From contig QCCT01000002.1 in NCBI GenBank assembly GCA_003281165.1, forward strand, positions 62,001 through 126,000: a DNA stretch of 64,000 nucleotides. The letters are read 5' to 3'. Under the pieces are notes generated by a model. The model saw only the letters and a program-made list of their open reading frames with translations, was not told the origin of the DNA and made no database searches. Each line of letters starts with the position of its first letter. Within the stretch, counting starts at the first letter, position 1. Positions 1 to 64,000 of this stretch are shown one piece after another. Both the position numbers and the translations under genes were made by a program. Source of the stretch: Prochlorococcus sp. AG-347-M18. GTDB lineage: Bacteria; Cyanobacteriota; Cyanobacteriia; PCC-6307; Cyanobiaceae.

Positions 1-2
1 GT

Positions 3-365
3 GAACTAAAACCTAAAATCGTCTTAATGGAAGGAGGTTCAAATTTTAATCCCACAATATGTAAACCCTTCCCTTTGTTTAGAATTTATCAGCATCCTCT
101 GGGCTATATTGAATCAAAGATGAGAGAAAAAGGTTATTCTTTAGTTTGCTTTCTTCAAGATTGTTATTTTATAAGGAATGATTTACTTGGAAAATTCGAA
201 AATATAATAGCTAATTTATCGATAAAAGATATGTACTTCGAACATTTTCATTTTAGAGGTCAAAAGAATAGAAAGGTTCTTTTAGAATTAAGGCGTAGCT
301 CAAAAGAAATAATTGAATTTGAAAAATCAATATTGGGTAGTTTTGAACCTGATCCTACAATATAA
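3..365 (+). CDS. C-terminal part of a FkbM-like methyltransferase-type protein (5' truncated by window)
   Basis: The reading frame is open to the left edge, so the gene begins outside the window and only about 120 C-terminal residues are seen. The ATG at 27 is probably internal, because the codons before it (ELKPKIVL) fit the strand that precedes it. The pattern PKIVLMEG followed by KGYSLVCF and YFIRNDLL resembles the end of FkbM-type methyltransferases, which commonly close with a KGY-LV...F-VR-DL segment. The SAM-binding part lies outside the window, so the assignment is tentative. If correct, the protein would O-methylate a sugar or polyketide-like acceptor, as is common in surface-polysaccharide islands. 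Confidence 0.4.
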   Translation, partial: ELKPKIVLMEGGSNFNPTICKPFPLFRIYQHPLGYIESKMREKGYSLVCFLQDCYFIRNDLLGKFENIIANLSIKDMYFEHFHFRGQKNRKVLLELRRSSKEIIEFEKSILGSFEPDPTI

Positions 366-536
366 AAATAATTTTTTATTTATCCCCTAGTTTAATTTGC
401 ATAATTCATCGTATATAAAAAGACTTGCCTATTCAATTAATATAGGAATATATCATAGGCCACTCCTAAGGATTCCTTCATAAGAGCCTTCAAATTTGGT
501 TAGAAATATTATTGTAGTCTCTCAATCCCCTTTAGC

Positions 537-542
537 TATAAT
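537..542 (+). promoter_or_regulatory. Relic -10 element ahead of the tRNA-Ser remnant
   Basis: A perfect TATAAT lies 31 nt before the first base of the tRNA-Ser 5'-half remnant. The intact tRNA-Ser has the same hexamer 27 nt before its first base. The similar placement suggests that the original tRNA promoter was left behind with the remnant. No convincing -35 box is visible. The rest of 366-573 holds no gene that I can support. Confidence 0.4.
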
Positions 543-573
543 AATTAGGAGTGAAAAACAGAATAACTCATTT

Positions 574-613
574 GGAGGGGTGGCAGAGTGTTTTAAGGCT
601 CTAGTCTTGAAAA
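574..613 (+). pseudogene. tRNA-Ser(UGA) 5'-half remnant
   Basis: Forty bases match the first 40 bases of the intact tRNA-Ser(UGA) at 2734-2820 with three mismatches, all in the D-arm region. The match covers the acceptor 5' strand, the D arm and the anticodon stem and loop. It stops one base after the anticodon loop, where the sequence becomes AT-rich and unrelated. The 3' anticodon strand, variable arm, T arm and acceptor 3' strand are missing, so this cannot be a functional tRNA. It lies on the same strand as the intact gene and marks the left edge of a putative integrated segment. Confidence 0.85.
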
Positions 614-664
614 TTAATTTGCGTTTTAGTTATATCAGTTGTTTTGAAGATAACTTGTCATACA

Positions 665-685
665 GTTACGAATTGGTTACGAATT
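665..685 (+). repeat. Tandem 10-bp direct repeat GTTACGAATT
   Basis: GTTACGAATT occurs at 665-674 and again at 676-685, an 11-bp period (one helical turn), 52 bp downstream of the tRNA-Ser remnant. Helically phased short repeats near an attachment junction can be arm-type recombinase or regulator sites, but nothing else supports a function here. Confidence 0.4.
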
Positions 686-742
686 TATTGCTTTAGTCTT
701 AACTACAAAAATAATCTATAATCTTGTAAAAATTTTTAGGAT

Positions 743-1858
743 CTATATATCTGAAATATTTTCTGATGTTGTTGATTTTTGATTATTAGGATGATAATAA
801 CCTTCCTCTTCAATTTTTTTTACTATCCAAGCTGAATAGGTATCCTGCATAAATTTGTAATTTCTTAATTTACCAATTTTTTTTACTAAACCATGGCCTT
901 GATCAATTTTCGATATGACATGGGAGCTTGGCAATTCTAATTGACTTTTATCTTTAGAAATTAAAAATGCTCTTATATCTTTGCAAAGTATCTCATTTGT
1001 ATCTAAAGAATAATTCTCAATTAATTTTATGTCTTTTAATCTAAACTTAATCATTGCATCTCTTAAAGAATAATTAAGCAAAAGTAACTCATTCCAATCT
1101 GTCTTTTTTTCTGGAATTTTATAATCCTGAGTATTTAATTGTTTTTTAAATTCTTTAAAATACTTTATACAAAGTGTAGTAATTTCTTGTTTGAATATTT
1201 TTAAAGATTCGGAAGATTCCTTACTTTCCCCATTAGCACTAATTTTAGGATTTTTGAGATCATTAATTTCTACAGAATAATCCTCTAGATCTTCTACAAG
1301 TTTCAGCGCGCAATAAATATCAAGAATCTCTCTACATCTTAGGCTCTGTGTCTCTTGCCTCATCAAATTGAAAACATTTTTAAATTCAGCTGGAGCAATT
1401 AAAACATTCTTAGCATACACATCTGATCTAACTGTCTTTGACTTAAACTGTTGACCAAGTGTAAGGTATTGGTCTTCAACAGCATTAATATATAAATTTC
1501 CAAAACTAGTATCCCAGGGTAAAGAGGGTGTATTTGTTTCTTGAATTATTGGAATAATCTCAAATAACTCAGGCTTTTTGGGTTTATTTTCATAATCGAC
1601 GCAGGTTATATTAAATAATTTTATAAAAGTATTGAAAGCAACTCCTGATTCAAGCTCAGCAACTTTTTGTTGAATAAGATCTCTAAATTGAAATTTAAGA
1701 GACTCTGATTTTGCCTGTTTAAATGACTGCAAGTTCAAATAAATATTATCTAATAGATCTATTGCAGTTTTAGCTGAGGTAACTGTAGCTTTTATATCTT
1801 CCTGGTTAAATTCACTTAGAGGTTTTTGAATTAGATTGATCTCATTTAAATCAGACAC
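743..1858 (-). CDS. Hypothetical protein (371 aa) in the tRNA-Ser island
   Basis: A long uninterrupted reading frame starts at a GTG (MSDLNEINL). I recognise no family. The protein is Lys/Glu/Leu/Ile-rich and looks soluble and mostly helical, with no signal peptide or membrane segment. Its C-terminal third is basic (KKIGKLRNYKFMQDTYSAW) and ends in a polar tail. There are no clear recombinase, helicase or nuclease motifs, and in particular no R...HxxR...Y signature of a tyrosine integrase. It is read towards the tRNA remnant and is divergent from the gene at 2020. Its length and clean frame argue for a real gene; its role is unknown. Confidence 0.65.
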   Translation of the reverse strand: MSDLNEINLIQKPLSEFNQEDIKATVTSAKTAIDLLDNIYLNLQSFKQAKSESLKFQFRDLIQQKVAELESGVAFNTFIKLFNITCVDYENKPKKPELFEIIPIIQETNTPSLPWDTSFGNLYINAVEDQYLTLGQQFKSKTVRSDVYAKNVLIAPAEFKNVFNLMRQETQSLRCREILDIYCALKLVEDLEDYSVEINDLKNPKISANGESKESSESLKIFKQEITTLCIKYFKEFKKQLNTQDYKIPEKKTDWNELLLLNYSLRDAMIKFRLKDIKLIENYSLDTNEILCKDIRAFLISKDKSQLELPSSHVISKIDQGHGLVKKIGKLRNYKFMQDTYSAWIVKKIEEEGYYHPNNQKSTTSENISDI

Positions 1859-2019
1859 TTTTACATCATGTTAGTAATAATAGAAATTATACGTCAGATT
1901 TCGAAATATCCAAGGATTTTAGGATAAAAGTGGCAGATAAGGCCGAATAAACAATAATTTAAGCTTGTAAATAGGAATATAATTGTCTTATTAAGATAAC
2001 AAATTGTAAAAGAAAGTTC

Positions 2020-2427
2020 ATGCATCGAACTTTCGAAGTAGAGTTAGTCGTAAGTTATTTATTTGTTATCTATTCAATGAAGGGAAAAAAACTTGGCTGT
2101 TCTCTGAATTATCAGAATGGGCAGAAACACTATTTTCGAGTAATTAAAATGTGGCCCTGTTCTAAAGGGAAGGGTTTCATTGGCTTTGGAGAACATTTTC
2201 ACACAAAGGATCGATTTAGAATTTGGAGCGAAAAAAATTTTTATCCTGTTAATGGCCCAGTTTGCTGTTATGAAATAATTGATATAGATTTATTCAAAAT
2301 ATGTGATCATACATCAGAAATCATTTGTGATATGGGTCCATTAATCGATCAATATCAACCAAAATTCACTATATTAACAATTCCAGAGGGTGAGGAATAT
2401 CAAACAGAATTATTTAATCCAGAATAA
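2020..2427 (+). CDS. Hypothetical protein (135 aa) in the tRNA-Ser island
   Basis: An unrecognised protein rich in aromatic residues and cysteine (WPCSKGKGFIGFGEHFH, PVCCYEI). It may form a small beta-rich domain that begins near residue 20. The start is uncertain. The ATG at 2020 has a purine-rich stretch before it, while the ATG at 2077 (MKGKKLGCSL) would remove a hydrophobic N-terminal extension that may not be coding. It is followed 14 bp later by the small coiled-coil gene at 2442, so the two are probably co-transcribed. A TATAAT at 1978-1983 could drive them. No function can be assigned. Confidence 0.55.
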   Translation: MHRTFEVELVVSYLFVIYSMKGKKLGCSLNYQNGQKHYFRVIKMWPCSKGKGFIGFGEHFHTKDRFRIWSEKNFYPVNGPVCCYEIIDIDLFKICDHTSEIICDMGPLIDQYQPKFTILTIPEGEEYQTELFNPE

Positions 2428-2441
2428 TTTAGAAAATATCC

Positions 2442-2663
2442 ATGGAACTATCATTAGCCAAAGATTATCTTCTATATAAAAAAATATATCAAAGAAGACT
2501 TGAACAACAAGATGAATTCAATGCGAATCTAGCTATTGAATTAAGCGAAATAATAAATAGATTAGAGTTAATAGACAAAAAACTTAATTTTCTTGAACAA
2601 AGAATTGAAAAATTAGAGCAACAATCAACTAATGGCTTTGCTCAAGAAAATGAATTTTTTTAA
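2442..2663 (+). CDS. Small coiled-coil protein (73 aa)
   Basis: This short protein has heptad-like Leu/Ile spacing from about residue 28 to 60 (IELSEIINRLELIDKKLN, then FLEQRIEKLEQQ), indicating an alpha-helical coiled coil. It is charged, soluble and has no signal peptide. It follows the 135-residue ORF by 14 bp and ends 70 bp before tRNA-Ser, so it sits at the right edge of the putative island. Oligomerisation is the only property that the sequence shows; the function is unknown. Confidence 0.5.
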   Translation: MELSLAKDYLLYKKIYQRRLEQQDEFNANLAIELSEIINRLELIDKKLNFLEQRIEKLEQQSTNGFAQENEFF

Positions 2664-2700
2664 TTAAAATAAAATTTCCTTTTCGAACTAATGATGCTGT

Positions 2701-2706
2701 TATAAT
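2701..2706 (+). promoter_or_regulatory. -10 element of tRNA-Ser
   Basis: A perfect TATAAT ends 27 nt before the mature tRNA, giving an expected 5' leader of about 20 nt. No strong -35 hexamer is visible at the usual distance. If the island interpretation is right, this promoter belongs to the incoming element. Confidence 0.5.
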
Positions 2707-2733
2707 TGGAAAGTTAAATTAAATATTTAACCT

Positions 2734-2820
2734 GGAGGGGTGGTCGAGTGGTTTAAGGCTCTAGTCTTGAAAACTAGCGTGTCTGCAAGGGCACCGTGGG
2801 TTCGAATCCCACCCCCTCCG
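2734..2820 (+). tRNA. tRNA-Ser(UGA)
   Basis: An 87-nt class II tRNA. The seven-pair acceptor stem (GGAGGGG with CCCCTCC) is followed by discriminator G. The anticodon arm is CTAGT-CTTGAAA-ACTAG with anticodon TGA, which reads UCN serine codons. There is a long variable arm typical of serine tRNAs, and the T arm is GTGGG-TTCGAAT-CCCAC. CCA is not encoded. The first 40 bases are duplicated in degraded form at 574-613, so this gene appears to be an integration site. Confidence 0.97.
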
Positions 2821-2916
2821 TTCTAAAGAATAACTTTCTAAATTTAAAAATTGAATTTAAGAACTGTTTATAACTTATTTCACATTTCAATTTCTTGAAT
2901 ATTTCCTAATTAAAAA

Positions 2917-3639
2917 ATGTCAAATAAAGGTGAGATAATTACAGAAAATAGGCTCGGTTTCGAAAAGTCTAATAAAGCATTAGGTTTTCTTTATAAGGAA
3001 TGGTATGAACTTATTTCAAAACTTCTTTCTGAAATAAATGGGATTAATATTGAATTGGGTTGCGGTGCAAGTTTTATAGATCAGATAAATAAAAGCATTA
3101 AAAAAACAGATGTTTTTTTAAATTCAAATACTGATTTCAAACTTAATGCAATGGATATAGGAAAAAGCTTTGAAAACCAAATATCAAATTTAATCTTAGT
3201 TAATGTTTTTCATCACATAAGTGATCCAGAATTATTTTTGAAATCAGCAGAAAAGTCTCTTTTGGTTGGAGGAAGAATAATTATGATTGAACCAAGCAAT
3301 AATTACTGGAGTAGGTTGGTCTATAAACTTATAGGACACGAACCCTTTGATACAAAACAAATTGAATGGAAATTTGAATCCAAAGATCCACTACTAGACT
3401 CAAATCAAGCACTCTCATGGATAATTTTTGAGAGGGATTATCAGAAATTCAAACGTTTATTTCCTAGGTTTTCTTTGATTCAAAAAAAGAATATGATGCC
3501 ATTTTCTTATTTATTAAGCGGAGGGCACTCTTTCAATACAAGAATTGGTAAGTTGATTAGTATAACTAGAAGTTTTGAAAGATTCTTCTTTGATAAATAT
3601 TTGGGGATATTTAATTTAATATGTCTAGAAAAAATTTAA
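2917..3639 (+). CDS. Class I SAM-dependent methyltransferase (240 aa)
   Basis: Motif I (IELGCGAS, about residues 46-53) is the glycine-rich SAM loop, and NLILVNVFHHISDPE (about residues 92-106) matches the motif IV region of ubiE/Methyltransf_11-like enzymes. GGRIIMIEPSN follows as the next core strand and loop. The C-terminal part contains segments that may hold the acceptor. The substrate cannot be read from the sequence. Its 3' end overlaps the next gene by 19 bp, so the two are probably translated together. The position beside tRNA-Ser suggests accessory glycan or lipid modification. Confidence 0.75.
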   Translation: MSNKGEIITENRLGFEKSNKALGFLYKEWYELISKLLSEINGINIELGCGASFIDQINKSIKKTDVFLNSNTDFKLNAMDIGKSFENQISNLILVNVFHHISDPELFLKSAEKSLLVGGRIIMIEPSNNYWSRLVYKLIGHEPFDTKQIEWKFESKDPLLDSNQALSWIIFERDYQKFKRLFPRFSLIQKKNMMPFSYLLSGGHSFNTRIGKLISITRSFERFFFDKYLGIFNLICLEKI

Positions 3640-4169
3640 ATTTAAAATCAACAATTTTTAAAATTTTTATTTTTTATATAATCATTTATTTATTTGCTTT
3701 TTTTCTTAGATACAACAATGGCTTTGAGAATATAATAATTGACATTGAATATAGATATTTGGCATTAATAAATATTATTTCTATCTTTCTAGGCCTACCT
3801 TTATCCATCGTATTTGACTTTATATTGATAAAGTTTTTCGGTTTGAAATATATTATTTTTTTTGCACCAATCTTAACTACTTTAGGGGTTGCTCAAATCT
3901 TACTACTCAGAAAAACAAACTTTAGATTTTCAAAAAACATTCCTTTGAAAAAAAATATAATAAATCATCGACTTAAAAATATATTTGAAAATATTACTTT
4001 CAAACCAATTTTCATATTAATAATACGTACTTTCCCAATATTGCCTTTCTCCTTAGGAAGCTATTTCATCGCATCATCGGAAATAAATAAAAGATTGATA
4101 ATTCTGTATTCACTTTTTGGAGCATATTTCTACTATTTTTCGCTTCTCTTTATTATCAAAAGTGCTTAA
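3621..4169 (+). CDS. VTT/TVP38-like integral membrane protein (182 aa)
   Basis: A very hydrophobic protein with about five predicted membrane helices. The stretch IRTFPILPFSLGSYFIAS (about residues 136-153) resembles the conserved R-x-hP-h-hP-h segment of VTT (DedA/TVP38/TMEM64) proteins, and GLPLSIVFDF (about residues 58-67) fits the first re-entrant-loop region. DedA-type proteins are linked to lipid scrambling and membrane homeostasis. The resemblance is only partial here and the protein is short, so the family call is moderate. It overlaps the preceding methyltransferase by 19 bp. It is extremely AU-rich even for this genome. Confidence 0.55.
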   Translation: MSRKNLNLKSTIFKIFIFYIIIYLFAFFLRYNNGFENIIIDIEYRYLALINIISIFLGLPLSIVFDFILIKFFGLKYIIFFAPILTTLGVAQILLLRKTNFRFSKNIPLKKNIINHRLKNIFENITFKPIFILIIRTFPILPFSLGSYFIASSEINKRLIILYSLFGAYFYYFSLLFIIKSA

Positions 4170-4275
4170 TAGAAAAAGATATTTTATTATTAATTATTTT
4201 GCATGTAAAAAGTTCTACATTATTTTCCCCTTTCGGGATTGTTATAGAATATTTTCAGAAAATATTAATTAAATT

Positions 4276-4956
4276 TTGAAATTAATTAAAACACCATGGG
4301 GTGAAATATCTTCGGAGGTGAATTTATTCCCCATTTATTACATTCTTTTTATTTATGGATTTGTTTATATTCTTCCTTATGGGGAAAATATTGTTGGTTT
4401 AACATGGTTTGATTTATTAAAACTTGAAGATGGTCCTTTGGAGTGGCTTCAGTTTTCTGAATACTTAATTTCATCAATATTTGGTTTTTTTATCTATTTC
4501 AAAAGTAAACATAAAAATACAATAAATTCATTTATTTGGTTAATTCTCAGCGCTTTCTGCTTCTTCGTTGCCGCTGAGGAAATAAGTTGGGGGGAGAGAA
4601 TAACTGGTTTATCACTAGATTCATTAACAAAAATAAGTATTCAAAGTGAAACTAATTTACATAATCTTCCGTTTTTTCATGATTACTTTCTTGATCCTAT
4701 CTTGATTGCAATTTGTCTTTTATTTGGTTGGATAGGTTGGAGAAAGTGGCCATATTTGAATTCAATCCCAAATAAAAAATTAAGCTTATTTTTCTTAATC
4801 ACAGCTTTATATATTTTCTATTATGAAATCTCATGGGCTTCCACAGTAGAACACATAAGAAATGATTTAGAAATTTATGAATTTTTACTTTCAACTGGTA
4901 TATTTTTGCATTATTGGAACAACTTCAAATTATTTCTTAAAGGAAATTCTCAATAA
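4276..4956 (+). CDS. Multi-pass membrane protein with EEISWGER motif (226 aa)
   Basis: The start is a TTG, because an in-frame stop lies immediately upstream and no ATG is available near the N-terminus. About six hydrophobic helices are visible. AAEEISWGERITG (about residues 98-110) followed by QSETNLHNL (about 123-131) are signature blocks that I recognise from an uncharacterised bacterial membrane-protein family, whose conserved acidic and His residues suggest a catalytic or metal site in the membrane. The function is unknown. It stands alone with about 100 bp of AT-rich spacer before it. Confidence 0.6.
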   Translation: MKLIKTPWGEISSEVNLFPIYYILFIYGFVYILPYGENIVGLTWFDLLKLEDGPLEWLQFSEYLISSIFGFFIYFKSKHKNTINSFIWLILSAFCFFVAAEEISWGERITGLSLDSLTKISIQSETNLHNLPFFHDYFLDPILIAICLLFGWIGWRKWPYLNSIPNKKLSLFFLITALYIFYYEISWASTVEHIRNDLEIYEFLLSTGIFLHYWNNFKLFLKGNSQ

Positions 4957-5132
4957 TTTGAATTAAATATAATTTGTTTAATTAAAATTCCTTCAACAGA
5001 AACAAGGCTTAGACTAAAATTTGCTGTAAATAATAACTTGCATTATTAAAGCCCTAGTAATTAAAATTTATAATCAAATTTTACACTCTTCTTTTTTATT
5101 CTTGTTATTATTTGTTTTTAGTAAAAAAGATA

Positions 5133-5333
5133 ATGAGTAAGGGATTCGCGTATAACACATCTAAGTCTTCAAAAACAAAAAAATTGACTTATTCTAATGA
5201 ACCTCAAGGAAGACTGATTTCTTGGTCTCCTTGGCCTCCTGCTAATTTTCAAACAAGATATCCTGCTTTCCCTTTCGTTCTTACAATATTAATTATAGTA
5301 ATCGGGCAATGGTACCTTTCTTTACTAAGGTAG
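5133..5333 (+). CDS. Small single-pass membrane protein (66 aa)
   Basis: The protein begins MSKGFAYNTS at an ATG; an upstream TTG at 5112 would add seven residues and is less likely. The N-terminal 40 residues are polar and basic with a Pro/Trp segment (SWSPWPPANFQTRYPAFP). One C-terminal membrane helix follows (VLTILIIVIGQWYLSLL). It resembles the small thylakoid-type proteins that are common in picocyanobacteria, but I do not recognise a named family. It is a stand-alone gene with a possible weak terminator directly after it. Confidence 0.5.
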   Translation: MSKGFAYNTSKSSKTKKLTYSNEPQGRLISWSPWPPANFQTRYPAFPFVLTILIIVIGQWYLSLLR

Positions 5334-5337
5334 CCTG

Positions 5338-5354
5338 AAACAGGTTTTCTGTTT
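5338..5354 (+). terminator. Weak hairpin terminator candidate
   Basis: AAACAG-GTTTT-CTGTTT forms a 6-bp stem directly after the stop codon at 5333 and is followed by AAATTTTAAA. The stem is AU-rich and the U run is broken, so termination would be inefficient. Confidence 0.3.
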
Positions 5355-5387
5355 AAATTTTAAATGAATTGAGTTTAAGAATTTTTA

Positions 5388-5972
5388 TTGTTTTTTTCAA
5401 TTTTATTATTAGCCCATTTTCAAGCGGCAATTATCCCAATATTATTAGGAATTAGATCAATCAATAAATTCCAACATATAAGAAAGAACAACTTCATACC
5501 TTTCGGTTTTATTTTTTTAGGATTGGCATCGATTTCTGAAATGATAGATCATACCCAAACATCTTGGATTTATGTAGATCATTCCTCTTTATTTAATTGG
5601 TTATTTTATTCTTTCCTATCTTTAGGGCTAACATTTTTATCGATATCAGTTATAAAAAATAAATTTATTCAAAAAACTAATTTTTGTATTTCTTTATGTT
5701 CAATAATCTCATATTTTTTATTTGATAAATCTATTTCTCTTCTTTTTCAAGTAATAATTAGTATCCTTCTAATTATTAATTGGCAAAGAGTTTTTAAAGA
5801 TTGGCTTTTTATCCTTTACCCAATATTTGGTATTTTTTTTACGACTTTCTTTGGAACAAGGCTCTCAATTAGTGGCGATCAATTTTGGCATGTTTTAATA
5901 GGCCCATCTGGAACAATTAGCGTTCTAACCTTTTATTTAGTATTAAAGAGATCGGGCAAAAAATTTACTTAA
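5388..5972 (+). CDS. Hypothetical integral membrane protein (194 aa)
   Basis: The likely start is a TTG, because an in-frame TGA lies just upstream and the first internal ATG would remove two helices. Six or seven membrane helices are visible, with short polar loops such as EMIDHTQTSWIYVDHS and SISGDQFWHVLIGPSG that contain conserved-looking His, Asp and Trp residues. I do not recognise the family. It ends 7 bp before the secreted protein at 5980, so the two are likely co-transcribed. Confidence 0.5.
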   Translation: MFFSILLLAHFQAAIIPILLGIRSINKFQHIRKNNFIPFGFIFLGLASISEMIDHTQTSWIYVDHSSLFNWLFYSFLSLGLTFLSISVIKNKFIQKTNFCISLCSIISYFLFDKSISLLFQVIISILLIINWQRVFKDWLFILYPIFGIFFTTFFGTRLSISGDQFWHVLIGPSGTISVLTFYLVLKRSGKKFT

Positions 5973-5979
5973 GATTCTT

Positions 5980-6309
5980 ATGAAAATATTTGTATTTACA
6001 AGTTTTATAGTGTGCTTAGTCACAATAATCTCTCCAGTAAGAATACTTGCTGATACGGCACTTGATGTGTACATGAATGATTTTTATTCTAAATCGAATG
6101 AAGCTAGCCAGATTCTTAAAGAAATCGAAAATAGTCTAAAAGAGGGATCAAGAAAAAAAGTATGCTCTCGACAAAGAGAGGCAGCAAGATTAGGACTATT
6201 AGCTAATAAATCATTAATTAAAGCCTTTGAAATAGAGGGAGCTAATCCACCAATGCAAGCAATAAAGGCAAGTCAACAAAGATGGGAATCTATTCTGAAT
6301 GAGTGCTGA
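5980..6309 (+). CDS. Small exported helical protein (109 aa)
   Basis: The N-terminus (MKIFVFTSFIVCLVTIISP...ILADTA) is a signal peptide with probable cleavage after about residue 24. The mature part is a helical domain with two cysteines (VCSRQREAARLG and the C-terminal NEC), which could form a disulphide in the lumen or periplasm. It resembles short exported proteins conserved in marine cyanobacteria, but I cannot name a function. It lies 7 bp downstream of the membrane-protein gene at 5388. Confidence 0.6.
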   Translation: MKIFVFTSFIVCLVTIISPVRILADTALDVYMNDFYSKSNEASQILKEIENSLKEGSRKKVCSRQREAARLGLLANKSLIKAFEIEGANPPMQAIKASQQRWESILNEC

Positions 6310-6336
6310 AGAAAGTCAGTAAACCAATAAATCTTT

Positions 6337-6771
6337 TTAAATTTGCATTCTTACAGATTTACTAATTAAGGGAATTTCAGGTTCAACTCCATAAATACAT
6401 TGAAAAATCGAATATATAAAAATACAAAGTGTAGATATAAAAATAATTGAGCCTAATTCAACTATGGGAATTATTCGCAAGAGATATGAAATTATTATCA
6501 AAGCAATATCTATGAGTAATGCTTGACATGCGTTATATCTAACGAAATAGGGAACTTTTGGATTTCTTGCTAATCCAGCAAACAAAATTATAAATAATAA
6601 AAAGCTACCAAAAGGCAATGATTTTTCAATTATTGCTATTGGGAAAGTTAGTAATAAAAGTATTTTTAAAAAAGAATATTTATAAAACAAATAATATCCA
6701 AAAGGTATAGATGCCTTTAATGGCAAAGTGTACAAGAATACTGATGAGAGTCTCTGGAATATCTGATTCAA
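6337..6771 (-). CDS. Tic20-like membrane protein (144 aa)
   Basis: Four hydrophobic helices are visible, plus features of the cyanobacterial/plastid Tic20 family: NPKVPYFVRYNACQALLIDI (about residues 69-88, the family's R-x-N-x-x-Q-A motif) and a C-terminal EIPLISKSVRMQI tail. In plastids Tic20 forms part of the inner-envelope protein channel. In cyanobacteria the role is unproven, so a transport function is only inferred. It is convergent with the gene at 5980, and its promoter region is shared with the divergent gloA. Confidence 0.8.
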   Translation of the reverse strand: MNQIFQRLSSVFLYTLPLKASIPFGYYLFYKYSFLKILLLLTFPIAIIEKSLPFGSFLLFIILFAGLARNPKVPYFVRYNACQALLIDIALIIISYLLRIIPIVELGSIIFISTLCIFIYSIFQCIYGVEPEIPLISKSVRMQI

Positions 6772-6902
6772 TATTTGATAGCGTAAGTATCAGTATTTTA
6801 ACCTAATTTTTTGAACATAATAAAAAGACTTACTTTCGAAAAAATCAACTTTGGCAGATGGTTATTAAATATTAGATAATTGATTCAGGTTCATAATTCA
6901 AA

Positions 6903-7292
6903 ATGCGTATCCTACATACAATGTTGAGGGTTGGAGATTTAGATAAATCCATTGATTTCTACGTCAATAGATTAGGAATGAATTTATTACGAAAAAAGGA
7001 TTACCCTCATGGAAAATTCACTTTGGCATTTGTTGGTTATGGCTCAGAAAAAGAAAACTCAGTAATTGAATTAACTTATAACTGGGACAAAAAGTCTGAA
7101 GACTATGAGCTTGGAGATAAATATGGTCATATAGCTATTGGAGTAAAAGATATTCATCTAATTTGCCAAGGATTAGAAAAAAATGGTTGTAAAATAACAA
7201 CCAAACCTAAAACAATGAAAAACAGTACTACTGTCTTGGCTTTTGTTGAGGATCCTGATGGTTATAAAATTGAACTTATTGAAAGAGATTAA
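6903..7292 (+). CDS. gloA: Lactoylglutathione lyase (glyoxalase I)
   Basis: At 129 residues this has the normal length for a single-domain glyoxalase I. It isomerises the hemithioacetal of methylglyoxal and glutathione to S-lactoylglutathione. The family start [25 protein letters not shown] carries metal-ligand His5, and [10 protein letters not shown] carries a Glu ligand. GHIAIGV provides the second His and [11 protein letters not shown] the second Glu, giving the classical H/E/H/E metal site, which is probably Ni-type as in most bacteria. It protects against methylglyoxal from triose phosphates. It appears monocistronic. Confidence 0.93.
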
Positions 7293-7555
7293 AAGCTCAG
7301 AAGTTTTTAATTAAATAAACAAATAACTAAATTTTAAAAAGATTGAATTATCAAATATATCGTTTTCCATTGGCGAAAATACCTCTAAGATCACATTGGA
7401 TGGATTCTGCAGTTTCAGTTATTGTAAAAGATTATTTTTAAGACGAGGAATTATCAAAAATAAAATTAAACTTTAAGCAATCTATATTAAATCTATTCAG
7501 AATGAGTAGACAATCTATATAGATTTATATATCATAGAATTATCTTATAAAGCTT

Positions 7556-8053
7556 ATGCCTAGTAATTGGTCAAAAATAAGAGATGAATGGCTTGATAGA
7601 ACCGCGGTTACGAAAGATGATGCTAAATGGGCATTAGAAGCTTTAATTAATTCTGAAGAAGAGTTATTTGAAATAGAACAAAAAATAAAGAATAAAGAGG
7701 ACACTATAAGCCAAGTAAAATTTTTGAAGAAAAAAGTTAAAGAAACCATTTCCTCTAAAGAAATTAGTCTTGATGATATTGCATTAAATACTTCAAATTC
7801 AAACAAAGTACAGATCTCAGTACCATCAAATCTTACTTATCTTTTGAAAGTTTGGGCCGCAGCAGAAGGAAGAGATCTATCAAGTGTTGCTTTTCAATGT
7901 TTAGAAACTGGTATAAGGGAAATGAAAAGCAAAGGTTCAATACCTTCAATAGCAGTAAATAGATATGACTCGGCCTGTCAAAAGAGGATTGCACTAGCAG
8001 AAGTAAACAATCTATTGGAGAAATACGAATTAGCTCAGGATGAAATTAAATAA
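7556..8053 (+). CDS. Ribbon-helix-helix-like protein with coiled coil (165 aa)
   Basis: Residues about 33-65 are a charged coiled coil (EEELFEIEQKIKNKEDT...). The segment KVQISVPSNLTYLLKVWAAA and the following EGRDLSSVAFQCLETGIREM (about residues 83-123) has the beta-helix-helix layout of ribbon-helix-helix DNA-binding domains: a short strand with alternating polar side chains, then two amphipathic helices. DNA binding is inferred. The downstream gene begins 2 bp after its stop, forming a tight two-gene unit. The 263 bp before it (7293-7555) show no gene that I can support. Confidence 0.6.
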   Translation: MPSNWSKIRDEWLDRTAVTKDDAKWALEALINSEEELFEIEQKIKNKEDTISQVKFLKKKVKETISSKEISLDDIALNTSNSNKVQISVPSNLTYLLKVWAAAEGRDLSSVAFQCLETGIREMKSKGSIPSIAVNRYDSACQKRIALAEVNNLLEKYELAQDEIK

Positions 8054-8055
8054 TT

Positions 8056-8448
8056 ATGAATAACAGAAAAATCATTAAAGGATACAAAACATTAATGTCA
8101 TCAAGATTTAATATAGATACTTCTATAGATAAATCTAAAGATGGAATAATTTATACTCTTTACTCTGATGCATTTAATTCACTTAAAGTTGGTTTTGCTG
8201 AAAATGAAAAGGTACTAGAAAAAAAATTATCAAGTGAAGCATTGATATTATTGGATATGAAAAAAGGCAGAAAGAAAGATCTATGTTTATTAATAACAAC
8301 TCTAAATGAACTTGGCATCAAATATTCGGACAATTTTTATTTCAAATACTCAGGTTCTTTAATGAAACATTTATCTACTTTAGGTTGGCCTGTTGGAAGA
8401 TCACTTTATAAACAAAGAAAGATTAAAAAAGAACTTGTATGTGCATAA
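8056..8448 (+). CDS. Hypothetical protein, possibly degenerate T5orf172/GIY-YIG-like (130 aa)
   Basis: This soluble basic protein is translationally coupled to the ribbon-helix-helix-like protein before it (2-bp gap). The segment IIYTLYSDAFNSLKVGFAEN (about residues 31-50) resembles the Y-x-x-Y-S...K-I-G core of T5orf172/MUG113 domains, and LGWPVGRSLYKQR near the end is basic. The nuclease-type catalytic residues are not convincing, so this is only a possible relationship. No function is assigned. It is convergent with the pentapeptide-repeat gene, with only 2 bp between the stops. Confidence 0.5.
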   Translation: MNNRKIIKGYKTLMSSRFNIDTSIDKSKDGIIYTLYSDAFNSLKVGFAENEKVLEKKLSSEALILLDMKKGRKKDLCLLITTLNELGIKYSDNFYFKYSGSLMKHLSTLGWPVGRSLYKQRKIKKELVCA

Positions 8449-8450
8449 AT

Positions 8451-8924
8451 TTAAATGTAATCGCACTCTAAAGTTTCTCTGGTTTCTCTATTTGTAATTG
8501 GATTAGTTCCAGTAGCGCTTTCACAAAATTTCCTAATAATATCTTTTGGCAAAAAAACATTTGTGAAGTCTGCACCTTGTATTTTTACATTTTCAAACTG
8601 GGTGCTATAAGCAAAAGAATCCTCCAAGTTAGTATTTGATAAATCTGTTCCGTCTAGTACAGCCGAGTCTAAAGTTACTTCTCTTAAGTTGGAGTTACTT
8701 AAATTAGTATCCTTCAATTTTGCTCCGTAAAGTGTCGCATTTTGGAGCTCACAACCTGACAAATTTGCGTCTTGTAAATCAGTTAAATAGAAAGTTGCTC
8801 CTTTTAAATCAGATCCAGAAAAATCAGCCCCTACTAAAGATTGTTTACCATAATCCAACGCGGCTAAGCTTCTAGAAGGGAGGGTTAAAACAACTATTAA
8901 AAAAGTTAAAATTATAAATCTCAT
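8451..8924 (-). CDS. Exported pentapeptide-repeat protein (157 aa)
   Basis: An N-terminal signal peptide (MRFIILTFLIVVLTLPSRSLA) is followed by about 16 pentapeptide repeats of the A(D/N)LXX type (for example GADFSGSDLKGATFYLTDL, then NLSGCELQNATLYGAKL). These predict a right-handed quadrilateral beta-helix. Two C-terminal cysteines (KFCESATG, LECDYI) could form a disulphide. Such proteins are common in the thylakoid lumen of cyanobacteria and most have no known activity. It is transcribed alone, divergent from the GMC oxidoreductase. Confidence 0.85.
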   Translation of the reverse strand: MRFIILTFLIVVLTLPSRSLAALDYGKQSLVGADFSGSDLKGATFYLTDLQDANLSGCELQNATLYGAKLKDTNLSNSNLREVTLDSAVLDGTDLSNTNLEDSFAYSTQFENVKIQGADFTNVFLPKDIIRKFCESATGTNPITNRETRETLECDYI

Positions 8925-9031
8925 TTGTTTGAGTAGTATTTCAATAAATTCTAACTTCTTAAGCTGAAATCTAAAAATTAATTATTTACTGAATGCTATA
9001 TTTATTTAAATAGCAAATCACGAAATAGGTT

Positions 9032-10672
9032 TTGGATATAAGTCCTTATGATGCAATTGTGGTTGGTTCTGGAGCTACAGGAGGAATAGCAGCACTTACA
9101 TTGGCAGAACAAGGGTTCAAAGTTTTAGTAATAGAAGCAGGGCCTCAAGTTAAAAGGCATGAAGCTAGTAATCATGAGCCAAAAAGTACATTAAAAAGAT
9201 TATCAGGAGTCATAACAAAAAAACATGCCAATCAGTGCCAACATCCTGGTTATTGGAAAAATAATCCTGACTTATATTCAAATGAATTGAAGCATCCTTA
9301 TGAATTCCCCAAAAAAAAGCCATTTCTTTGGACACAAGGTAAACAATATGGGGGGAGATCATTAACTTGGGGAGGCATAACATTAAGACTTTCCTCAGAA
9401 GACTTTCATCCGGCTAAAAAAGACGGATTCGGGCCAAACTGGCCTATTTCATACGAAGAAATTTCCCCGCACTACGATTTTATTGAAAATTTCTGCGGAA
9501 TTTATGGACGAAAAGATGATATCAAGGAGGTCCCAAACGGTAAATATATTGGTGAAATTCCTCTTACAGAAAACGAAAATATTTTTGGCAGCAAAGTAAA
9601 ATCAAAATTAAACTATCCATTTATCCAATCAAGAGGATTTGACCGTAATTCATCTGCAAAAGAAAAAAATTGGCCCAAGTCCTCTAGCGTAGGAAGCTCT
9701 TTAAAAAAAGCTTTAGATACTGGAAATGTACAAATAATCTCTAATTACCTAGTGGAGTCTTTTGAAATTAATAAGATAACAGAGCTTGCCTCAAAACTAA
9801 CGATTGTAAACCTAGAAAATGGACACAAAGAAGTATTGGATTGTGACTTAATTCTTCTTTGCGCATCAACAATTTCAACACTGAGAATACTACTGAACTC
9901 AGAATACAAATTAAATTCCTCAGGGTTTAAAGATAATTCTGGGAAATTAGGTAAATACCTAATGGATCACATATCTATCTGTAGATTTTTTTCAGTCCCA
10001 AAAGCAAAAAACTCAGAAAAATCACTAGATAATCCTCCCGATCTTTCTGGAGCTGGAAGCTTCTTTATTCCTTTTGGTTCAAATTTACCAGAAATTGACG
10101 ACATAAATTTCCATAGAGGTTATGGAATCTGGGGGGCAATAGATAGATTAGGCATACCTAAATCGTTGCAAAAAGACGCAAACAAATCCATTGGTTTTCT
10201 TATCGCCCATGGTGAAGTCCTTCCTAAAGAGAAAAACTCAGTTTCTCTCTCAAGAAAAACAGATGAATGGGGAATACCAATTCCCTACATTGAATTCGAA
10301 TGGAGCGAGAATGAGTTAAATATGGCAAAACATATGGAAAAAACAATACAAAAATCAGTCAAAGCTGCAAATGGGAAAATAAAAAATATTGATGAACTAA
10401 TGAATATTCCATTAGGTAGTTTTTTTACAAAAAATTTGATTGCACTTTCAGATAGTCCTCCTCCTCCCGGATATTATATTCATGAGGTAGGGGGAGCACC
10501 AATGGGGTTAAATGAAGAAAATAGCGTAGTTGATAAATTTAATAGATTGTGGAGATGTAAGAATGTACTTGTACTAGATGGAGCATGCTGGCCCACATCA
10601 TCTTGGCAAAGCCCCACACTTACAATGATGGCCTTGAGTAGAAGAGCCTGTTTAAATATTAAAAAGACTTAG
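9032..10672 (+). CDS. GMC-family FAD oxidoreductase
   Basis: Flavoprotein of the glucose-methanol-choline family (546 aa), acting on an unidentified alcohol or sugar. The start is a TTG preceded by AGGT. GSGATGG (residues 12-18) and VIEAG (33-37) form the FAD Rossmann motif, and QGKQYGGRSLTWGGITLR is the flavin-attachment-loop region. YYIHEVGGAPMG supplies the family's catalytic His, and LDGACWPTSSWQSPTLTMMA closes the C-terminal domain. In most relatives that last block reads N-P; here it is S-P, so the usual Asn partner is a Ser. The 3' end overlaps the convergent DUF2811 gene by 14 bp. Confidence 0.88.
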   Translation: MDISPYDAIVVGSGATGGIAALTLAEQGFKVLVIEAGPQVKRHEASNHEPKSTLKRLSGVITKKHANQCQHPGYWKNNPDLYSNELKHPYEFPKKKPFLWTQGKQYGGRSLTWGGITLRLSSEDFHPAKKDGFGPNWPISYEEISPHYDFIENFCGIYGRKDDIKEVPNGKYIGEIPLTENENIFGSKVKSKLNYPFIQSRGFDRNSSAKEKNWPKSSSVGSSLKKALDTGNVQIISNYLVESFEINKITELASKLTIVNLENGHKEVLDCDLILLCASTISTLRILLNSEYKLNSSGFKDNSGKLGKYLMDHISICRFFSVPKAKNSEKSLDNPPDLSGAGSFFIPFGSNLPEIDDINFHRGYGIWGAIDRLGIPKSLQKDANKSIGFLIAHGEVLPKEKNSVSLSRKTDEWGIPIPYIEFEWSENELNMAKHMEKTIQKSVKAANGKIKNIDELMNIPLGSFFTKNLIALSDSPPPPGYYIHEVGGAPMGLNEENSVVDKFNRLWRCKNVLVLDGACWPTSSWQSPTLTMMALSRRACLNIKKT

Positions 10673-10916
10673 AGGGTGTAAATAATTGATTTAAATAAAT
10701 TTCTGAGACAGAATTATCTTTACAACCATTTTGAACAAGAAAAGTAGCTAATGCTGAATTTATAAGCTTATACTGATCCCAAGTCGGATTACTTAATACG
10801 AAATCTTTCATAGTGTTATAAAGAGTTTCTGAAAGCTCTGTTTCTAATGAGACATTTTTTGAAGAGCACTCTACGAGTTTCTTATCAGTTAAATTTGTTT
10901 GGCTAATTTGATCCAT
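10659..10916 (-). CDS. DUF2811 family protein (85 aa)
   Basis: The core NVSLETELSETLYNTMKDF, then NPTWDQYKLINSALATFLVQ and NGCKDNSVSEIYLNQLF, matches my memory of the small cyanobacterial DUF2811 family. It is soluble and helical, with two Cys and one conserved Trp. The function is unknown. It overlaps the end of the GMC oxidoreductase gene by 14 bp on the opposite strand. Its promoter must lie in the 380-bp spacer to its right. Confidence 0.75.
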   Translation of the reverse strand: MDQISQTNLTDKKLVECSSKNVSLETELSETLYNTMKDFVLSNPTWDQYKLINSALATFLVQNGCKDNSVSEIYLNQLFTPSKSF

Positions 10917-11070
10917 AAATTTATTTTTCTACATCAACAATAATGATATTTTTCTCTAAAAATATCAAGAAAAATCTTCTGGTAAACTTTTCAAATTATC
11001 AAATAAGACTCATGTAATAAGTGGGTTTTTAAAAAACTTCTTTTTCAAATAAGGAAATTGAAAAGAACTT

Positions 11071-11108
11071 AAAAAAAAGTCAACAATAATGTTGAAGTCC
11101 TGTTTTTT
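11071..11108 (-). terminator. Intrinsic terminator-like hairpin (minus strand, possibly bidirectional)
   Basis: TCAACA-ATAA-TGTTGA (11080-11095) is a perfect 6-bp stem with a 4-nt loop. On the minus strand it is followed after one base by eight U. On the plus strand a U run also follows about 7 nt later, so it could stop transcripts from both sides. It is about 190 bp from the end of cbiX, further than usual for a gene's own terminator. Confidence 0.5.
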
Positions 11109-11136
11109 TTAAAAAATACTGCCATTTCTAATCCAG

Positions 11137-11178
11137 TGTGGATTTGGACGTGGAAAACAACCTGCAAATTGTGGAAAA
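11137..11178 (-). promoter_or_regulatory. Cluster of three DnaA-box-like nonamers
   Basis: Read on the minus strand, TTTTCCACA (11170-11178) is identical to the nonamer described as the cyanobacterial DnaA box. TTTTCCACG (11149-11157) and AAATCCACA (11137-11145) differ from it at one and two positions. All three have the same orientation within 42 bp. No dnaA, dnaN or AT-rich unwinding array is next to them, so this is not taken as the origin. A DnaA-titration or DnaA-controlled promoter role is possible. Confidence 0.35.
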
Positions 11179-11296
11179 TCTAGCTCAAAATACTTTCACG
11201 ATTTTATATTAAGAATACTTATATGTAGTGAGTCTATTAAGACTAAGTCGAGAAAGAGACAGGTGATTCATTGATTTCAACGGATTTTCTTAAGAT

Positions 11297-12406
11297 TTAG
11301 TCTTTATTAGGCAAGCGAAGCGTGACAGGTCCTAAAGGGTGTTTTGAATTTGGATAAATACTATGGTGATGGTGTGGGTGATTATGTTCATGTTGATGAG
11401 CCTCTACATGTTCATGTTCTAAGTAATCGCCTACTCCTGTATCTGATTTTTCTTGATTATGAGTTGGGATTTGATTTTGTATTTCACAAGCACCATTACA
11501 TTCAGGATCACATAAATCACAGCTGATACCCAAGCCCTCTACATGGTCATGATGACTTTCTTGGACCATTCCAACTTCTTTTTCAAAGCCAAATAAATTT
11601 GATCTATATTTACAAGTTGAGCAATTCATAAAATTATTACTTTTGTTATTAAGAATCTCTTCAATCCTTTCTACAAAAGTGTCGACCACATAAGACTGTG
11701 ACGAAAGATATTTTGCATGTATAAATGAAATATTTGGATTATTAATCGCAACTAAATCACTTTGCCTTTTTATTCTTGTAACAAGGACACCTGAGAAAAG
11801 AAAATAAGGGAAAACAATTATATTTTTATAACCAAGTCTCACAACATTTTTCAAGCCAGGTTCAACAAGTGGGAAAGTTACTCCAGAAAAAACTGTTTCC
11901 CCCCACCCTAAACCAATACCCTCTACGATCATTCTCGTAATTTTTGAAACATTGGAATTCGCATCAGGGTCAGAAGAGCCTCTACCCACAACAACTAATA
12001 ATGATTCTTCAGGTTTGAGATTATTATTTTGTTTAAATACATCTTTTACTCTTTCACAAGCTGCACTAATCATTAAATTATTAATACCTAATTCTCTTCC
12101 ATAAATAATTTCAATCCCTGTTTTACTTGAATAATTCATAAGCAGGCTAGGTATATCATTTTTTACATGGCCAGCAGCGAAAAGCATTGCAGGTATTGCA
12201 ATTACTTTTTTTATAGAAAGATCTTTTAACTTGTTTAAAGCATCAACAATCGAAGGTTTAGCAAATTCCAAGAAACCATATTCAACTAAAAAATTTGGAT
12301 ATCTTTTTTGGATGAAATTAGTTAATTCTTGAAATTCAGTAATGGCTAGTTTATTTCTACTTCCATGTCCACAGATAAGTATCCCGACTTGATTATTTAA
12401 CTTCAA
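11297..12406 (-). CDS. cbiX: Sirohydrochlorin chelatase (CbiX, long form)
   Basis: Inserts Co2+ or Fe2+ into sirohydrochlorin (cobalamin or siroheme branch). The first CbiX domain opens with VGILICGHGSRNK, which carries the catalytic His. The second contains LLVVVGRGSSDPDANSN. The C-terminus has clustered cysteines (NCSTCKYRS, ISCDLCDPECNGAC) and a His-rich tail (EHNHPHHHHS). This fits long CbiX proteins that carry an Fe-S cluster and a metal-binding tail. I chose the TTG at 12406 because the domain begins there. The longer frame to 12502 would overlap the divergent FAD-oxidoreductase gene by 34 bp. TTG codons at 12427 and 12421 are alternatives. Confidence 0.85.
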   Translation of the reverse strand: MKLNNQVGILICGHGSRNKLAITEFQELTNFIQKRYPNFLVEYGFLEFAKPSIVDALNKLKDLSIKKVIAIPAMLFAAGHVKNDIPSLLMNYSSKTGIEIIYGRELGINNLMISAACERVKDVFKQNNNLKPEESLLVVVGRGSSDPDANSNVSKITRMIVEGIGLGWGETVFSGVTFPLVEPGLKNVVRLGYKNIIVFPYFLFSGVLVTRIKRQSDLVAINNPNISFIHAKYLSSQSYVVDTFVERIEEILNNKSNNFMNCSTCKYRSNLFGFEKEVGMVQESHHDHVEGLGISCDLCDPECNGACEIQNQIPTHNQEKSDTGVGDYLEHEHVEAHQHEHNHPHHHHSIYPNSKHPLGPVTLRLPNKD

Positions 12407-12468
12407 ATCTAAATTATCCAAATTCAAATTATTACTTATACCATAATAGTAAAGAACAATATCATGTA

Positions 12469-13749
12469 GTGAAAAATAATAATAACTTGCTTGAAGTTCC
12501 AAATATCAACTCAAAGGATGCAAAATTAAAGAAATTAATTTATGACGTGGATGAATCCTTATTTAATGAGGATAACTATTCTTACGAAAAATTCGAGCAC
12601 CTTTGCGTGTGTAGTGGAGGTACAACTTCTAGCTGTGCAAAAAATGGTTTTACAACTCTTGATCTAAGAAAAAATCACAGCAAAATTCATCTTGATAGAA
12701 AAACCAATTTAGTAACAATTGGGGGTGGTGTAATAATGGGGGATCTATTAAATCATTTACAAAAATATAATCGAAGTTTTCCAATAGGACTGTCTAAACT
12801 TCCTGGAGCAGGATATATACTTACTGGTGGAGTAAGCCCGCTCAGTAGAACCTACGGATTAGCCATTGATAATATTGAATCAATAAAAGGTTTCTTGGGC
12901 AATGGCACATTTATTTCTTTAAGAAAAAATCAACTAAATACAGAAGAACAATTAATTTGGGAGGGAATTAAAGGCGCAGCACCCTTCTTTTCAATTATTA
13001 CCGAAATAGAACTTAAGACTATCCAATCTAATTCAATTAAGGTCATTGAAGGATTTGTAAATCTAAATGAACTTACAGAAATAATAAACCTATCAGAGGA
13101 ATTTCCAGAAAATATTAGTCTTCAATGGATTTATGCCCAAAAAATTTACATATATATTTTTGCTGAACTCAAAAATAATTTAGAGGATGAAAGAACAGAA
13201 GAATACCTAATACTTCTAGACAAATTCCCTACTCTAGAAAAACAATTTTATGAAAACTTTAACAAAATAAATTTCTTCCCTAAGGAATTGAATTTATATG
13301 AGCTGAATGCAAATAACCATTCTGAGGTAATTAGTCTTCTTGGAGAAGATTTAAAAAATGATATCCCAATTTTCATAAAATGTTTGGATGAAATAATGGA
13401 TAATAAACCTAATAATTCCTGTTACATTGCTTCTCAACAATTAGGTTGCAAAACTAAAAAGTTAAATCATGGCTCAAGCTTTTTTGTTCATAGAAAAAGC
13501 ACTTGGAAACCATGGATTTATGCATCATGGAAAAAAAATGATCTTAAAGAAAAAGAAGTAGCTTTGGAATGGATTTATAAATCGTGGAGCAAGCTAAAAA
13601 AGTTTTATCCAAATATTCACTTAGCCCAATTGCATAATCATTTGAATTCGCATGATGAAGAAATTACATTAGCCTTTGGAGATAGAATCAATGAATTAAA
13701 AACTTTAAAGAATATTTTTGACCCACAAGGTATTTTGCCTCCTTTATGA
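12469..13749 (+). CDS. FAD-binding oxidoreductase (PCMH type)
   Basis: A 426-residue flavoenzyme of the FAD-linked oxidase (PCMH) fold, starting at a GTG. FEHLCVCSGGTTSSC is the FAD pyrophosphate loop (the family usually has a G-R/S-G-H-S type loop). LVTIGGGVIMGDLLNHL and the following GLSKLPGAGYILTGGVSPL with SRTYGLAIDNIESI are the conserved FAD-domain strands. The C-terminus IHLAQLHNHLNSH...FDPQGILPPL is like berberine-bridge enzymes. No covalent-FAD His is evident. The substrate is unknown. It is divergent from cbiX, with a short shared promoter region. Confidence 0.78.
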   Translation: MKNNNNLLEVPNINSKDAKLKKLIYDVDESLFNEDNYSYEKFEHLCVCSGGTTSSCAKNGFTTLDLRKNHSKIHLDRKTNLVTIGGGVIMGDLLNHLQKYNRSFPIGLSKLPGAGYILTGGVSPLSRTYGLAIDNIESIKGFLGNGTFISLRKNQLNTEEQLIWEGIKGAAPFFSIITEIELKTIQSNSIKVIEGFVNLNELTEIINLSEEFPENISLQWIYAQKIYIYIFAELKNNLEDERTEEYLILLDKFPTLEKQFYENFNKINFFPKELNLYELNANNHSEVISLLGEDLKNDIPIFIKCLDEIMDNKPNNSCYIASQQLGCKTKKLNHGSSFFVHRKSTWKPWIYASWKKNDLKEKEVALEWIYKSWSKLKKFYPNIHLAQLHNHLNSHDEEITLAFGDRINELKTLKNIFDPQGILPPL

Positions 13750-13779
13750 GGTAACTTCTTAATTATAAAGAAACTTAAA

Positions 13780-15345
13780 ATGTCAAATTTCTCAAGATAT
13801 TTATCTAAAAATTGGTTAGATGATCCAAAGTCAAATATTCTCTCAGGCTTAGTTGTTGCTTTTGCAATGATCCCAGAAGCAATTGCTTTTTCAGGTATTG
13901 CTGGTGTAGATCCTAAAGTTGGCCTTTTTGGTGCATTTTGCTTATCTATAACAATTGCGATTGTTGGAGGAAGAAGGGGGATGATCACTTCAGCTACAGG
14001 TTCAACAGCTCTTTTGATGACTGGACTTGTTGCTTATGGAGAATCACAAGCTCCTGGATTAGGAGTCCCATATCTTATTGCAGCTGGAATATTAACTGGA
14101 ATTTTCCAAATTCTTTGGGGATATTTAAGACTTGCCTATCAAATGCGATTCGTGCCGACGGGAGTATTAAGTGGATTTGTAAATGCACTGGCGCTTTTAA
14201 TATTTCAGGCACAACTGCCTCAGTTAGGAATAGGTATTAAAGAATCAAAAGGATTAATTGAACAAACTTTGAGTCAGTATCCAGTTAACTCTCAGATCCC
14301 AGTAGTTTGGATTCTTGTAATCCTAGGATTAATAATTATCTATGGGCTTCCAAAAATCACAAAAGTAGTCCCTTCTCAACTTATCGCGATAGTAGTAATT
14401 ACTCTCATAAGCATATTCTTGAATCTAGATGTCCCAACAGTTAGCGATTTGGGTAAATTACCTGATGGATTACCAAGTATTTCTCTTCCTTTTGGATCAA
14501 TAGAAAATGGAAAAGTACCTTTTAGTCTTGAAACATTAGGAATTATTTTACCGACTGCACTTGCAATATCTCTCGTGGGTTTAATGGAAACCTTTTTAAC
14601 TCAAGACATTTTAGACGATGTAACTGATACAAGTTCTAATAAAAATAAAGAAGCAAGAGGACAGGGAATCGCAAATATTGTGGCATCCTTATTTGGTGGA
14701 ATGGCAGGATGTGCCTTAGTTGGGCAATCTGTTATGAATACTGAAAATGGTGGTAAATCTAGATTATCAACTCTCTCCTCAGGTATATCTCTACTAATTA
14801 TGATTATCCTCTTGAAGTCTTGGATTGGAGCAATACCAATGGCTGCTTTAGTAGCAATCATGATAACGATCGCAATAAGTACAGCAGATATAAATGGATT
14901 AAAAAATATTAGAAAGATACCTAAAAGTGATACTGCAGTAATGCTTATGACTTTTGCGGTAACAATGCTGACAAAACCTCATAATCTTGCACTTGGAGTT
15001 ATTGCTGGAGTTTCATTAGCTGCAATCCTTTTCAGCAGAAAAGTCGCAAAAGTTATAATTGTTTCAAGAGCTAAAGAAAATAATTTGACTACCTACAAAG
15101 TAAAAGGACAATTATTTTTTGTAAGTAAAATTTATTTCTTACAAGGATTTGATATCCATGAACATCCAGAAAATATTGTAATTGATATGTCTTTAGCTCA
15201 TATTTGGGATCAAAGTGGCGTTGTTGCTCTTGAGCAAATTATTAGAAAGTTCCAGAATGGTGGTTCTAAAGTTGAAATTGTAGGATTAAATAAAGAAAGT
15301 CTTAACTTATTTGAAAGACTAGGTGGTATAGAAAACGCTCATTAA
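13780..15345 (+). CDS. SulP-family anion transporter with STAS domain
   Basis: A secondary anion transporter (521 aa) with ten or more membrane helices followed by a cytoplasmic STAS domain from about residue 425 to 521 (YFLQGFDIHEHPENIVIDMS...). Typical SulP segments are SGLVVAFAMIPEAIAFSGIA near the N-terminus and MRFVPTGVLSGFVNALALL in the middle. SulP proteins move sulfate or, as with BicA, bicarbonate with Na+. The sequence alone does not settle the substrate. Lying beside metA and metY could hint at sulfate, while BicA-like transporters are usual in marine cyanobacteria. It is convergent with metA (5-bp gap). Confidence 0.88.
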   Translation: MSNFSRYLSKNWLDDPKSNILSGLVVAFAMIPEAIAFSGIAGVDPKVGLFGAFCLSITIAIVGGRRGMITSATGSTALLMTGLVAYGESQAPGLGVPYLIAAGILTGIFQILWGYLRLAYQMRFVPTGVLSGFVNALALLIFQAQLPQLGIGIKESKGLIEQTLSQYPVNSQIPVVWILVILGLIIIYGLPKITKVVPSQLIAIVVITLISIFLNLDVPTVSDLGKLPDGLPSISLPFGSIENGKVPFSLETLGIILPTALAISLVGLMETFLTQDILDDVTDTSSNKNKEARGQGIANIVASLFGGMAGCALVGQSVMNTENGGKSRLSTLSSGISLLIMIILLKSWIGAIPMAALVAIMITIAISTADINGLKNIRKIPKSDTAVMLMTFAVTMLTKPHNLALGVIAGVSLAAILFSRKVAKVIIVSRAKENNLTTYKVKGQLFFVSKIYFLQGFDIHEHPENIVIDMSLAHIWDQSGVVALEQIIRKFQNGGSKVEIVGLNKESLNLFERLGGIENAH

Positions 15346-15350
15346 AAAAG

Positions 15351-16241
15351 TTAATTAAGACTAACTTGTTGATAACAGAACCAAAGCCATTGTTGAAAAA
15401 GCAAATTCCTATGAGACCTCCAAGCGGTTTTTGAACTATTTGGATCAAAATTTTTAGGAGGAGGAACATCTCCCTTTTCTTTGTCTCTTTCAATTTCACT
15501 AATAATTCTATGCACCGTATATTCAGGATGACCTAAATGCATAAGTTGTTTTTGATCATTAGATTCAAATATTGTATATCCAACTTTTTCTCCATAAGCC
15601 AACAAATTCAATTTCCCTTCTTTTTGAGCTTTCTCCATTTCCAAATCTGGTAATCCAGCAAATCTACTTTGAGGACAAATAAATTCATCATCTTGAGTAC
15701 CCATCAAAGGGTGTCCAGGGACAAGACTTTTTAAAGGGAATACCCCAAATAATTTCCTACCAAAAACTTTCTTATCGACCCCTGCCAAATAAGCCAGCGC
15801 AAAGCCAGCCCAACATAATCCAAGAGTACTCGCACAAGAATTTCTGGCTTCATTTACAATTTTTACAAATTCATCCCAATACTTAACCTCCTCAAAGGCT
15901 AGATGTTCAATAGGTGCTCCAGTAATAATGATTCCATCTAACGGTTCTGGATTATTTGCTTCTTCCCAAGTAATGTATAGATTATTCAGATGATTAAGAT
16001 CCCATGTTTTATAAGAGTGAGTTTTAAGTTTTATCCAAACTGGCTCAATTTGAAGGGGAGATAAACCAAGTGGATGTAGCAAGTTAAATTCATACTGCTT
16101 ACCTAGAGGCATGATATTTAAAATACCAATCCTAAGAGGACGTATATCCTGTCTTTTTGCCAATTCTGGTTCGATCCAAGATATATGATTTTTCTCAACA
16201 TCACTAATCTTGTGATAGTTACTAGGAATTATTAAAGCCAA
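15351..16241 (-). CDS. metA: Homoserine O-acetyltransferase (MetA family)
   Basis: Acylates L-homoserine as the first committed step of methionine synthesis. The nucleophile Cys143 is in TLGLCWAGFA, and His238 and Glu240 are in HLGHPEY. The acyl-CoA-selecting position after TGAPI is Glu112; in this family Gly here favours succinyl-CoA and Glu favours acetyl-CoA. I therefore predict the acetyl enzyme despite the family name. The length (296 aa) is normal. It lies 13 bp downstream of metY in the same direction, and MetY uses O-acetylhomoserine, which supports the prediction. Confidence 0.9.
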   Translation of the reverse strand: MALIIPSNYHKISDVEKNHISWIEPELAKRQDIRPLRIGILNIMPLGKQYEFNLLHPLGLSPLQIEPVWIKLKTHSYKTWDLNHLNNLYITWEEANNPEPLDGIIITGAPIEHLAFEEVKYWDEFVKIVNEARNSCASTLGLCWAGFALAYLAGVDKKVFGRKLFGVFPLKSLVPGHPLMGTQDDEFICPQSRFAGLPDLEMEKAQKEGKLNLLAYGEKVGYTIFESNDQKQLMHLGHPEYTVHRIISEIERDKEKGDVPPPKNFDPNSSKTAWRSHRNLLFQQWLWFCYQQVSLN

Positions 16242-16254
16242 TAAATCTCCTTTC

Positions 16255-17598
<1,344 letters not shown>

Positions 17599-17654
17599 CT
17601 ATTATCTATTTAACTTAAAAAAGTCCCAAAAAAAAACAAAAAAAAGATAAAAAT

Positions 17655-18314
17655 TTATAAATCCTTTTTTAATGAGGGGTAATTATCATTCATATATGAG
17701 CTTAAATCATCTTTAATCGCAGATCTGAGTTTCTCAATATTTACAGAATCAATTATTGGAAAAGTTTTATTAGCATTAGGATCTTTTTCAGTAATTGATT
17801 TCCAATTCTTACCTACATCTTTTTCAGAGTTGTTAAGAACCTCATCAAAATTGAAACACTTATCATTGTTCTTAGCATCAAATTCGCTAAAAGCTTTATT
17901 TATAAGCTCTTTTCTATTTTCGAATAGATTCTTAGCTTTTAAAGTATCTGGAAGACCCATAACTGGTTGTAATTCCTTAAGAAGTTTTATTTCCTCTTCA
18001 ATTAAAAGTGTCCAAACACCATATTTATTTTTTGGAAGATTAGAATTACTAAAAATATTAATTTCATCGAGGTAAAAATTTAACCATAGATAATAAGATT
18101 TTTCTTCAATAGTTTTTTTAACGGATATCTTTTTATTTTGGATCTTTGGGAGTAACTTTTCTGCCTTCTTTAAAAACTGTCTGTCTTCTCTTTCTAAATT
18201 TATTAATCCCCATCTTTGACTGTAGTCCCATAAATCTTCGTATCTTGATAAGTCTTCTTGATTCCAACCAAGAGCTTTAAGTTCATGAGAACGATGAGTT
18301 AATTCCTTTTTCAA
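17655..18314 (-). CDS. Conserved hypothetical protein (219 aa)
   Basis: A soluble, Lys/Glu/Leu-rich, mainly helical protein. The N-terminal block ELKALGWNQEDLSRYEDLWD and QRWGLINLEREDRQFLKKAE looks like a small helical domain with conserved Trp residues. The C-terminal half is polar. There is no signal peptide or membrane helix and I recognise no family. It lies upstream of metY in the same direction with a 71-bp A-rich spacer, so co-transcription with metY-metA is possible but not shown. Confidence 0.6.
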   Translation of the reverse strand: MKKELTHRSHELKALGWNQEDLSRYEDLWDYSQRWGLINLEREDRQFLKKAEKLLPKIQNKKISVKKTIEEKSYYLWLNFYLDEINIFSNSNLPKNKYGVWTLLIEEEIKLLKELQPVMGLPDTLKAKNLFENRKELINKAFSEFDAKNNDKCFNFDEVLNNSEKDVGKNWKSITEKDPNANKTFPIIDSVNIEKLRSAIKDDLSSYMNDNYPSLKKDL

Positions 18315-18407
18315 AAAAAAACCTTTTAAACAATAATAATTCTAACCCTGCAATCAAGATTAGTAAATAAATTAAGAATTTTGCTTTCTAGCAAATTAGA
18401 AAAATAA

Positions 18408-19916
18408 TCAATTATTAAAATATTTATTAATAATTTTCATTACATTGATATAACTAGGATTTTTTTTAGAAATTTGATTAATGTATTTATTTTTTTTAAG
18501 GGCGTTTTGTTCTTTGTCAATAAATAATTTCTTATAAAAGTTTTCAATATCATCAAAAAGATAATCTCCTTCTAATTTTTCATTTAGTTCGAAAGATAAT
18601 TCAGATTTCACAGATTCTTGGCAAAAATTAGTGATTTCTTCTGAACTAATTAAAACCTTATAAATTTCTTTTTTTTCTTCTGAATTAGCATTAAAGCATA
18701 AATAAATCAGATTAATCATTGAACAATTGTTATTTTTGATTTTGAATTCTTTATAAATATCTGGCCAAAATTTTAAAGATTTTAGACCTTCTAAACCTCC
18801 TTGACTGAGAGAGTACTTATTACACCAATTTACAAATTCTGAGACATCTTTTGGACATCTGTTTAGTTGCAAAAGCATATCTGATAAAACTTGTCCTGCT
18901 TGAAAATTACGTGTTGGTTTTCCTTCAGTTGGTAGAGTCATACTCCCTAGGACATCAGCCTTAACAGCATTTAATTGAGAAAAAGTATAATCTCCTTTTT
19001 CACAAAATTTATCATTAATTATTTCCCTTGCACTTATTATTTCTTCACCATAACCAAGTTCTTTTAATGAAAGATATTTATTCTCTAATTCATTTTCTTT
19101 TCTAACTTTTATTGATACTGATGCGGCCTGATCTAGACATTGAGTTAACAAAATCGTATTAATGGTAGGCAGCATTCCTGGCTTATCGGAATGAAAGTTA
19201 TTTACAAAACCTGCAAATATTGATGAGATATTTTTAATTGATTTTATATATTGACATTCAATATTGTGAACTCCAGGAGAAACTTGAATTTTCGGTGATA
19301 ATTGATTCAAAATGCGTGCACCTATTAATGCTGTTAACGCATCAGGATGGCAAAAATTTGCAGTAAAACTATCATTAGGATTTCGTAAAGCTCCGTGACG
19401 ATGAAATCCTGTAAAAAAAGCTAAATTTGGATATTTATTACAAAGAATAAAAGGGTTGTTATTTTTATTATCAATACAAAAAGAACCGACTAGACAGCCA
19501 AGAACCACATTTTCTCTTTTTAAATTTTTTCTGAGTTCTAAAGCATTTTTAACATCATCTTGTATGTGATTACTATTTGAAGCAAGAATAACTATCTCAC
19601 ATTTCAAGAGAAGATCTTTTAGATCAAAAGACTTTATTTTTCCCTCTGAAGAATAATTCCCCATTCTCTTAATCTTTTCAATAATCTCATTATCCATATC
19701 AGAAATAACATCATTTGAGAAAGCACCTAACAAATCTCTATCTTCCCTAGGAGCCAAGAGAATATTATTTGATTTTCCATGCATAGCACAGTTGTATGCT
19801 AGTGATGCAGGATATAAACCAACACTGTAAAATCCAACTTTGCTATTCTCTATATCTTCAATCAATGAATAAAAATATTTTTCATCTTTGATGTTTTCTA
19901 CGAAATTATTCTTCAT
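18408..19916 (-). CDS. GpsA-like (glycerol-3-phosphate dehydrogenase-related) protein, 502 aa
   Basis: Residues 27-150 look like a degenerate Rossmann domain. KVGFYSVGLYPASLAY stands where NAD-dependent glycerol-3-phosphate dehydrogenases have G-x-G-x-x-G, and CEIVILASNSNHIQDDVKNA matches their core strand and S-H loop. VSPGVHNIECQYIKSIKNIS with SSIFAGFVNNF resembles the GpsA E-x-x-x-x-x-K-N-hinge. The C-terminal 200 residues are extra compared with GpsA (about 330 aa). The altered Gly motif makes activity uncertain. It is divergent from the StpA-like gene with 129 bp between starts, so a linked role in glycerol-phosphate or solute chemistry is inferred. Confidence 0.5.
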   Translation of the reverse strand: MKNNFVENIKDEKYFYSLIEDIENSKVGFYSVGLYPASLAYNCAMHGKSNNILLAPREDRDLLGAFSNDVISDMDNEIIEKIKRMGNYSSEGKIKSFDLKDLLLKCEIVILASNSNHIQDDVKNALELRKNLKRENVVLGCLVGSFCIDNKNNNPFILCNKYPNLAFFTGFHRHGALRNPNDSFTANFCHPDALTALIGARILNQLSPKIQVSPGVHNIECQYIKSIKNISSIFAGFVNNFHSDKPGMLPTINTILLTQCLDQAASVSIKVRKENELENKYLSLKELGYGEEIISAREIINDKFCEKGDYTFSQLNAVKADVLGSMTLPTEGKPTRNFQAGQVLSDMLLQLNRCPKDVSEFVNWCNKYSLSQGGLEGLKSLKFWPDIYKEFKIKNNNCSMINLIYLCFNANSEEKKEIYKVLISSEEITNFCQESVKSELSFELNEKLEGDYLFDDIENFYKKLFIDKEQNALKKNKYINQISKKNPSYINVMKIINKYFNN

Positions 19917-20045
19917 TTTTGGAAACTCTTGATAATTTTTTAATTTCTAACCCATACCAACATTTTTCTACATTAAAGCAATTTTTGACCATAGCAAATT
20001 ATTTATTGAAAATATTGAGTTTTTTAATTTATAATTTCTAAGAAA

Positions 20046-21296
20046 ATGAGAATTAAAAGAAAAATAATTATAAGTATGGAATATATGGCAAGTAATTTAA
20101 ATGAACAAAAACAATTAATTTCTTCTAAAAATATCTTATTTATTCAAGACATTGACGGAGTTTGTATCCCTTTAGTTAAAGATCCAATGACTAGAGAATT
20201 AAAATCCAAATATATCTATGCAGCAAAAGAATTTGCCGAGGAATTCTTTGTATTAACTTGCGGGGAACATGAAGGTCCAAGAGGAGTTAACAGAATAATA
20301 GAGAGGAGTTTGAGGAGCACTACTGAGCCTAAAAACAAAGAACTATATTTAAGAGGTTTAGCTGCCTGTGGAGTAGAGTATCAAGACAGTAATGGTGAAA
20401 TAAGTTTTGAAGGAGTCTCAGAAAAAGAACTAAGTTTTTTATCTAAAGTACCTAATTTAATAAGACCAAAATTTAATCATATAGTTAAGAATATTTTTCC
20501 TGAACTTAGCCAAGAGGATATCAATTTTCACGCACTAAAATCAATATGTGAATTACGCTTCTCGCCAACGATTAATTTCAATAGTCTATTTGATTTAGTT
20601 CATGAAGATTCTGATAAAAGAAAGCTTATTCAAATTAGTTTTGAAAAAATGATGAATGAAATAATTTTAAAAGCTGAATCAGAAGGCCTAAAAAATTCAT
20701 TTTTCCTTCATATTTCACCAAATTTAGGTAATAAAAATGGTATAGAAACAATTAAACTTTCTTCTCAAGATGATATCGGTTCAACAGACATACAATTACT
20801 TATTAAAGGTGCAGTTAAAGATTCTGGAGTTTTATTTCTTTTAAATAAATTTATTGCGGATAAAACTGGTAAAGCTCCTTTTGGAAGAAATTTTAATTTT
20901 AAAAATTCTCCAAATTCCGTTACAGAAAAAATTGATTTATGCAAAAGAACTATTCAAAAAGAAGATATGCCTTTGATTGTAGGAGTTGGTGACACAGTCA
21001 CATCTAAAATAAATAATGATGAAAAAAGTTATTCAAGAGGAGGAAGTGACAGGTCTTTTCTAGAATTAATACAAATATTAGGTAATGAATTTGGGATTAA
21101 GAATAAAATAATTTTTGTAGATAGTAGTTCTGGTGAAGTTGAAAGACCCTCTACAAAAAAAACTGGTTTAATAGGGATCAGTGATGTTGATGACAATTTA
21201 AAATTTGACATAGTTTTTAAAAATGGTCCCAAAGAATATATAAGTTGGTTTATTGAACTTGCTAATGAGAGATCAAACTTTAAAAAAAATGGTTGA
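20046..21296 (+). CDS. stpA: Glucosylglycerol-phosphate phosphatase-like protein (StpA family)
   Basis: Clearly like Synechocystis StpA/GgpP, which removes phosphate from glucosylglycerol 3-phosphate in compatible-solute synthesis. FIQDIDGVCIPLVKDPMTR holds the HAD-type D-x-D (Asp35, Asp37). FVLTCGEHEGPRGVNRIIER and IVGVGDTVTSKIN, with RGGSDRSFLELIQILGN, are characteristic blocks, as is FVDSSSGEVERP. The length (416 aa) is normal. The start could instead be the ATG at 20076 or 20085. High-light Prochlorococcus are thought to use glucosylglycerate instead of glucosylglycerol, so the true substrate is open. No glucosylglycerol-phosphate synthase gene is present in this window. Confidence 0.8.
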   Translation: MRIKRKIIISMEYMASNLNEQKQLISSKNILFIQDIDGVCIPLVKDPMTRELKSKYIYAAKEFAEEFFVLTCGEHEGPRGVNRIIERSLRSTTEPKNKELYLRGLAACGVEYQDSNGEISFEGVSEKELSFLSKVPNLIRPKFNHIVKNIFPELSQEDINFHALKSICELRFSPTINFNSLFDLVHEDSDKRKLIQISFEKMMNEIILKAESEGLKNSFFLHISPNLGNKNGIETIKLSSQDDIGSTDIQLLIKGAVKDSGVLFLLNKFIADKTGKAPFGRNFNFKNSPNSVTEKIDLCKRTIQKEDMPLIVGVGDTVTSKINNDEKSYSRGGSDRSFLELIQILGNEFGIKNKIIFVDSSSGEVERPSTKKTGLIGISDVDDNLKFDIVFKNGPKEYISWFIELANERSNFKKNG

Positions 21297-21336
21297 CTTT
21301 TTTATTTTCGAATGACAATTTATAAATAATACATTC

Positions 21337-22269
21337 ATGAAAGAAAAATTCCCCTCAATATATAAAGAACCTATAGAAACATTGCAAATTAACATAGGTT
21401 ATAAATGCAATCAGGCTTGTAAACATTGTCATGTCAATTCGAGTCCCCTAAGGACTGAAAAGATGTCCAATGAAATGATATCTCTTATTCCAAAGATAGT
21501 TGAAAAATACAAAATCAAGACTTTAGATATTACAGGTGGTGCGCCAGAACTTCACCCAAAATTTAAAAACCTAATAACCAGCTTGAAAACAAAACAAGTT
21601 GATATTATTGATAGGTGCAATTTGACAATTTTTTTTGAAGAAGGTTATGAAGATCTTCCTCAATTTCTTGCAGATAATAAAGTGATAGTTACTGCTTCGC
21701 TACCGTGTTATGAAAAAAATAATGTTGATTTTCAAAGGGGTTTTGGCGTTTTTGAAAAAAGTATTAATGCCATAAAAATTCTTAATGATTTAGGCTATGG
21801 AAAGAAAGAAAATGGATTAAAATTAAACCTTGTTTACAATCCTGTAAGCCCAATTCTTCCTCCTTCTCAGGAAATATTGGAGAAGGATTATAAAAAAATT
21901 CTATTTAAAAAATACAATATCGTTTTTAATAATTTATACACAATAACTAATATGCCAATAAATAGATATGAAGAATCTCTTAGAAGAGAAGGGAAACTAA
22001 ATACTTACTACAAATTACTAAAAGAAAATTTTAATGAAAAAAATTTAGAAAATCTTATGTGTAAAAAGACAATTAGCGTAAATTGGCTAGGAGAAATTTA
22101 TGATTGTGACTTTAACCAACAGATAAATTTCCGAGAGAATAATGGACCAAAGACACTTTTTGATCTGTTGGATGAATCATTTACTTTTGACTACGGGGTA
22201 GCTGTAAAAGAACATTGTTTTGCTTGCACTGCAGGTGCAGGTTCGAGTTGTGGTGGGACTTTAAGTTAA
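21337..22269 (+). CDS. arsS: Radical SAM protein of the ArsS (arsenosugar biosynthesis) family
   Basis: A radical SAM enzyme (310 aa). NIGYKCNQACKHCHVNSSP (residues 19-37) carries the C-x3-C-x2-C cluster ligands Cys24, Cys28 and Cys31. DITGGAPELHP is the SAM-binding GGE-like strand. The C-terminal HCFACTAGAGSSCGG with an earlier DCDFNQQ block is the signature of ArsS/DUF3641 proteins and probably binds a second cluster. Family members attach the 5-deoxyadenosyl group to methylated arsenic, downstream of ArsM. No arsM is present here, so the arsenic role rests on family resemblance. It starts 40 bp after the StpA-like gene. Confidence 0.85.
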   Translation: MKEKFPSIYKEPIETLQINIGYKCNQACKHCHVNSSPLRTEKMSNEMISLIPKIVEKYKIKTLDITGGAPELHPKFKNLITSLKTKQVDIIDRCNLTIFFEEGYEDLPQFLADNKVIVTASLPCYEKNNVDFQRGFGVFEKSINAIKILNDLGYGKKENGLKLNLVYNPVSPILPPSQEILEKDYKKILFKKYNIVFNNLYTITNMPINRYEESLRREGKLNTYYKLLKENFNEKNLENLMCKKTISVNWLGEIYDCDFNQQINFRENNGPKTLFDLLDESFTFDYGVAVKEHCFACTAGAGSSCGGTLS

Positions 22270-22275
22270 AACTTG

Positions 22276-22734
22276 CTAAATGCAATTAGGACAAATTGCT
22301 CTTACATTTAAAGAGGATTCAATCAGTTTAAAACCATTAACTTTTGCTGCAACTTTGCCTGCCTCTAAAACCTCATCATTTTCGAATTCTTCTGTTCTCC
22401 CACACCTAATGCAAATCAAATGATGATGATCCGGTGTGTCGTTACTAAGCAATTCATATCTGTGTCCACCCTCACTGAGTTCTAATTCATGAAGCAAACC
22501 CATTTGTACTAAAAGTCTTAAAGTTCTATAAATTGTTGCTAGTGAAACTTTGGAGCTTGTTTTAACTAACTTTTCATGAACCTCTTCAGCACTAAGATGC
22601 TTTCCAGAGCCAATATTTTCAAATAAATTAAGAACCTTTAACCTCTGAGGAGTTAATCTCTTCCCATCTTTATGTAATCCATCACCAAGAGGAGATGTGA
22701 TTACTTTGTATTGAGAGGATAATGACAAAATCAA
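22276..22734 (-). CDS. fur: Fur-family metal-responsive repressor
   Basis: A 152-residue regulator with the usual two domains. KRLTPQRLKVLNLF and SKVSLATIYRTLRLLVQMG (about residues 63-81) form the winged helix. PDHHHLICIRCGRTEEFE carries metal-binding His residues and the first Cys pair, and AICPNCI the second Cys pair of the structural Zn site. The sequence looks closest to Fur/FurA (iron) and less like Zur or PerR, but the sensed metal cannot be fixed without comparison. It is convergent with arsS (6 bp) and divergent from the isochorismatase-like gene. ACTCT-AGATG-AGAGT near 22757 is an imperfect operator candidate. Confidence 0.88.
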   Translation of the reverse strand: MILSLSSQYKVITSPLGDGLHKDGKRLTPQRLKVLNLFENIGSGKHLSAEEVHEKLVKTSSKVSLATIYRTLRLLVQMGLLHELELSEGGHRYELLSNDTPDHHHLICIRCGRTEEFENDEVLEAGKVAAKVNGFKLIESSLNVRAICPNCI

Positions 22735-22844
22735 TTCTTGGCTATTCTCAATAATAACTCTAGATGAGAGTAAAACAACTTATTTATTTAAAATGTTTAC
22801 TAAAGTTCTTCAAAATATTATGTTAAATATATCTTTATATGTAA

Positions 22845-23414
22845 ATGATGAATGATCAAGAAATCTCTTCTGATAAATTATCATCGAAAGTAAACGCCTT
22901 GATAATTATTGATATTCAGGAAAAAATAATAAGACAAATTTTTAATAAGGATTCAATAATCAAAAACATTAAAAAGCTTATAAATGCTTACCAAATTTTA
23001 GAAAAACACATCTTTATATCTGAACAGAATCCACTCAAATTGGGAGTAACGATACCTGAATTATCACCCATAGCAGAATTTGGAAAATTTGAAAAAATGG
23101 AATTCAGCCTAGCTAAATTAGAAGATTTTTTAAGAGAACTTAAAGAGAAGAAAATTACTAATTTGATAGTTTGTGGGATCGAAACGCATATTTGCATTCA
23201 ACAAACAGTCTTAGATTGTTTACAAAAAGGATTTGAAGTTATTCTCATATCAGATTCCATGGGAAGTCGAAATAGGGTAGATCATGAAATAGCTTTACAA
23301 AGAATGACTCAGAGTGGGGCGATCTTAACAACAACTGAATCAATAATTTTTGAGTTATGCAAAACTGCGGATAGAGAAGAATTTAAAGAAATTAGAAAAA
23401 TAATTATGAGTTAA
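22845..23414 (+). CDS. Isochorismatase-like cysteine hydrolase
   Basis: A 189-residue hydrolase of the isochorismatase/nicotinamidase fold. The catalytic triad is visible: Asp23 in ALIIIDIQEK, Lys84 in EKMEFS, and Cys117 in GIETHICIQQT. The family's non-proline cis-peptide segment is V-C-G-I-E. The sequence resembles YcaC-type members of unknown substrate more than PncA, as no nicotinamidase Zn-site motif is apparent. The gene is divergent from fur with about 110 bp between starts. Two adjacent ATG codons (22845, 22848) are possible starts. Confidence 0.82.
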   Translation: MMNDQEISSDKLSSKVNALIIIDIQEKIIRQIFNKDSIIKNIKKLINAYQILEKHIFISEQNPLKLGVTIPELSPIAEFGKFEKMEFSLAKLEDFLRELKEKKITNLIVCGIETHICIQQTVLDCLQKGFEVILISDSMGSRNRVDHEIALQRMTQSGAILTTTESIIFELCKTADREEFKEIRKIIMS

Positions 23415-23492
23415 AGAAAAATAAAGGCTGGTTTGTTGTTTTGAGATAATTTAAAATTTTATTAAAGATAAATTTTAAAGGATTATTTGAAA

Positions 23493-24524
23493 ATGAAATT
23501 AGTTACTGAAAACTTCCTTCTAGCAATATCTATTTTTTTTATTGGAACTTTATTGTCGATAATAATTTCAAAAGTTTCAAAAATATTTTTTAAAAAGATT
23601 TCCAAAAGAACAAAAACAAATTTCGATGATTTTATTTTTGAGGTGATCTCAGGAATTATAAAACCTATAGGTTTCCTCCTATCATTTTATTTTTCAATTG
23701 ACTATTTTTTTGCTGATGAAATAACTTTCATCTCTGTCTTATTGAATATTTTGAAATTATTCATATTAATAATCATCATAAAAGCTCTCAACAAAGTTTT
23801 AATAAGATCTTTAACAGAATCGACCTCGAAAATTAATGATTCCTCAATTAGTTCGATGGTATCTTCACTAACTCCATTGATAAAAGCATTAACATGGACT
23901 GTTGGCTCAATTTTTTTCTTACAAAATATAGGTGTTCAAATGACTGCTATTTGGGCTTTACTAAGTGCAGGAGGTATTGGAGCAGGATTAGCTTTGAAAG
24001 ATCCAGTTCAGGAGTTCTTTGAATATATTACAATTTTGCTTGATAAACCTTTTCAAAAAGGTGAGTTTATAAAATCTGATGGAGTCCTCGGAATGGTTGA
24101 GAGAGTGGGAGTACGATCATCAAGGATAAGAAGTATTAATGGAGAAGTAATAGTAATGAGCAATAGCGCTCTAACAAATGGAATAATTTCAAATTACGCA
24201 CAAATGGAAAAAAGAAGGTTAGTGCATAAATTGGGAGTTGTTTATGAAACCTCTCCAAAACTTATGAAATTGATTCCAATAATAATTAAAAAAATAGTTG
24301 AAGAGACAAAAGATGCTTCTTTTGATAGATGTCATTTCACAGATTTCGGCGACTTCAGTCTTAATTTCGAACTTGTTTATTACATCCCAACAAATAATTA
24401 TCTCGCCGCAATGGAAGCTCAACAATCTATAAATTTAAGAATTATTGAGGAATTTGCGGTTAATAATATAGAGTTTGCATTTCCAACACAAACCTTAAAT
24501 ATTGAAAGTAACAAAGCCAAATGA
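23493..24524 (+). CDS. MscS-family mechanosensitive channel
   Basis: A small-conductance mechanosensitive channel that releases solutes on hypo-osmotic shock (about 343 aa). Three or more N-terminal helices precede the pore helix ALLSAGGIGAGLALKDPVQE (about residues 155-174), with the alternating Gly/Ala typical of TM3. The cytoplasmic beta domain follows (KPFQKGEFI...GMVERVGVRSSRIR...GEVIVMSNSALTNGIISNY), then the alpha/beta domain. I prefer the ATG at 23493 to the TTG at 23487, because AAAGGA lies 10 nt upstream. The 3' end overlaps the convergent SDR gene by 30 bp. Confidence 0.9.
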   Translation: MKLVTENFLLAISIFFIGTLLSIIISKVSKIFFKKISKRTKTNFDDFIFEVISGIIKPIGFLLSFYFSIDYFFADEITFISVLLNILKLFILIIIIKALNKVLIRSLTESTSKINDSSISSMVSSLTPLIKALTWTVGSIFFLQNIGVQMTAIWALLSAGGIGAGLALKDPVQEFFEYITILLDKPFQKGEFIKSDGVLGMVERVGVRSSRIRSINGEVIVMSNSALTNGIISNYAQMEKRRLVHKLGVVYETSPKLMKLIPIIIKKIVEETKDASFDRCHFTDFGDFSLNFELVYYIPTNNYLAAMEAQQSINLRIIEEFAVNNIEFAFPTQTLNIESNKAK

Positions 24525-25496
24525 TCTACAAATCTCTTCACTTAAAATCCAGAGTTTTGAAGCCAACTCAGAATTATTTGCCTCATCACTAACCTTACTT
24601 TCAACTAATTTATGTTTTTTAAAAGATATAAGTTTATTACTTAAATGAATGTAACCAATATTATTTAAATTTGAATCAAAAACAATTTCAGAAAGTATCC
24701 TACCAGCATTTTCTATACTTTCAGAAATGCCTAAAATATTTTTTGCAGCTTTAGAAAAAATTAAATATCCAAATAGATTAAAACGCTTACTGTATCTAAA
24801 AAAACCAAGATCATCATTTGGTATTACTAGACCAGGAGCCCAAGTAATTACAGAAATTTTACTAGAGGAAATTTTTAATTTTTTTTCAAGTTCTTTAGCA
24901 AACAAAATATTACATAACTTACTATTTTTATAAGCTTCATCAGCATTAAAATTTAAAAATTGCCCAGATACTTTTTTTCTTAAATTAACTAGGTTATTAA
25001 GTCCAGCTTTCTTTCCTATATTGCCACCCGAACTTTTGGGGTCGTGTACATCTGATGATGTAATAATGATTCTAGATTCTTCTTTATCTTTAATAAAATC
25101 TTTTAGAACATTTACCAAGTAAAAATGTGCAAGATGATTTACTGCAAAAGTTAATTCTATGCATTGTTTTGATACTTTAGGATAAAAAGAGCCTGTATAT
25201 TGCAATCCTGCATTTAAAACAAGAACATCTAAAAAAATCTTTTTACTAATAAAGTAATCTTTAATTTTTTTAATATTCTCTAGATCTGAAAGATCACAAT
25301 TTTCAATAATATTTAAAAATTTACTAAGGTAATTTTTATCAAAATGTTTCTCGATTTTTCTGAGAAATTCATTCTTTCTAAATTCGTTTTTTATTACAAC
25401 ATATACAATATTTTTCGTCTTCAGTAAATTAATAATGGCAAAAAAACCTATGCCTGAATTACCTCCAGTAATTAAAATATTTTTATTTTTAATCAT
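24495..25496 (-). CDS. Protochlorophyllide-reductase-like short-chain dehydrogenase
   Basis: SDR-fold protein (333 aa). TGGNSGIG (residues 10-17) binds the dinucleotide, VLVLNAGLQ is the NAG motif, and EAYKNSKLCN gives Tyr189/Lys193. The AVNHLAHFYLVN block and the extended C-terminus (RYSKRFNLFGYLIF...ESIENAGRILSEIV) resemble light-dependent protochlorophyllide oxidoreductase more than generic SDRs. The cysteine that POR has in its P-G-C-V segment is Leu here (APGLVI, Leu223), so it is probably a paralog with another substrate. Its end overlaps the mscS-like gene by 30 bp. Confidence 0.75.
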   Translation of the reverse strand: MIKNKNILITGGNSGIGFFAIINLLKTKNIVYVVIKNEFRKNEFLRKIEKHFDKNYLSKFLNIIENCDLSDLENIKKIKDYFISKKIFLDVLVLNAGLQYTGSFYPKVSKQCIELTFAVNHLAHFYLVNVLKDFIKDKEESRIIITSSDVHDPKSSGGNIGKKAGLNNLVNLRKKVSGQFLNFNADEAYKNSKLCNILFAKELEKKLKISSSKISVITWAPGLVIPNDDLGFFRYSKRFNLFGYLIFSKAAKNILGISESIENAGRILSEIVFDSNLNNIGYIHLSNKLISFKKHKLVESKVSDEANNSELASKLWILSEEICRSFGFVTFNI

Positions 25497-25721
25497 TTAA
25501 ATTCCTATATTTTTTTTATGATAAAAAAATAAATAAAGTTTTTTTTTATTTTGTAATCTTATAAATTATTGTTAAAACACTGAAAACTTAGTCACTAGTA
25601 TTTGAGTAATTTGATTATTATAAATCTACTCTCATCATAAGTATTGGATGAAAAATATAATTCTAGTCTCAGAAGTAATAATTTATTCCATAAATTTCTT
25701 TAATCATAAGATTTATATTTA

Positions 25722-27005
25722 ATGTCAAAAGAAAATATGCCAGATGTTCTTGTTTTGGGTGCAGGGCCTGCAGGTATGGCTATTGCATCAGCTTTAGGGA
25801 AGGAAAAATTAGATGTTGAAGTGCTTTCTCCAAATGGACCAGATGAACCTTGGCCGAATACATATGGCATTTGGGGTAAAGAAGTTGATCAACTCGGGCT
25901 TCAGGATTTACTTGAATATAGATGGAAGAATACTGTAAGTTTTTTTGGGCATGGCGCTTTAGAAGAGCAGGACGACGAAAATAAAGCCACGGAACATTCA
26001 CTAGATTATGGTCTATTTGATAAGAAGAAACTCCACAATTATTGGTTTAACGAATGCAATAAGTCTTTTATTAAATGGCATCAAGGCTTTGCAAACAAAA
26101 TACATTTTGAAAAATACAAAAGTACAGTAACTACAAAAGATGGCAAAACTTACTCTGCAAGATTAGTAGTAGATGCAACAGGGTATGATCCTGTTTTTCT
26201 AAAATTAAAATCCTGTGGTCCCTTAGCAGTCCAAACTTGTTATGGGATAGTAGGTAATTTTAGTAAACCTCCACTTAAGAAAGGGCAGTTTGTATTGATG
26301 GACTATAGAAATGATCATCTTAACGATGCGCAAAAAAAAGAACCGCCAACTTTTCTTTATGCCATGGATATGGGGGATGGGAAATATTTTCTTGAAGAGA
26401 CATCTCTTGGTTTGATAAATCCTTTAACAATGGAAAATTTAAAAGAGAGACTAGAGAAGAGGCTTTCTTATCGAAATATATCAATCACAAGCATGCAGCA
26501 CGAAGAGCTTGGCTTATTTCTTCCTATGAATATGCCAATCCCAGATTTCAAGCAACAAATACTTGGATATGGTGGTGCTGCTTCAATGGTACATCCTGCA
26601 TCTGGATATTTAATTGGTAATCTTTTAAGAAGAGCTCCACTTGTCGCAAAGGCTGTCTCAGAAGCAATTAAAAACAAAAATCTAAGTACCTATCATATTG
26701 CTAGAAAAGGTTGGGAAACTTTATGGTCAAAAGAATTAATCAGGAAGAAATCACTCTACCAATTTGGATTAGAAAAACTCATGAGGTTTGATGAGAAATT
26801 ATTGAGAGAATTTTTTGGCAGTTTTTTCCAACTACCTAAAAATCAATGGTATGGGTTTCTAACTGATACTCTTTCTTTAAAAGAGATTGTATATGCTATG
26901 TGCGTAATGTTTATAAAGGCTCCATGGAGTGTAAAGAAAGGTCTGATGATTATGCATGGAAGAGAATTTAGAATGTTACTAAGGATAATATTTCCAAACA
27001 TATAA
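25722..27005 (+). CDS. crtL: Lycopene cyclase (CrtL type, probably epsilon or bifunctional)
   Basis: FAD/NAD(P)-dependent cyclase that forms carotene end rings (427 aa). GAGPAG (residues 13-18) binds the dinucleotide. PWPNTYGIWG, FLEETSLG and GYGGAASMVHPASGYLIGN are plant/cyanobacterial lycopene-cyclase blocks. Prochlorococcus has two such genes, CrtL-b and CrtL-e. From memory the copy near pcb in MED4 is the epsilon-type enzyme that yields the alpha-carotene branch, which suggests this one is the same, but the motifs do not prove the ring type. It heads a unit with the SDR at 27013 (7-bp gap). Confidence 0.88.
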   Translation: MSKENMPDVLVLGAGPAGMAIASALGKEKLDVEVLSPNGPDEPWPNTYGIWGKEVDQLGLQDLLEYRWKNTVSFFGHGALEEQDDENKATEHSLDYGLFDKKKLHNYWFNECNKSFIKWHQGFANKIHFEKYKSTVTTKDGKTYSARLVVDATGYDPVFLKLKSCGPLAVQTCYGIVGNFSKPPLKKGQFVLMDYRNDHLNDAQKKEPPTFLYAMDMGDGKYFLEETSLGLINPLTMENLKERLEKRLSYRNISITSMQHEELGLFLPMNMPIPDFKQQILGYGGAASMVHPASGYLIGNLLRRAPLVAKAVSEAIKNKNLSTYHIARKGWETLWSKELIRKKSLYQFGLEKLMRFDEKLLREFFGSFFQLPKNQWYGFLTDTLSLKEIVYAMCVMFIKAPWSVKKGLMIMHGREFRMLLRIIFPNI

Positions 27006-27012
27006 TTAAAAA

Positions 27013-27720
27013 ATGAGAACCATATTAATAAGTGGAGCCAGTAGAGGTATTGGACTAAATATTGCACATAAAGAATTAAAAGAAGGCAATAGAATTAGTG
27101 TTGGCATAAGAGATTTAGAATCATTAAAAGGAAGCGTTATTGATCCCAAAAAATGGCCAGAAGGGAAAATTATAATCAACCACTATGATGCTTTAAAAAA
27201 AATTACAGCCGAAAATTGGATAAAGAATACCGTAGATGAATTTGGAGGATTTGATTCAGTAATAAATTGTTCTGGAGTATTATCGAAAGTTCCTTTCTTA
27301 TACAAAGATAGTGATGAAGAAGATATTTTAAATACATTAAATATCAATTTTTTGGCAATTTGGCATTTATGTAGGCTTTCTTGGGATCATTTATGTACCT
27401 CTGAAAGAGGAAGAATTATTGTTTTAGTTTCAATGAGTGGGAAAAGATCCAAAGGTGATTTAGCCGCTTATTCTTCTTCAAAGTTTGCTTTGATGGGATT
27501 ATGCCAAACTATGAAAAATAAAGGTTGGGATAAAAATATAAGGATTTCTGCAATTTGCCCAAGCTGGGTTAATACAAAAATGGCCCAAAATATCTCTTCT
27601 TTGGACAAATCAAGCATGACACAACCTGAAGATATTGCTGAAATATGCTCAACTATTCTTAAGTTACCTACACAATCAGTTCCATTTGAAATCGCTTTAA
27701 ATTGTAACTATGAAATTTAA
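27013..27720 (+). CDS. Short-chain dehydrogenase/reductase
   Basis: A classical SDR of 235 residues. ISGASRGIG (residues 6-14) is the cofactor loop, VINCSGVL the N-x-x-G strand, and VLVSMSGKRSKGDLAAYSSSK supplies Ser and the Tyr153/Lys157 pair; ICPSWVNTKMA is the P-G-like loop. Cofactor preference and substrate are unknown. It follows crtL by 7 bp and is probably co-transcribed, so a link to carotenoid or isoprenoid metabolism is possible but not shown. Its 3' end overlaps the convergent gene at 27717 by 4 bp. Confidence 0.85.
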   Translation: MRTILISGASRGIGLNIAHKELKEGNRISVGIRDLESLKGSVIDPKKWPEGKIIINHYDALKKITAENWIKNTVDEFGGFDSVINCSGVLSKVPFLYKDSDEEDILNTLNINFLAIWHLCRLSWDHLCTSERGRIIVLVSMSGKRSKGDLAAYSSSKFALMGLCQTMKNKGWDKNIRISAICPSWVNTKMAQNISSLDKSSMTQPEDIAEICSTILKLPTQSVPFEIALNCNYEI

Positions 27721-28259
27721 CCTAAATTAAAAATTAAGTAAGAAATTGAAAGCATTGCAATTGCAATAAATAAACCTTTTATTCGATTAGTTAACAATGA
27801 AAAAAGGGATAAATCTTCAGAAAAGTATCCTCCAAAACTACCTGTTATAAATAATATAACCATTGGTAGAGATGCCATTCCGAAAGAATAAGATATAGAT
27901 CTTACAAATCCAAAATTTAAATAATTAAAAATAAAAGAACCTAATGAAAACAATAAAAAAGATGCAAATAGAGTTATGGAAACTTCAGCATCTAAAGTAT
28001 GAGGTAAGCTACCCTTTAATTCAAATTGCTTTTTACATTCTTTAATTTGTCTTTTAGATAGCTTTAAATAACCAGTTTCAGGAATTCTTTGCGACTTATA
28101 TTTTCTGAGTAATCTTGCTTCAAGAGTTTCTGGCTCCTTAGTCATAATTGATGTTAATAACTCATCTGGCTTTAATTTTTTAATTTTCTTTTCAAGATTA
28201 TCCGTTTTCCCAATCCTATAGAGGTCTCCTACTCTAATAAGGTAAACATATCCCGACAT
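27717..28259 (-). CDS. T5orf172/GIY-YIG-like domain fused to membrane helices (180 aa)
   Basis: Residues 1-90 have the T5orf172 (MUG113-like) pattern: GYVYLIRVGDLYRIGKTDN with LEKKIKKLKPDELL, and then LEARLLRKYKSQRIPETGYL with KLSKRQIKE. This is the Y-x-x-R/K-I-G...E-x-x-L...E/G-Y layout of GIY-YIG-related domains. Residues about 95-180 hold three hydrophobic helices. A nuclease domain tethered to the membrane would be unusual, so it may instead be a binding domain. No function is assigned. It is convergent with the SDR (4-bp overlap) and divergent from the GST gene. Confidence 0.65.
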   Translation of the reverse strand: MSGYVYLIRVGDLYRIGKTDNLEKKIKKLKPDELLTSIMTKEPETLEARLLRKYKSQRIPETGYLKLSKRQIKECKKQFELKGSLPHTLDAEVSITLFASFLLFSLGSFIFNYLNFGFVRSISYSFGMASLPMVILFITGSFGGYFSEDLSLFSLLTNRIKGLFIAIAMLSISYLIFNLG

Positions 28260-28333
28260 TTGCGTTGTAAAATTAATACTGTTCCTACTTAAATAATACT
28301 AAAAGAATTAGGGAAATTAAAAGTTTTTACAAT

Positions 28334-28993
28334 ATGAAAAACGATATTTTATATTCATTTCGAAGATGTCCATACGCAATTCGTGCAAGATGGGCCCTGT
28401 TAATTTGCGAAATAAAAGTAGAGATAAGAGAAATTGATTTAAAAAATAAACCTCTAGATTTTTTAAATCTTTCAAAGACGAAAACGGTTCCAATTCTTAT
28501 AAAAAAAAATAGTGAAGTTATTGAAGAAAGTCTTGAAATCATACTATGGGCTCTCTCAGAGTCGAAAAAGGAAAACATCAAATTAATTTATTTTCCTGAG
28601 AACAAAAAGGAAGATATTTTTGAAATAATTAATGAGAACGATAACGAATTTAAATATCATTTAGATCGTTTTAAATATTCTACAAGATATAAAAATAATG
28701 ATGAAGAATTTCATTTCAGAAATGCTATTAAATTTATAAACAGATGGAACGAACTACTTGCAGAAAACAAATATTTTTTTGGAGATAGCCCCACTATCGC
28801 TGATTGGTCTGTTTGGCCTTTTGTAAGACAATTTAGAATCGCTTGTGAAAGTCAAAAAAGGATAAATTATTTTGAACCATCGATAAAAAACTGGTTAGAT
28901 TCATTTGAGAAAAATAAAGAATTTAAATCTTTAATGTATAAATACGAATTATGGGAACCAAATTATAGAAAGAATTATTTTCCTTTTAATTAA
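28334..28993 (+). CDS. Glutathione S-transferase-like protein
   Basis: A 219-residue protein with the thioredoxin-like GST N-domain: ILYSFRRCPYAIRARWALL has a C-P-Y-A segment as in omega- or GrxB-like GSTs, then TVPIL (cis-Pro) and VIEESLEIILWAL (the E-S glutathione-gamma-Glu site). The helical C-domain carries FFGDSPTIADWSVWPFVRQF, the family's D-x-x-x-x-D/W block. The single N-terminal Cys suggests thiol-transferase or reductase chemistry. It overlaps the convergent small gene at 28990 by 4 bp. Confidence 0.82.
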   Translation: MKNDILYSFRRCPYAIRARWALLICEIKVEIREIDLKNKPLDFLNLSKTKTVPILIKKNSEVIEESLEIILWALSESKKENIKLIYFPENKKEDIFEIINENDNEFKYHLDRFKYSTRYKNNDEEFHFRNAIKFINRWNELLAENKYFFGDSPTIADWSVWPFVRQFRIACESQKRINYFEPSIKNWLDSFEKNKEFKSLMYKYELWEPNYRKNYFPFN

Positions 28994-29247
28994 CTTTCTA
29001 ACAACTTCCTTCTCTCAATTATTCTTGCTAACTCCAAAAAATATCCTGCAGTCCTAAATTTTCCTATATTTTTTTCCTTAAAATCAAGATCGCTTCTAAT
29101 TTCTGCAGTCTCCGCCATAATCAAATCTAAATCATTTGATCCAAGACTATACAATTCACCAAGTTCGATTTCCCTTCCAAGTAAATGACTCCTAAACCAC
29201 TTCCCTTTATTTTCTTGAGGTGGAATATCGTAGGAAGTAAATGACAT
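28990..29247 (-). CDS. Conserved hypothetical protein (85 aa)
   Basis: A small soluble charged protein (MSFTSYDIPPQENKGKWFRS...). It has a compact conserved-looking middle (GREIELGELYSLGSNDLDLI) and ends FRTAGYFLELARIIERRKLL. No family is recognised and there are no Cys or membrane segments. It lies between the GST gene (4-bp convergent overlap) and the symporter gene in the same direction, where it may be the last cistron after gltS (36-bp gap). Confidence 0.6.
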   Translation of the reverse strand: MSFTSYDIPPQENKGKWFRSHLLGREIELGELYSLGSNDLDLIMAETAEIRSDLDFKEKNIGKFRTAGYFLELARIIERRKLLES

Positions 29248-29283
29248 TAAAATAAAATTAAACTTAAAACTATTCTAGGGTTA

Positions 29284-30672
29284 TTATAGAAACTTTTTCA
29301 TCTCAGCTTTATTAAAAATCAATGCAATAAAAAGAATTGCGAGCGTAACTAGTGCACAAATTTCTGTCCAATAATCTAATCCAATTTTTGAAATCATTAA
29401 TGGTGCAAGAACTGTGAATAGACCCCCAGAAAGAATTAACTGAGCAAATAGCTGTTTTGAAGTAAAAATTGGTAAAGTCTTAGAGATATTTTTAGGATCC
29501 GCAAGCCTTAAAAGAAGTAATCCAGAAGCTACTACACCTGTAGAATTACCAAACTCTATTAAACTTTTTTCAAACCAATAATCATCAAAAATAAAGTAAG
29601 CAAAATAAGCAATGCAAATTAAATTCCAAAATAACCCAAAAATAGTAAACACTAAAATAAGTAACCAATTATCAAAAACAACTGCAATATCTAAACTCGC
29701 CATAGCTGTAAAAATCAATAAATCTGTAGATAAAATACCAATTTCCCTTTGAAGAATATTTGAAATAAATTCTGTATTTTTGGTTTTTTCTAAAATATAT
29801 CTAATAAGGAGTGAACCTATAAGGATAAAAGGGAATACCGGTAGTGAAAAAATAATTTCCTTCGAAAAATCACCAAAAGAACTTGAAATATACCTTAAAA
29901 AATGAAGGAGCAAAACACCAAAAGAAATTGCCAAACCGGCGAATCCAAGATTTATTATAAAAATTCTTAAATCTGCAAAAATTCCTATCTTATTTTTTTC
30001 CTTTGAATTTTCTTTTTGTTCAAGAATTTCCTCAGTATCTGAAAGACCTAAAGTTCTACCAAGAAAAATAAATATACTACCCAATATTGAAGAGGATAAA
30101 AGACCCATTGTTGCCATAGCCAAACCAAGATCTAAACCATTCGGGAAACCTAGTTTATTAAAACTTTCGCCGATTATCGATGCAGCGCCATGACCGCCCT
30201 CAAAACCGACCTCTATTAAACATCCCATTAGAGGATTTGTATCCATAGATGGAGGTAGAAAATATCTAACAACTAACCCGCCAACAAAAAACTGGCCGAA
30301 ACCTAGGGAAAGAGCTAATAGAAATTGATTAAAAATTGGTTTAACTAAACCATTTATATTCGGGATAGGTCTTCCCATCATTAAAGTTGCGAAAACCAAT
30401 GATAAAAGAGGAGTAGGAAAATTACTCCAAACATTGATAGTTTCTTTTGGTAAAAAGTGTATCGCCCCGAATGGGCCTATAGATATACCTAAAATTCCTG
30501 ATATAACTGCTATTGGTAAGCCAAACCTCTCAAGTTTTACAGCTAGTTTAAATTTCCTCCCAAAAATCAACAAAAAAAATATTATTAACAATCCCAAAAA
30601 ACTTATTAAAAGAGAATTTGAAAAAATATCTTTATTCTGTAAAGAAAAAATATTCAATGATTTCCAAAACAT
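29284..30672 (-). CDS. gltS: Sodium/glutamate symporter (GltS family)
   Basis: A Na+-coupled carboxylate transporter (462 aa, somewhat longer than the roughly 400-aa E. coli GltS). About 11-12 membrane helices are visible. EVGFEGGHGAASIIG (about residues 152-166) is the GltS G-G-H-G-x-A hairpin motif of the first repeat, and IEFGNSTGVVASGLLLLR the second-repeat G-x-x-T-G motif. This arrangement supports glutamate or related dicarboxylate uptake. It begins 41 bp after the pcb terminator, so it should have its own promoter or depend on read-through. Confidence 0.85.
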   Translation of the reverse strand: MFWKSLNIFSLQNKDIFSNSLLISFLGLLIIFFLLIFGRKFKLAVKLERFGLPIAVISGILGISIGPFGAIHFLPKETINVWSNFPTPLLSLVFATLMMGRPIPNINGLVKPIFNQFLLALSLGFGQFFVGGLVVRYFLPPSMDTNPLMGCLIEVGFEGGHGAASIIGESFNKLGFPNGLDLGLAMATMGLLSSSILGSIFIFLGRTLGLSDTEEILEQKENSKEKNKIGIFADLRIFIINLGFAGLAISFGVLLLHFLRYISSSFGDFSKEIIFSLPVFPFILIGSLLIRYILEKTKNTEFISNILQREIGILSTDLLIFTAMASLDIAVVFDNWLLILVFTIFGLFWNLICIAYFAYFIFDDYWFEKSLIEFGNSTGVVASGLLLLRLADPKNISKTLPIFTSKQLFAQLILSGGLFTVLAPLMISKIGLDYWTEICALVTLAILFIALIFNKAEMKKFL

Positions 30673-30713
30673 ATAATTCTAAATCTAAATTAATAAACAA
30701 AATTTTTCAAATA

Positions 30714-30740
30714 AAAAGGCTCCTGCAAGAGGAGCCTTTT
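30714..30740 (-). terminator. Intrinsic terminator of pcb
   Basis: A perfect 10-bp stem AAAAGGCTCC/GGAGCCTTTT with the 7-nt loop TGCAAGA lies 25 bp after the pcb stop codon. On the minus strand it ends in a U run. The symmetric A/U ends mean it could also act on the plus strand. This is the clearest terminator in the window and fits the very high expression expected of the antenna gene. Confidence 0.9.
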
Positions 30741-30764
30741 GATATATGTAATTAAATTTAAGAA

Positions 30765-31823
30765 TTAATCTTTAAGAGTAACTGTTGCACTATCAATATT
30801 ACTGATAGCATTTGTAACTCTCTTAAAATCAAAGCCTAGTGCTCTTAAAGCGTGCCATAGATGACCTTGAATAAAGAAGAATCCGAAATAGTAATGAACA
30901 TTAGCTAACCACGCCCTTGAAGTGTACTCACCATCAGGAAGATCAACAGTATCTACCCAATAAGGAGAAATACTAAATTTCAATTCAAGTGGTTCACCAA
31001 AGAATTCAGTTGGATAAACTGTTGTGTTAGCTGCACTCCAGAAGGCTGCAATAATAGCCATCCAGCCTATTCCAGCTAATGACCATGAAAGAACAGCTTC
31101 CGCTGAGAGAAGACCTTTACCTTTGAATTTGGTATATTCACCAACTTGCTTAGTAGCAATATGCCAAGCTCCACCAGTAATCTCAACGAAAGCAAGGAAA
31201 GCATGACCTCCCATTACTTCTTCAAGACTATCAATAGTCAAAAAGTCTGTCTGATGATTCCAAATTTTGGCCAAATTTAATTCATACTCAACCTGTCTTA
31301 CAGAACCAATAGCTGGATCATAAATTCCATGAACTCTTGCCCATTCGACAAAAGCAATAACTGCGAAACCAAGAATAATTAGATGGTGACCAAGAATAAA
31401 TGTCAATTTGTCTGGATTATCCCATTCAATATTGAATTTTCTAGCTCTTGCTACATCAGAATCTTCAAGATTTCCAGGAAGAAGTAAAGAATGTAAAAGT
31501 CCCCCGGCTGCTAAAACCATAGAAGAGACTAAGTGAACTATTGCTATCGCTAGAACAGGTTTAGTATCTCCCATAGCTACACCATTAGCATCGAACCCTA
31601 TTCCAAGAGTTGCTAAATGAGGAAGAACGATTAGAGGTTGATGACCCATTGGGACACTTGGGTCAAATCGTGAAAGTTCAAAAAGGGTGAATGCACCCGC
31701 CCAGAAAACAATTAATCCTGCATGAGCTACATGAGCAGCAATGAATTTTCCTGAGCGATTCGCTACACCTGAATTACCAGCCCACCATCCATAGGTAGTA
31801 TCTGGATTTCCATAGGTTTGCAT
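30765..31823 (-). CDS. pcbA: Divinyl chlorophyll a/b-binding antenna protein Pcb
   Basis: The main light-harvesting protein of Prochlorococcus, a thylakoid protein of the CP43/IsiA family that serves photosystem II (352 aa). It starts [19 protein letters not shown] and has six membrane helices, with chlorophyll-ligand His residues in pairs such as [30 protein letters not shown] and [31 protein letters not shown] is the sixth helix. It lacks the large lumenal loop E of CP43, as expected for Pcb. A single-copy gene of this type suggests a high-light strain. It is monocistronic, closed by a strong terminator. Confidence 0.97.
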
Positions 31824-32154
31824 TTAGGAATTGATTAGCTTAAACGTTTTGAGAATACTTTATATTTCACCAAACAGTTGAATTAATAACAAAATTGTAA
31901 AGGTTAGTAATCCTAGTAATTACTAAACAAAAAAATCTTCATAAGGCAATCCAAGAGCTAAGAAGGTAGGTTTAATGAAGAAAAATTATTCTCAGAGATA
32001 TAAGTTTCATAAAATAAACCATTATTTTCTAATTCAAATAATCTTAATAAATTTCATTTTGCTGACAATAAACGATGTTTTGTTTCATTACAACATGATG
32101 ATTATTGCCTCATTTTCAAACAATTATTAAATATGAGATAAGACATCTAATATT
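31824..32154. other. 331-bp promoter/leader region upstream of pcb
   Basis: No protein gene longer than about 30 residues and no tRNA is seen. The region must hold the pcb promoter (minus strand) and perhaps one for the small ORF at 32155. A TATAAA at about 31860-31865 on the minus strand, some 35-40 nt before the pcb ATG, is a -10 candidate. No clear -35 box or repeat is seen. Confidence 0.4.
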
Positions 32155-32331
32155 ATGACTACTTCTCAAGAGTCTTCTAGAAAATTTTCACTAGAAATGA
32201 AATCTGAAGTTCATTACAAAAAGGCTGCAAAATCTTACAGAAAATCAAAACAATACATAAATATGATTAACTTATATCCAACTTTGCAAAACACCCTAAT
32301 TGAGTGTAAGGATGAAAATCTAATAGAATAA
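32155..32331 (+). CDS. Possible small basic protein (58 aa)
   Basis: An ATG-initiated frame reads MTTSQESSRKFSLEMKSEVH and then a Lys/Tyr-rich segment (YKKAAKSYRKSKQY), ending in NLIE and a TAA. The composition (Lys- and Ser-rich, no rare-codon bias) resembles other small Prochlorococcus proteins, and the codon use matches its neighbours. There is no recognisable domain or strong ribosome-binding site. It lies in the opposite orientation to pcb and to the gene at 32377. Confidence 0.45.
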   Translation: MTTSQESSRKFSLEMKSEVHYKKAAKSYRKSKQYINMINLYPTLQNTLIECKDENLIE

Positions 32332-32376
32332 AAATTTAAAATATTTTCCAACTTAATCAAACAAACATAATAGTTT

Positions 32377-32610
32377 TCAGGCTGCTATATCATAGTTTTC
32401 TTCAGAATAAAATTTATTAATTAATTGTCTGCACATTTTTATATTGTATAGCGCTTTGGGTTTCCAAGGTTTTTTCTGACCGAGTGGAGAGCTTTTCCAA
32501 TGAATCCCAGGCTTGAGTATTCCATTTTCGCGTAAAAAAGAAAGTTTAATTTCAGTTATCCCCAGTTGTTCCGCAGTCAACTCAGATGAGCTCCACATAT
32601 CCCCTAACAT
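32377..32610 (-). CDS. Small HTH-like hypothetical protein (77 aa)
   Basis: SSELTAEQLGITEIKLSFLR followed by ENGILKPGIHWKSSPLG looks like a small helix-turn-helix with wing, similar to excisionase or MerR-like DNA-binding domains (helix, turn at G-I-T, second helix, then a basic loop). The C-terminal part is helical (NIKMCRQLINKFYSEE). DNA binding is inferred only from this pattern. A GGGG-rich stretch just before the second ATG makes the start at MWSSSEL (32598) an alternative. Confidence 0.5.
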   Translation of the reverse strand: MLGDMWSSSELTAEQLGITEIKLSFLRENGILKPGIHWKSSPLGQKKPWKPKALYNIKMCRQLINKFYSEENYDIAA

Positions 32611-32748
32611 TGAATTAAGTAAATATTATTAATCCTTGATAACGTTAATTTTATTTTTTTGAAAGGGGTAAAACTTTTAAATAATTATTAAGTAACAAAA
32701 AACCTAGTATTCACGAAGAATAGAGAGAATTGAAAGATTTATATCAAA

Positions 32749-33048
32749 TTAAGAAATATTAAATAAAGAATCTTCATTAATTAATATCTCATCGATACCC
32801 TCTCCTTTGTTGATGGATTTATAGTTAACATATTCTTCTGTAATCGATTGATTCTTTGAAAGATCGATCCAACCCTTGTGCCAATTACCACTATTTATTA
32901 ATTCTTCATAAGTAGTTTTTAAGTTAATTTCGGAATCAAGGACAGAAACCATTAAAAAACTAATATTTCCTTTTTCTTTAGTCTCATTTACTAAAACAAA
33001 ATGTCTTAATCCATTTATGGTTTTATTAGAAGTCCAGTAATTTTCCAT
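32749..33048 (-). CDS. TIGR02450-like Trp-rich small protein (99 aa)
   Basis: The N-terminal 65 residues match my memory of the TIGR02450 Trp-rich family: YWTSNKTINGLRHFVLVN, MVSVLDSEINLKTTYEELIN and NWHKGWIDL, with W-T, H-F, L-x-x-W-x-x-GW spacing. The C-terminal 30 residues are a polar extension. The function of the family is unknown. It lies 2 bp after the small membrane gene at 33051 and is probably the third cistron after hisS. Confidence 0.6.
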   Translation of the reverse strand: MENYWTSNKTINGLRHFVLVNETKEKGNISFLMVSVLDSEINLKTTYEELINSGNWHKGWIDLSKNQSITEEYVNYKSINKGEGIDEILINEDSLFNIS

Positions 33049-33050
33049 AA

Positions 33051-33344
33051 TTATTTTTTCTTAAAGTTCTCCTCAGAATTTTTTCTAGATATTTTCTTAT
33101 ATTCATTTCTAATTTCGTCTAATAAAAGTTTTCTTTTATCCATGTAGTTAAGAGAATCTTGTTTTGTTAAGTTATATCTTTCTTTTTTAGTTAAATTCAT
33201 CCAATTATTAAGATTCTTTTTATTGAAAGTTGTTATTTTTTTAGAATTAAAAACTTTTTGTTTTCTATTTGATTTAAAAAAATTCCTTAAATTAAAAAAA
33301 ATAAATATAAAAAGAAAAATTATCACTATCTTCAAGAACATCAC
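33051..33344 (-). CDS. Small single-pass membrane protein (97 aa)
   Basis: One N-terminal membrane helix (MMFLKIVIIFLFIFIFFNL) precedes a strongly basic tail of about 75 residues rich in Lys, Asn and Arg (KQKVFNSKKITTFNKKN..., ending ENFKKK). The topology is probably N-out with the basic tail in the cytoplasm. No family is recognised. The start overlaps the end of hisS by 4 bp, so translation is coupled. Confidence 0.5.
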   Translation of the reverse strand: MMFLKIVIIFLFIFIFFNLRNFFKSNRKQKVFNSKKITTFNKKNLNNWMNLTKKERYNLTKQDSLNYMDKRKLLLDEIRNEYKKISRKNSEENFKKK

Positions 33345-34621
33345 TTTACAAGTAAGTTATTGTTTATCCAATTTTCTAATTTAATATCATTCTCAAAAGA
33401 TATAACCTCCTCTTCATTCCCATTACCTGATTGATCAAATAGCCTTATAATGAATTCCCCATTAACTGCCTCATCATCACCAATAACAATAATACTTTTA
33501 GATTTAAGTTTATTTGCCTTTTTAAATTGCTTAGAGAATGAGGCTCCGCTTAAATCTAATTCAACTAACAAATCGTAATTTCTTAATTTTCTAGATAAAT
33601 CCATTGCTAGTGATTCAGCAATTAAGCCTTGATTAATGATATAGATATCAGTATTTCTCGGAATTTCAAGCTCTTTTCCTGCGAGTAAAATTAATCTTTC
33701 TAAACCAATAGCGAAACCAATTGCAGGAGTGTTTGGCCCTCCCATTTGTTTTATTAAATCGTCGTATCTCCCTCCTCCGCAAACTGTAGCTTGGGAGCCA
33801 AGAGCCCCACTAGTAATTTCAAAAGCTGTATGAGTGTAGTAATCTAAACCTCTTACAAGATTAAAATTTTCTACATAAGGTATTTTTAAAACCTCTAATT
33901 GTCTTTTTAAGTCTAAATATCTTTTATGACTTTTCTCAGATAAAAAATTAAATAATCTTGGTGCATTTTCAAGAACTTTTTTAGTTTGAATATTCTTTGA
34001 GTCCAAAATCCTCAAAGGGTTTTTTGAAATTCTATTCTGAGAATCTAAATCTAGAGAATCTTTATTTATTTCTAACCACTTTAAAAAAGATTTTTGAAAA
34101 TTTGATCTGTCATTAGTATCACCTAACGTATTTATTTCAAGATTGAGTTCTTTTATTCCTAATTTACCTAAGATATCCCAAGCTAAAGCAATAATTTCAA
34201 CATCACTTCTAACTGAATCATGTCCTATAAACTCAACACCTAATTGATGAAACTGTCTTTGCCTACCTGCTTGAGGTCTTTCGTATCGAAACATAGGACC
34301 CATATACCAAAGTTTATGAAGAGGATTAGACGATATTCCATTTTGTATTAACGCTCGTGCGACTGAGGCTGTTCCTTCAGGCCTAAGAGTGCAGGATCTC
34401 TCCCCCCTATCAAGAAATGTATACATTTCCTTACTGACAACATCTGTTCCTTCACCAATTCCTCTTATAAATAATTCGGTCATTTCCAATATTGGTGTTC
34501 TTATTTCTTTGATAGATGCTCTAGAAAGCTGTTCTAATAAAATTTTTTCAACGTTTTGCCACTTTATTAATTGATCAGGAAATAGGTCTACTGTTCCTCT
34601 TAGGTTTTTTAAGTTATTCAA
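33341..34621 (-). CDS. hisS: Histidyl-tRNA synthetase
   Basis: A class II aminoacyl-tRNA synthetase (426 aa, normal length) charging tRNA-His. LRGTVDLFPDQLIKWQ is the family start, and MYTFLDRGERSCTLRPEGTA is motif 2 with its ATP-binding Arg. The histidine-specific peptides LVRGLDYYTHTAFEI (HisA) and GGGRYDDLI follow, then GFAIGLERLILL as motif 3, and an anticodon-binding domain from about residue 330. It heads a unit with the two small genes downstream. Confidence 0.96.
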   Translation of the reverse strand: MNNLKNLRGTVDLFPDQLIKWQNVEKILLEQLSRASIKEIRTPILEMTELFIRGIGEGTDVVSKEMYTFLDRGERSCTLRPEGTASVARALIQNGISSNPLHKLWYMGPMFRYERPQAGRQRQFHQLGVEFIGHDSVRSDVEIIALAWDILGKLGIKELNLEINTLGDTNDRSNFQKSFLKWLEINKDSLDLDSQNRISKNPLRILDSKNIQTKKVLENAPRLFNFLSEKSHKRYLDLKRQLEVLKIPYVENFNLVRGLDYYTHTAFEITSGALGSQATVCGGGRYDDLIKQMGGPNTPAIGFAIGLERLILLAGKELEIPRNTDIYIINQGLIAESLAMDLSRKLRNYDLLVELDLSGASFSKQFKKANKLKSKSIIVIGDDEAVNGEFIIRLFDQSGNGNEEEVISFENDIKLENWINNNLLVK

Positions 34622-34719
34622 AGTTCTAAAAAATAATTCAAAATTTTTAATTCATCTAGAAATTAATCTTTGATTGGTTATTTTGTGAGACAATTTTAAT
34701 TTAACATTTAGAAAAACTA

Positions 34720-35142
34720 TTGGGAATTAATAAAAGTAAAGAGAATCAACATTGCGGAACAAAACCAAAAAAAATTGCTTTTGGAATAGCACCTCTTGGT
34801 ATAGTTTCAATAGGAATAGTGCCAATGGGAGTAATAAGTATAGGGGTAGTCCCAATGGGTGTATTTTCTTTTGGTGCAGTCGCAATGGGAATAGTCAATT
34901 TATCAGTAGTCGGGATGGGAATTATCTCTGCCGGTGTTACTACTATGGGGATATGGGAGTATTCACCTAATTCTCATAAAAATCATCATAATCATTCCAA
35001 ACAAATTTCAAATTCAAATAAGGAAAATATGATGTCAGATCTATTTATCACTAAACAAGAGGCTGAAAAGGCTGCTTCGAAATACGGATGTGTTGGAGCA
35101 CATAAAATGGGTAATAAATGGATGCCTTGTAAGATGCGCTAA
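34720..35142 (+). CDS. Gly-pentad repeat protein with DUF3721 C-terminus (140 aa)
   Basis: The start is a TTG. Residues 21-80 are twelve consecutive pentads of the form h-G-h-h-x (for example IGIVP-MGVIS-IGVVP). Eleven of the twelve have Gly at position 2 (Ser62 is the exception), and many pentads alternate P and S at the last position. A His/Asn/Ser-rich linker (residues 82-100) leads to KQEAEKAASKYGCVGAHKMG and NKWMPC, a DUF3721-type domain with two Cys. The repeat could fold as a hydrophobic beta-helix or pack as Gly-lined membrane helices; neither is established. The function is unknown. It is divergent from hisS. Confidence 0.7.
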   Translation: MGINKSKENQHCGTKPKKIAFGIAPLGIVSIGIVPMGVISIGVVPMGVFSFGAVAMGIVNLSVVGMGIISAGVTTMGIWEYSPNSHKNHHNHSKQISNSNKENMMSDLFITKQEAEKAASKYGCVGAHKMGNKWMPCKMR

Positions 35143-35172
35143 ATATTTTCTTAGTCAAAAATTAAATCAATA

Positions 35173-35952
35173 TTAATTCAAAATCTCAACTCTAAAATCA
35201 AGATTTTTTGCCTCATCAGTAGTTAATTTTCTTGACCAAGCTCCTTGCACAGGACTATTCCATCTGAACCCAGCATTTTTAGCTAAAGACCTATCTTCAT
35301 AACTAACCAAAGCCTTGTATAAAAACCTCGGTTCAGTAGCTTTAAGTAAAAGTTCCTCTAAGTTGTCGCATTTTTTGAAGACCTCAGATATATATAAGCA
35401 ATCAGATAAAGCTCTATGTAAATTCCAAACTGGTATTGAAAAAGATAAGGCTAGATCAGTCACTGAAGGTCTTGTTTTTAGTGATTTTTGAAAAGACCAA
35501 TTAATATCCTCTAAACTACATATCCATTTCTTATTAAGCTTAGGCAATCTTCCTTTTCCAAACCATTTCTTATCAAACTCCACATTATGAGCAACGATGA
35601 AATCTGAAGAATCAACAAGTTTTAGAAAGAAATTCAATCCATCTTCCCATGGTTGAGAGATATTAGTTACTTCTGCAGATATACCATTTACATGTTCGGC
35701 TTCATTATTATTAACTGGAAATAAAAAAGAAACTTGTGAAAGTACACATTTAAAAGATACATCAAATAAGATACAACCTATTTCTATCACTTCATCTTTA
35801 TTTTCGTCTAAACCTGTTGTTTCAGTATCAAGAATTAAAATTTTTTCAATTTTTTTACTTTTATTCTTTACTCTCTCTTCAGAGGGATTGGTGTTAATTT
35901 GATTATGAAGAAAATCCAATTGATTTAATTCTTTTTTGTTAAATAGTTCCAA
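35173..35952 (-). CDS. DEDDh 3'-5' exonuclease (DnaQ-like)
   Basis: An exonuclease of the DNA polymerase III epsilon/RNase T fold (259 aa). ILILDTETTGLDENKDEVIE is Exo I with the metal-binding D-x-E. FIVAHNVEFDKKWF is Exo II, and LHRALSDCLYISEVF is the Exo IIIe H-x4-D motif. The C-terminal 60 residues (FLYKALVSYEDRSLAKNAGF and then WNSPVQGAWSRKLT) form an extra domain, seen in several cyanobacterial DnaQ-like proteins, that may bind substrate. It is not the main replicative epsilon by context; a repair or RNA-processing role is possible. Confidence 0.85.
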   Translation of the reverse strand: MELFNKKELNQLDFLHNQINTNPSEERVKNKSKKIEKILILDTETTGLDENKDEVIEIGCILFDVSFKCVLSQVSFLFPVNNNEAEHVNGISAEVTNISQPWEDGLNFFLKLVDSSDFIVAHNVEFDKKWFGKGRLPKLNKKWICSLEDINWSFQKSLKTRPSVTDLALSFSIPVWNLHRALSDCLYISEVFKKCDNLEELLLKATEPRFLYKALVSYEDRSLAKNAGFRWNSPVQGAWSRKLTTDEAKNLDFRVEILN

Positions 35953-36068
35953 TTAACTCAAAATACTTTCATTTATCTTGACGCATTTAATAAATATTTC
36001 TTTTAAATTAATATAAATTAAAAAACAGGCTAGAAAATATTTTTTGAAACATTTTTATTTTATGAAAG

Positions 36069-36791
36069 ATGACTTTTACAAAATTTCAATTTAACAATTT
36101 CTGTTATTGGCCTTCAAATCCAAAAAAAATTGTTGAATTTATTGGTGGAAGTTATTTAGCTTCTAAACCAGATTTAACTTATAGAAGATTCATAGAGAGT
36201 TTAATTATTAAAAATTATGCAGTACATGCATATAAATACACACCACAATTTGATCACCAACAACTTGCTATCAAAGCATGGAAAGATTTTAAGAATTGCC
36301 GAATATCTTTATCCAAGAGAATAGGAGCATCAATTCCTTCAATAAGAATTGGTCATAGCCTGGGCTGTAAACTTCATTTAATTTCTCCTGATGGTGGAAG
36401 AAATTGTGAAAAATTCATATCAATAAGTTTTAATAACTTCAGTGCTAATAAATCTATCCCATTATTGAAAAAAATTTCTCAAAAATTAGAATTCAGCAGT
36501 GAATTCTCCCCAAGCCCTGAAAGAACTTTGCGATTAATTGAAAAAACATATAATCAAAAAAATAACTTCCTAATAAAATTCAACTCAGACGAATTAGATC
36601 AAACAGATAAATTATTTTCTTGTCTGAAAGCAAGAAAAGAAGATAATTCTAAAGGGGTAATGTTAAAAGGTACACACACTATAATTGCAAGCGCTGGACT
36701 AAGAGAAAATTTTTTGGGAGACTGGGCTGATGATGAATTCAAAAGAAATACTATAAAAAAAATTTCCAATTTAATTGATGAATCTGATTAG
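36069..36791 (+). CDS. DUF1350 family alpha/beta-hydrolase-like protein
   Basis: A 240-residue protein with the DUF1350 pattern. [20 protein letters not shown] near the N-terminus and [12 protein letters not shown] (about residues 97-108) form a nucleophile-elbow-like G-H-S-x-G with Ser as candidate nucleophile, and the C-terminal [11 protein letters not shown] may provide a His. The family occurs in cyanobacteria and plastids with no known substrate. It overlaps the convergent acs gene by 4 bp. Confidence 0.8.
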
Positions 36792-38770
36792 GATAATTCT
36801 TTTAGCTTTTCCAAAACAGAACTATCTTCAAGAGTGCTTATATCACCGCTAATTTTTTCTCCAGCAGCCAAAGATCTTAAAATTCGCCTCATAATTTTTC
36901 CACTACGCGTTTTTGGAAGAGAGTCAGAAATTATAATTTTTTCGGGCTTTGCAATAATTCCAATTTCATTAACAACATGTTTCTTTAGATTCTCTACTAA
37001 TTCTGAAGAACTGCTCACGTCTCTCTCTAGAGATACAAAAGCAACTATAACTTCACCTTTTAAATCATCTTTTTTGCCAACGACTGCAGACTCTGCAACT
37101 GATTTATGACTTACCAAGGCAGATTCAATTTCCATTGTTCCTAATCTATGTCCTGAAACGCTTATGACATCATCAACTCTTCCCATAATCCATATATATC
37201 CATCTTCATCAATTCGTGCTCCATCTCCAGCAAAATAAACATTTTTTTCTCCTCTAAAGGAAATATATTCCCAATAACTCTCCAAATATCTCTCTGAGTT
37301 TCCGTGAATTGTTCTCATCATTCCTGGCCAAGGTTTCTTAATAATTAAATAGCCGCCCTCGTTCTCTTTAACCATATCTCCATTCTTATCGACAATTTCA
37401 ACTTCGATTCCTGGCAAAGGGAAAGTAGCTGAACCTGGCTTTGTAGCAACGACTCCAGGCAAAGGACTTATCATGACACCACCAGTCTCAGTTTGCCACC
37501 AAGTATCAACAATAGGGCATTTATCTTTACCAATAACTTCCTTGTACCAAATCCATGCTTCGGGATTAATTGGTTCTCCAACTGTGCCCAAAAGTCTAAG
37601 ACTCTCCAAATTATATTTATCAGGTATTTCACGCCCAGACTTCATAAATGCTCTTATTGCTGTTGGTGCAGTATAAAAAATAGAAACCTTATATTTTTGA
37701 ACAATTTCCCAAAAAGCTCCTAAATTTGAGGGTCTTGGCACTCCCTCATACATTAAGGTTGTAGCACCATTAGATAAAGGCCCATAAACTATGTAACTAT
37801 GACCTGTAATCCAACCAACATCAGCAGTACACCAGTAAATATCGTCATCTTTTAAGTCAAAAATCCATTTAAATGTCAAATGGGACCAAAGATTGTACCC
37901 ACCTGTAGTGTGAACTACACCTTTGGGCTTTCCAGTAGAGCCTGAAGTATAAAGAATAAAAAGTCTATCTTCGCTATTCATTATTTCTGGTTCACAATGA
38001 TCTTTTTGATCTTTTAATAATTCGTGCCACCAAAAATCTCTTTCATCAACCATCGAAATATTTTTTTTGGATCGTTGAACAACAACCACTTTTTCAACAA
38101 CCTTATCTGCCCCACTTTCAATGGCCGCATCAACTGCTTTCTTAAGTTCAATCACCTTATCTTTTCTAAAGCCACCATCAGCAGTAATAACAAATCTAGC
38201 GTTTCCATCAATTAACCTATCTTTTAAAGCTTCTGAAGAAAATCCTCCGAAGACAACTGAATGAGGCGCGCCAATTCTTGCACAAGCTAACATCGCAAAC
38301 ATCGCTTCTGGAATCATCGGCATATAAATACATACCAAATCTCCTTTTTTTACACCAATTGTTTTTAATGCATTAGCTGCTTTACATACCTCTTTTAGAA
38401 GTTCTTCGTAAGTATATTTTTTGCTATCTCCGGGTTCGCCTTCCCATATAAGTGCAGTCTTTCCTCCTTGCCCTCTATTAATGTGTCTATCTAAGCAGTT
38501 ATATGTAATATTAAGTTTCCCTTCTTTGAACCATTTAAAAAAGGGCGCATTTTCGTTATCTAATACAGTTTGAAATGGCTCAAACCAATCTAATTCAGAT
38601 TTTGCAAAAGATTCCCAAAATTGAATAGGATTATCTGATGCTTGTTTTTTTAGACTTAGTAATTCTTCTTGAGTACTAATATTTGAGTTTTCTGCAAATT
38701 TTTTTGATGGTGGGAAAATTCTCTTTTCTTCAAGTATGTTATTGATGGAATTTTTTTTATCTAATGACAT
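36788..38770 (-). CDS. acs: Acetyl-CoA synthetase
   Basis: An AMP-forming acetate:CoA ligase (660 aa, full length) that turns acetate, ATP and CoA into acetyl-CoA. [20 protein letters not shown] is the P-loop-like A3 motif. [16 protein letters not shown] is the A5 acetate-pocket motif, and [19 protein letters not shown] and [13 protein letters not shown] are A7/A8. [16 protein letters not shown] holds the catalytic, potentially acetylated lysine. It lies alone, convergent with the DUF1350 gene, and is followed upstream by the prenyl diphosphate synthase in the same direction (94-bp gap). Confidence 0.96.
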
Positions 38771-38864
38771 TAAATAAATCTATGCTTAATAAATTTAATC
38801 TAAAAAATTAAGGTTTTCAAAAATTTTAATATTAATTTAGCTCAAAGAATCATTTCTAATAAAT

Positions 38865-39836
38865 TTAATAAATACGGCTTATAACAAATTCTGGGAGAGC
38901 CATTAAAGCTCTTTTATATTCTGAATCAGGAAGCCAGACTATAGCTTCTTTGGAAAGCATTGCAAAATCCTCAGCTAGTTTCCTAGAACTTTCAATAGCT
39001 TTAGAGTTCATGATGATATTAAGAGCATCAACTAAATCATCTTTTTCAGCAAGTTCTCTGTTTATAAGAACTGACAATTGTTTATTTTCTTCTAAGGCAT
39101 ATAAAACTGGGGCGGTAAGATAACCACTAGCAAGATCACTTACAGCAGGTTTTCCAAGTTGTTTATCATTGCCAGTAAAGTCAAGAATGTCATCTACAAC
39201 TTGGAATGCTAAACCAATATTCTTGCCAAAATCGTACAATGAGGTTAAGTTTTCGTCATTAATCCCACTCAAAACTCCAGCTGCTTTACAACTATTGGCT
39301 ATTAATGATGCTGTTTTACAATAACTTTTGTTGATGTATTTGGAAAAAGATTGAGCCGAATCAAATCTATTTAAATTTTGTTTGATTTCACCCTCTGCTA
39401 AATCCATTATTACTCTACTGAGTAATTTAACTACATTTACATTATCAAGGTTAGCTAGGTGCCAACTTGCTTGAGCGAATAAAAAGTCACCCGCCAAAAC
39501 AGCTACTCTGGTATTAAATCTGCTATGAACAGTATCGACTCCTCTTCTTGTAGAGGCCTCATCAACAACATCATCATGGACTAATGAGGCTGTATGAATC
39601 ATTTCAGTTATCTCAGCAAGCCTTTTATGTTTGCTTGTTAAGCAAAATTCAGGAGATATAGCTTTTGAAACCAATAAAACAATACCAGGTCTTAATCTTT
39701 TCCCGCCAGCACTAAAAAGGTGTTCTGCTGCGGCTTGAAGAATAGGGTGTCCAGCTCCTATTAGATTTTTCAGTTCTAAAATAAGATCATCAAGATCATT
39801 TTCAACTGGTTGTAGTAGCTCTGTTACTGTATTCAT
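38865..39836 (-). CDS. sds: Long-chain polyprenyl (solanesyl-type) diphosphate synthase
   Basis: A trans-prenyltransferase (323 aa) that elongates FPP/GGPP with IPP to the side chain of plastoquinone. GGKRLRPGIVLLVSKA binds diphosphate. The first Asp-rich motif is SLVHDDVVDEASTRRG, and the residues before it are small, which allows long products. FQVVDDILDFTGN is the second Asp motif. The chain length (C40-C45) is inferred from similarity to cyanobacterial solanesyl synthases and cannot be fixed by eye. It lies 27 bp downstream of murI in the same direction. Confidence 0.9.
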   Translation of the reverse strand: MNTVTELLQPVENDLDDLILELKNLIGAGHPILQAAAEHLFSAGGKRLRPGIVLLVSKAISPEFCLTSKHKRLAEITEMIHTASLVHDDVVDEASTRRGVDTVHSRFNTRVAVLAGDFLFAQASWHLANLDNVNVVKLLSRVIMDLAEGEIKQNLNRFDSAQSFSKYINKSYCKTASLIANSCKAAGVLSGINDENLTSLYDFGKNIGLAFQVVDDILDFTGNDKQLGKPAVSDLASGYLTAPVLYALEENKQLSVLINRELAEKDDLVDALNIIMNSKAIESSRKLAEDFAMLSKEAIVWLPDSEYKRALMALPEFVISRIY

Positions 39837-39863
39837 GATTAACCTCTTCTATATCTTAAGGAA

Positions 39864-40658
39864 TCAAACATTACTTCGGAGGTTAACCAACCTAATTTCT
39901 TTATTAATTCCAAGCCAAAATTTTACTTTATTGGAAAACTCATCTCTTTCTGAAGTAACAAAAAATTTTACATTTTCGAAAGAAATACTCTCATAGCCGT
40001 CAGTTTTTGGAATAGCAAAAGATTCATTAAATTTTTTTATTAATGCTACCGATGGATCAATAATTTTTATATTTGAATCTAATTTTTTTCTTAAAAAGTC
40101 ATAAATTAAAGGATAGTGACTACATCCAAGTATTAATTCTTCAATATTTTTGTTTATTAAAGGTCTTAAGTATAAGTCTGAAAGACTATTTAACTTATCA
40201 ATATTTAATTTTTCTTTTTCAATTTCTGATACAAATTCTGGACATTCTTGCTGAAATATTATCGTATTCTCTTTTTTAGAATTTATTGCTTTCTTGTAAT
40301 ACGATGATCGAACAGTTGTTTGTGTTGCTAGGACACCAATTATTTGCTTATCAACTATTTCCGATACTGAGTTTATAAGGTCAAAACAAGGAACCTTTAA
40401 ATTATCCTCTAGAATATCCAGCGCACACGCATTTGTTGTATTACAAGCAACTAAAAGTGCATCCAAATTCTTATCAACAAAAAAAGTACAAATCTCCTTG
40501 GCAATTAATCTTATCTCTTTTGAATTTTTGTTCCCAAAAGGTATTCTTTTTGTATCCGCCAAATAAAAAATTTCTACATCTTGACATGTTTTTAGCAAAG
40601 AATTAAGGATGGTAAAACCACCTATTCCGCTATCAAATATACCTATTTTAAGTTTCAC
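39864..40658 (-). CDS. murI: Glutamate racemase
   Basis: Cofactor-independent racemase that makes D-glutamate for peptidoglycan (264 aa). IGIFDSGIGGFTIL opens the family, LLVACNTTNACALD carries the first catalytic Cys, and LILGCSHYPLIYDFL the second, each with its adjacent Thr/His. The start overlaps the end of the amidase gene by 4 bp (ATGA), so the amidase-murI-sds order forms one transcription unit on the minus strand. Confidence 0.95.
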   Translation of the reverse strand: MKLKIGIFDSGIGGFTILNSLLKTCQDVEIFYLADTKRIPFGNKNSKEIRLIAKEICTFFVDKNLDALLVACNTTNACALDILEDNLKVPCFDLINSVSEIVDKQIIGVLATQTTVRSSYYKKAINSKKENTIIFQQECPEFVSEIEKEKLNIDKLNSLSDLYLRPLINKNIEELILGCSHYPLIYDFLRKKLDSNIKIIDPSVALIKKFNESFAIPKTDGYESISFENVKFFVTSERDEFSNKVKFWLGINKEIRLVNLRSNV

Positions 40659-41740
40659 CCTACTTTATCTAGATATTCGAGGATACCTTTTGCAATTGCA
40701 TATGCTAATCTTTTCCGATGGGTTATTTTTTCTAATCTTCTTGAATCTAATCTTCCCGTTAAAAATCCAATTTCTACAAGGACTGCTGGCATCCTAGTAT
40801 TTTTAATTACATAAAATCGACCTTGTTTAACTCCTCGATCAGGACTCCCCGGGGAAACTCTTAAAATTTGTTTTTGAATTCTTTTCGCGAGTAATCTTCC
40901 TCTCCACCCTCTGTAATAAAAGGTTTCCAATCCATTTATGTCCCTTCTTTTGCCTCTTGAGGCATTTGCATGAATACTTACAAAGATATCTGCATCCGTA
41001 TTATTAGCAATTGAAACTCTTGGAGGTAAATCCAAATCAACGTCATTTGTTCTAGTCAACCTTACTTTGACACCTTTCTCAGAAAGTAATTTTTTAATTA
41101 TTTTTGAAACCTCTAGAACAACATCTGTTTCTCTAATACCACCAATACCTATTGCCCCTGGATCAGGTCCTCCGTGACCTGGGTCGATAACAACCCAAAA
41201 TTTATTTTGTTTTACATCTGGTAGTTTCAAGTAACCATAATTGTTTTTCTTCTTATGAATTAAATTTTGATTTGCTTTGATATTTCCTCTTTTCTTTTCA
41301 ATTAAACCTTCACCAATCTTTTTAAATGAATATTTTGGGTTAAATAGTTTAATTCTCCATCTATTTTGATCTAAGCCAACCATTTGCCAAGTCAATGGTT
41401 TCAAATAAGTGTCTTCTTTAAATTCAATTACTAGTCTTGTCTTACCCTTATTTGGTTTACCTAACCTAATTTCTTTTATTGGGCCATTACCTTTTATTTT
41501 TCTAGGATTTTTTAATTCCCCAGGAAAATCTACCCAGAATCTATCTCCATATAATTGGTTGGCATTCTGAAAGTATGCTTTTAAATTTGAATTTGACTTA
41601 GTTCTTAATTCTAAAACCCCATTAGTATTTATCGCCCATGCTGCCAGAGCACTTGAAGATTTAACTGGGAGAATTGAAGAATTTAATAATAAAAAAAAAG
41701 CTAAATAACGAAAAAGTTTATTATCTAAAAACTTTATCAT
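40655..41740 (-). CDS. N-acetylmuramoyl-L-alanine amidase (AmiC-like) with AMIN domain
   Basis: An exported cell-wall amidase (361 aa). An N-terminal signal or anchor helix (FLDNKLFRYLAFFLLLNSSI) precedes an AMIN domain (about residues 30-140), which targets such enzymes to the septum. The Amidase_3 catalytic domain has VVIDPGHGGPDPGAIG (Zn His), GIRETDVVLEVSKI (Zn Glu), FVSIHANASRGK (Zn His) and PAVLVEIGFLTG (catalytic Glu). It splits the stem peptide from MurNAc during cell separation. It touches the upstream nitrilase gene (1-bp overlap) and overlaps murI by 4 bp. Confidence 0.93.
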   Translation of the reverse strand: MIKFLDNKLFRYLAFFLLLNSSILPVKSSSALAAWAINTNGVLELRTKSNSNLKAYFQNANQLYGDRFWVDFPGELKNPRKIKGNGPIKEIRLGKPNKGKTRLVIEFKEDTYLKPLTWQMVGLDQNRWRIKLFNPKYSFKKIGEGLIEKKRGNIKANQNLIHKKKNNYGYLKLPDVKQNKFWVVIDPGHGGPDPGAIGIGGIRETDVVLEVSKIIKKLLSEKGVKVRLTRTNDVDLDLPPRVSIANNTDADIFVSIHANASRGKRRDINGLETFYYRGWRGRLLAKRIQKQILRVSPGSPDRGVKQGRFYVIKNTRMPAVLVEIGFLTGRLDSRRLEKITHRKRLAYAIAKGILEYLDKVG

Positions 41741-42567
41741 TAGTTTGAAAACAATTTATTTTTTCTATGTTTAAGACTTGGCATCTGCTCCCTAATTTTC
41801 TTTACTCTTTTTTTATCCGCTGGTGCTATTGCAGCTCCCTGAGTTTTTCCGGCATCAGATAAAACTGTGCCCCATGGGTCAATCACCATTGCATGGCCAT
41901 GACTCTGCCTTCTTCCATAATGAATTCCAGTTTGAGCTGGAGCAACTACATATGCGGTATTCTCGATAGCTCTTGCTTGCAATAGGATTTGCCAATGATC
42001 TTTTCCTGTAAATGCAGTAAAAGCTGCGGGGATCATAATTAACTCTGCACCTTTAGAAGACAAATATCTATAAAGTTCAGGGAATCTAACGTCATAACAA
42101 ATTGACAATCCTATTTTGCATAGACCTGGGACATCTACAACTGGTGGATATTCCTCCCCAGATAAAATAGTAAATGATTCTTTATATAAATTACCATCTG
42201 GCAAATCAACATCAAATAAATGTATTTTGTCGTATTTTGCTAAAACATGTCCATCTCTGGCAAATAATGCTGATCTATTAAAAGTATGACTTTCATCACC
42301 AGCAGGGACAGGATACCCTCCCCCCAAAAGATATACTTGATATCTTTGTGACATGGTTTTGAGAAAATTTTCACACTTCTCTGACAATTCAGATGCTAAT
42401 CTAAGTTTTTCATTATCTTCTCCTAAAAAAGCAAAATTTTCAGGTAATCCTATTAACTCAGCGCCTCTTCTTGCAGCCAATTCAATTTGTTCTTCTGCTT
42501 CAACAAAATTTGCTTCAACATTTGAAGTACTCGTAATTTGCAATGCAGCTACCAAAAAATCAGTCAA
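41740..42567 (-). CDS. Nitrilase-superfamily amidohydrolase (Nit1/Nit2-like)
   Basis: A carbon-nitrogen hydrolase of 275 aa. The catalytic Glu is in IGLPENFAFLG, the Lys in KYDKIHLFDVDL, and the Cys in IGLSICYDVRFPELYR. The IPAAFTAFTGKDHWQILLQA region and the following RAIENTAYVVAPAQTG resemble Nit1/Nit2 enzymes, which act on deaminated glutathione or omega-amidase substrates, more than plant nitrilases. It starts 30 bp after the comB stop and continues into the amidase, so the four to five genes from comB to sds may be one operon. Confidence 0.88.
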   Translation of the reverse strand: MTDFLVAALQITSTSNVEANFVEAEEQIELAARRGAELIGLPENFAFLGEDNEKLRLASELSEKCENFLKTMSQRYQVYLLGGGYPVPAGDESHTFNRSALFARDGHVLAKYDKIHLFDVDLPDGNLYKESFTILSGEEYPPVVDVPGLCKIGLSICYDVRFPELYRYLSSKGAELIMIPAAFTAFTGKDHWQILLQARAIENTAYVVAPAQTGIHYGRRQSHGHAMVIDPWGTVLSDAGKTQGAAIAPADKKRVKKIREQMPSLKHRKNKLFSN

Positions 42568-42597
42568 AACTTTACTCCTAGTAAACCAATTCGTAAA

Positions 42598-43326
42598 TCA
42601 TGAGGCACGAATCACACCTCTTTCAACTTGAGCTGGAACAATATCTAAGCAATCAAGTTCAGAGCAACATTTAAAATCATCCTCATAATCTCCAAGACTT
42701 GTCAATCTTTTGCCATGAGTTGCTGTTTTTAAACATTTCAAAATATCATCTTTCCAAAAATCCCAAAGTACCAAAGCAGCTTGTAATTCGTCATTCATAA
42801 TATTAATTTCGAAATTACAGTTCTGTTTTAGGTATGAGGCCAAAGCACCAGCAGCTAAAGAATCCTCGAGTGAATAAGAGCCTTCCCAACCACTACCAAG
42901 TATTAAAACATTTGCACTTTTTAATGAAATGATTTTTTCCGCAACTGCTTTCCTATTAGGGAGACCCATAGCAAATAAATGTTTAGCATTTTGAACTTTT
43001 TTCAATGATTTAGTCCCATTAGTCGTACTCATAAATAATCTTTTACCATTAACAATTTTTTTTGTAACTGATAAAGGAGAATTTCCTAAATCAAAGCCCT
43101 CAATCTTCTTTCCACCTCTCTCTCCAAGCATTAGTCTCTTCTCAGCTTGCCACTTAATTGCAGATTCTTTTAATAAATCTAAATCTGCAAAAACTTGTAT
43201 TGAATCAGCTCCATTTTTTAAAGCCCAAGAAATTGTGGTTGTAGCTCTTAAAACATCAATGACCACTGCAATGTCTGGATTTATTTCTGGAACATCCTTT
43301 GCGACGTGATAATAAGTAAGATTAAT
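42598..43326 (-). CDS. comB: 2-phosphosulfolactate phosphatase (ComB family), probable AUU start
   Basis: A ComB-family phosphatase that releases sulfolactate from 2-phosphosulfolactate. VVIDVLRATTTISWALKNGA is the family's Asp-containing core, with RLMLGERGGKKIEGFDLGNS and LFMSTTNGTKSLKK following. The first ATG/GTG/TTG is a GTG at 43266, which would cut off the conserved N-terminal strand. Upstream codons still read NLTYYHVAKDVPEINPDIA, and an in-frame TAA lies at 43339-43341. Between them there is no standard start, but AAAAGGA (43334-43340) precedes two ATT codons at 43329 and 43326. I therefore place the start at ATT 43326, giving about 242 aa. Confidence 0.85.
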   Translation of the reverse strand: MNLTYYHVAKDVPEINPDIAVVIDVLRATTTISWALKNGADSIQVFADLDLLKESAIKWQAEKRLMLGERGGKKIEGFDLGNSPLSVTKKIVNGKRLFMSTTNGTKSLKKVQNAKHLFAMGLPNRKAVAEKIISLKSANVLILGSGWEGSYSLEDSLAAGALASYLKQNCNFEINIMNDELQAALVLWDFWKDDILKCLKTATHGKRLTSLGDYEDDFKCCSELDCLDIVPAQVERGVIRAS

Positions 43327-43459
43327 AATCGAGTCCTTTTACTAGTTTTATTATAGAAAACAGTTACTTAATTTGATTATTTTTTTTTTAAAACAAACTT
43401 ATTGATAATATATAAATAATTTGTTTTTACATAAATCTTATCAAGTATTAAATTTGAAA

Positions 43460-44770
43460 ATGAATAATATCCGCACAATAAAAGGTGGAGTCAATTTAAA
43501 AGGAAAAATAGAAGTACCTGGAGATAAATCTATTTCTCATAGAGCTTTAATAATAGGAAGTATTGCTAAAGGTGAGACGACTATTGAGGGTTTTTTACAT
43601 TCTGAAGATCCACTTTCAACTGCTGATTGTCTGAGAAAATTAGGTGTAAAGATACCAGAAATAAAAAAAAATGAGCCTTTTACAATTTCAGGATTGGGTC
43701 TTGATGGATTAAAAGAGCCCAAAGAAATTCTAAATTGTGGAAATTCTGGAACCACAATGAGATTATTAATGGGGTTACTTGCTGGTCAAGAAGGTAAGAA
43801 TTTCATCTTAACTGGTGACATTTCTCTTAATGAAAGGCCAATGGGAAGGGTTGGCAAACCATTGTCGATGATGGGTGGCAAAATTTTTGGGAGAGAAAAA
43901 GGAAACAAAGCTCCAATATCAATTGATGGGAATAAACTAAAAGGATGTTTGATTGGGACCCCAGTAGCAAGTGCTCAAGTAAAATCCGCAATCTTATTGG
44001 CAGGCCTCAAAGCTTCAGGAACCACTTCGGTTATTGAACCAGCATCTTCAAGAGATCATACTGAGAGAATGTTAAAAGCATTTGGAGCAGACATCAATAT
44101 TAGAGGAGAATTAGGAAGGAATGTAGTTATCAAGTCAGGGGGCAACTTAATTGGCCAGAGAGTATTGATACCCGGAGACATAAGCTCTGCTTCTTTTTGG
44201 ATGATTGCTGCATCGATTGTTCCAAATTCAGAGGTTTTAATTCAGAATGTCGGATTAAATCCTACTAGAACAGGGATTTTAAATGTGATGGATTCAATGG
44301 GGTGCGATTATGAGATATTAGATAAATCGACTATTGCAGGTGAACCTATTGGATCTATTAAAGTAAGGACTACAAATAATTTAAGATCATTCTCTATTGA
44401 AGGAGATATACTCCCAAAACTTATAGATGAAATTCCTATCCTTACTGTGGCTGCCTGTTTTTGTAATGGAGTTTCTGAAATTAAGGATGCACAAGAATTA
44501 AGAGTTAAGGAGACAGATCGATTAAAAGTCATGGCACGACAGTTACGAAAATTCGGTGCTGAAATAACAGAAAAAGAGGATGGGTTAATTATTAATGGTG
44601 AATCAAAATTCCACTCTGCGGAAGTAGACAGTGAGACAGATCATCGAGTAGCAATGAGTCTTGCTATTGCTTCACTTCTTGCCAAAGGTACCTCAAAAAT
44701 CATGAGGGCAGATGCAGCTAGCGTTTCGTATCCCACTTTTTGGGAAGAGCTGTCCAAACTATCTAACTAG
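43460..44770 (+). CDS. aroA: 3-phosphoshikimate 1-carboxyvinyltransferase (EPSP synthase)
   Basis: Joins shikimate 3-phosphate and PEP in the chorismate pathway (436 aa from the ATG at 43460; a TTG at 43421 would add 13 unlikely residues). [13 protein letters not shown] is the N-terminal shikimate-3-phosphate site. [20 protein letters not shown] is the PEP-loop region, with NERPMGRV following. [12 protein letters not shown] holds the catalytic Asp, and [20 protein letters not shown] is the conserved C-domain block. Two pseudo-symmetric domains fill the sequence. It is followed 12 bp later by the MnmC-like gene. Confidence 0.96.
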
Positions 44771-44782
44771 CCTAAAAAGTTT

Positions 44783-45682
44783 TTGTCCGAATTAATAGAA
44801 GTTTTAACTAAAGACGGTAGTTACTCTTTAAGAAGTGTGTTTTTTCAAGAGAACTTCCATAGTTTATTGGGCGCATTGGAGGAAACAAAGTTAAAGTTTA
44901 CTGCTACTTCTAATTTGCAAAGATTTAAGGATAAATCTCTTAATGTTTTGGATATTTGTTTTGGTTTAGGCTACAATTCCGCTTCTTTATTAGATGAATT
45001 AATTAAACAAAAATCGTATTTGAATTTGTATGCTTTAGAGATTGATAAAAAGCCTCTTGAATATTCGCTTAGAAATGAATCATTCCTTAAATTATGGGCT
45101 CCAAAAGTCAAAAAAATATTTGAATCACTTTATCGAAAAGATTACTTTGAAGATCAATTTTTTAAATGCAGTGTTTTATGGGGAGATGCTAGAGAAAAAA
45201 TCAATATTATTCCTTCCTCTATTAAATTTGATTTGATTTATTTAGATGGTTTTTCTCCGCAAAAATGCCCACAATTATGGACAATTGAATTTTTATCTAA
45301 AGTCACAGAAAAGCTAAATTCTCAGGGTTATTTAATAACTTATTCTTCTTCAGCGGCAGTAAGAAAAACCTTAAGAAATCTTGGATTAGAAATTTTTACT
45401 ATTAAGCCAAGTTTGAAAAACAGAACTTTTTGGAGTCAGGGAACTGTAGCAATATCAAAATTTGATCAAAATAAATTGAAACCTAATTTCAATTTTGAAA
45501 AGTTATCTTTAATGGAAGAGGAACATCTCTTAACTAAAGCTAGTGTTCCATATAGAGATCAAGATTTGAACTCGAGCAAAGATGATATTATCAAGAGAAG
45601 ATTAGATGAGCAATTATTCTCAAATCTATTATCTACAAATAAATGGAGAGAGAAGTGGGGAATGACGAAATTATCCGTTTAG
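44783..45682 (+). CDS. MnmC-like tRNA-modifying methyltransferase domain protein
   Basis: A SAM-dependent methyltransferase (299 aa, TTG start) of the Methyltransf_30 type. The SAM loop is LDICFGLGYNSASLLDE. SVLWGDAREKINI leads to FDLIYLDGFSPQKCPQLWT, which carries the family's D-G-F-S/A-P block. In E. coli MnmC this domain completes the mnm5 modification of tRNA wobble uridine, fused to an FAD oxidase; here the oxidase domain is absent, as is common in cyanobacteria. The C-terminal 60 residues are a variable helical extension. It lies between aroA (12 bp) and glmU (31 bp) in the same direction. Confidence 0.82.
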   Translation: MSELIEVLTKDGSYSLRSVFFQENFHSLLGALEETKLKFTATSNLQRFKDKSLNVLDICFGLGYNSASLLDELIKQKSYLNLYALEIDKKPLEYSLRNESFLKLWAPKVKKIFESLYRKDYFEDQFFKCSVLWGDAREKINIIPSSIKFDLIYLDGFSPQKCPQLWTIEFLSKVTEKLNSQGYLITYSSSAAVRKTLRNLGLEIFTIKPSLKNRTFWSQGTVAISKFDQNKLKPNFNFEKLSLMEEEHLLTKASVPYRDQDLNSSKDDIIKRRLDEQLFSNLLSTNKWREKWGMTKLSV

Positions 45683-45713
45683 AGTTAGATTTAAATAAGG
45701 ATTTCAAATAAAC

Positions 45714-47063
45714 ATGTTAAGTGTTGCGATATTAGCGGCAGGCAAGGGCACTAGGATGGAAAGCTCATTGCCAAAAGTTTTACATAAAATTTCTGGCAAA
45801 AGTCTTTTACAAAGAGTAATTGATTCATGTGTCGAATTAAAACCTGATCAAATTTTCGTAATTACTGGACACAAATCAAAAGAAGTACAAAAGTCAATCC
45901 CTAACGATAAAAAAATCCATGTTGTAGTTCAAGAACCTCAATCAGGAACAGGTCATGCTATCCAGGTACTTTGTAGAGAATTTAAAAAACATGAAGGAAA
46001 ACTTTTGGTACTTAATGGCGATGTGCCACTCATTAAGCCTAGTACTCTAAAAAGACTTTTGTATTTACACGATTCAAAAAATGCTGATGTTTCTTTAATT
46101 ACTACAAAGAAAACAAATCCTCATGGATACGGCAGAGTTTTTTTGAAGGGGGATTTTATTGAGAGAATTGTTGAAGAAAAAGATTGCAATGATCTAGAAA
46201 AAGAAAATCCATTAATAAATGCAGGTGTCTACTGTTTTAACTGGGGTAACTTGTCAGAAATAATTAATACCTTGCAAAGCAATAATAATCAAAAAGAGAT
46301 TTACTTAACAGATACAATATGTTTGCTAAAAAATTCTTTAAGCCTTGAGGTAGAGGATAATGGCGAACTTCAAGGAATTAATAACAGAATTCAACTATCA
46401 GAATGCGAGGAAAGTATTCAGAATTCAATTAAAGAAAAGCATATGCTTAATGGCGTAACTTTTATAAATAAAGCAAGTTGTTCAATTAGTGAAGACGCCG
46501 AAATTGGTAAAGATGTAATTATTGAGGCTAATACACATATAAGAGGAAATACCAAAATAAATAATCATTGCATTATCGGACCAAATACTTTTATTGAGAA
46601 TTCTAATGTGGGATTAAATTGTGAAATTTCAAACTCTACTATTTATGCTTCTCAGATAATGGATCATATAAAAATTGGCCCTTATAGTCATATAAGACCT
46701 AATTCCAAAATATCTTCCTTCAGCAAAATAGGTAATTTTGTTGAAATCAAAAATAGTCAATTAGAAGAGGAATCTAAAGTAAACCATTTAAGTTATATTG
46801 GCGATTCTATTATTGGAAGATCTACAAATATTGGAGCAGGTACTATTACTGCAAATTTTGATGGTCAGAAAAAACATCAAACAAAAATTGGTAAAAATTC
46901 AAGTATTGGTGCAAATACAGTTTTTATAGCGCCAATAAATCTCGGGGATTCAGTTACAACAGGAGCTGGTTCTGTGATCACAAAAGACTCTAAAGATAAT
47001 TCATTAGCAATCTCAAGAACTAAGCAAGTAAATATAGAAAATTGGGAAAGAAAGAAACCTTGA
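45714..47063 (+). CDS. glmU: Bifunctional GlmU (GlcNAc-1-P uridyltransferase / GlcN-1-P acetyltransferase)
   Basis: Makes UDP-GlcNAc for peptidoglycan and lipid A (449 aa). [20 protein letters not shown] is the nucleotide-binding loop of the N-terminal pyrophosphorylase, and [12 protein letters not shown] and VLNGDVPLI follow. The C-terminal left-handed beta-helix has hexapeptide repeats from about residue 250 ([20 protein letters not shown]...). The acetyltransferase site is around [11 protein letters not shown], with [19 protein letters not shown] after it. It ends 1 bp from the convergent murF stop region. Confidence 0.97.
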
Positions 47064-47064
47064 T

Positions 47065-48438
47065 CTAATTAATTAATTCAATAATTTTTTCCAGTTGCCA
47101 ACATCTACTCCCTTTTATAAGAATAGAATCACCTTTTTTTGTAGATTTATTTATCTCTTTAGGTACATCTTCAATATTGTTAAAAACTAAAAATTTTTTC
47201 TTATCTTTTAAATAATTGGTATAAATTTTTTCATTTTTTTTCTCGCAAATAAATAAACACTTCTCTATATCTGAATTATTTATTAAGTTGAATATTTCTT
47301 TATGATATTTTTCAGATTCTTCTCCCAATTCTTGCATACTTCCAAATATGAAAAATTTGTTTCTTGGTTTTTCAAGAAGGTTTTTAATACATGCTTTTAC
47401 TGACTCTGGAGAGGCATTATATGATTCATCATATATTGTTGTTCTTGCTGATTTAAGAATTTTATTCCTTCCACCTAAACTTACAAAATCAAATTTATTA
47501 AAACTTGCAAAATCAATTCCGAGCTCTTTAGCAACTGCATAGGCAAATAAGAAATTCGAAGCATTATGAAATCCCTCAAATGAAATTTCAAAGGTATTTT
47601 CTTCAATTAAAATTGTTTTATTCGAAGGATTATAAAATCCTCGCAAATTATCATCTTTCTTAAAACTCTCCTTGTAATTTTTTATATTTAATAGTTTTAC
47701 TTTTATTACTCTACCTTTCCAAAATTCTTTTAAAGTTTTTTCTAGGAATAGATCATTTGATGGAATTATTACAACTCCTTCTGGATTTAAGAACTTACTA
47801 ATTTCACACTTTGCATGAGTAATATTTTTTTTTGAGCCTAACAATCCAATATGAGCTGTGCCAATGTTAGTAATAACTGCAATATCGGGTTCACTATATT
47901 TAGATAAATTCTCGATCTGTCCAAGACCTCTCATCCCCATCTCGAGAACTAAAACTTTATCTTTTATATCCGTGGCAAGAATAGTAAGACCAACTCCAAT
48001 CTCATTATTGAAATTTGCATGAGATAATTTAATTCTTCCAAATTTATTTAAAACTTCACCAATCATTTCTTTTGTTGTTGTTTTACCCACTGAGCCAGTT
48101 ATTGCAACAACAGGAATATTTAATTTTTTTCTTTTTAGCAATGCTAATTTTTGAAATGCCTCTGTTGTGTCATTCACAACCCAATAAGGAAAATTACTAG
48201 GAAGTAATCTCTGCATCCCTTTTTGTATTACTACTGATTTGACTCCTTTATTTAAAACCTCTGAAAGAAAACTATGTCCGTCAAAATTTTCACCCTTAAT
48301 AGCTATAAAAAGATCATTTTTTAATAAAGTTCTACTATCAATACTTATATTCTTAAAATTAAAAAAATCTCTTTTCCCCTCGCCCAGATTTCTAATATCC
48401 CCCAAAACATCGTTTAATTCTGATAAAGAGAATTCCAT
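47065..48438 (-). CDS. murF: UDP-MurNAc-tripeptide--D-Ala-D-Ala ligase
   Basis: A Mur ligase adding D-Ala-D-Ala to the muropeptide precursor (457 aa). The N-terminal domain binds UDP (ISIDSRTLLKNDLFIAIKG). VVAITGSVGKTTTKEMIGEV is the ATP P-loop. ANFNNEIGVGLTIL and VLEMGMRGLGQIENLS are the family's conserved middle-domain motifs. YDESYNASPESVKACI lies in the C-terminal domain. The product is the UDP-MurNAc-pentapeptide. It is downstream of glgA by only 7 bp in the same direction, an operon-like arrangement without an obvious functional link. Confidence 0.95.
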   Translation of the reverse strand: MEFSLSELNDVLGDIRNLGEGKRDFFNFKNISIDSRTLLKNDLFIAIKGENFDGHSFLSEVLNKGVKSVVIQKGMQRLLPSNFPYWVVNDTTEAFQKLALLKRKKLNIPVVAITGSVGKTTTKEMIGEVLNKFGRIKLSHANFNNEIGVGLTILATDIKDKVLVLEMGMRGLGQIENLSKYSEPDIAVITNIGTAHIGLLGSKKNITHAKCEISKFLNPEGVVIIPSNDLFLEKTLKEFWKGRVIKVKLLNIKNYKESFKKDDNLRGFYNPSNKTILIEENTFEISFEGFHNASNFLFAYAVAKELGIDFASFNKFDFVSLGGRNKILKSARTTIYDESYNASPESVKACIKNLLEKPRNKFFIFGSMQELGEESEKYHKEIFNLINNSDIEKCLFICEKKNEKIYTNYLKDKKKFLVFNNIEDVPKEINKSTKKGDSILIKGSRCWQLEKIIELIN

Positions 48439-48445
48439 TAAAATA

Positions 48446-49903
48446 TTAAGTCATACTTTTTTTTAAAGATGGATCAGCAGATTGTCCGTAAGAGAACTTT
48501 TCAACTTCAGCAAAATCTGGAGATGGTTCTTTTATTCCACAAACATCTTTATACATAATTTCGTATTCGAGCGCGGATCTTTGCCAACTAAACTCTTGGC
48601 TCATTGCTCTTTTTTGCAATAATTCCCAACTATCTTTATGCCTAAAGGCCTCCCAAGACCTTACTAAAGATGTATAAAAATCTATAGGTTCAAAGCGATC
48701 GAAGCAAAAACCCGTGCCACTATTATTTTCCGGATCATGAGGTAAAACTGTATCAACTAAACCTCCTACTCGCCTTACTATAGGAATAGAACCATACCTC
48801 ATAGCGAGTAGTTGACTAATACCACAAGGTTCGAATCTACTTGGCATTAAAAATGCATCAGAGCCACCATATATAAGTCTTGATAAAGAATCATCATAAG
48901 TAAGAAATACAGAAAATCTTCCTGGGTAATCTAATGCAAGTTGCCATAATCCTGACTCTAAATATCTATCTCCAGTACCTAAAACAGCTATTTGCGAATC
49001 TGTATATGCTAAAAGTCTTCTTGAAACTTGTAAAAGTAAGTCAACCCCTTTCTGATCAACTAACCTACTGACCATACCTAAAAGATATTTTTTTGGATTA
49101 ACTTCGAGACCCATTTCTCTCTGCAGTATTTTTTTATTTTCTAGCCTATTTTCTAAATTATTAATACTAAATTTTGCAGGTAAAACTGGATCTTTGGCTG
49201 GATTCCATTCATCAAGATCTATGCCATTTAGAATTCCCCTTAATTTACCTGAAATGTAATTAAGTAATCCTTCAAGGCTTTCCCCATATTCATGGGTTTT
49301 AATTTCATCTGCATAAGTCGGAGAAACAGCATTGACTCTATCCGCATACAGCATTGCCGCAGCCATTGTATGGTCTCCATGCATATACCAAGGACACCAA
49401 GTCATTTTTTCAAGTTTCCATCTCCAAGGGCCTTGATATTTTAAATTATGAATTGTGAAGACAGTACTAATTTCGGGGTCCTGATGCATCCACACAGGAA
49501 TCATTCCAGTATGCCAATCATGGCAATGGAGAACTTGAGGTTTCCAACAATTCCAGGCAAATTCTGCAGTGGCACTAGCAAAAAATGTAAAGCGCCAGTC
49601 CTCATTTTCGCCTCCGTATATTTGGTCAGAGTCAAATGTAGGATGACCTACTAGGTAAATCACATAATTATGAATGGGATGTTTTGCCTCATATACGGCG
49701 AAATCAGTGCCCATTGTATTTGCTCTAAAGACTGGTTCATTTGATACCTCTAAAAGACTCCACAATTTTCCATATCCTGGAATTATTACCCTTACATCGT
49801 GACCAAGTTTTATCAAAGATGGAGGTAACGAACCAACCACATCTCCCATACCTCCAACTTTGATCATTGGAGCACATTCAGCAGCGGCAAGAAGAATTCT
49901 CAT
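48446..49903 (-). CDS. glgA: Glycogen synthase (ADP-glucose)
   Basis: A GT5 retaining glycosyltransferase elongating alpha-1,4-glucan from ADP-glucose (485 aa). [20 protein letters not shown] with DVVGSLP holds the K-x-G-G ADP-glucose motif. [14 protein letters not shown] carries the conserved [24 protein letters not shown] and [20 protein letters not shown] are the C-domain nucleotide-sugar sites. It stores daytime photosynthate. It lies between menB and murF on the same strand, with a 35-bp gap from menB. Confidence 0.96.
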
Positions 49904-49938
49904 TAATAATTACTTAAAAAAGTTCTTTTGAAAATTAA

Positions 49939-50796
49939 CTAGGGTGTCCACTTATAGTCAGAAAAGTCTGGTGGACGCTTTTCAAGAAAGGCATCTCTTC
50001 CTTCTTGAGCTTCTTCAGTCGAATAAAATAATTGAGTTGTGTATCCAGATAATTCTTGAATACCCGCAATTCCATCATTCTCCGCATTGAATGAAGCTTT
50101 GAGGATACGAATAGCAGTTGGACTATTTCGTAAAATCTCTCTTGCCCAGATTACACCCTCAGCTTCTAATTCTTCAATCTTTGTAATTGCATTTATCAAG
50201 CCCATCTTAAGAGCTTCCTTGGAATTATATTTTCTACATAAAAACCAAATTTCTTTTGCTTTTCTTTGCCCAACAAGTCTTGCCAAATAACTAGATCCAA
50301 AACCCGCATCAAAACTACCAACTCTTGGACCTGTTTGACCAAATATTGCATTTTCAGAGGCGATACTGAGATCACAAATTAAATGAAGTACCTGTCCTCC
50401 TCCAATTGCAAAACCAGGAACTAAGGCAATAACCACTTTAGGCAAACTCCTTATTAATCTTTGAAGTTCAAGTACATTTAATCTCTGCTTCCCTTCATAA
50501 TTTTTATATCCATTTTCACCTCTTACACTCTGATCGCCTCCAGAGCAAAAAGAATAAATACCTTTCTTGTCAGGTCCCGCACCTGTAAGGAGAACAACGC
50601 CAATAGTTTCATCATTTCTTACGATATTAAATGCGTTAATAAGTTCATCTACAGTTTGTGGCCTAAATGCATTTCTTTTTTCAGGCCGATTAATAGCAAT
50701 TCTCGCAATTCCCTCATCTGCTTTGTGAAACAATATATCCTCATAAGATTTGCATTCTGACCAATTTAAAGTTGTTTTACCTGGTAATACTTTCAT
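49939..50796 (-). CDS. menB: 1,4-dihydroxy-2-naphthoyl-CoA synthase
   Basis: A crotonase-fold enzyme closing the naphthoquinone ring from o-succinylbenzoyl-CoA (285 aa) in phylloquinone synthesis for photosystem [21 protein letters not shown] is the oxyanion-hole and flexible-loop region typical of Men[21 protein letters not shown] and [20 protein letters not shown] are MenB-specific active-site blocks. It begins 35 bp after the menD stop, so menD-menB is one unit. Confidence 0.96.
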
Positions 50797-50831
50797 GAAA
50801 CCTAATTATTCAAAGATAGAAAATGATAAAT

Positions 50832-52595
50832 TTAACTGCCAATTATTGTTTCTAACAGGGCATTCTTTTCACAAATTTCATTTTCTGGATCAATATCAAC
50901 TTTAATTATTACAGATTTTTGGATAGAAATGCTCCAATCGAATGCCTCTCGTAATTTTTTAAAATTTGCCACACTTTTAAAGTTTACTTGATAGCCCTCT
51001 GCGAGCTTTGGCCAGTTTATTTCTTTTGGCATAAGAAAAAGTTTTTTTAGTTCATCTTCTTTTAAATTTTCTTTATAAATACGATTAAATATATTTCCTC
51101 CATTATTATTTATCAGAAGAATTGTTAAATTCATGTTGATTGAATTTTCAATCAGCCAACCGTTTATATCATAAATAAAAGCCAAATCTCCAGTAACAAG
51201 AAGTAGAGGTTTTTTAATTCTAGAAATACCTAATGCAAGAGATAAAGTACCGTCTATGCCAGAAGCTCCCCTAAAGCTGAAACAATTTCTTGTTAGAGTG
51301 CCATTCTCAGAAAATGTAAGCCAATCTCTAATTGGGCTACTTGCGGAGAGCATTATAGGATTTTCAGCTGGCCAAAGTTTTGGGACAAGGTTTGCGAGCA
51401 TATACTCAGTAATTTTATTATCTTGAGTAATTTTCTCATTTAAAACACCTCTAATCTTCTCTCCTTCCTCTATTAGATCTAAAGCCATTGGAGTAAGAGA
51501 TTTTTTGTTTTTTTCGTTAATTGATAATTCTTCCAGCAATAGAGTAGTAAAGTTTGAAAGCCCAAAATCATATTCAAATGATTTTTTTATAGGGTCCAAT
51601 TTTCTATAGTTTTTTTCTTTTATAAGAATTTGTATACCTTCGAAAGTTGTTAAAAATTTCTCCAAATCAATTGAAGATGACATGGGGCCAAGCCTCAAAA
51701 GTTGATGACAATTTATTGAATTTTTATTTTTTCTTAAGACTAATTCCCAATTCACAACTAATCCTCTCAAATCAGAATTAACTCCTGAAACAGGATCAGC
51801 AAATACTGGCCAACCAGTAATTTCTTGCAATATTTCTAAAGATTTATTAAAAGAAATTAAATCATTTATGGAACCTTGATAGGGACCTACCAAAATTATG
51901 CCGGATTCATCTAAATTTAAATTTTTTGAAATTTCTAAGAATTTGTTTTTATCAGATTTTATTTCAACTTCCTGAAATATATATTTTTTCTTTAAATAAA
52001 TTCTTTCAAAAACCTCTAAAACATTTTTTTTATTTAAAAGTGAAATACCTAAAGGCTTATCAATAGGAATATTTAAATGAATAGGCCCTGGGAAAGTTGA
52101 TATTTGTTTCTCAGTAATTCGAACTAAATTCAGGATTTCGTTTTCTTGTGTTTCATGAAGTCCATTTAGATTTGTACTTAAAACCCTTCTGCAGACTGAA
52201 GTCAAAAAATCTTCTTGATTTACTGTTTGATTAGCGCCACAATCTTTTAATCTTAAGGGTCTATCAGCAGTAAGAAATATAATCCCTTTACAAGATCGGT
52301 CTGCCTCAACTGCTGCTGGCAATAAGTTACTTACGGCAGTTCCAGAAGTGGTAATAACTAAAGAAAGATTACCTGATGCAGCAGAAATCCCAAGAGAGTG
52401 GAATCCCGCAGATCTCTCATCTATTGAATTAAAAATATTTACCAGACCTAATTTATTTAATTCTCCAGCAGCTATCGCTAGGGGTGCTGATCTACTACCT
52501 GGACATAGTATTAAATTTTGAACTCCTATTTTTATTAAGAGATTCAAAAGTTGTAAACTTCTAAGAAAATTTTTGCATTCAATAGATGATGTCAT
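50832..52595 (-). CDS. menD: SEPHCHC synthase (2-succinyl-5-enolpyruvyl-6-hydroxy-3-cyclohexene-1-carboxylate synthase)
   Basis: A ThDP-dependent enzyme (587 aa) joining 2-oxoglutarate to isochorismate in phylloquinone synthesis. [17 protein letters not shown] and [15 protein letters not shown] contain the conserved Glu of the ThDP site. [17 protein letters not shown] and [20 protein letters not shown] are the MenD-type substrate region. [20 protein letters not shown] with [15 protein letters not shown] is the G-D-x...N-N ThDP/Mg motif. It is divergent from lepB with a 50-bp spacer and is followed by menB. Confidence 0.96.
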
Positions 52596-52645
52596 AATTT
52601 ATATAAATGCATTGGGATTTTCCTTATAACTGAATTAAATAAAAC

Positions 52646-53230
52646 ATGTCTACAACTCAAGAAAAAAGAAATTCAATAATAAAGGATTTAAAAAATCTTT
52701 TAATCTGGATATCTATAGCTTTAATTATACGATGGCAGGTTATAGAGCCAAGATGGATCCCCTCCGGTTCAATGCTTCCAACTCTTCAAATACAAGATAA
52801 AATTCTTGTTGAGAAAGTAACCCCCAAAATCACTTCTAAATCAAATCTTTCAAAATTAAAAAATAAAATAGTTGTTTTTAACGTGCCGGAGCAATTAATT
52901 AATGCTGGTTATGAAGCAGATACTGCACTAATAAAAAGAGTAATTGGAATACCTGGAGACAAAGTAGAAGTAAGAGACGGTAACCTTTACTTAAATGATA
53001 TCGCTCAAAAAAATTATGTTTTTGACAAAAATATTAATTATTCTATAGGGCCTTTTATTGTCCCAGAAGAGTCATTATGGGTAATGGGAGATAATAGAAA
53101 TAACAGTATGGACTCACATATTTGGGGATTTTTACCTTATGAAAAGGTTATTGGTAAAGCTATTTTTAGATATTGGCCGTTTAATAAAATTGGACCTATT
53201 CGGTTCCCTGCCCTTAATAATTTAGATTAA
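52646..53230 (+). CDS. lepB: Signal peptidase I
   Basis: A membrane-anchored serine/lysine protease removing signal peptides (194 aa). One N-terminal helix (LKNLLIWISIALIIRWQVIE) precedes PRWIPSGSMLPTLQIQDKIL with nucleophile Ser42, and DTALIKRVIGIPGDKVEVRD with general-base Lys97. LWVMGDNRNNSMDSHIWGFL is box E. The size and single anchor are normal for cyanobacterial enzymes. It is followed 45 bp later by the DUF760 gene. Confidence 0.95.
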   Translation: MSTTQEKRNSIIKDLKNLLIWISIALIIRWQVIEPRWIPSGSMLPTLQIQDKILVEKVTPKITSKSNLSKLKNKIVVFNVPEQLINAGYEADTALIKRVIGIPGDKVEVRDGNLYLNDIAQKNYVFDKNINYSIGPFIVPEESLWVMGDNRNNSMDSHIWGFLPYEKVIGKAIFRYWPFNKIGPIRFPALNNLD

Positions 53231-53275
53231 TGGGTACCTGATGTTGTAGGGTTTTTATATCTTGAAGTTGTAGAA

Positions 53276-53611
53276 ATGTTTAATCCAGAATTTCTTGCTA
53301 CTGAAAATAATGATCCAAACGATGAGAATGATTTAATTCAATATTTACAAAAACAATCTCCAGAAGTTTTGCAAAGAGTAGCAAAATCAGCTAGTGAAGA
53401 TATTCAAGAAATTATTAGACATAATGTTCAAGGTCTTCTTGGAATGCTTCCTTCAGATCAATTTGATGTAAAAATAACATCTTCAAAAGACAACATTGCT
53501 AATTTATTATCTTCCGCAATGATGACAGGATATTTCTTAAGACAAATGGAGCAAAGAAAAGAGCTGGAACAAACTCTTAAAAATGATGAGAACATGTCCA
53601 TTGAAGAATAA
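53276..53611 (+). CDS. DUF760 family protein (111 aa)
   Basis: A small soluble helical protein matching the DUF760 family of cyanobacteria and plastids: YLQKQSPEVLQRVAKSASED with IQEIIRHNVQGLLGMLPSDQ, and MMTGYFLRQMEQRKELEQTL after it. No catalytic residues are evident. Plant relatives are plastid-located; the bacterial role is unknown. It is downstream of lepB (45 bp) and convergent with the DUF4336 gene (5-bp gap). Confidence 0.82.
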   Translation: MFNPEFLATENNDPNDENDLIQYLQKQSPEVLQRVAKSASEDIQEIIRHNVQGLLGMLPSDQFDVKITSSKDNIANLLSSAMMTGYFLRQMEQRKELEQTLKNDENMSIEE

Positions 53612-53616
53612 TTGTT

Positions 53617-54789
53617 TTAGAGATTTACTTCTTCAGGAATTATTCCAAGTTCAAACAACTTTTTATATAAACCCATCAAAAATTTATTATCCTCAGGAAG
53701 TTTGTCCCACTTTTCAGAATTAATTTCATTAATTAATTTTTGACAATCTTCTATTGTAAATTTTATAGGGGCCGTAAAATGAGCTGGAATTAAATATTCC
53801 ATATCTTCAAAACACTTGATATTTTCTAACCATTTTAGTAAAACTTCTTTTGAACGCGGAAAAATTAATTTCTGTAAAACTGGTGCAATTTGAATCTTAG
53901 GAGTATCTTTACCCATTATTTCAACAAGAGAAGATTCCCAATCTTCGTCCCACAAAAAGGGATAAATACCGAAATGTGATCTCCAATTCCTGAGATCTTT
54001 TTTGAATGAATACTTAACTATTTTTTTTAAAGGCGGAATATTTAATTTACCTGGTTTTAAAAAAGATGAAAACAAGACTAACCTTTTCCATCCTTTTTTT
54101 CTATGTTCGATGGAGTCAATCAAAGGTTCATCTCCTCTCTCTCTAGAATGAAAAAGAAGTGGAGTTGGATCAAAATCAAATATTTCAGGAGGATTGGATT
54201 CTATTCCAACTATTGCGTCTGTCACATGAAGTGTTTTCGTAGGATAATGGAAACAGCTTATCTCCTGATATCTTCCAAGTCCTAAATTCAGAGGGCCTAA
54301 TGAAGACCATTTAAAGTAGTTTGTATGCGGAGTACCTTCCTCAAAGAGTATTCTTGATCTTTTTGATGGAATTCCTAAGAAATCTAGTGGTAGATTTATG
54401 GGGAAACTCCATTGTCCAGGACAAAGCCAAATTTCTGCATCTTTAAAAGTTCTTGAAAGAGCTGGCAGTCCGATTTTATGTTCTAGTCCAGAGGCACTCG
54501 GTAGAATTATTGTTTTTACTTTGCCATGAATCGCAATTAATTTTTCTAACTCATTTATTAATTCTTTTGTCGGAGGCAGTGGATTTATTAGCATCAATCC
54601 ATTATCAACCTTTATTACCGTCATTCTTATTGGAACCGCAACATAATAAAGTCCCTGTATTTGTTCCAAGGACCATATTTCATCAGGAATTAATTCTTTT
54701 AAAATTGTTTTCTTTTTTCCATAAGGATATAAGGGGAATAATGGCCACCAATTCCATTTTTTATTTAAAGTTTCATCCACCACAATCAT
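53617..54789 (-). CDS. DUF4336 protein, degenerate metallo-beta-lactamase-like (390 aa)
   Basis: The middle region (VAVPIRMTVIKVDNGLMLIN followed by KELINELEKLIAIHGKVKTI and ILPSASGLEHKIGLPALS) reads like the first strands of a metallo-beta-lactamase fold. The usual H-x-H-x-D-H is replaced by a segment that keeps only E-H. It is a DUF4336 family member by overall pattern, typical of cyanobacteria and plants. The N-terminus is Trp/Pro-rich. Its start overlaps the end of mntB by 4 bp, making it the last cistron of the manganese-type transporter operon. Its role there is inferred from context only. Confidence 0.72.
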   Translation of the reverse strand: MIVVDETLNKKWNWWPLFPLYPYGKKKTILKELIPDEIWSLEQIQGLYYVAVPIRMTVIKVDNGLMLINPLPPTKELINELEKLIAIHGKVKTIILPSASGLEHKIGLPALSRTFKDAEIWLCPGQWSFPINLPLDFLGIPSKRSRILFEEGTPHTNYFKWSSLGPLNLGLGRYQEISCFHYPTKTLHVTDAIVGIESNPPEIFDFDPTPLLFHSRERGDEPLIDSIEHRKKGWKRLVLFSSFLKPGKLNIPPLKKIVKYSFKKDLRNWRSHFGIYPFLWDEDWESSLVEIMGKDTPKIQIAPVLQKLIFPRSKEVLLKWLENIKCFEDMEYLIPAHFTAPIKFTIEDCQKLINEINSEKWDKLPEDNKFLMGLYKKLFELGIIPEEVNL

Positions 54790-55658
54790 TTATACCCAAC
54801 AAATAATTTCCTTAACTTAAATATTCCGTATCTTGGAGCGAATAAAAAAGCAAATAAAAATATAAAAGTTTGTGCCAAGACAATTGATCCACCTGTTTCA
54901 AGATCAAACCAAAAACTAACATAGATTCCTATAAGGCTTGAGATGATTGCACTTAATACTGAAATTAATGTCATATTATCAAACTTATCAGTAAGTAAAT
55001 ATGCTGTAGCCCCTGGTGTAATCAACATTGCAACTACCAAAATAATTCCAACAGACTGTAACCCCACAACAGCTGCCAAAGATAAGCATGTAAGGAGTAA
55101 ATAATGGAGAAAAAATACATTAATCCCAACTGTTTTTGCATGCCTAGGGTCAAAACAATAAAGCATTAAATCTTTTCTGAAAATTGATAAAAGGATTACT
55201 ACTAATAAAGAAATTAATATAGTTTGTTTTACATCTGAAAGTGATATTCCTAATGGACTACCAAAAAGAATAGAGTGCAGATCAATATTACTTTTAATCT
55301 TAGAAACCAATACTATTCCAAGAGCGAAAAATCCAGTAAATACCAACCCAATAACGGTATCTTCCTTAACTCTAGATTTCTGCTTAATAAACCCTATCAA
55401 GGCTACAGAACCAACTCCGAAAATAAATGCCCCTAATGAGAAAGGAAGACCTAATGCATAAGCAACCACAACACCTGGCATTACCGAATGTGACACTGCA
55501 TCTCCCATTAAAGCCCATCCTTTAAGAGTCAAATAACTTGATAAAAAACCACAAACAGCTGCAACTAATGAACTCATAAGAAGTGCTTTCCTCATAAAGT
55601 CATGAGTTAAAGGATCTGTGATGAATGAATCTAAAGTTAAAAAAGAACAGAACTCCAT
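54786..55658 (-). CDS. mntB: Mn/Zn ABC transporter permease
   Basis: An ABC-3 family membrane permease (290 aa) with about eight or nine helices. Typical blocks are DPLTHDFMRKALLMSSLVAA at the N-terminus, GWALMGDAVSHSVMPGVVVA (the S-H/D-x-x-x-H metal-path motif) and VGIILVVAMLITPGATAYLL. It forms the channel for the solute delivered by MntC. It lies 12 bp after the ATPase gene and overlaps the DUF4336 gene by 4 bp. The manganese assignment rests on the binding protein. Confidence 0.9.
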   Translation of the reverse strand: MEFCSFLTLDSFITDPLTHDFMRKALLMSSLVAAVCGFLSSYLTLKGWALMGDAVSHSVMPGVVVAYALGLPFSLGAFIFGVGSVALIGFIKQKSRVKEDTVIGLVFTGFFALGIVLVSKIKSNIDLHSILFGSPLGISLSDVKQTILISLLVVILLSIFRKDLMLYCFDPRHAKTVGINVFFLHYLLLTCLSLAAVVGLQSVGIILVVAMLITPGATAYLLTDKFDNMTLISVLSAIISSLIGIYVSFWFDLETGGSIVLAQTFIFLFAFLFAPRYGIFKLRKLFVGYK

Positions 55659-55670
55659 ATAAATTAAAAT

Positions 55671-56435
55671 TTAGGATTCAGGTCCAAACAAGAAATCAGG
55701 TGAGATCCCTCCGAAAGTAGTTGTAATATTTTCAGGGGTAAACACTTCAGAGGTTTCGCCATAAGCTACAACAGTTTTATTTATTAAAAGAACCAAATCA
55801 CAAAATTCACGGACATGAATCATATCGTGCGTTGATAATAATATGGTTTTCCCCTCATTTTTAAATTGAATAAATAATTCCGAGATAAGTTTTTCAGTTC
55901 TTATATCAACACCTGAAAAAGGCTCATCAAGAAGAAGTATTGATGCTCTTTGCGCAATTGCTCTAGCTAAAAAAGTTCGTTTTCTCTGACCTCCAGATAA
56001 GTTTCCAATAGGTGTCGATAAATGATCAGTAAGATCAACTCTCTCAATAGCATCTTTAACCGCCTGAACATCAGACTCTCTAGGAGACCTAAAAATATTC
56101 ATCGAACCATATCTTCCCATCATCACTACATCCCAAACACTTATTGGAAATTGACTATCAATTCCCTCATTTTGAGGAACATAAGCAATTGTCTGATCTT
56201 TTTGAGCAGATCTTACAGACTCTCCATTTATTCTAATTTTTCCCTTTGAAATATTAACAAAGCCAGTTAAAGCATTAAAGAAAGTTGTTTTACCAGCCCC
56301 GTTCATCCCTACTAACCCACAAATCTGGCCAGGTTTCAATCTTAAATTGGCATCATACAAAGCCACCTTACCGTTGTAATCTACGCAAATATTCTCTGCC
56401 TCAATCCTAAAGTTTTGATAATTGATTGTTTCCAT
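55671..56435 (-). CDS. mntA: Mn/Zn ABC transporter ATP-binding protein
   Basis: The ABC ATPase of the importer (254 aa). Walker A is GLVGMNGAGKTTFFNALTG, the Q-loop AYVPQNEGID, and the signature GNLSGGQRKRTFLARAIAQR. Walker B is SILLLDEPFSGVD, and the switch His is in ILLSTHDMIHV. Binding to the cytoplasmic face of the MntB permease is inferred from gene order. It is 3 bp after mntC and 12 bp before mntB. Confidence 0.93.
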   Translation of the reverse strand: METINYQNFRIEAENICVDYNGKVALYDANLRLKPGQICGLVGMNGAGKTTFFNALTGFVNISKGKIRINGESVRSAQKDQTIAYVPQNEGIDSQFPISVWDVVMMGRYGSMNIFRSPRESDVQAVKDAIERVDLTDHLSTPIGNLSGGQRKRTFLARAIAQRASILLLDEPFSGVDIRTEKLISELFIQFKNEGKTILLSTHDMIHVREFCDLVLLINKTVVAYGETSEVFTPENITTTFGGISPDFLFGPES

Positions 56436-56438
56436 AAT

Positions 56439-57338
56439 TCAAAAAAGTCCTTTTTTAATCAAATCCAAATTATGCTCAAGCATTTTTATATAGGAACTAG
56501 CAGGCCCACTTTCATCAGATAATGAATCAACAAAAAGATTCCCTCCAAAATTAGCCCCAGTTTCGTTTGCAACAACCATTTGTGATTCGTTACTTACAGT
56601 ACTTTCGCAAAATACAGATGGAACATTTTTTTCTTTAACTAGTGAGATTGTTCTTGCCATTCTTTTGGGAGTAATTTGACTCTCAGCATTAACTGGCCAC
56701 AAATAAACTTCCTCTAATCCATAATCATTTGTTAGATACGAAAAAGCACCTTCACAACTTACTAGATACCTACTGTCTTTATTTAAGTTATTAATAAAAA
56801 GTGAGAATTCTTTATCTATTTTAGATAGTTTATCTTTATAAATTTTTCCATTTTCTTCAAATAATGTCCGTTTGGATGGCCTCAATTCTGATAAAGAATC
56901 CACAAGAATATCTACGTAAAGGATCCCTCTTTTTGGAGAAATCCAGGCATGAGGATTGGGTTTCCCTTTATAAAAATCTTCACTGATAAAAATAGGATCC
57001 AAATCTTCCGCAACAGTAATTCTTTTAACTTTTAAATTAGAGACAAATTTTTCAGCCCATAATTCAAATCCAAACCCATTATCAATAAAAACAAAAGCAT
57101 TAGAGGCATTTACCAAATCGCTTGGAGTTGGTTGGTAGCCATGAACTTCAACTCCAGGTTTCGTTATTGATCTAACAATAAAATCATCTTTAGCAACATT
57201 ACTAATTATATCCGCCAAAACAGTGAAACTTGCCAGTATTACTTCTTTAGTTTCATTTTTATTTGATATTCTCTTACATGAGCCTGAAGCAATAGAAAGC
57301 AGAAGTATCAAACTTAAAAAAAAAATATTTTTTTTCAT
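56439..57338 (-). CDS. mntC: Manganese-type ABC transporter substrate-binding lipoprotein
   Basis: A cluster A-I metal-binding protein. From the ATG at 57338 it starts with a lipoprotein signal (MKKNIFFLSLILLLSIASGS) ending in lipobox Cys21; ATGs at 57362 and 57347 are alternatives. The four metal ligands can be placed as His66 (VEVHGYQPTP), His130 (NPHAWISP), Glu196 (LVSCEGAFSYL) and Asp271 (FVDSLS). Zinc-type ZnuA proteins usually have His as third ligand and a His-rich loop. Here the Glu and the absence of that loop point to Mn2+, which is needed for the photosystem II water-oxidising cluster. It is the second gene of the operon. Confidence 0.88.
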   Translation of the reverse strand: MKKNIFFLSLILLLSIASGSCKRISNKNETKEVILASFTVLADIISNVAKDDFIVRSITKPGVEVHGYQPTPSDLVNASNAFVFIDNGFGFELWAEKFVSNLKVKRITVAEDLDPIFISEDFYKGKPNPHAWISPKRGILYVDILVDSLSELRPSKRTLFEENGKIYKDKLSKIDKEFSLFINNLNKDSRYLVSCEGAFSYLTNDYGLEEVYLWPVNAESQITPKRMARTISLVKEKNVPSVFCESTVSNESQMVVANETGANFGGNLFVDSLSDESGPASSYIKMLEHNLDLIKKGLF

Positions 57339-57358
57339 TTTTAACATCCATCCCAAGA

Positions 57359-58693
57359 TCATGAATTAAAAGATAGTTTCATAAGTGGTTTTCTAAGATC
57401 AGAAATAAATCCTTTCCAATTTATTTTTTCTTTTTCAAAAGCTTCTTCAACAATTTTTTCAGAATTTTTCTTTATGAAATCCAAATCAGGTTCTTCTACT
57501 CCTTTTGTTATTGCCATAAAATCAGCCAAAGAACTTGATACTACTCTTGTTAAATAAGCAGCACTGACAGCCTGAAATGTTCCAGAGACAAGCCAATTTG
57601 GGCCATGTAATTTTGTTATACCAATTAGAGTCTGTCCACTCCATTCAATAACTCCCTGAGCAATTGCAGTCTTTAAAATCTCTTTGGATACTTTATCTAA
57701 AATTTCAGGAGACCAATTACATCCCCATATAGCCTTAATTTCTTTAATCATTAAAGAATTTAATACTGTCATTGCCATAACATCAATTGATGGGATAGGA
57801 GATAAGAAAACAGTTGTTGCGACAAGAATTTGATTTTTTCTTTGTATACCCTTTAACTGCATTCTTCTTATACCTTCAATTTCAGATTGCCAGGCAGTAT
57901 GCAGTTCTTTCAAGAGCCTTTTTTTTGTATTTTCAATATTTTTAGATGAACTTATGAAAAACTTCCTTAAAGAAAAAGGTATATTTGTTATTTCAATCTT
58001 ATTCACATCAAAAGTAATAATTTTGTTTGTAAAGTCACCTGAAATTTGAGACTTTAAGTCTTCTATCTGATTTTTGGCTTCTATTTGGTTGGAAGTTAAA
58101 GCCACCAACCAGATTGGCATATTTTTAGGAAACTTTTCCAGCCACAAAAAATCATTTGCCGACAAAGGCAAGTTTATAAAATACAAAATTGCATCACTCT
58201 TCAAAGCTTCTTCAGGAATAACTTGAGAAGAATTGTATTTAGGCAGTTTTTCGTATAAATCAAAGTCAAACTTATCTGCTTTGAAATTACTTTTCAAAGC
58301 AGATTTAAAACTTTGAAAATCTTTTTGTCCAATGCAACTTATTTTTTCTTTTTCACATCTATTAATAATAGATTCAAGTTTTTTTTGTCTTTTTGAATTC
58401 TGTTTTTCTAATTCATTTTTTGCTTCAAGTTCTTCAAAAAAATTTAAATCTTCATTACATAGGTTTATCCAACCATCTAAATTACTTGGCTCATTAAATT
58501 TAGGCCTATCATTCTTCAAGTAAAAATATCCCCCCAAACACAACGCAAAAAATCCTATTGAGCCTCCTGCAAAATGAATTAAGTCACTGACAAACCATTC
58601 CCCAAAACCTAAAAATAATAAAATAATAAGAAGATTTTTTTTTGGAAACTTTATGAAATCCTTTAAAAGGTTGTCTTTACTAATATCAAACAC
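57359..58693 (-). CDS. DUF697/YcjF-like membrane protein heading the Mn transporter operon (444 aa)
   Basis: Two N-terminal membrane helices (residues about 20-60) are followed by a polar domain (about 70-260) that keeps a GTPase-like outline (ILYFINLPLSANDFLWLEKF) but lacks a P-loop. The DUF697-type C-terminal domain has QILVATTVFLSPIPSIDVMA, KTAIAQGVIEWSGQTLIG and AVSAAYLTRVVSSSLADFMA. E. coli YcjF-type proteins are the nearest named relatives. The function is unknown. Its stop overlaps the longest possible mntC frame by 4 bp, so it is co-transcribed with the transporter. Confidence 0.65.
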   Translation of the reverse strand: MFDISKDNLLKDFIKFPKKNLLIILLFLGFGEWFVSDLIHFAGGSIGFFALCLGGYFYLKNDRPKFNEPSNLDGWINLCNEDLNFFEELEAKNELEKQNSKRQKKLESIINRCEKEKISCIGQKDFQSFKSALKSNFKADKFDFDLYEKLPKYNSSQVIPEEALKSDAILYFINLPLSANDFLWLEKFPKNMPIWLVALTSNQIEAKNQIEDLKSQISGDFTNKIITFDVNKIEITNIPFSLRKFFISSSKNIENTKKRLLKELHTAWQSEIEGIRRMQLKGIQRKNQILVATTVFLSPIPSIDVMAMTVLNSLMIKEIKAIWGCNWSPEILDKVSKEILKTAIAQGVIEWSGQTLIGITKLHGPNWLVSGTFQAVSAAYLTRVVSSSLADFMAITKGVEEPDLDFIKKNSEKIVEEAFEKEKINWKGFISDLRKPLMKLSFNS

Positions 58694-58858
58694 AATACTT
58701 TATTTTTCTAATTTTATTTTAATGCAAGTTGTGAATGAGAAAAGTAAAATTTCATAAGTCGTTAATCAAAAGATAAAAATTTAAGCCTTTTAAAAAGACT
58801 TATTGCATAACAAGATGCTAAGTTAATAGACTATTTAAATAACTTAAGAAACATTAAG

Positions 58859-59281
58859 ATGTCTAATTCAAATTTCAGCAATAATCCTGGACAAGAAAAT
58901 TACAGAGGTCGTTCTAACAATGAAAGGTCTAATTTCAGAGATAGATCGGGCGGCAGAAGAGATGGAGGAGGATTCCGCATAAGATTGAGTGATAACGAAA
59001 TGAAAGCTGTTAAATCAATACAAGATACCTTTCAATTAAGATCTACCGTTGCAGTTCTGGGTTTCTCTGTTAGAACACTTAGCGAAATGATCAAAGACGA
59101 AAAATTGATTGAATCAATCAAAGAATATGCAAAAAATAATAAAAACTCTTCTCCAAGTAGACAATCACAAAATTCTTATGAAGAAAAGACAAAAACAGCA
59201 CTTGACCCTTTTGCAAGACCTGTAAAAAGTACATCAACTGAAGAGATCCAATCAAGCGAAGTAAAAGAGGATGGCAAATAA
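58859..59281 (+). CDS. RGG-like low-complexity protein with conserved core (140 aa)
   Basis: Residues 1-37 are Asn/Ser/Arg/Gly-rich (RGRSNNERSNFRDRSGGRRD, then GGG), like RNA-binding RGG segments. The core FRIRLSDNEMKAVKSIQDTF and QLRSTVAVLGFSVRTLSEMI (residues 38-78) looks like a strand followed by two helices and could be a ribbon-helix-helix or small RNA-binding fold. The tail is polar. I do not recognise a named family. Its 3' end overlaps trpS by 11 bp, implying coupled translation. Confidence 0.65.
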   Translation: MSNSNFSNNPGQENYRGRSNNERSNFRDRSGGRRDGGGFRIRLSDNEMKAVKSIQDTFQLRSTVAVLGFSVRTLSEMIKDEKLIESIKEYAKNNKNSSPSRQSQNSYEEKTKTALDPFARPVKSTSTEEIQSSEVKEDGK

Positions 59282-60287
59282 AAAAAGAATTCTTTCGGGA
59301 GTTCAACCAACTGGTGATTTACATATTGGGAATTGGCTTGGGGCCATAAATAATTGGGTTACGCTTCAGGAGCAATATGAAACATTTCTATGTGTAGTTG
59401 ATTTGCACGCAATAACAGCCTCATATAATCCCAAAGAATTATCTAAAAACACTATCTCTACAGCGGCTTTGTACGTCGCTTGTGGGATAGATCCAAATAT
59501 ATGTTCAATTTTTGTCCAAAGTCAGATTTCAGCGCATTCAGAACTTTGTTGGATATTAAATTGTATGACCCCTATAAATTGGATGGAAAGAATGATTCAA
59601 TTCAAAGAAAAATCTATACAACAAGGTAATAATGTATCTATTGGATTATTTGACTATCCAATACTTATGGCTGCAGACATCCTTCTTTATGATGCTGACT
59701 TCGTACCAGTAGGTGAGGATCAAAAACAACATCTTGAACTTGCTAGAGATATTGCACAACAGAGAATTAATGCCAGATTTAGTAAAGATAAAAATATTTT
59801 AAAAATCCCTCAACCAATCATAATGAAGAATGGTTCAAAAATAATGAGTTTAATTGATGGTTCAAAAAAGATGAGCAAAAGTGATCCTAATGAGGGCAGT
59901 CGCATTAACTTATTAGATCCACCTGAAATAATCACAAAAAAAATTAAAAGAGCAAAAAGTGACAGTTCTATTGGAATTGAATTTAACAACCCTGAGAGAC
60001 CAGAATCTAAAAATCTTTTGATGATTTATTCAATATTATCTGGCAAAGAAATTTCTCAATGTGAAAATGAATTCTCAGAGACTGGATGGGGGACATTTAA
60101 AAAATTAATTACCGAACAACTTATTGAATCACTAGAACCTATTCAGAAAAAATATAAATTATTAATTAATGATCCCTATCAACTAAATAAAATCCTTAAT
60201 GAAGGGAAGGAAAAAGCTGAAGATTTAGCGAATCAGACTTTAAAAAGAGTTAAATCAAAATTGGGATTTTTAGAAATGGAGAAATAA
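59271..60287 (+). CDS. trpS: Tryptophanyl-tRNA synthetase
   Basis: A class Ic synthetase (338 aa) charging tRNA-Trp. GVQPTGDLHIGNWLGAINNW holds the H-I-G-N motif (residues 18-21), ICVDLH-type sequence appears as LCVVDLHAITA, YPILMAADILLYDADFVPVG with EDQKQHLEL is the tryptophan pocket, and DGSKKMSKSDPNE is the K-M-S-K-S loop. The length is normal. It overlaps the preceding RGG-like gene by 11 bp and is followed 3 bp later by thrS. Confidence 0.96.
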   Translation: MANKKRILSGVQPTGDLHIGNWLGAINNWVTLQEQYETFLCVVDLHAITASYNPKELSKNTISTAALYVACGIDPNICSIFVQSQISAHSELCWILNCMTPINWMERMIQFKEKSIQQGNNVSIGLFDYPILMAADILLYDADFVPVGEDQKQHLELARDIAQQRINARFSKDKNILKIPQPIIMKNGSKIMSLIDGSKKMSKSDPNEGSRINLLDPPEIITKKIKRAKSDSSIGIEFNNPERPESKNLLMIYSILSGKEISQCENEFSETGWGTFKKLITEQLIESLEPIQKKYKLLINDPYQLNKILNEGKEKAEDLANQTLKRVKSKLGFLEMEK

Positions 60288-60290
60288 ATT

Positions 60291-62207
60291 ATGCCAATAA
60301 TTACCTTGCCTGATGGTTCAAAAAAGGTTTTCGAAAAATCTGTAACTATTCTAGAAATTGCCCAGAGTATAGGCGCTGGATTAGCTAAAGCAACAATTGC
60401 TGGAAAAGTAAATGATGTTCTTCTTGATGCAACAATTCCTATAAATAAAGATTCCAAAGTTGTAATCATCACATCAAAAGATAAAGAAGGAATTGAAATA
60501 ATAAGGCATTCTTTCGCTCACCTTATTGGTCATGCAGTAAAACAAATTTACTCTGATATTAAAATGGCAATTGGGCCAGTAATTGAAGATGGTTTTTATT
60601 ACGATATTTTTTCTAAATACAGATTTACTCCTGAAGATTTAATAAAAATCGAAAATAGAATTAATAAATTAATAAAAACAAATTATGACGTTGAAATTTT
60701 ACAAGTTTCTAAAGAGGAGGCAATTAAAACTTTTAAAGAAAGAGATGAGACTTTTAAATTACGAATAATTGAAGAAATTCCGGAAGATGGTCTTATCAAT
60801 TTATACAAACACGAAGAATATATCGACATGTGTAGAGGGCCTCATGTACCCAATACTAAACATTTGAGACACTTTAAATTACTTAAATTATCAGGTTCAT
60901 ACTGGAGAGGGAATAGCGAGAATGAATCATTACAGAGAATATATGGGACTGCATGGGCAAAAGAAAAAGAGCTCAACGACTACTTAATAAGAATTGAAGA
61001 AGCGGAAAAAAGGGATCATAGAAAACTTGGTAAAAAACATTCACTATTTCATATACAAGAAGAATCTCCAGGAATGATTTTTTGGCATCCAAATGGATGG
61101 ACAATCTACCAAGTATTGGAAAAGTACATTAGAGAAATACTCAAAAAAAATGATTATTTAGAAATCAAAACACCGCAAGCTGTTGATAAATCTCTTTGGG
61201 AAAAATCCGGTCATTGGGAAAAATTTAGAGACGATATGTTCACTACTGCTTCAGAAAATCGAACTTATGCAATTAAACCAATGAATTGTCCATGCCATAT
61301 TCAAGTATTTAATCAAGGTTTAAAAAGTTATAAGGATTTACCTATTCGTCTTGCTGAATTTGGTTCTTGTCACAGAAATGAGCCCTCTGGTGCGCTACAC
61401 GGCTTAATGAGAGTAAGAAACTTTACTCAAGATGATGCACACATATTCTGCACAGAAGAGCAAATTCAAGAAGAGGTATCAACTTTTATAGATCTTGTTT
61501 TCGAGGTTTATAAAACTTTTGGTTTTGATGAAATCATTATCAAATTATCAACCCGTCCTGAAAAAAGGGTAGGTAGTGAAGAGATTTGGGATAAATCAGA
61601 GGAGGCTCTTACCAAAGCTCTCGATAATAAGAACCTAAAATGGGAACTTCAGCCAGGAGAGGGAGCTTTTTATGGTCCAAAAATAGAATTCTCCTTAAAA
61701 GATTGTCTTAATAGAGTTTGGCAATGCGGTACCATTCAGGTTGATTTCTCAATGCCTATAAGATTGGATGCCACTTATGTAGATATTGATAATGAAAAAA
61801 GAAATCCAGTTATGCTTCATAGAGCAATTTTAGGATCCTTTGAAAGATTTATCGGAATCTTAATTGAACAATATGAGGCGAAATTTCCAATTTGGCTTGC
61901 GCCTTATCAAATAATTTTATTGAGCATTACTGATAGAAATATTGAAAAGTGTTTAAAGTTTAATGAATTAATAAATAATAGTGGTTACCGATCAAAAGTT
62001 GATGTTAGGAATGAAAAAATAGGATATAAAATAAGAGAGGCAACTCTCGGGAGAGTTCCTTTAATTGCAGTTATTGGAGATAAAGAAGAGGAAATTGATT
62101 CAGTCGCTTTAAGAGCTTTGGATGGAAGAAATTTAGGAATTTTCGACCTACCTAATTTATACAAATTAATGGATGAATTAATAGAAAAAAAAGGGAGAAC
62201 AGAATAA
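60291..62207 (+). CDS. thrS: Threonyl-tRNA synthetase
   Basis: A class II synthetase (638 aa, full length) with all domains. It has an N-terminal TGS ([20 protein letters not shown]), an editing domain ([16 protein letters not shown] and [13 protein letters not shown]) and a catalytic core. Motif 2 lies around [20 protein letters not shown], with the Zn ligand Cys in [27 protein letters not shown] is motif 3, followed by the anticodon-binding domain. It sits between trpS (3 bp) and glk (10 bp) in the same direction. Confidence 0.97.
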
Positions 62208-62217
62208 TTTAAAATAT

Positions 62218-63252
62218 ATGAATTTTCTCGCTTGTGATCTAGGAGGTACCAAGGTTCTTTTAGGAATATTCGAGAGAGTAATAAATGATGATTCGCCTAA
62301 ATTGTTATTCAAGAAGAAATATATATCTTCTGATTGGGATTCTTTTGAACTAATCCTTGAAGATTTTCTCAAAAATGAATGCAAAAATATTACTCATCCT
62401 TCTTCTGCATGTTTCGCTGTAGCTGGTCCTTTATCTAACAACAACGCAAAAATCATGAACTTGTCATGGAATATTTCAGGAAATAAATTAAAAAATAAAT
62501 TTAAATTTGAACAATGCGAGCTAATAAATGATTTTGCAGTACAAATTTATGGAATTCCTTTCTTAAAAAAAAATCAATATTCAACTATCCAGAATGGATC
62601 GCAATCTGAAGGTACTAACAATGATTTGCATGCCATTGTTGGAGCCGGCACTGGTTTGGGTATTGCAAGAGGTCTAATATCAGGAAATGAAGTAAAAGTT
62701 TTAGCCAGCGAAGGGGGACACGTTGAATACTCTCCAAAGTCAGAATTAGAGTGGGACTTAAAGACTTGGCTCAAAAATTCTTTAAATATTGAGAGGATAT
62801 CTTGTGAAAGGATCATTAGCGGCACTGGTTTATCAAGAATTGCTGAATGGAGACTTAACAAATCTGATGCCAAAAACCATCCTCTACAAAAATTTTTTAA
62901 AGAAATGAAAATTAACGACGCTACAAGAAAAGAACTACCTGAAAAAATTTGCAATCTTTCTAAAGAAGGGGATCAGCTAATGATTGAAGTTGAAAGGATT
63001 TGGTTAGGTGCTTATGCCTCTTTATTGGGCGATATTGCTCTTCAAGAATTATGTTTTGGCGGGTTATGGATTTCTGGAGGAACTGCACCAAAACATTTCA
63101 AAAACTTTAAATCGGATTTATTTATGAAACAATTTTTTGATAAAGGAAGATTAAAAGATATTCTTAGAACAATACCTCTGAAAGTAATTTTAGATGAAGA
63201 GTTTGGACTTTTTAGTGCAGCCTGCAGAGCAAAAATGCTTTTAAAAAATTAA
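62218..63252 (+). CDS. glk: Glucokinase
   Basis: Phosphorylates glucose at C6 with ATP (344 aa, Glk/ROK-related bacterial hexokinase type). MNFLACDLGGTKVLLGIF is the phosphate-1 loop. ACFAVAGPLSNNNAKIMNLS with W, and CELINDFAVQIYG with the catalytic Asp, form the sugar site. AIVGAGTGLGIARGLI is phosphate-2 and FGGLWISGGTAPKH the adenosine site. The substrate would come from glycogen breakdown or imported glucose. It lies 10 bp after thrS and 7 bp before thrB. Confidence 0.92.
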   Translation: MNFLACDLGGTKVLLGIFERVINDDSPKLLFKKKYISSDWDSFELILEDFLKNECKNITHPSSACFAVAGPLSNNNAKIMNLSWNISGNKLKNKFKFEQCELINDFAVQIYGIPFLKKNQYSTIQNGSQSEGTNNDLHAIVGAGTGLGIARGLISGNEVKVLASEGGHVEYSPKSELEWDLKTWLKNSLNIERISCERIISGTGLSRIAEWRLNKSDAKNHPLQKFFKEMKINDATRKELPEKICNLSKEGDQLMIEVERIWLGAYASLLGDIALQELCFGGLWISGGTAPKHFKNFKSDLFMKQFFDKGRLKDILRTIPLKVILDEEFGLFSAACRAKMLLKN

Positions 63253-63259
63253 GTAAAAA

Positions 63260-64000
63260 ATGTATATTCCTGAAGTAGGTAAAAAAATAAAAGTAACAGT
63301 CCCTTCTACAACTGCCAATTTAGGTCCTGGTTTTGATTGCCTTGGAGCAGCATTAGATTTATATAATGAATTTATTTTTACAAGAATAGAGGGTGGTGGA
63401 GATAGATTTGATTTAATAATGGAGAGTGCAGACGGTAATCATTTAAGAGGAGGACCTGAGAACTTAGTTTTTAGAGCAGCACAGAAAGTATGGGAGAGCG
63501 CCAATATGGATCCTTTTGCACTTGAAGCAAGAGTTAAATTGGCAGTGCCGCCTGCACGCGGACTAGGAAGTAGTGCTACAGCAATAGTTGCTGGACTAAT
63601 CGGAGCAAATGCAATAATGAACTCGCCATTGTCTAAAGAAAAACTCCTTGAACTTGCCATTGATATAGAAGGTCATCCCGATAATGTAGTTCCCTCCCTT
63701 CTAGGCGGGCTCTGTTTGACTGCTAGGTCGTCTTCTCAAAGATGGAGAATCATTAGATGTGATTGGCACGATTCCATTAAGGCTGTTGTTGCAATACCTG
63801 CTATTCGTCTAAGCACAAGTGAAGCAAGAAAAGTTATGCCCAAGAATGTACCAATATCTGACGCAGTAACAAATATGGGGGCACTTACTTTGTTGCTAAA
63901 TGGCTTAAAAGCAGGAAATGAAGAATTAATAAAAGAGGGAATGTTTGATAAATTACATGAACCCTACAGATGGAAACTTATCAAAGGGGGTCTAGGAGTC
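63260..64000 (+). CDS. thrB: Homoserine kinase (3' truncated by window)
   Basis: A GHMP kinase that phosphorylates homoserine on the threonine branch. The first 247 codons are in the window and the frame is open to the right edge. KVTVPSTTANLGPGFDCLGA is the N-terminal substrate region, and PPARGLGSSATAIVAGLIGA the GHMP ATP-binding motif 2. GHPDNVVPSLLGGLCL follows. The ATG at 63260 is 7 bp after glk. Together with metA and metY at 15-17 kb the window holds enzymes for both uses of homoserine. Confidence 0.95.
   Translation, partial: MYIPEVGKKIKVTVPSTTANLGPGFDCLGAALDLYNEFIFTRIEGGGDRFDLIMESADGNHLRGGPENLVFRAAQKVWESANMDPFALEARVKLAVPPARGLGSSATAIVAGLIGANAIMNSPLSKEKLLELAIDIEGHPDNVVPSLLGGLCLTARSSSQRWRIIRCDWHDSIKAVVAIPAIRLSTSEARKVMPKNVPISDAVTNMGALTLLLNGLKAGNEELIKEGMFDKLHEPYRWKLIKGGLGV

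Follow-up and report, generated by a model that had tools for sequence, protein, structure and literature searches.

How did a tRNA-Ser(UGA) gene come to lie behind an imperfect copy of its own 5′ half? In the window studied here, meaning the whole stretch of 64 kb that was analyzed, the single tRNA predicted by ARAGORN is tRNA-Ser(UGA) at 2733-2821 on the plus strand, and its first 44 nt (2733-2776) recur on the same strand 2,160 nt upstream at 573-616, with 40 of 44 positions identical. A preliminary description had reported a 40-nt copy at this spacing with an identity stopping one base past the anticodon loop, and both statements are confirmed. By manual count, 37 of the 40 positions of 574-613 agree with the gene, the identity reaches 2773, one base beyond the anticodon loop, and the aligned 44-nt copy ends inside the 3′ side of the anticodon stem (numbering from t1 = 2733, with the stem-loop at t29-t45 by inspection). 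In a BLAST comparison of 400 × 300 nt, the copy was recovered at E 2e-14, and all other matches listed had E values of at least 0.6.

A chance match was rejected because the same arrangement is present at 32 of 59 other Prochlorococcus loci; likewise, with 5′ halves upstream at 33 of 60 loci, the feature is neither peculiar to this strain nor fixed in all strains. What the window shows is a worn, non-autonomous 5′-fragment integration into tRNA-Ser(UGA), and Prochlorococcus has many of these. A pattern of 43 nt representing the version of the window, searched with up to three mismatches, occurs in 1 of 266 genomes, that of the window only. In our reading, the 5′ half of the intact gene came with the element and its 3′ half is the resident one. 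Downstream of this gene, a 3′ half was also looked for, with a score not above shuffles. The features of the locus are as follows.

1-554, no strand assigned: right part of an older foreign insert replacing the ancestral promoter region, not colinear with G019
511-572, plus strand: promoter region stranded together with the old 5′ half, assigned by promoter grouping; TATAAT at 537-542 by eye
573-616, plus strand: displaced, now stranded 5′ half of tRNA-Ser(UGA), forming the left border of the insertion
619-687, plus strand: left end of the element, immediately after the stranded half, assigned by local scores against other left ends
743-1858, minus strand: ORF of 371 aa from the ORF list, cargo candidate, no family match (Pfam, PHROGs, PADLOC, NCBIfam)
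2020-2427, plus strand: ORF of 135 aa from the ORF list, no family match (Pfam, PHROGs, PADLOC, NCBIfam)
2442-2663, plus strand: ORF of 73 aa from the ORF list, coiled-coil-like, sub-threshold matches only (Pfam, PHROGs, PADLOC)
2671-2732, plus strand: right end of the element and new promoter region of the intact tRNA, assigned to promoter cluster 14; TATAAT at 2701-2706 by eye
2733-2821, plus strand: intact tRNA-Ser(UGA), predicted by ARAGORN

Comparison with an empty relative

The related genome G019 has the same downstream insert as the window, without the 5′ insert. Between −5900 and −4638, the window and G019 are colinear but for a short gap; there follow 2.46 kb of other DNA replacing G019 −173 to −17, and then 62 nt of the window matching G019 −17 to +43. 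After this match, the window holds an extra 2.1 kb before continuing with the tRNA, which is identical to that of G019 (100% over 94 nt), and downstream of the gene the two sequences are 87% identical. As anticipated in the preliminary description for strains lacking the interval, G019 shares both flanks without the 2.16 kb, which supports an insertion footprint, and an empty site for the left flank is also present in G022, G044, G174 and G042.

Colinearity with G019 breaks twice, and therefore two foreign stretches are present at the window locus. The older of these begins about 1.9 kb left of the window, and the DNA further left as well as the stranded half are colinear with G019, unlike 1-554. 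The preliminary description had taken the stranded promoter for the old host one, an assumption that has to be given up: this region is not ancestral and clusters with promoters that lie next to the tRNA at four recombinase-bearing loci. When compared with the tRNA-side regions of these loci, the 62 nt of 511-572 score 33 (G232), 31 (G216), 31 (G128) and 24 (G043), against a maximum of 12 in 2000 shuffles. Because the promoter over the stranded half is of this element type, at least two insertion events are, judging from the sequence, probably stacked in the window, and the simplest history would be an earlier element bringing that promoter, followed by the present element. A degenerate copy of the ancestral 5′ half was sought left of the older insert and did not rise above shuffles.

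Halves on both sides of tRNA-Ser(UGA) in the genus

The survey comprised 60 Prochlorococcus tRNA-Ser(UGA) loci, namely the window and 59 of at least 149 others listed by similarity (the underlying search matched 246 of 266 genomes), which were picked by rank and extent of contig and not at random, and it covered 815 kb upstream and 294 kb downstream of the gene. Counting copies of at least 28 nt with E up to 0.01, 5′ halves were found upstream at 33 of these loci (37 copies) and 3′ halves downstream at 16 (17 copies). An additional 20 integrase-anchored loci yielded 12 and 2 copies, respectively, giving combined totals of 49 5′-half and 19 3′-half copies. Not one of the 68 copies of this length (0 of 54 in the 60 loci) was on the wrong side or on the reversed strand; shorter matches left out of the count included a 26-nt 3′-end match upstream (L037), a 25-nt reversed match (L092) and several 16-17-nt 3′ ends downstream. 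Hence, the preliminary description of a reversed topology holds in that the 5′ half lies upstream, but such an arrangement is not unusual at this gene.

All 19 3′ copies start at t28-t33; of the 49 5′ copies, 41 break off between t36 and t45 and eight at t52, where in our reading the first bases of the left ends resemble the tRNA. Both kinds meet in the anticodon stem-loop, in one crossover region.

Insertion is also evident from the position of a conserved small gene marking the left side of the locus. Among 17 anchored loci without a copy, eight have this anchor at a distance of 1071-1085 nt from the tRNA; among 33 with copies, 15 have it at 1075-1108 nt, measured to the leftmost half. It is farther off at others, often with extra genes in between. 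In many strains, the stranded half occupies the place that the intact gene has in empty strains. For 15 stranded halves, the upstream region belongs to the promoter group that also holds the ancestral one, and at most copy-bearing loci the intact tRNA has a promoter region of another group. A half is present at 28 of 37 loci with promoters of groups 14 and 15, compared to 3 of 16 survey loci of groups 8 and 7 (Fisher p 1.8e-4, the groups having been chosen after seeing them); group 8 is mixed and not purely ancestral, since a promoter resembling the ancestral one and found next to recombinase genes also falls into it. Of the 37 loci of groups 14 and 15, nine show no half, and 33 of 60 may therefore be a floor. 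In the window, 2671-2732 falls into cluster 14 together with the regions of 13 other intact tRNAs and of 4 stranded halves, separate from the group holding ancestral promoter regions. The earlier proposal that incoming DNA had supplied both promoter and 5′ half is supported.

Shared ends and recombinase-bearing relatives

The left end of the window element (619-687) gives local scores of 71, 58 and 54 to the recombinase-bearing elements of G043, G216 and G232, respectively, of 82 to G031 and of 74 to a 165-bp mini-element of G247, the maximum of 500 shuffles being 40. Against 15 such minis, it scores above 40 in 10 cases (best 74) and between 32 and 40 in the other five. Within the 33 survey loci bearing a 5′ copy, the nearest one is 164-168 nt away in 15 and 656-1316 nt in 13; distances of 2160 nt (the window), 7.1, 7.8, 10.0 and 11.6 kb occur at one locus each. 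The 165-bp form consists of half, left end and promoter region without a gene, and no recombinase is found in the 165-bp (15 of 33) and 0.66-1.3-kb (13 of 33) intervals, both forms being presumably non-autonomous.

A tyrosine recombinase is encoded about 200-700 nt 5′ of tRNA-Ser(UGA) in other strains. The 396-aa protein of G160, encoded on the strand opposite to the tRNA and ending 209 nt 5′ of it, matches PF00589 at E 1.4e-4 with 22.2 bits, which is under the curated cut-off of 27.1, and its homolog in G115 matches an integrase PHROG at 1.5e-7. Homologs (24-100% identity) are found at the same place, and 22 of the loci examined have one, with carriers such as Prochlorococcus sp. AG-347-L20, MIT 9302, AG-418-M08, AG-335-A05 and AG-469-F22. 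A 5′ half lies 6.6-9.1 kb upstream in 8 of these 22 loci. The other 14 have none in 4.3-19 kb of upstream sequence, among them G151 and G196, where the left anchor comes into view at 4.6 and 4.4 kb and a half would be expected but is absent.

According to BLAST clusters, a Prim-Pol and a VapE-like helicase are common to five of the eight loci with a 5′ half (G232, G216, G043, G189 and G244), the first three of which also have a second recombinase and a TerS-like gene in common. Family tests with one representative per cluster resulted in 28.5 bits for Prim-Pol (cut-off 22.8), 205.6 bits for the VapE-like protein and 72.4 bits for the second recombinase, while the TerS-like representative matched a terminase small subunit PHROG at 8.8e-6. 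At locus L133 of G189, recombinase and promoter of an older element are stranded behind a newer element. Four scans of viral contigs, with the recombinase and three element-end patterns, gave 0 hits and no excised circle or virion copy.

Contents of the interval

Neither the 371-aa nor the 135-aa ORF matched anything in Pfam or PHROGs, and the 73-aa ORF gave only sub-threshold, coiled-coil-like hits; PADLOC returned nothing for all three, nor did NCBIfam for the larger two, which were the ones tested there. These searches bear out the earlier statement that no integrase lies between the tRNA copies, and replication or packaging hallmark genes were not found in the interval either (Pfam, PHROGs). 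With tblastn (E 1e-4), the three ORFs gave no match in the other 59 survey loci, so that conservation of the same three ORFs everywhere, which according to the preliminary description would speak against an insertion, is not seen. Distant homologs of the 371-aa ORF are present in 8 of 265 other genomes. Its predicted structure is mostly helical at a middling mean pLDDT of 67.4, and a PDB fold search with this model gave no hit with E up to 0.001.

The window's genome, which is 87% complete, gave no match to the VapE homolog and a single distant match to the recombinase (E 8.6e-19), which we take to be the gene matched by 224 of 266 genomes, mostly at 24-26% identity. When the interval was compared with phage records, the best 10 of 69 matching records hit only the tRNA part of the query.

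Proposed mechanism and alternatives

Site-specific integration of an element supplying promoter and 5′ half, represented in the window by a 2.16-kb non-autonomous copy on an older insertion, is in our view highly probable. The mobile element would integrate by site-specific recombination inside the anticodon stem-loop of tRNA-Ser(UGA), leaving the old promoter and 5′ half at its far (left) end and fusing the promoter and 5′ half that it carries to the 3′ half of the host gene, which would restore an intact gene under a new promoter. Most likely, the recombinase would be of the tyrosine recombinase family seen 5′ of the same tRNA in other strains, and it would have acted in cis before gene loss or in trans, the window copy being a non-autonomous 2.16-kb member stacked on the older insertion. 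Comparison with other strains shows the integration footprint and an empty site, a promoter region that has been replaced, a left end in common with other elements, and recombinase-bearing elements of the same topology. From these we infer which recombinase acted and when, as well as a possible mobilization in trans and that the new promoter may drive the tRNA.

It is rather unlikely, but deserves consideration, that the interval is not one element, the half marking an integration and the three ORFs being later arrivals by insertions or homologous exchange, so that the cargo would be uninformative. The left end goes with G043, G216 and G232 and the right end with cluster 14, which are differently distributed types, and the absence of matches to the ORFs in the 59 other loci would also fit a composite origin. 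However, both end types occur at the tRNA-Ser(UGA) site, and one left-end type is found with differing right ends elsewhere too (L049, L092).

Very improbable is a simple segmental duplication of the 5′ part of the tRNA, later split by unrelated insertions. Although the divergence of the copy (40/44) and the lack of an integrase between the copies would be compatible with this, it is largely contradicted by the conserved ends and was rejected: each of the 49 5′ copies counted lies upstream on the same strand and breaks off within t36-t52, in many strains the DNA to their left is the same as that flanking the intact gene at empty sites, and to their right a few end types occur, which are shared with recombinase-bearing elements. 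Still less credible, and rejected too, is a conventional 3′-half element made to look reversed by inversion or rearrangement, for which the 3′-half elements downstream of this tRNA (16 of 60 loci) might be invoked, since 815 kb of upstream sequence hold no 3′ half of at least 28 nt and none reversed, and orderly 5′ topology is seen at eight recombinase-bearing loci, in the elements of eight genomes.

For the preferred reading, site-specific integration at the anticodon stem-loop, one tRNA gene can gather insertions from both sides and stay unbroken, which suggests that the promoter of a housekeeping tRNA is replaceable repeatedly by mobile DNA, and the order of stranded halves provides a readable record of successive insertions. 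Tentatively, the gene may be a two-sided platform, with promoter plus 5′-half elements stacking upstream and 3′-half elements downstream via one anticodon-loop site; the probably essential tRNA-Ser(UGA) of most lineages would then be expressed from a mobile-DNA promoter, imprecise loss of an element would cost the tRNA, and the 165-bp units might represent the minimal trans-mobilized form. The locus bears on the question whether such elements tie the host to them through tRNA expression.

Relation to known elements and to other tRNA genes

Integrations with a 5′ fragment are a known but rare class, since the available text on Islander gives 159 islands with a 5′ fragment versus 3,760 with a 3′ fragment (PMC4383910). 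As in the 5′ tDNA islands described there, the 5′ fragment is displaced upstream of the intact gene; the difference is that here the nearest copies are mostly 165-bp or 0.66-1.3-kb forms without recombinase, stacked at one gene. According to the same text, Islander rejects intervals below 2 kb and tests for an integrase gene (PMC4383910), and the 5′-fragment class may be under-counted because the 165-bp and 1-kb forms have no integrase and fall below this size limit. According to the accessible part of an archaeal review, integration at the 5′ half, with the gene expressed from the integrase side, is seldom encountered among bacteria (PMC8371274); in the pTN3-like archaeal integrases treated there, the integrase gene is split by integration, whereas the recombinase gene is whole here. 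The window has the intact tRNA with a same-strand 5′ fragment upstream and the empty site in relatives with colinear flanks (G019, and for the left flank G022, G044, G174 and G042), while an integrase gene inside the interval is found in relatives and not in the window.

Tycheposons are characterized by a deep-branching tyrosine recombinase clade and shared replication or packaging genes, and satellites of the SaPI/PICI type by integrase, primase, VapE helicase and small terminase. Genes of the latter kinds, compared by family models only, are present in some full-length relatives of the window element, which differ from these satellites in topology and site. Tycheposons are quoted as being 4-200 kb long and using seven tRNAs (PMC10872708, as far as its text was available), and the window interval of 2.16 kb is below this length. 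Going by the portions accessible of PMC10872708, PMC10187409 and PMC11389934, tRNA target, the genus Prochlorococcus and a tyrosine recombinase are common to tycheposons and the relatives of the window element, as are Prim-Pol, VapE-like and TerS-like genes in some full-length relatives. The window element is likewise integrated at a tRNA gene, but neither a recombinase nor replication or packaging hallmark genes were found in its 2.16 kb. The link to tycheposons suggested in the preliminary description may hold in the sense of a small non-autonomous relative, by the likeness of the full-length relatives, whereas the window element itself is without tycheposon genes. Another recombinase of Prochlorococcus and Synechococcus, distinct from tycheposon integrases, is located upstream of tRNA-Phe or tRNA-Cys according to the available part of PMC10187409. 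Within the literature searched, whose accessible portions do not extend to the original tycheposon description, the 5′ topology at tRNA-Ser(UGA) is not described. As far as could be checked, two-sided stacking at one crossover, repeated change of the tRNA promoter region and the 165-bp forms are new.

To look beyond this gene, the surroundings of 37 tRNAs in the complete genome G043 were examined, in most cases up to 10 kb in either direction (848 nt downstream in the case of tRNA-Ser). There, 5′ halves occur only at tRNA-Ser(UGA), with three copies, and conventional 3′ halves downstream of tRNA-Pro(TGG) and tRNA-Ala(GGC), other hits being tRNA-gene resemblances or one short reversed match. 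In this genome, tRNA-Ser(UGA) is the sole tRNA with that anticodon, and we assume it to be essential. Loci chosen for a VapE homolog contained a tRNA in 10 of 20 cases. Upstream of tRNA-Pro(TGG), these showed 5′ halves in G130 (three) and G002 (one), and G093 and G016 have one and three 3′ halves, respectively, on the upstream side of tRNA-Pro. Within the sequence seen, tRNA-Pro does not keep to the strict separation of sides observed at tRNA-Ser, both kinds of half lying upstream.

A Second tRNA With 5'-Half Copies Upstream

The topology found at tRNA-Ser(UGA) is also present at a second tRNA, tRNA-Pro(TGG), in two loci chosen for, and each encoding, a VapE homolog:

L211 (G130:C9), 6282-7899: 5'-half copies upstream of tRNA-Pro(TGG)
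L205 (G002:C1), 13823-13862: 5'-half copy upstream of tRNA-Pro(TGG)

In contrast to both, the upstream copy in L201 (G093) is a 3' half. In L198 (G016:C15), tRNA-Pro(TGG) is accompanied within 214-19958 by a near-full copy and by nine partial copies at least 31 nt long, of which eight are 3' halves. The copies and the tRNA all lie on a single strand at a spacing of about 0.8-7 kb with ORFs in the gaps, giving the array an integron-like appearance.

Genes Flanking tRNA-Ser(UGA)

Distant homologs (21-32% identity) of the 371-aa protein encoded between the displaced, stranded 5' half and the intact tRNA (window 743-1858, minus strand) were found in 8 of 265 other Prochlorococcus genomes, and no tRNA was seen near them in the eight loci inspected (2.4-4 kb each). 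On the other side of the tRNA, the window carries a further insert:

2822-5110: three-gene insert between the tRNA and the conserved downstream genes

Its genes are methyltransferase-like and VTT-like (both below Pfam's cut-offs) and a third without assigned family. Six of the 59 other surveyed tRNA-Ser(UGA) loci share this insert, and a 3' half was not found in the 2.3 kb downstream of the window's tRNA.

In locus L074 (G120:C1), the 11.6 kb separating the 5' half from the tRNA contains urease and urea-transporter genes; NCBIfam confirms three of them, urease alpha, UrtA and UrtC. No recombinase homolog was seen beside the tRNA.

Recurrent Sequences Within Inserts

Among the inserts, both upstream and downstream of the tRNA, many genes open with leader peptides that resemble one another (MKRFLLPLLAALALPTAVNA-like, a consensus made in this analysis), whereas the mature proteins fused behind them differ. 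Examples are, with positions relative to the tRNA:

L036, +326
L037, -758
L049, -688
L054, +283
L060, +1478
L073, +1748
L082, +271

A loose pattern for this peptide is matched by 13 ORFs of the survey loci.

An anticodon stem-loop mimic (e.g., ctctagtcttgaagactagcg) is located inside the element, at the left ends in seven loci (L133, L134, L136, L139, L140, L141, and L143), about 110-150 nt past the start of the stranded half.
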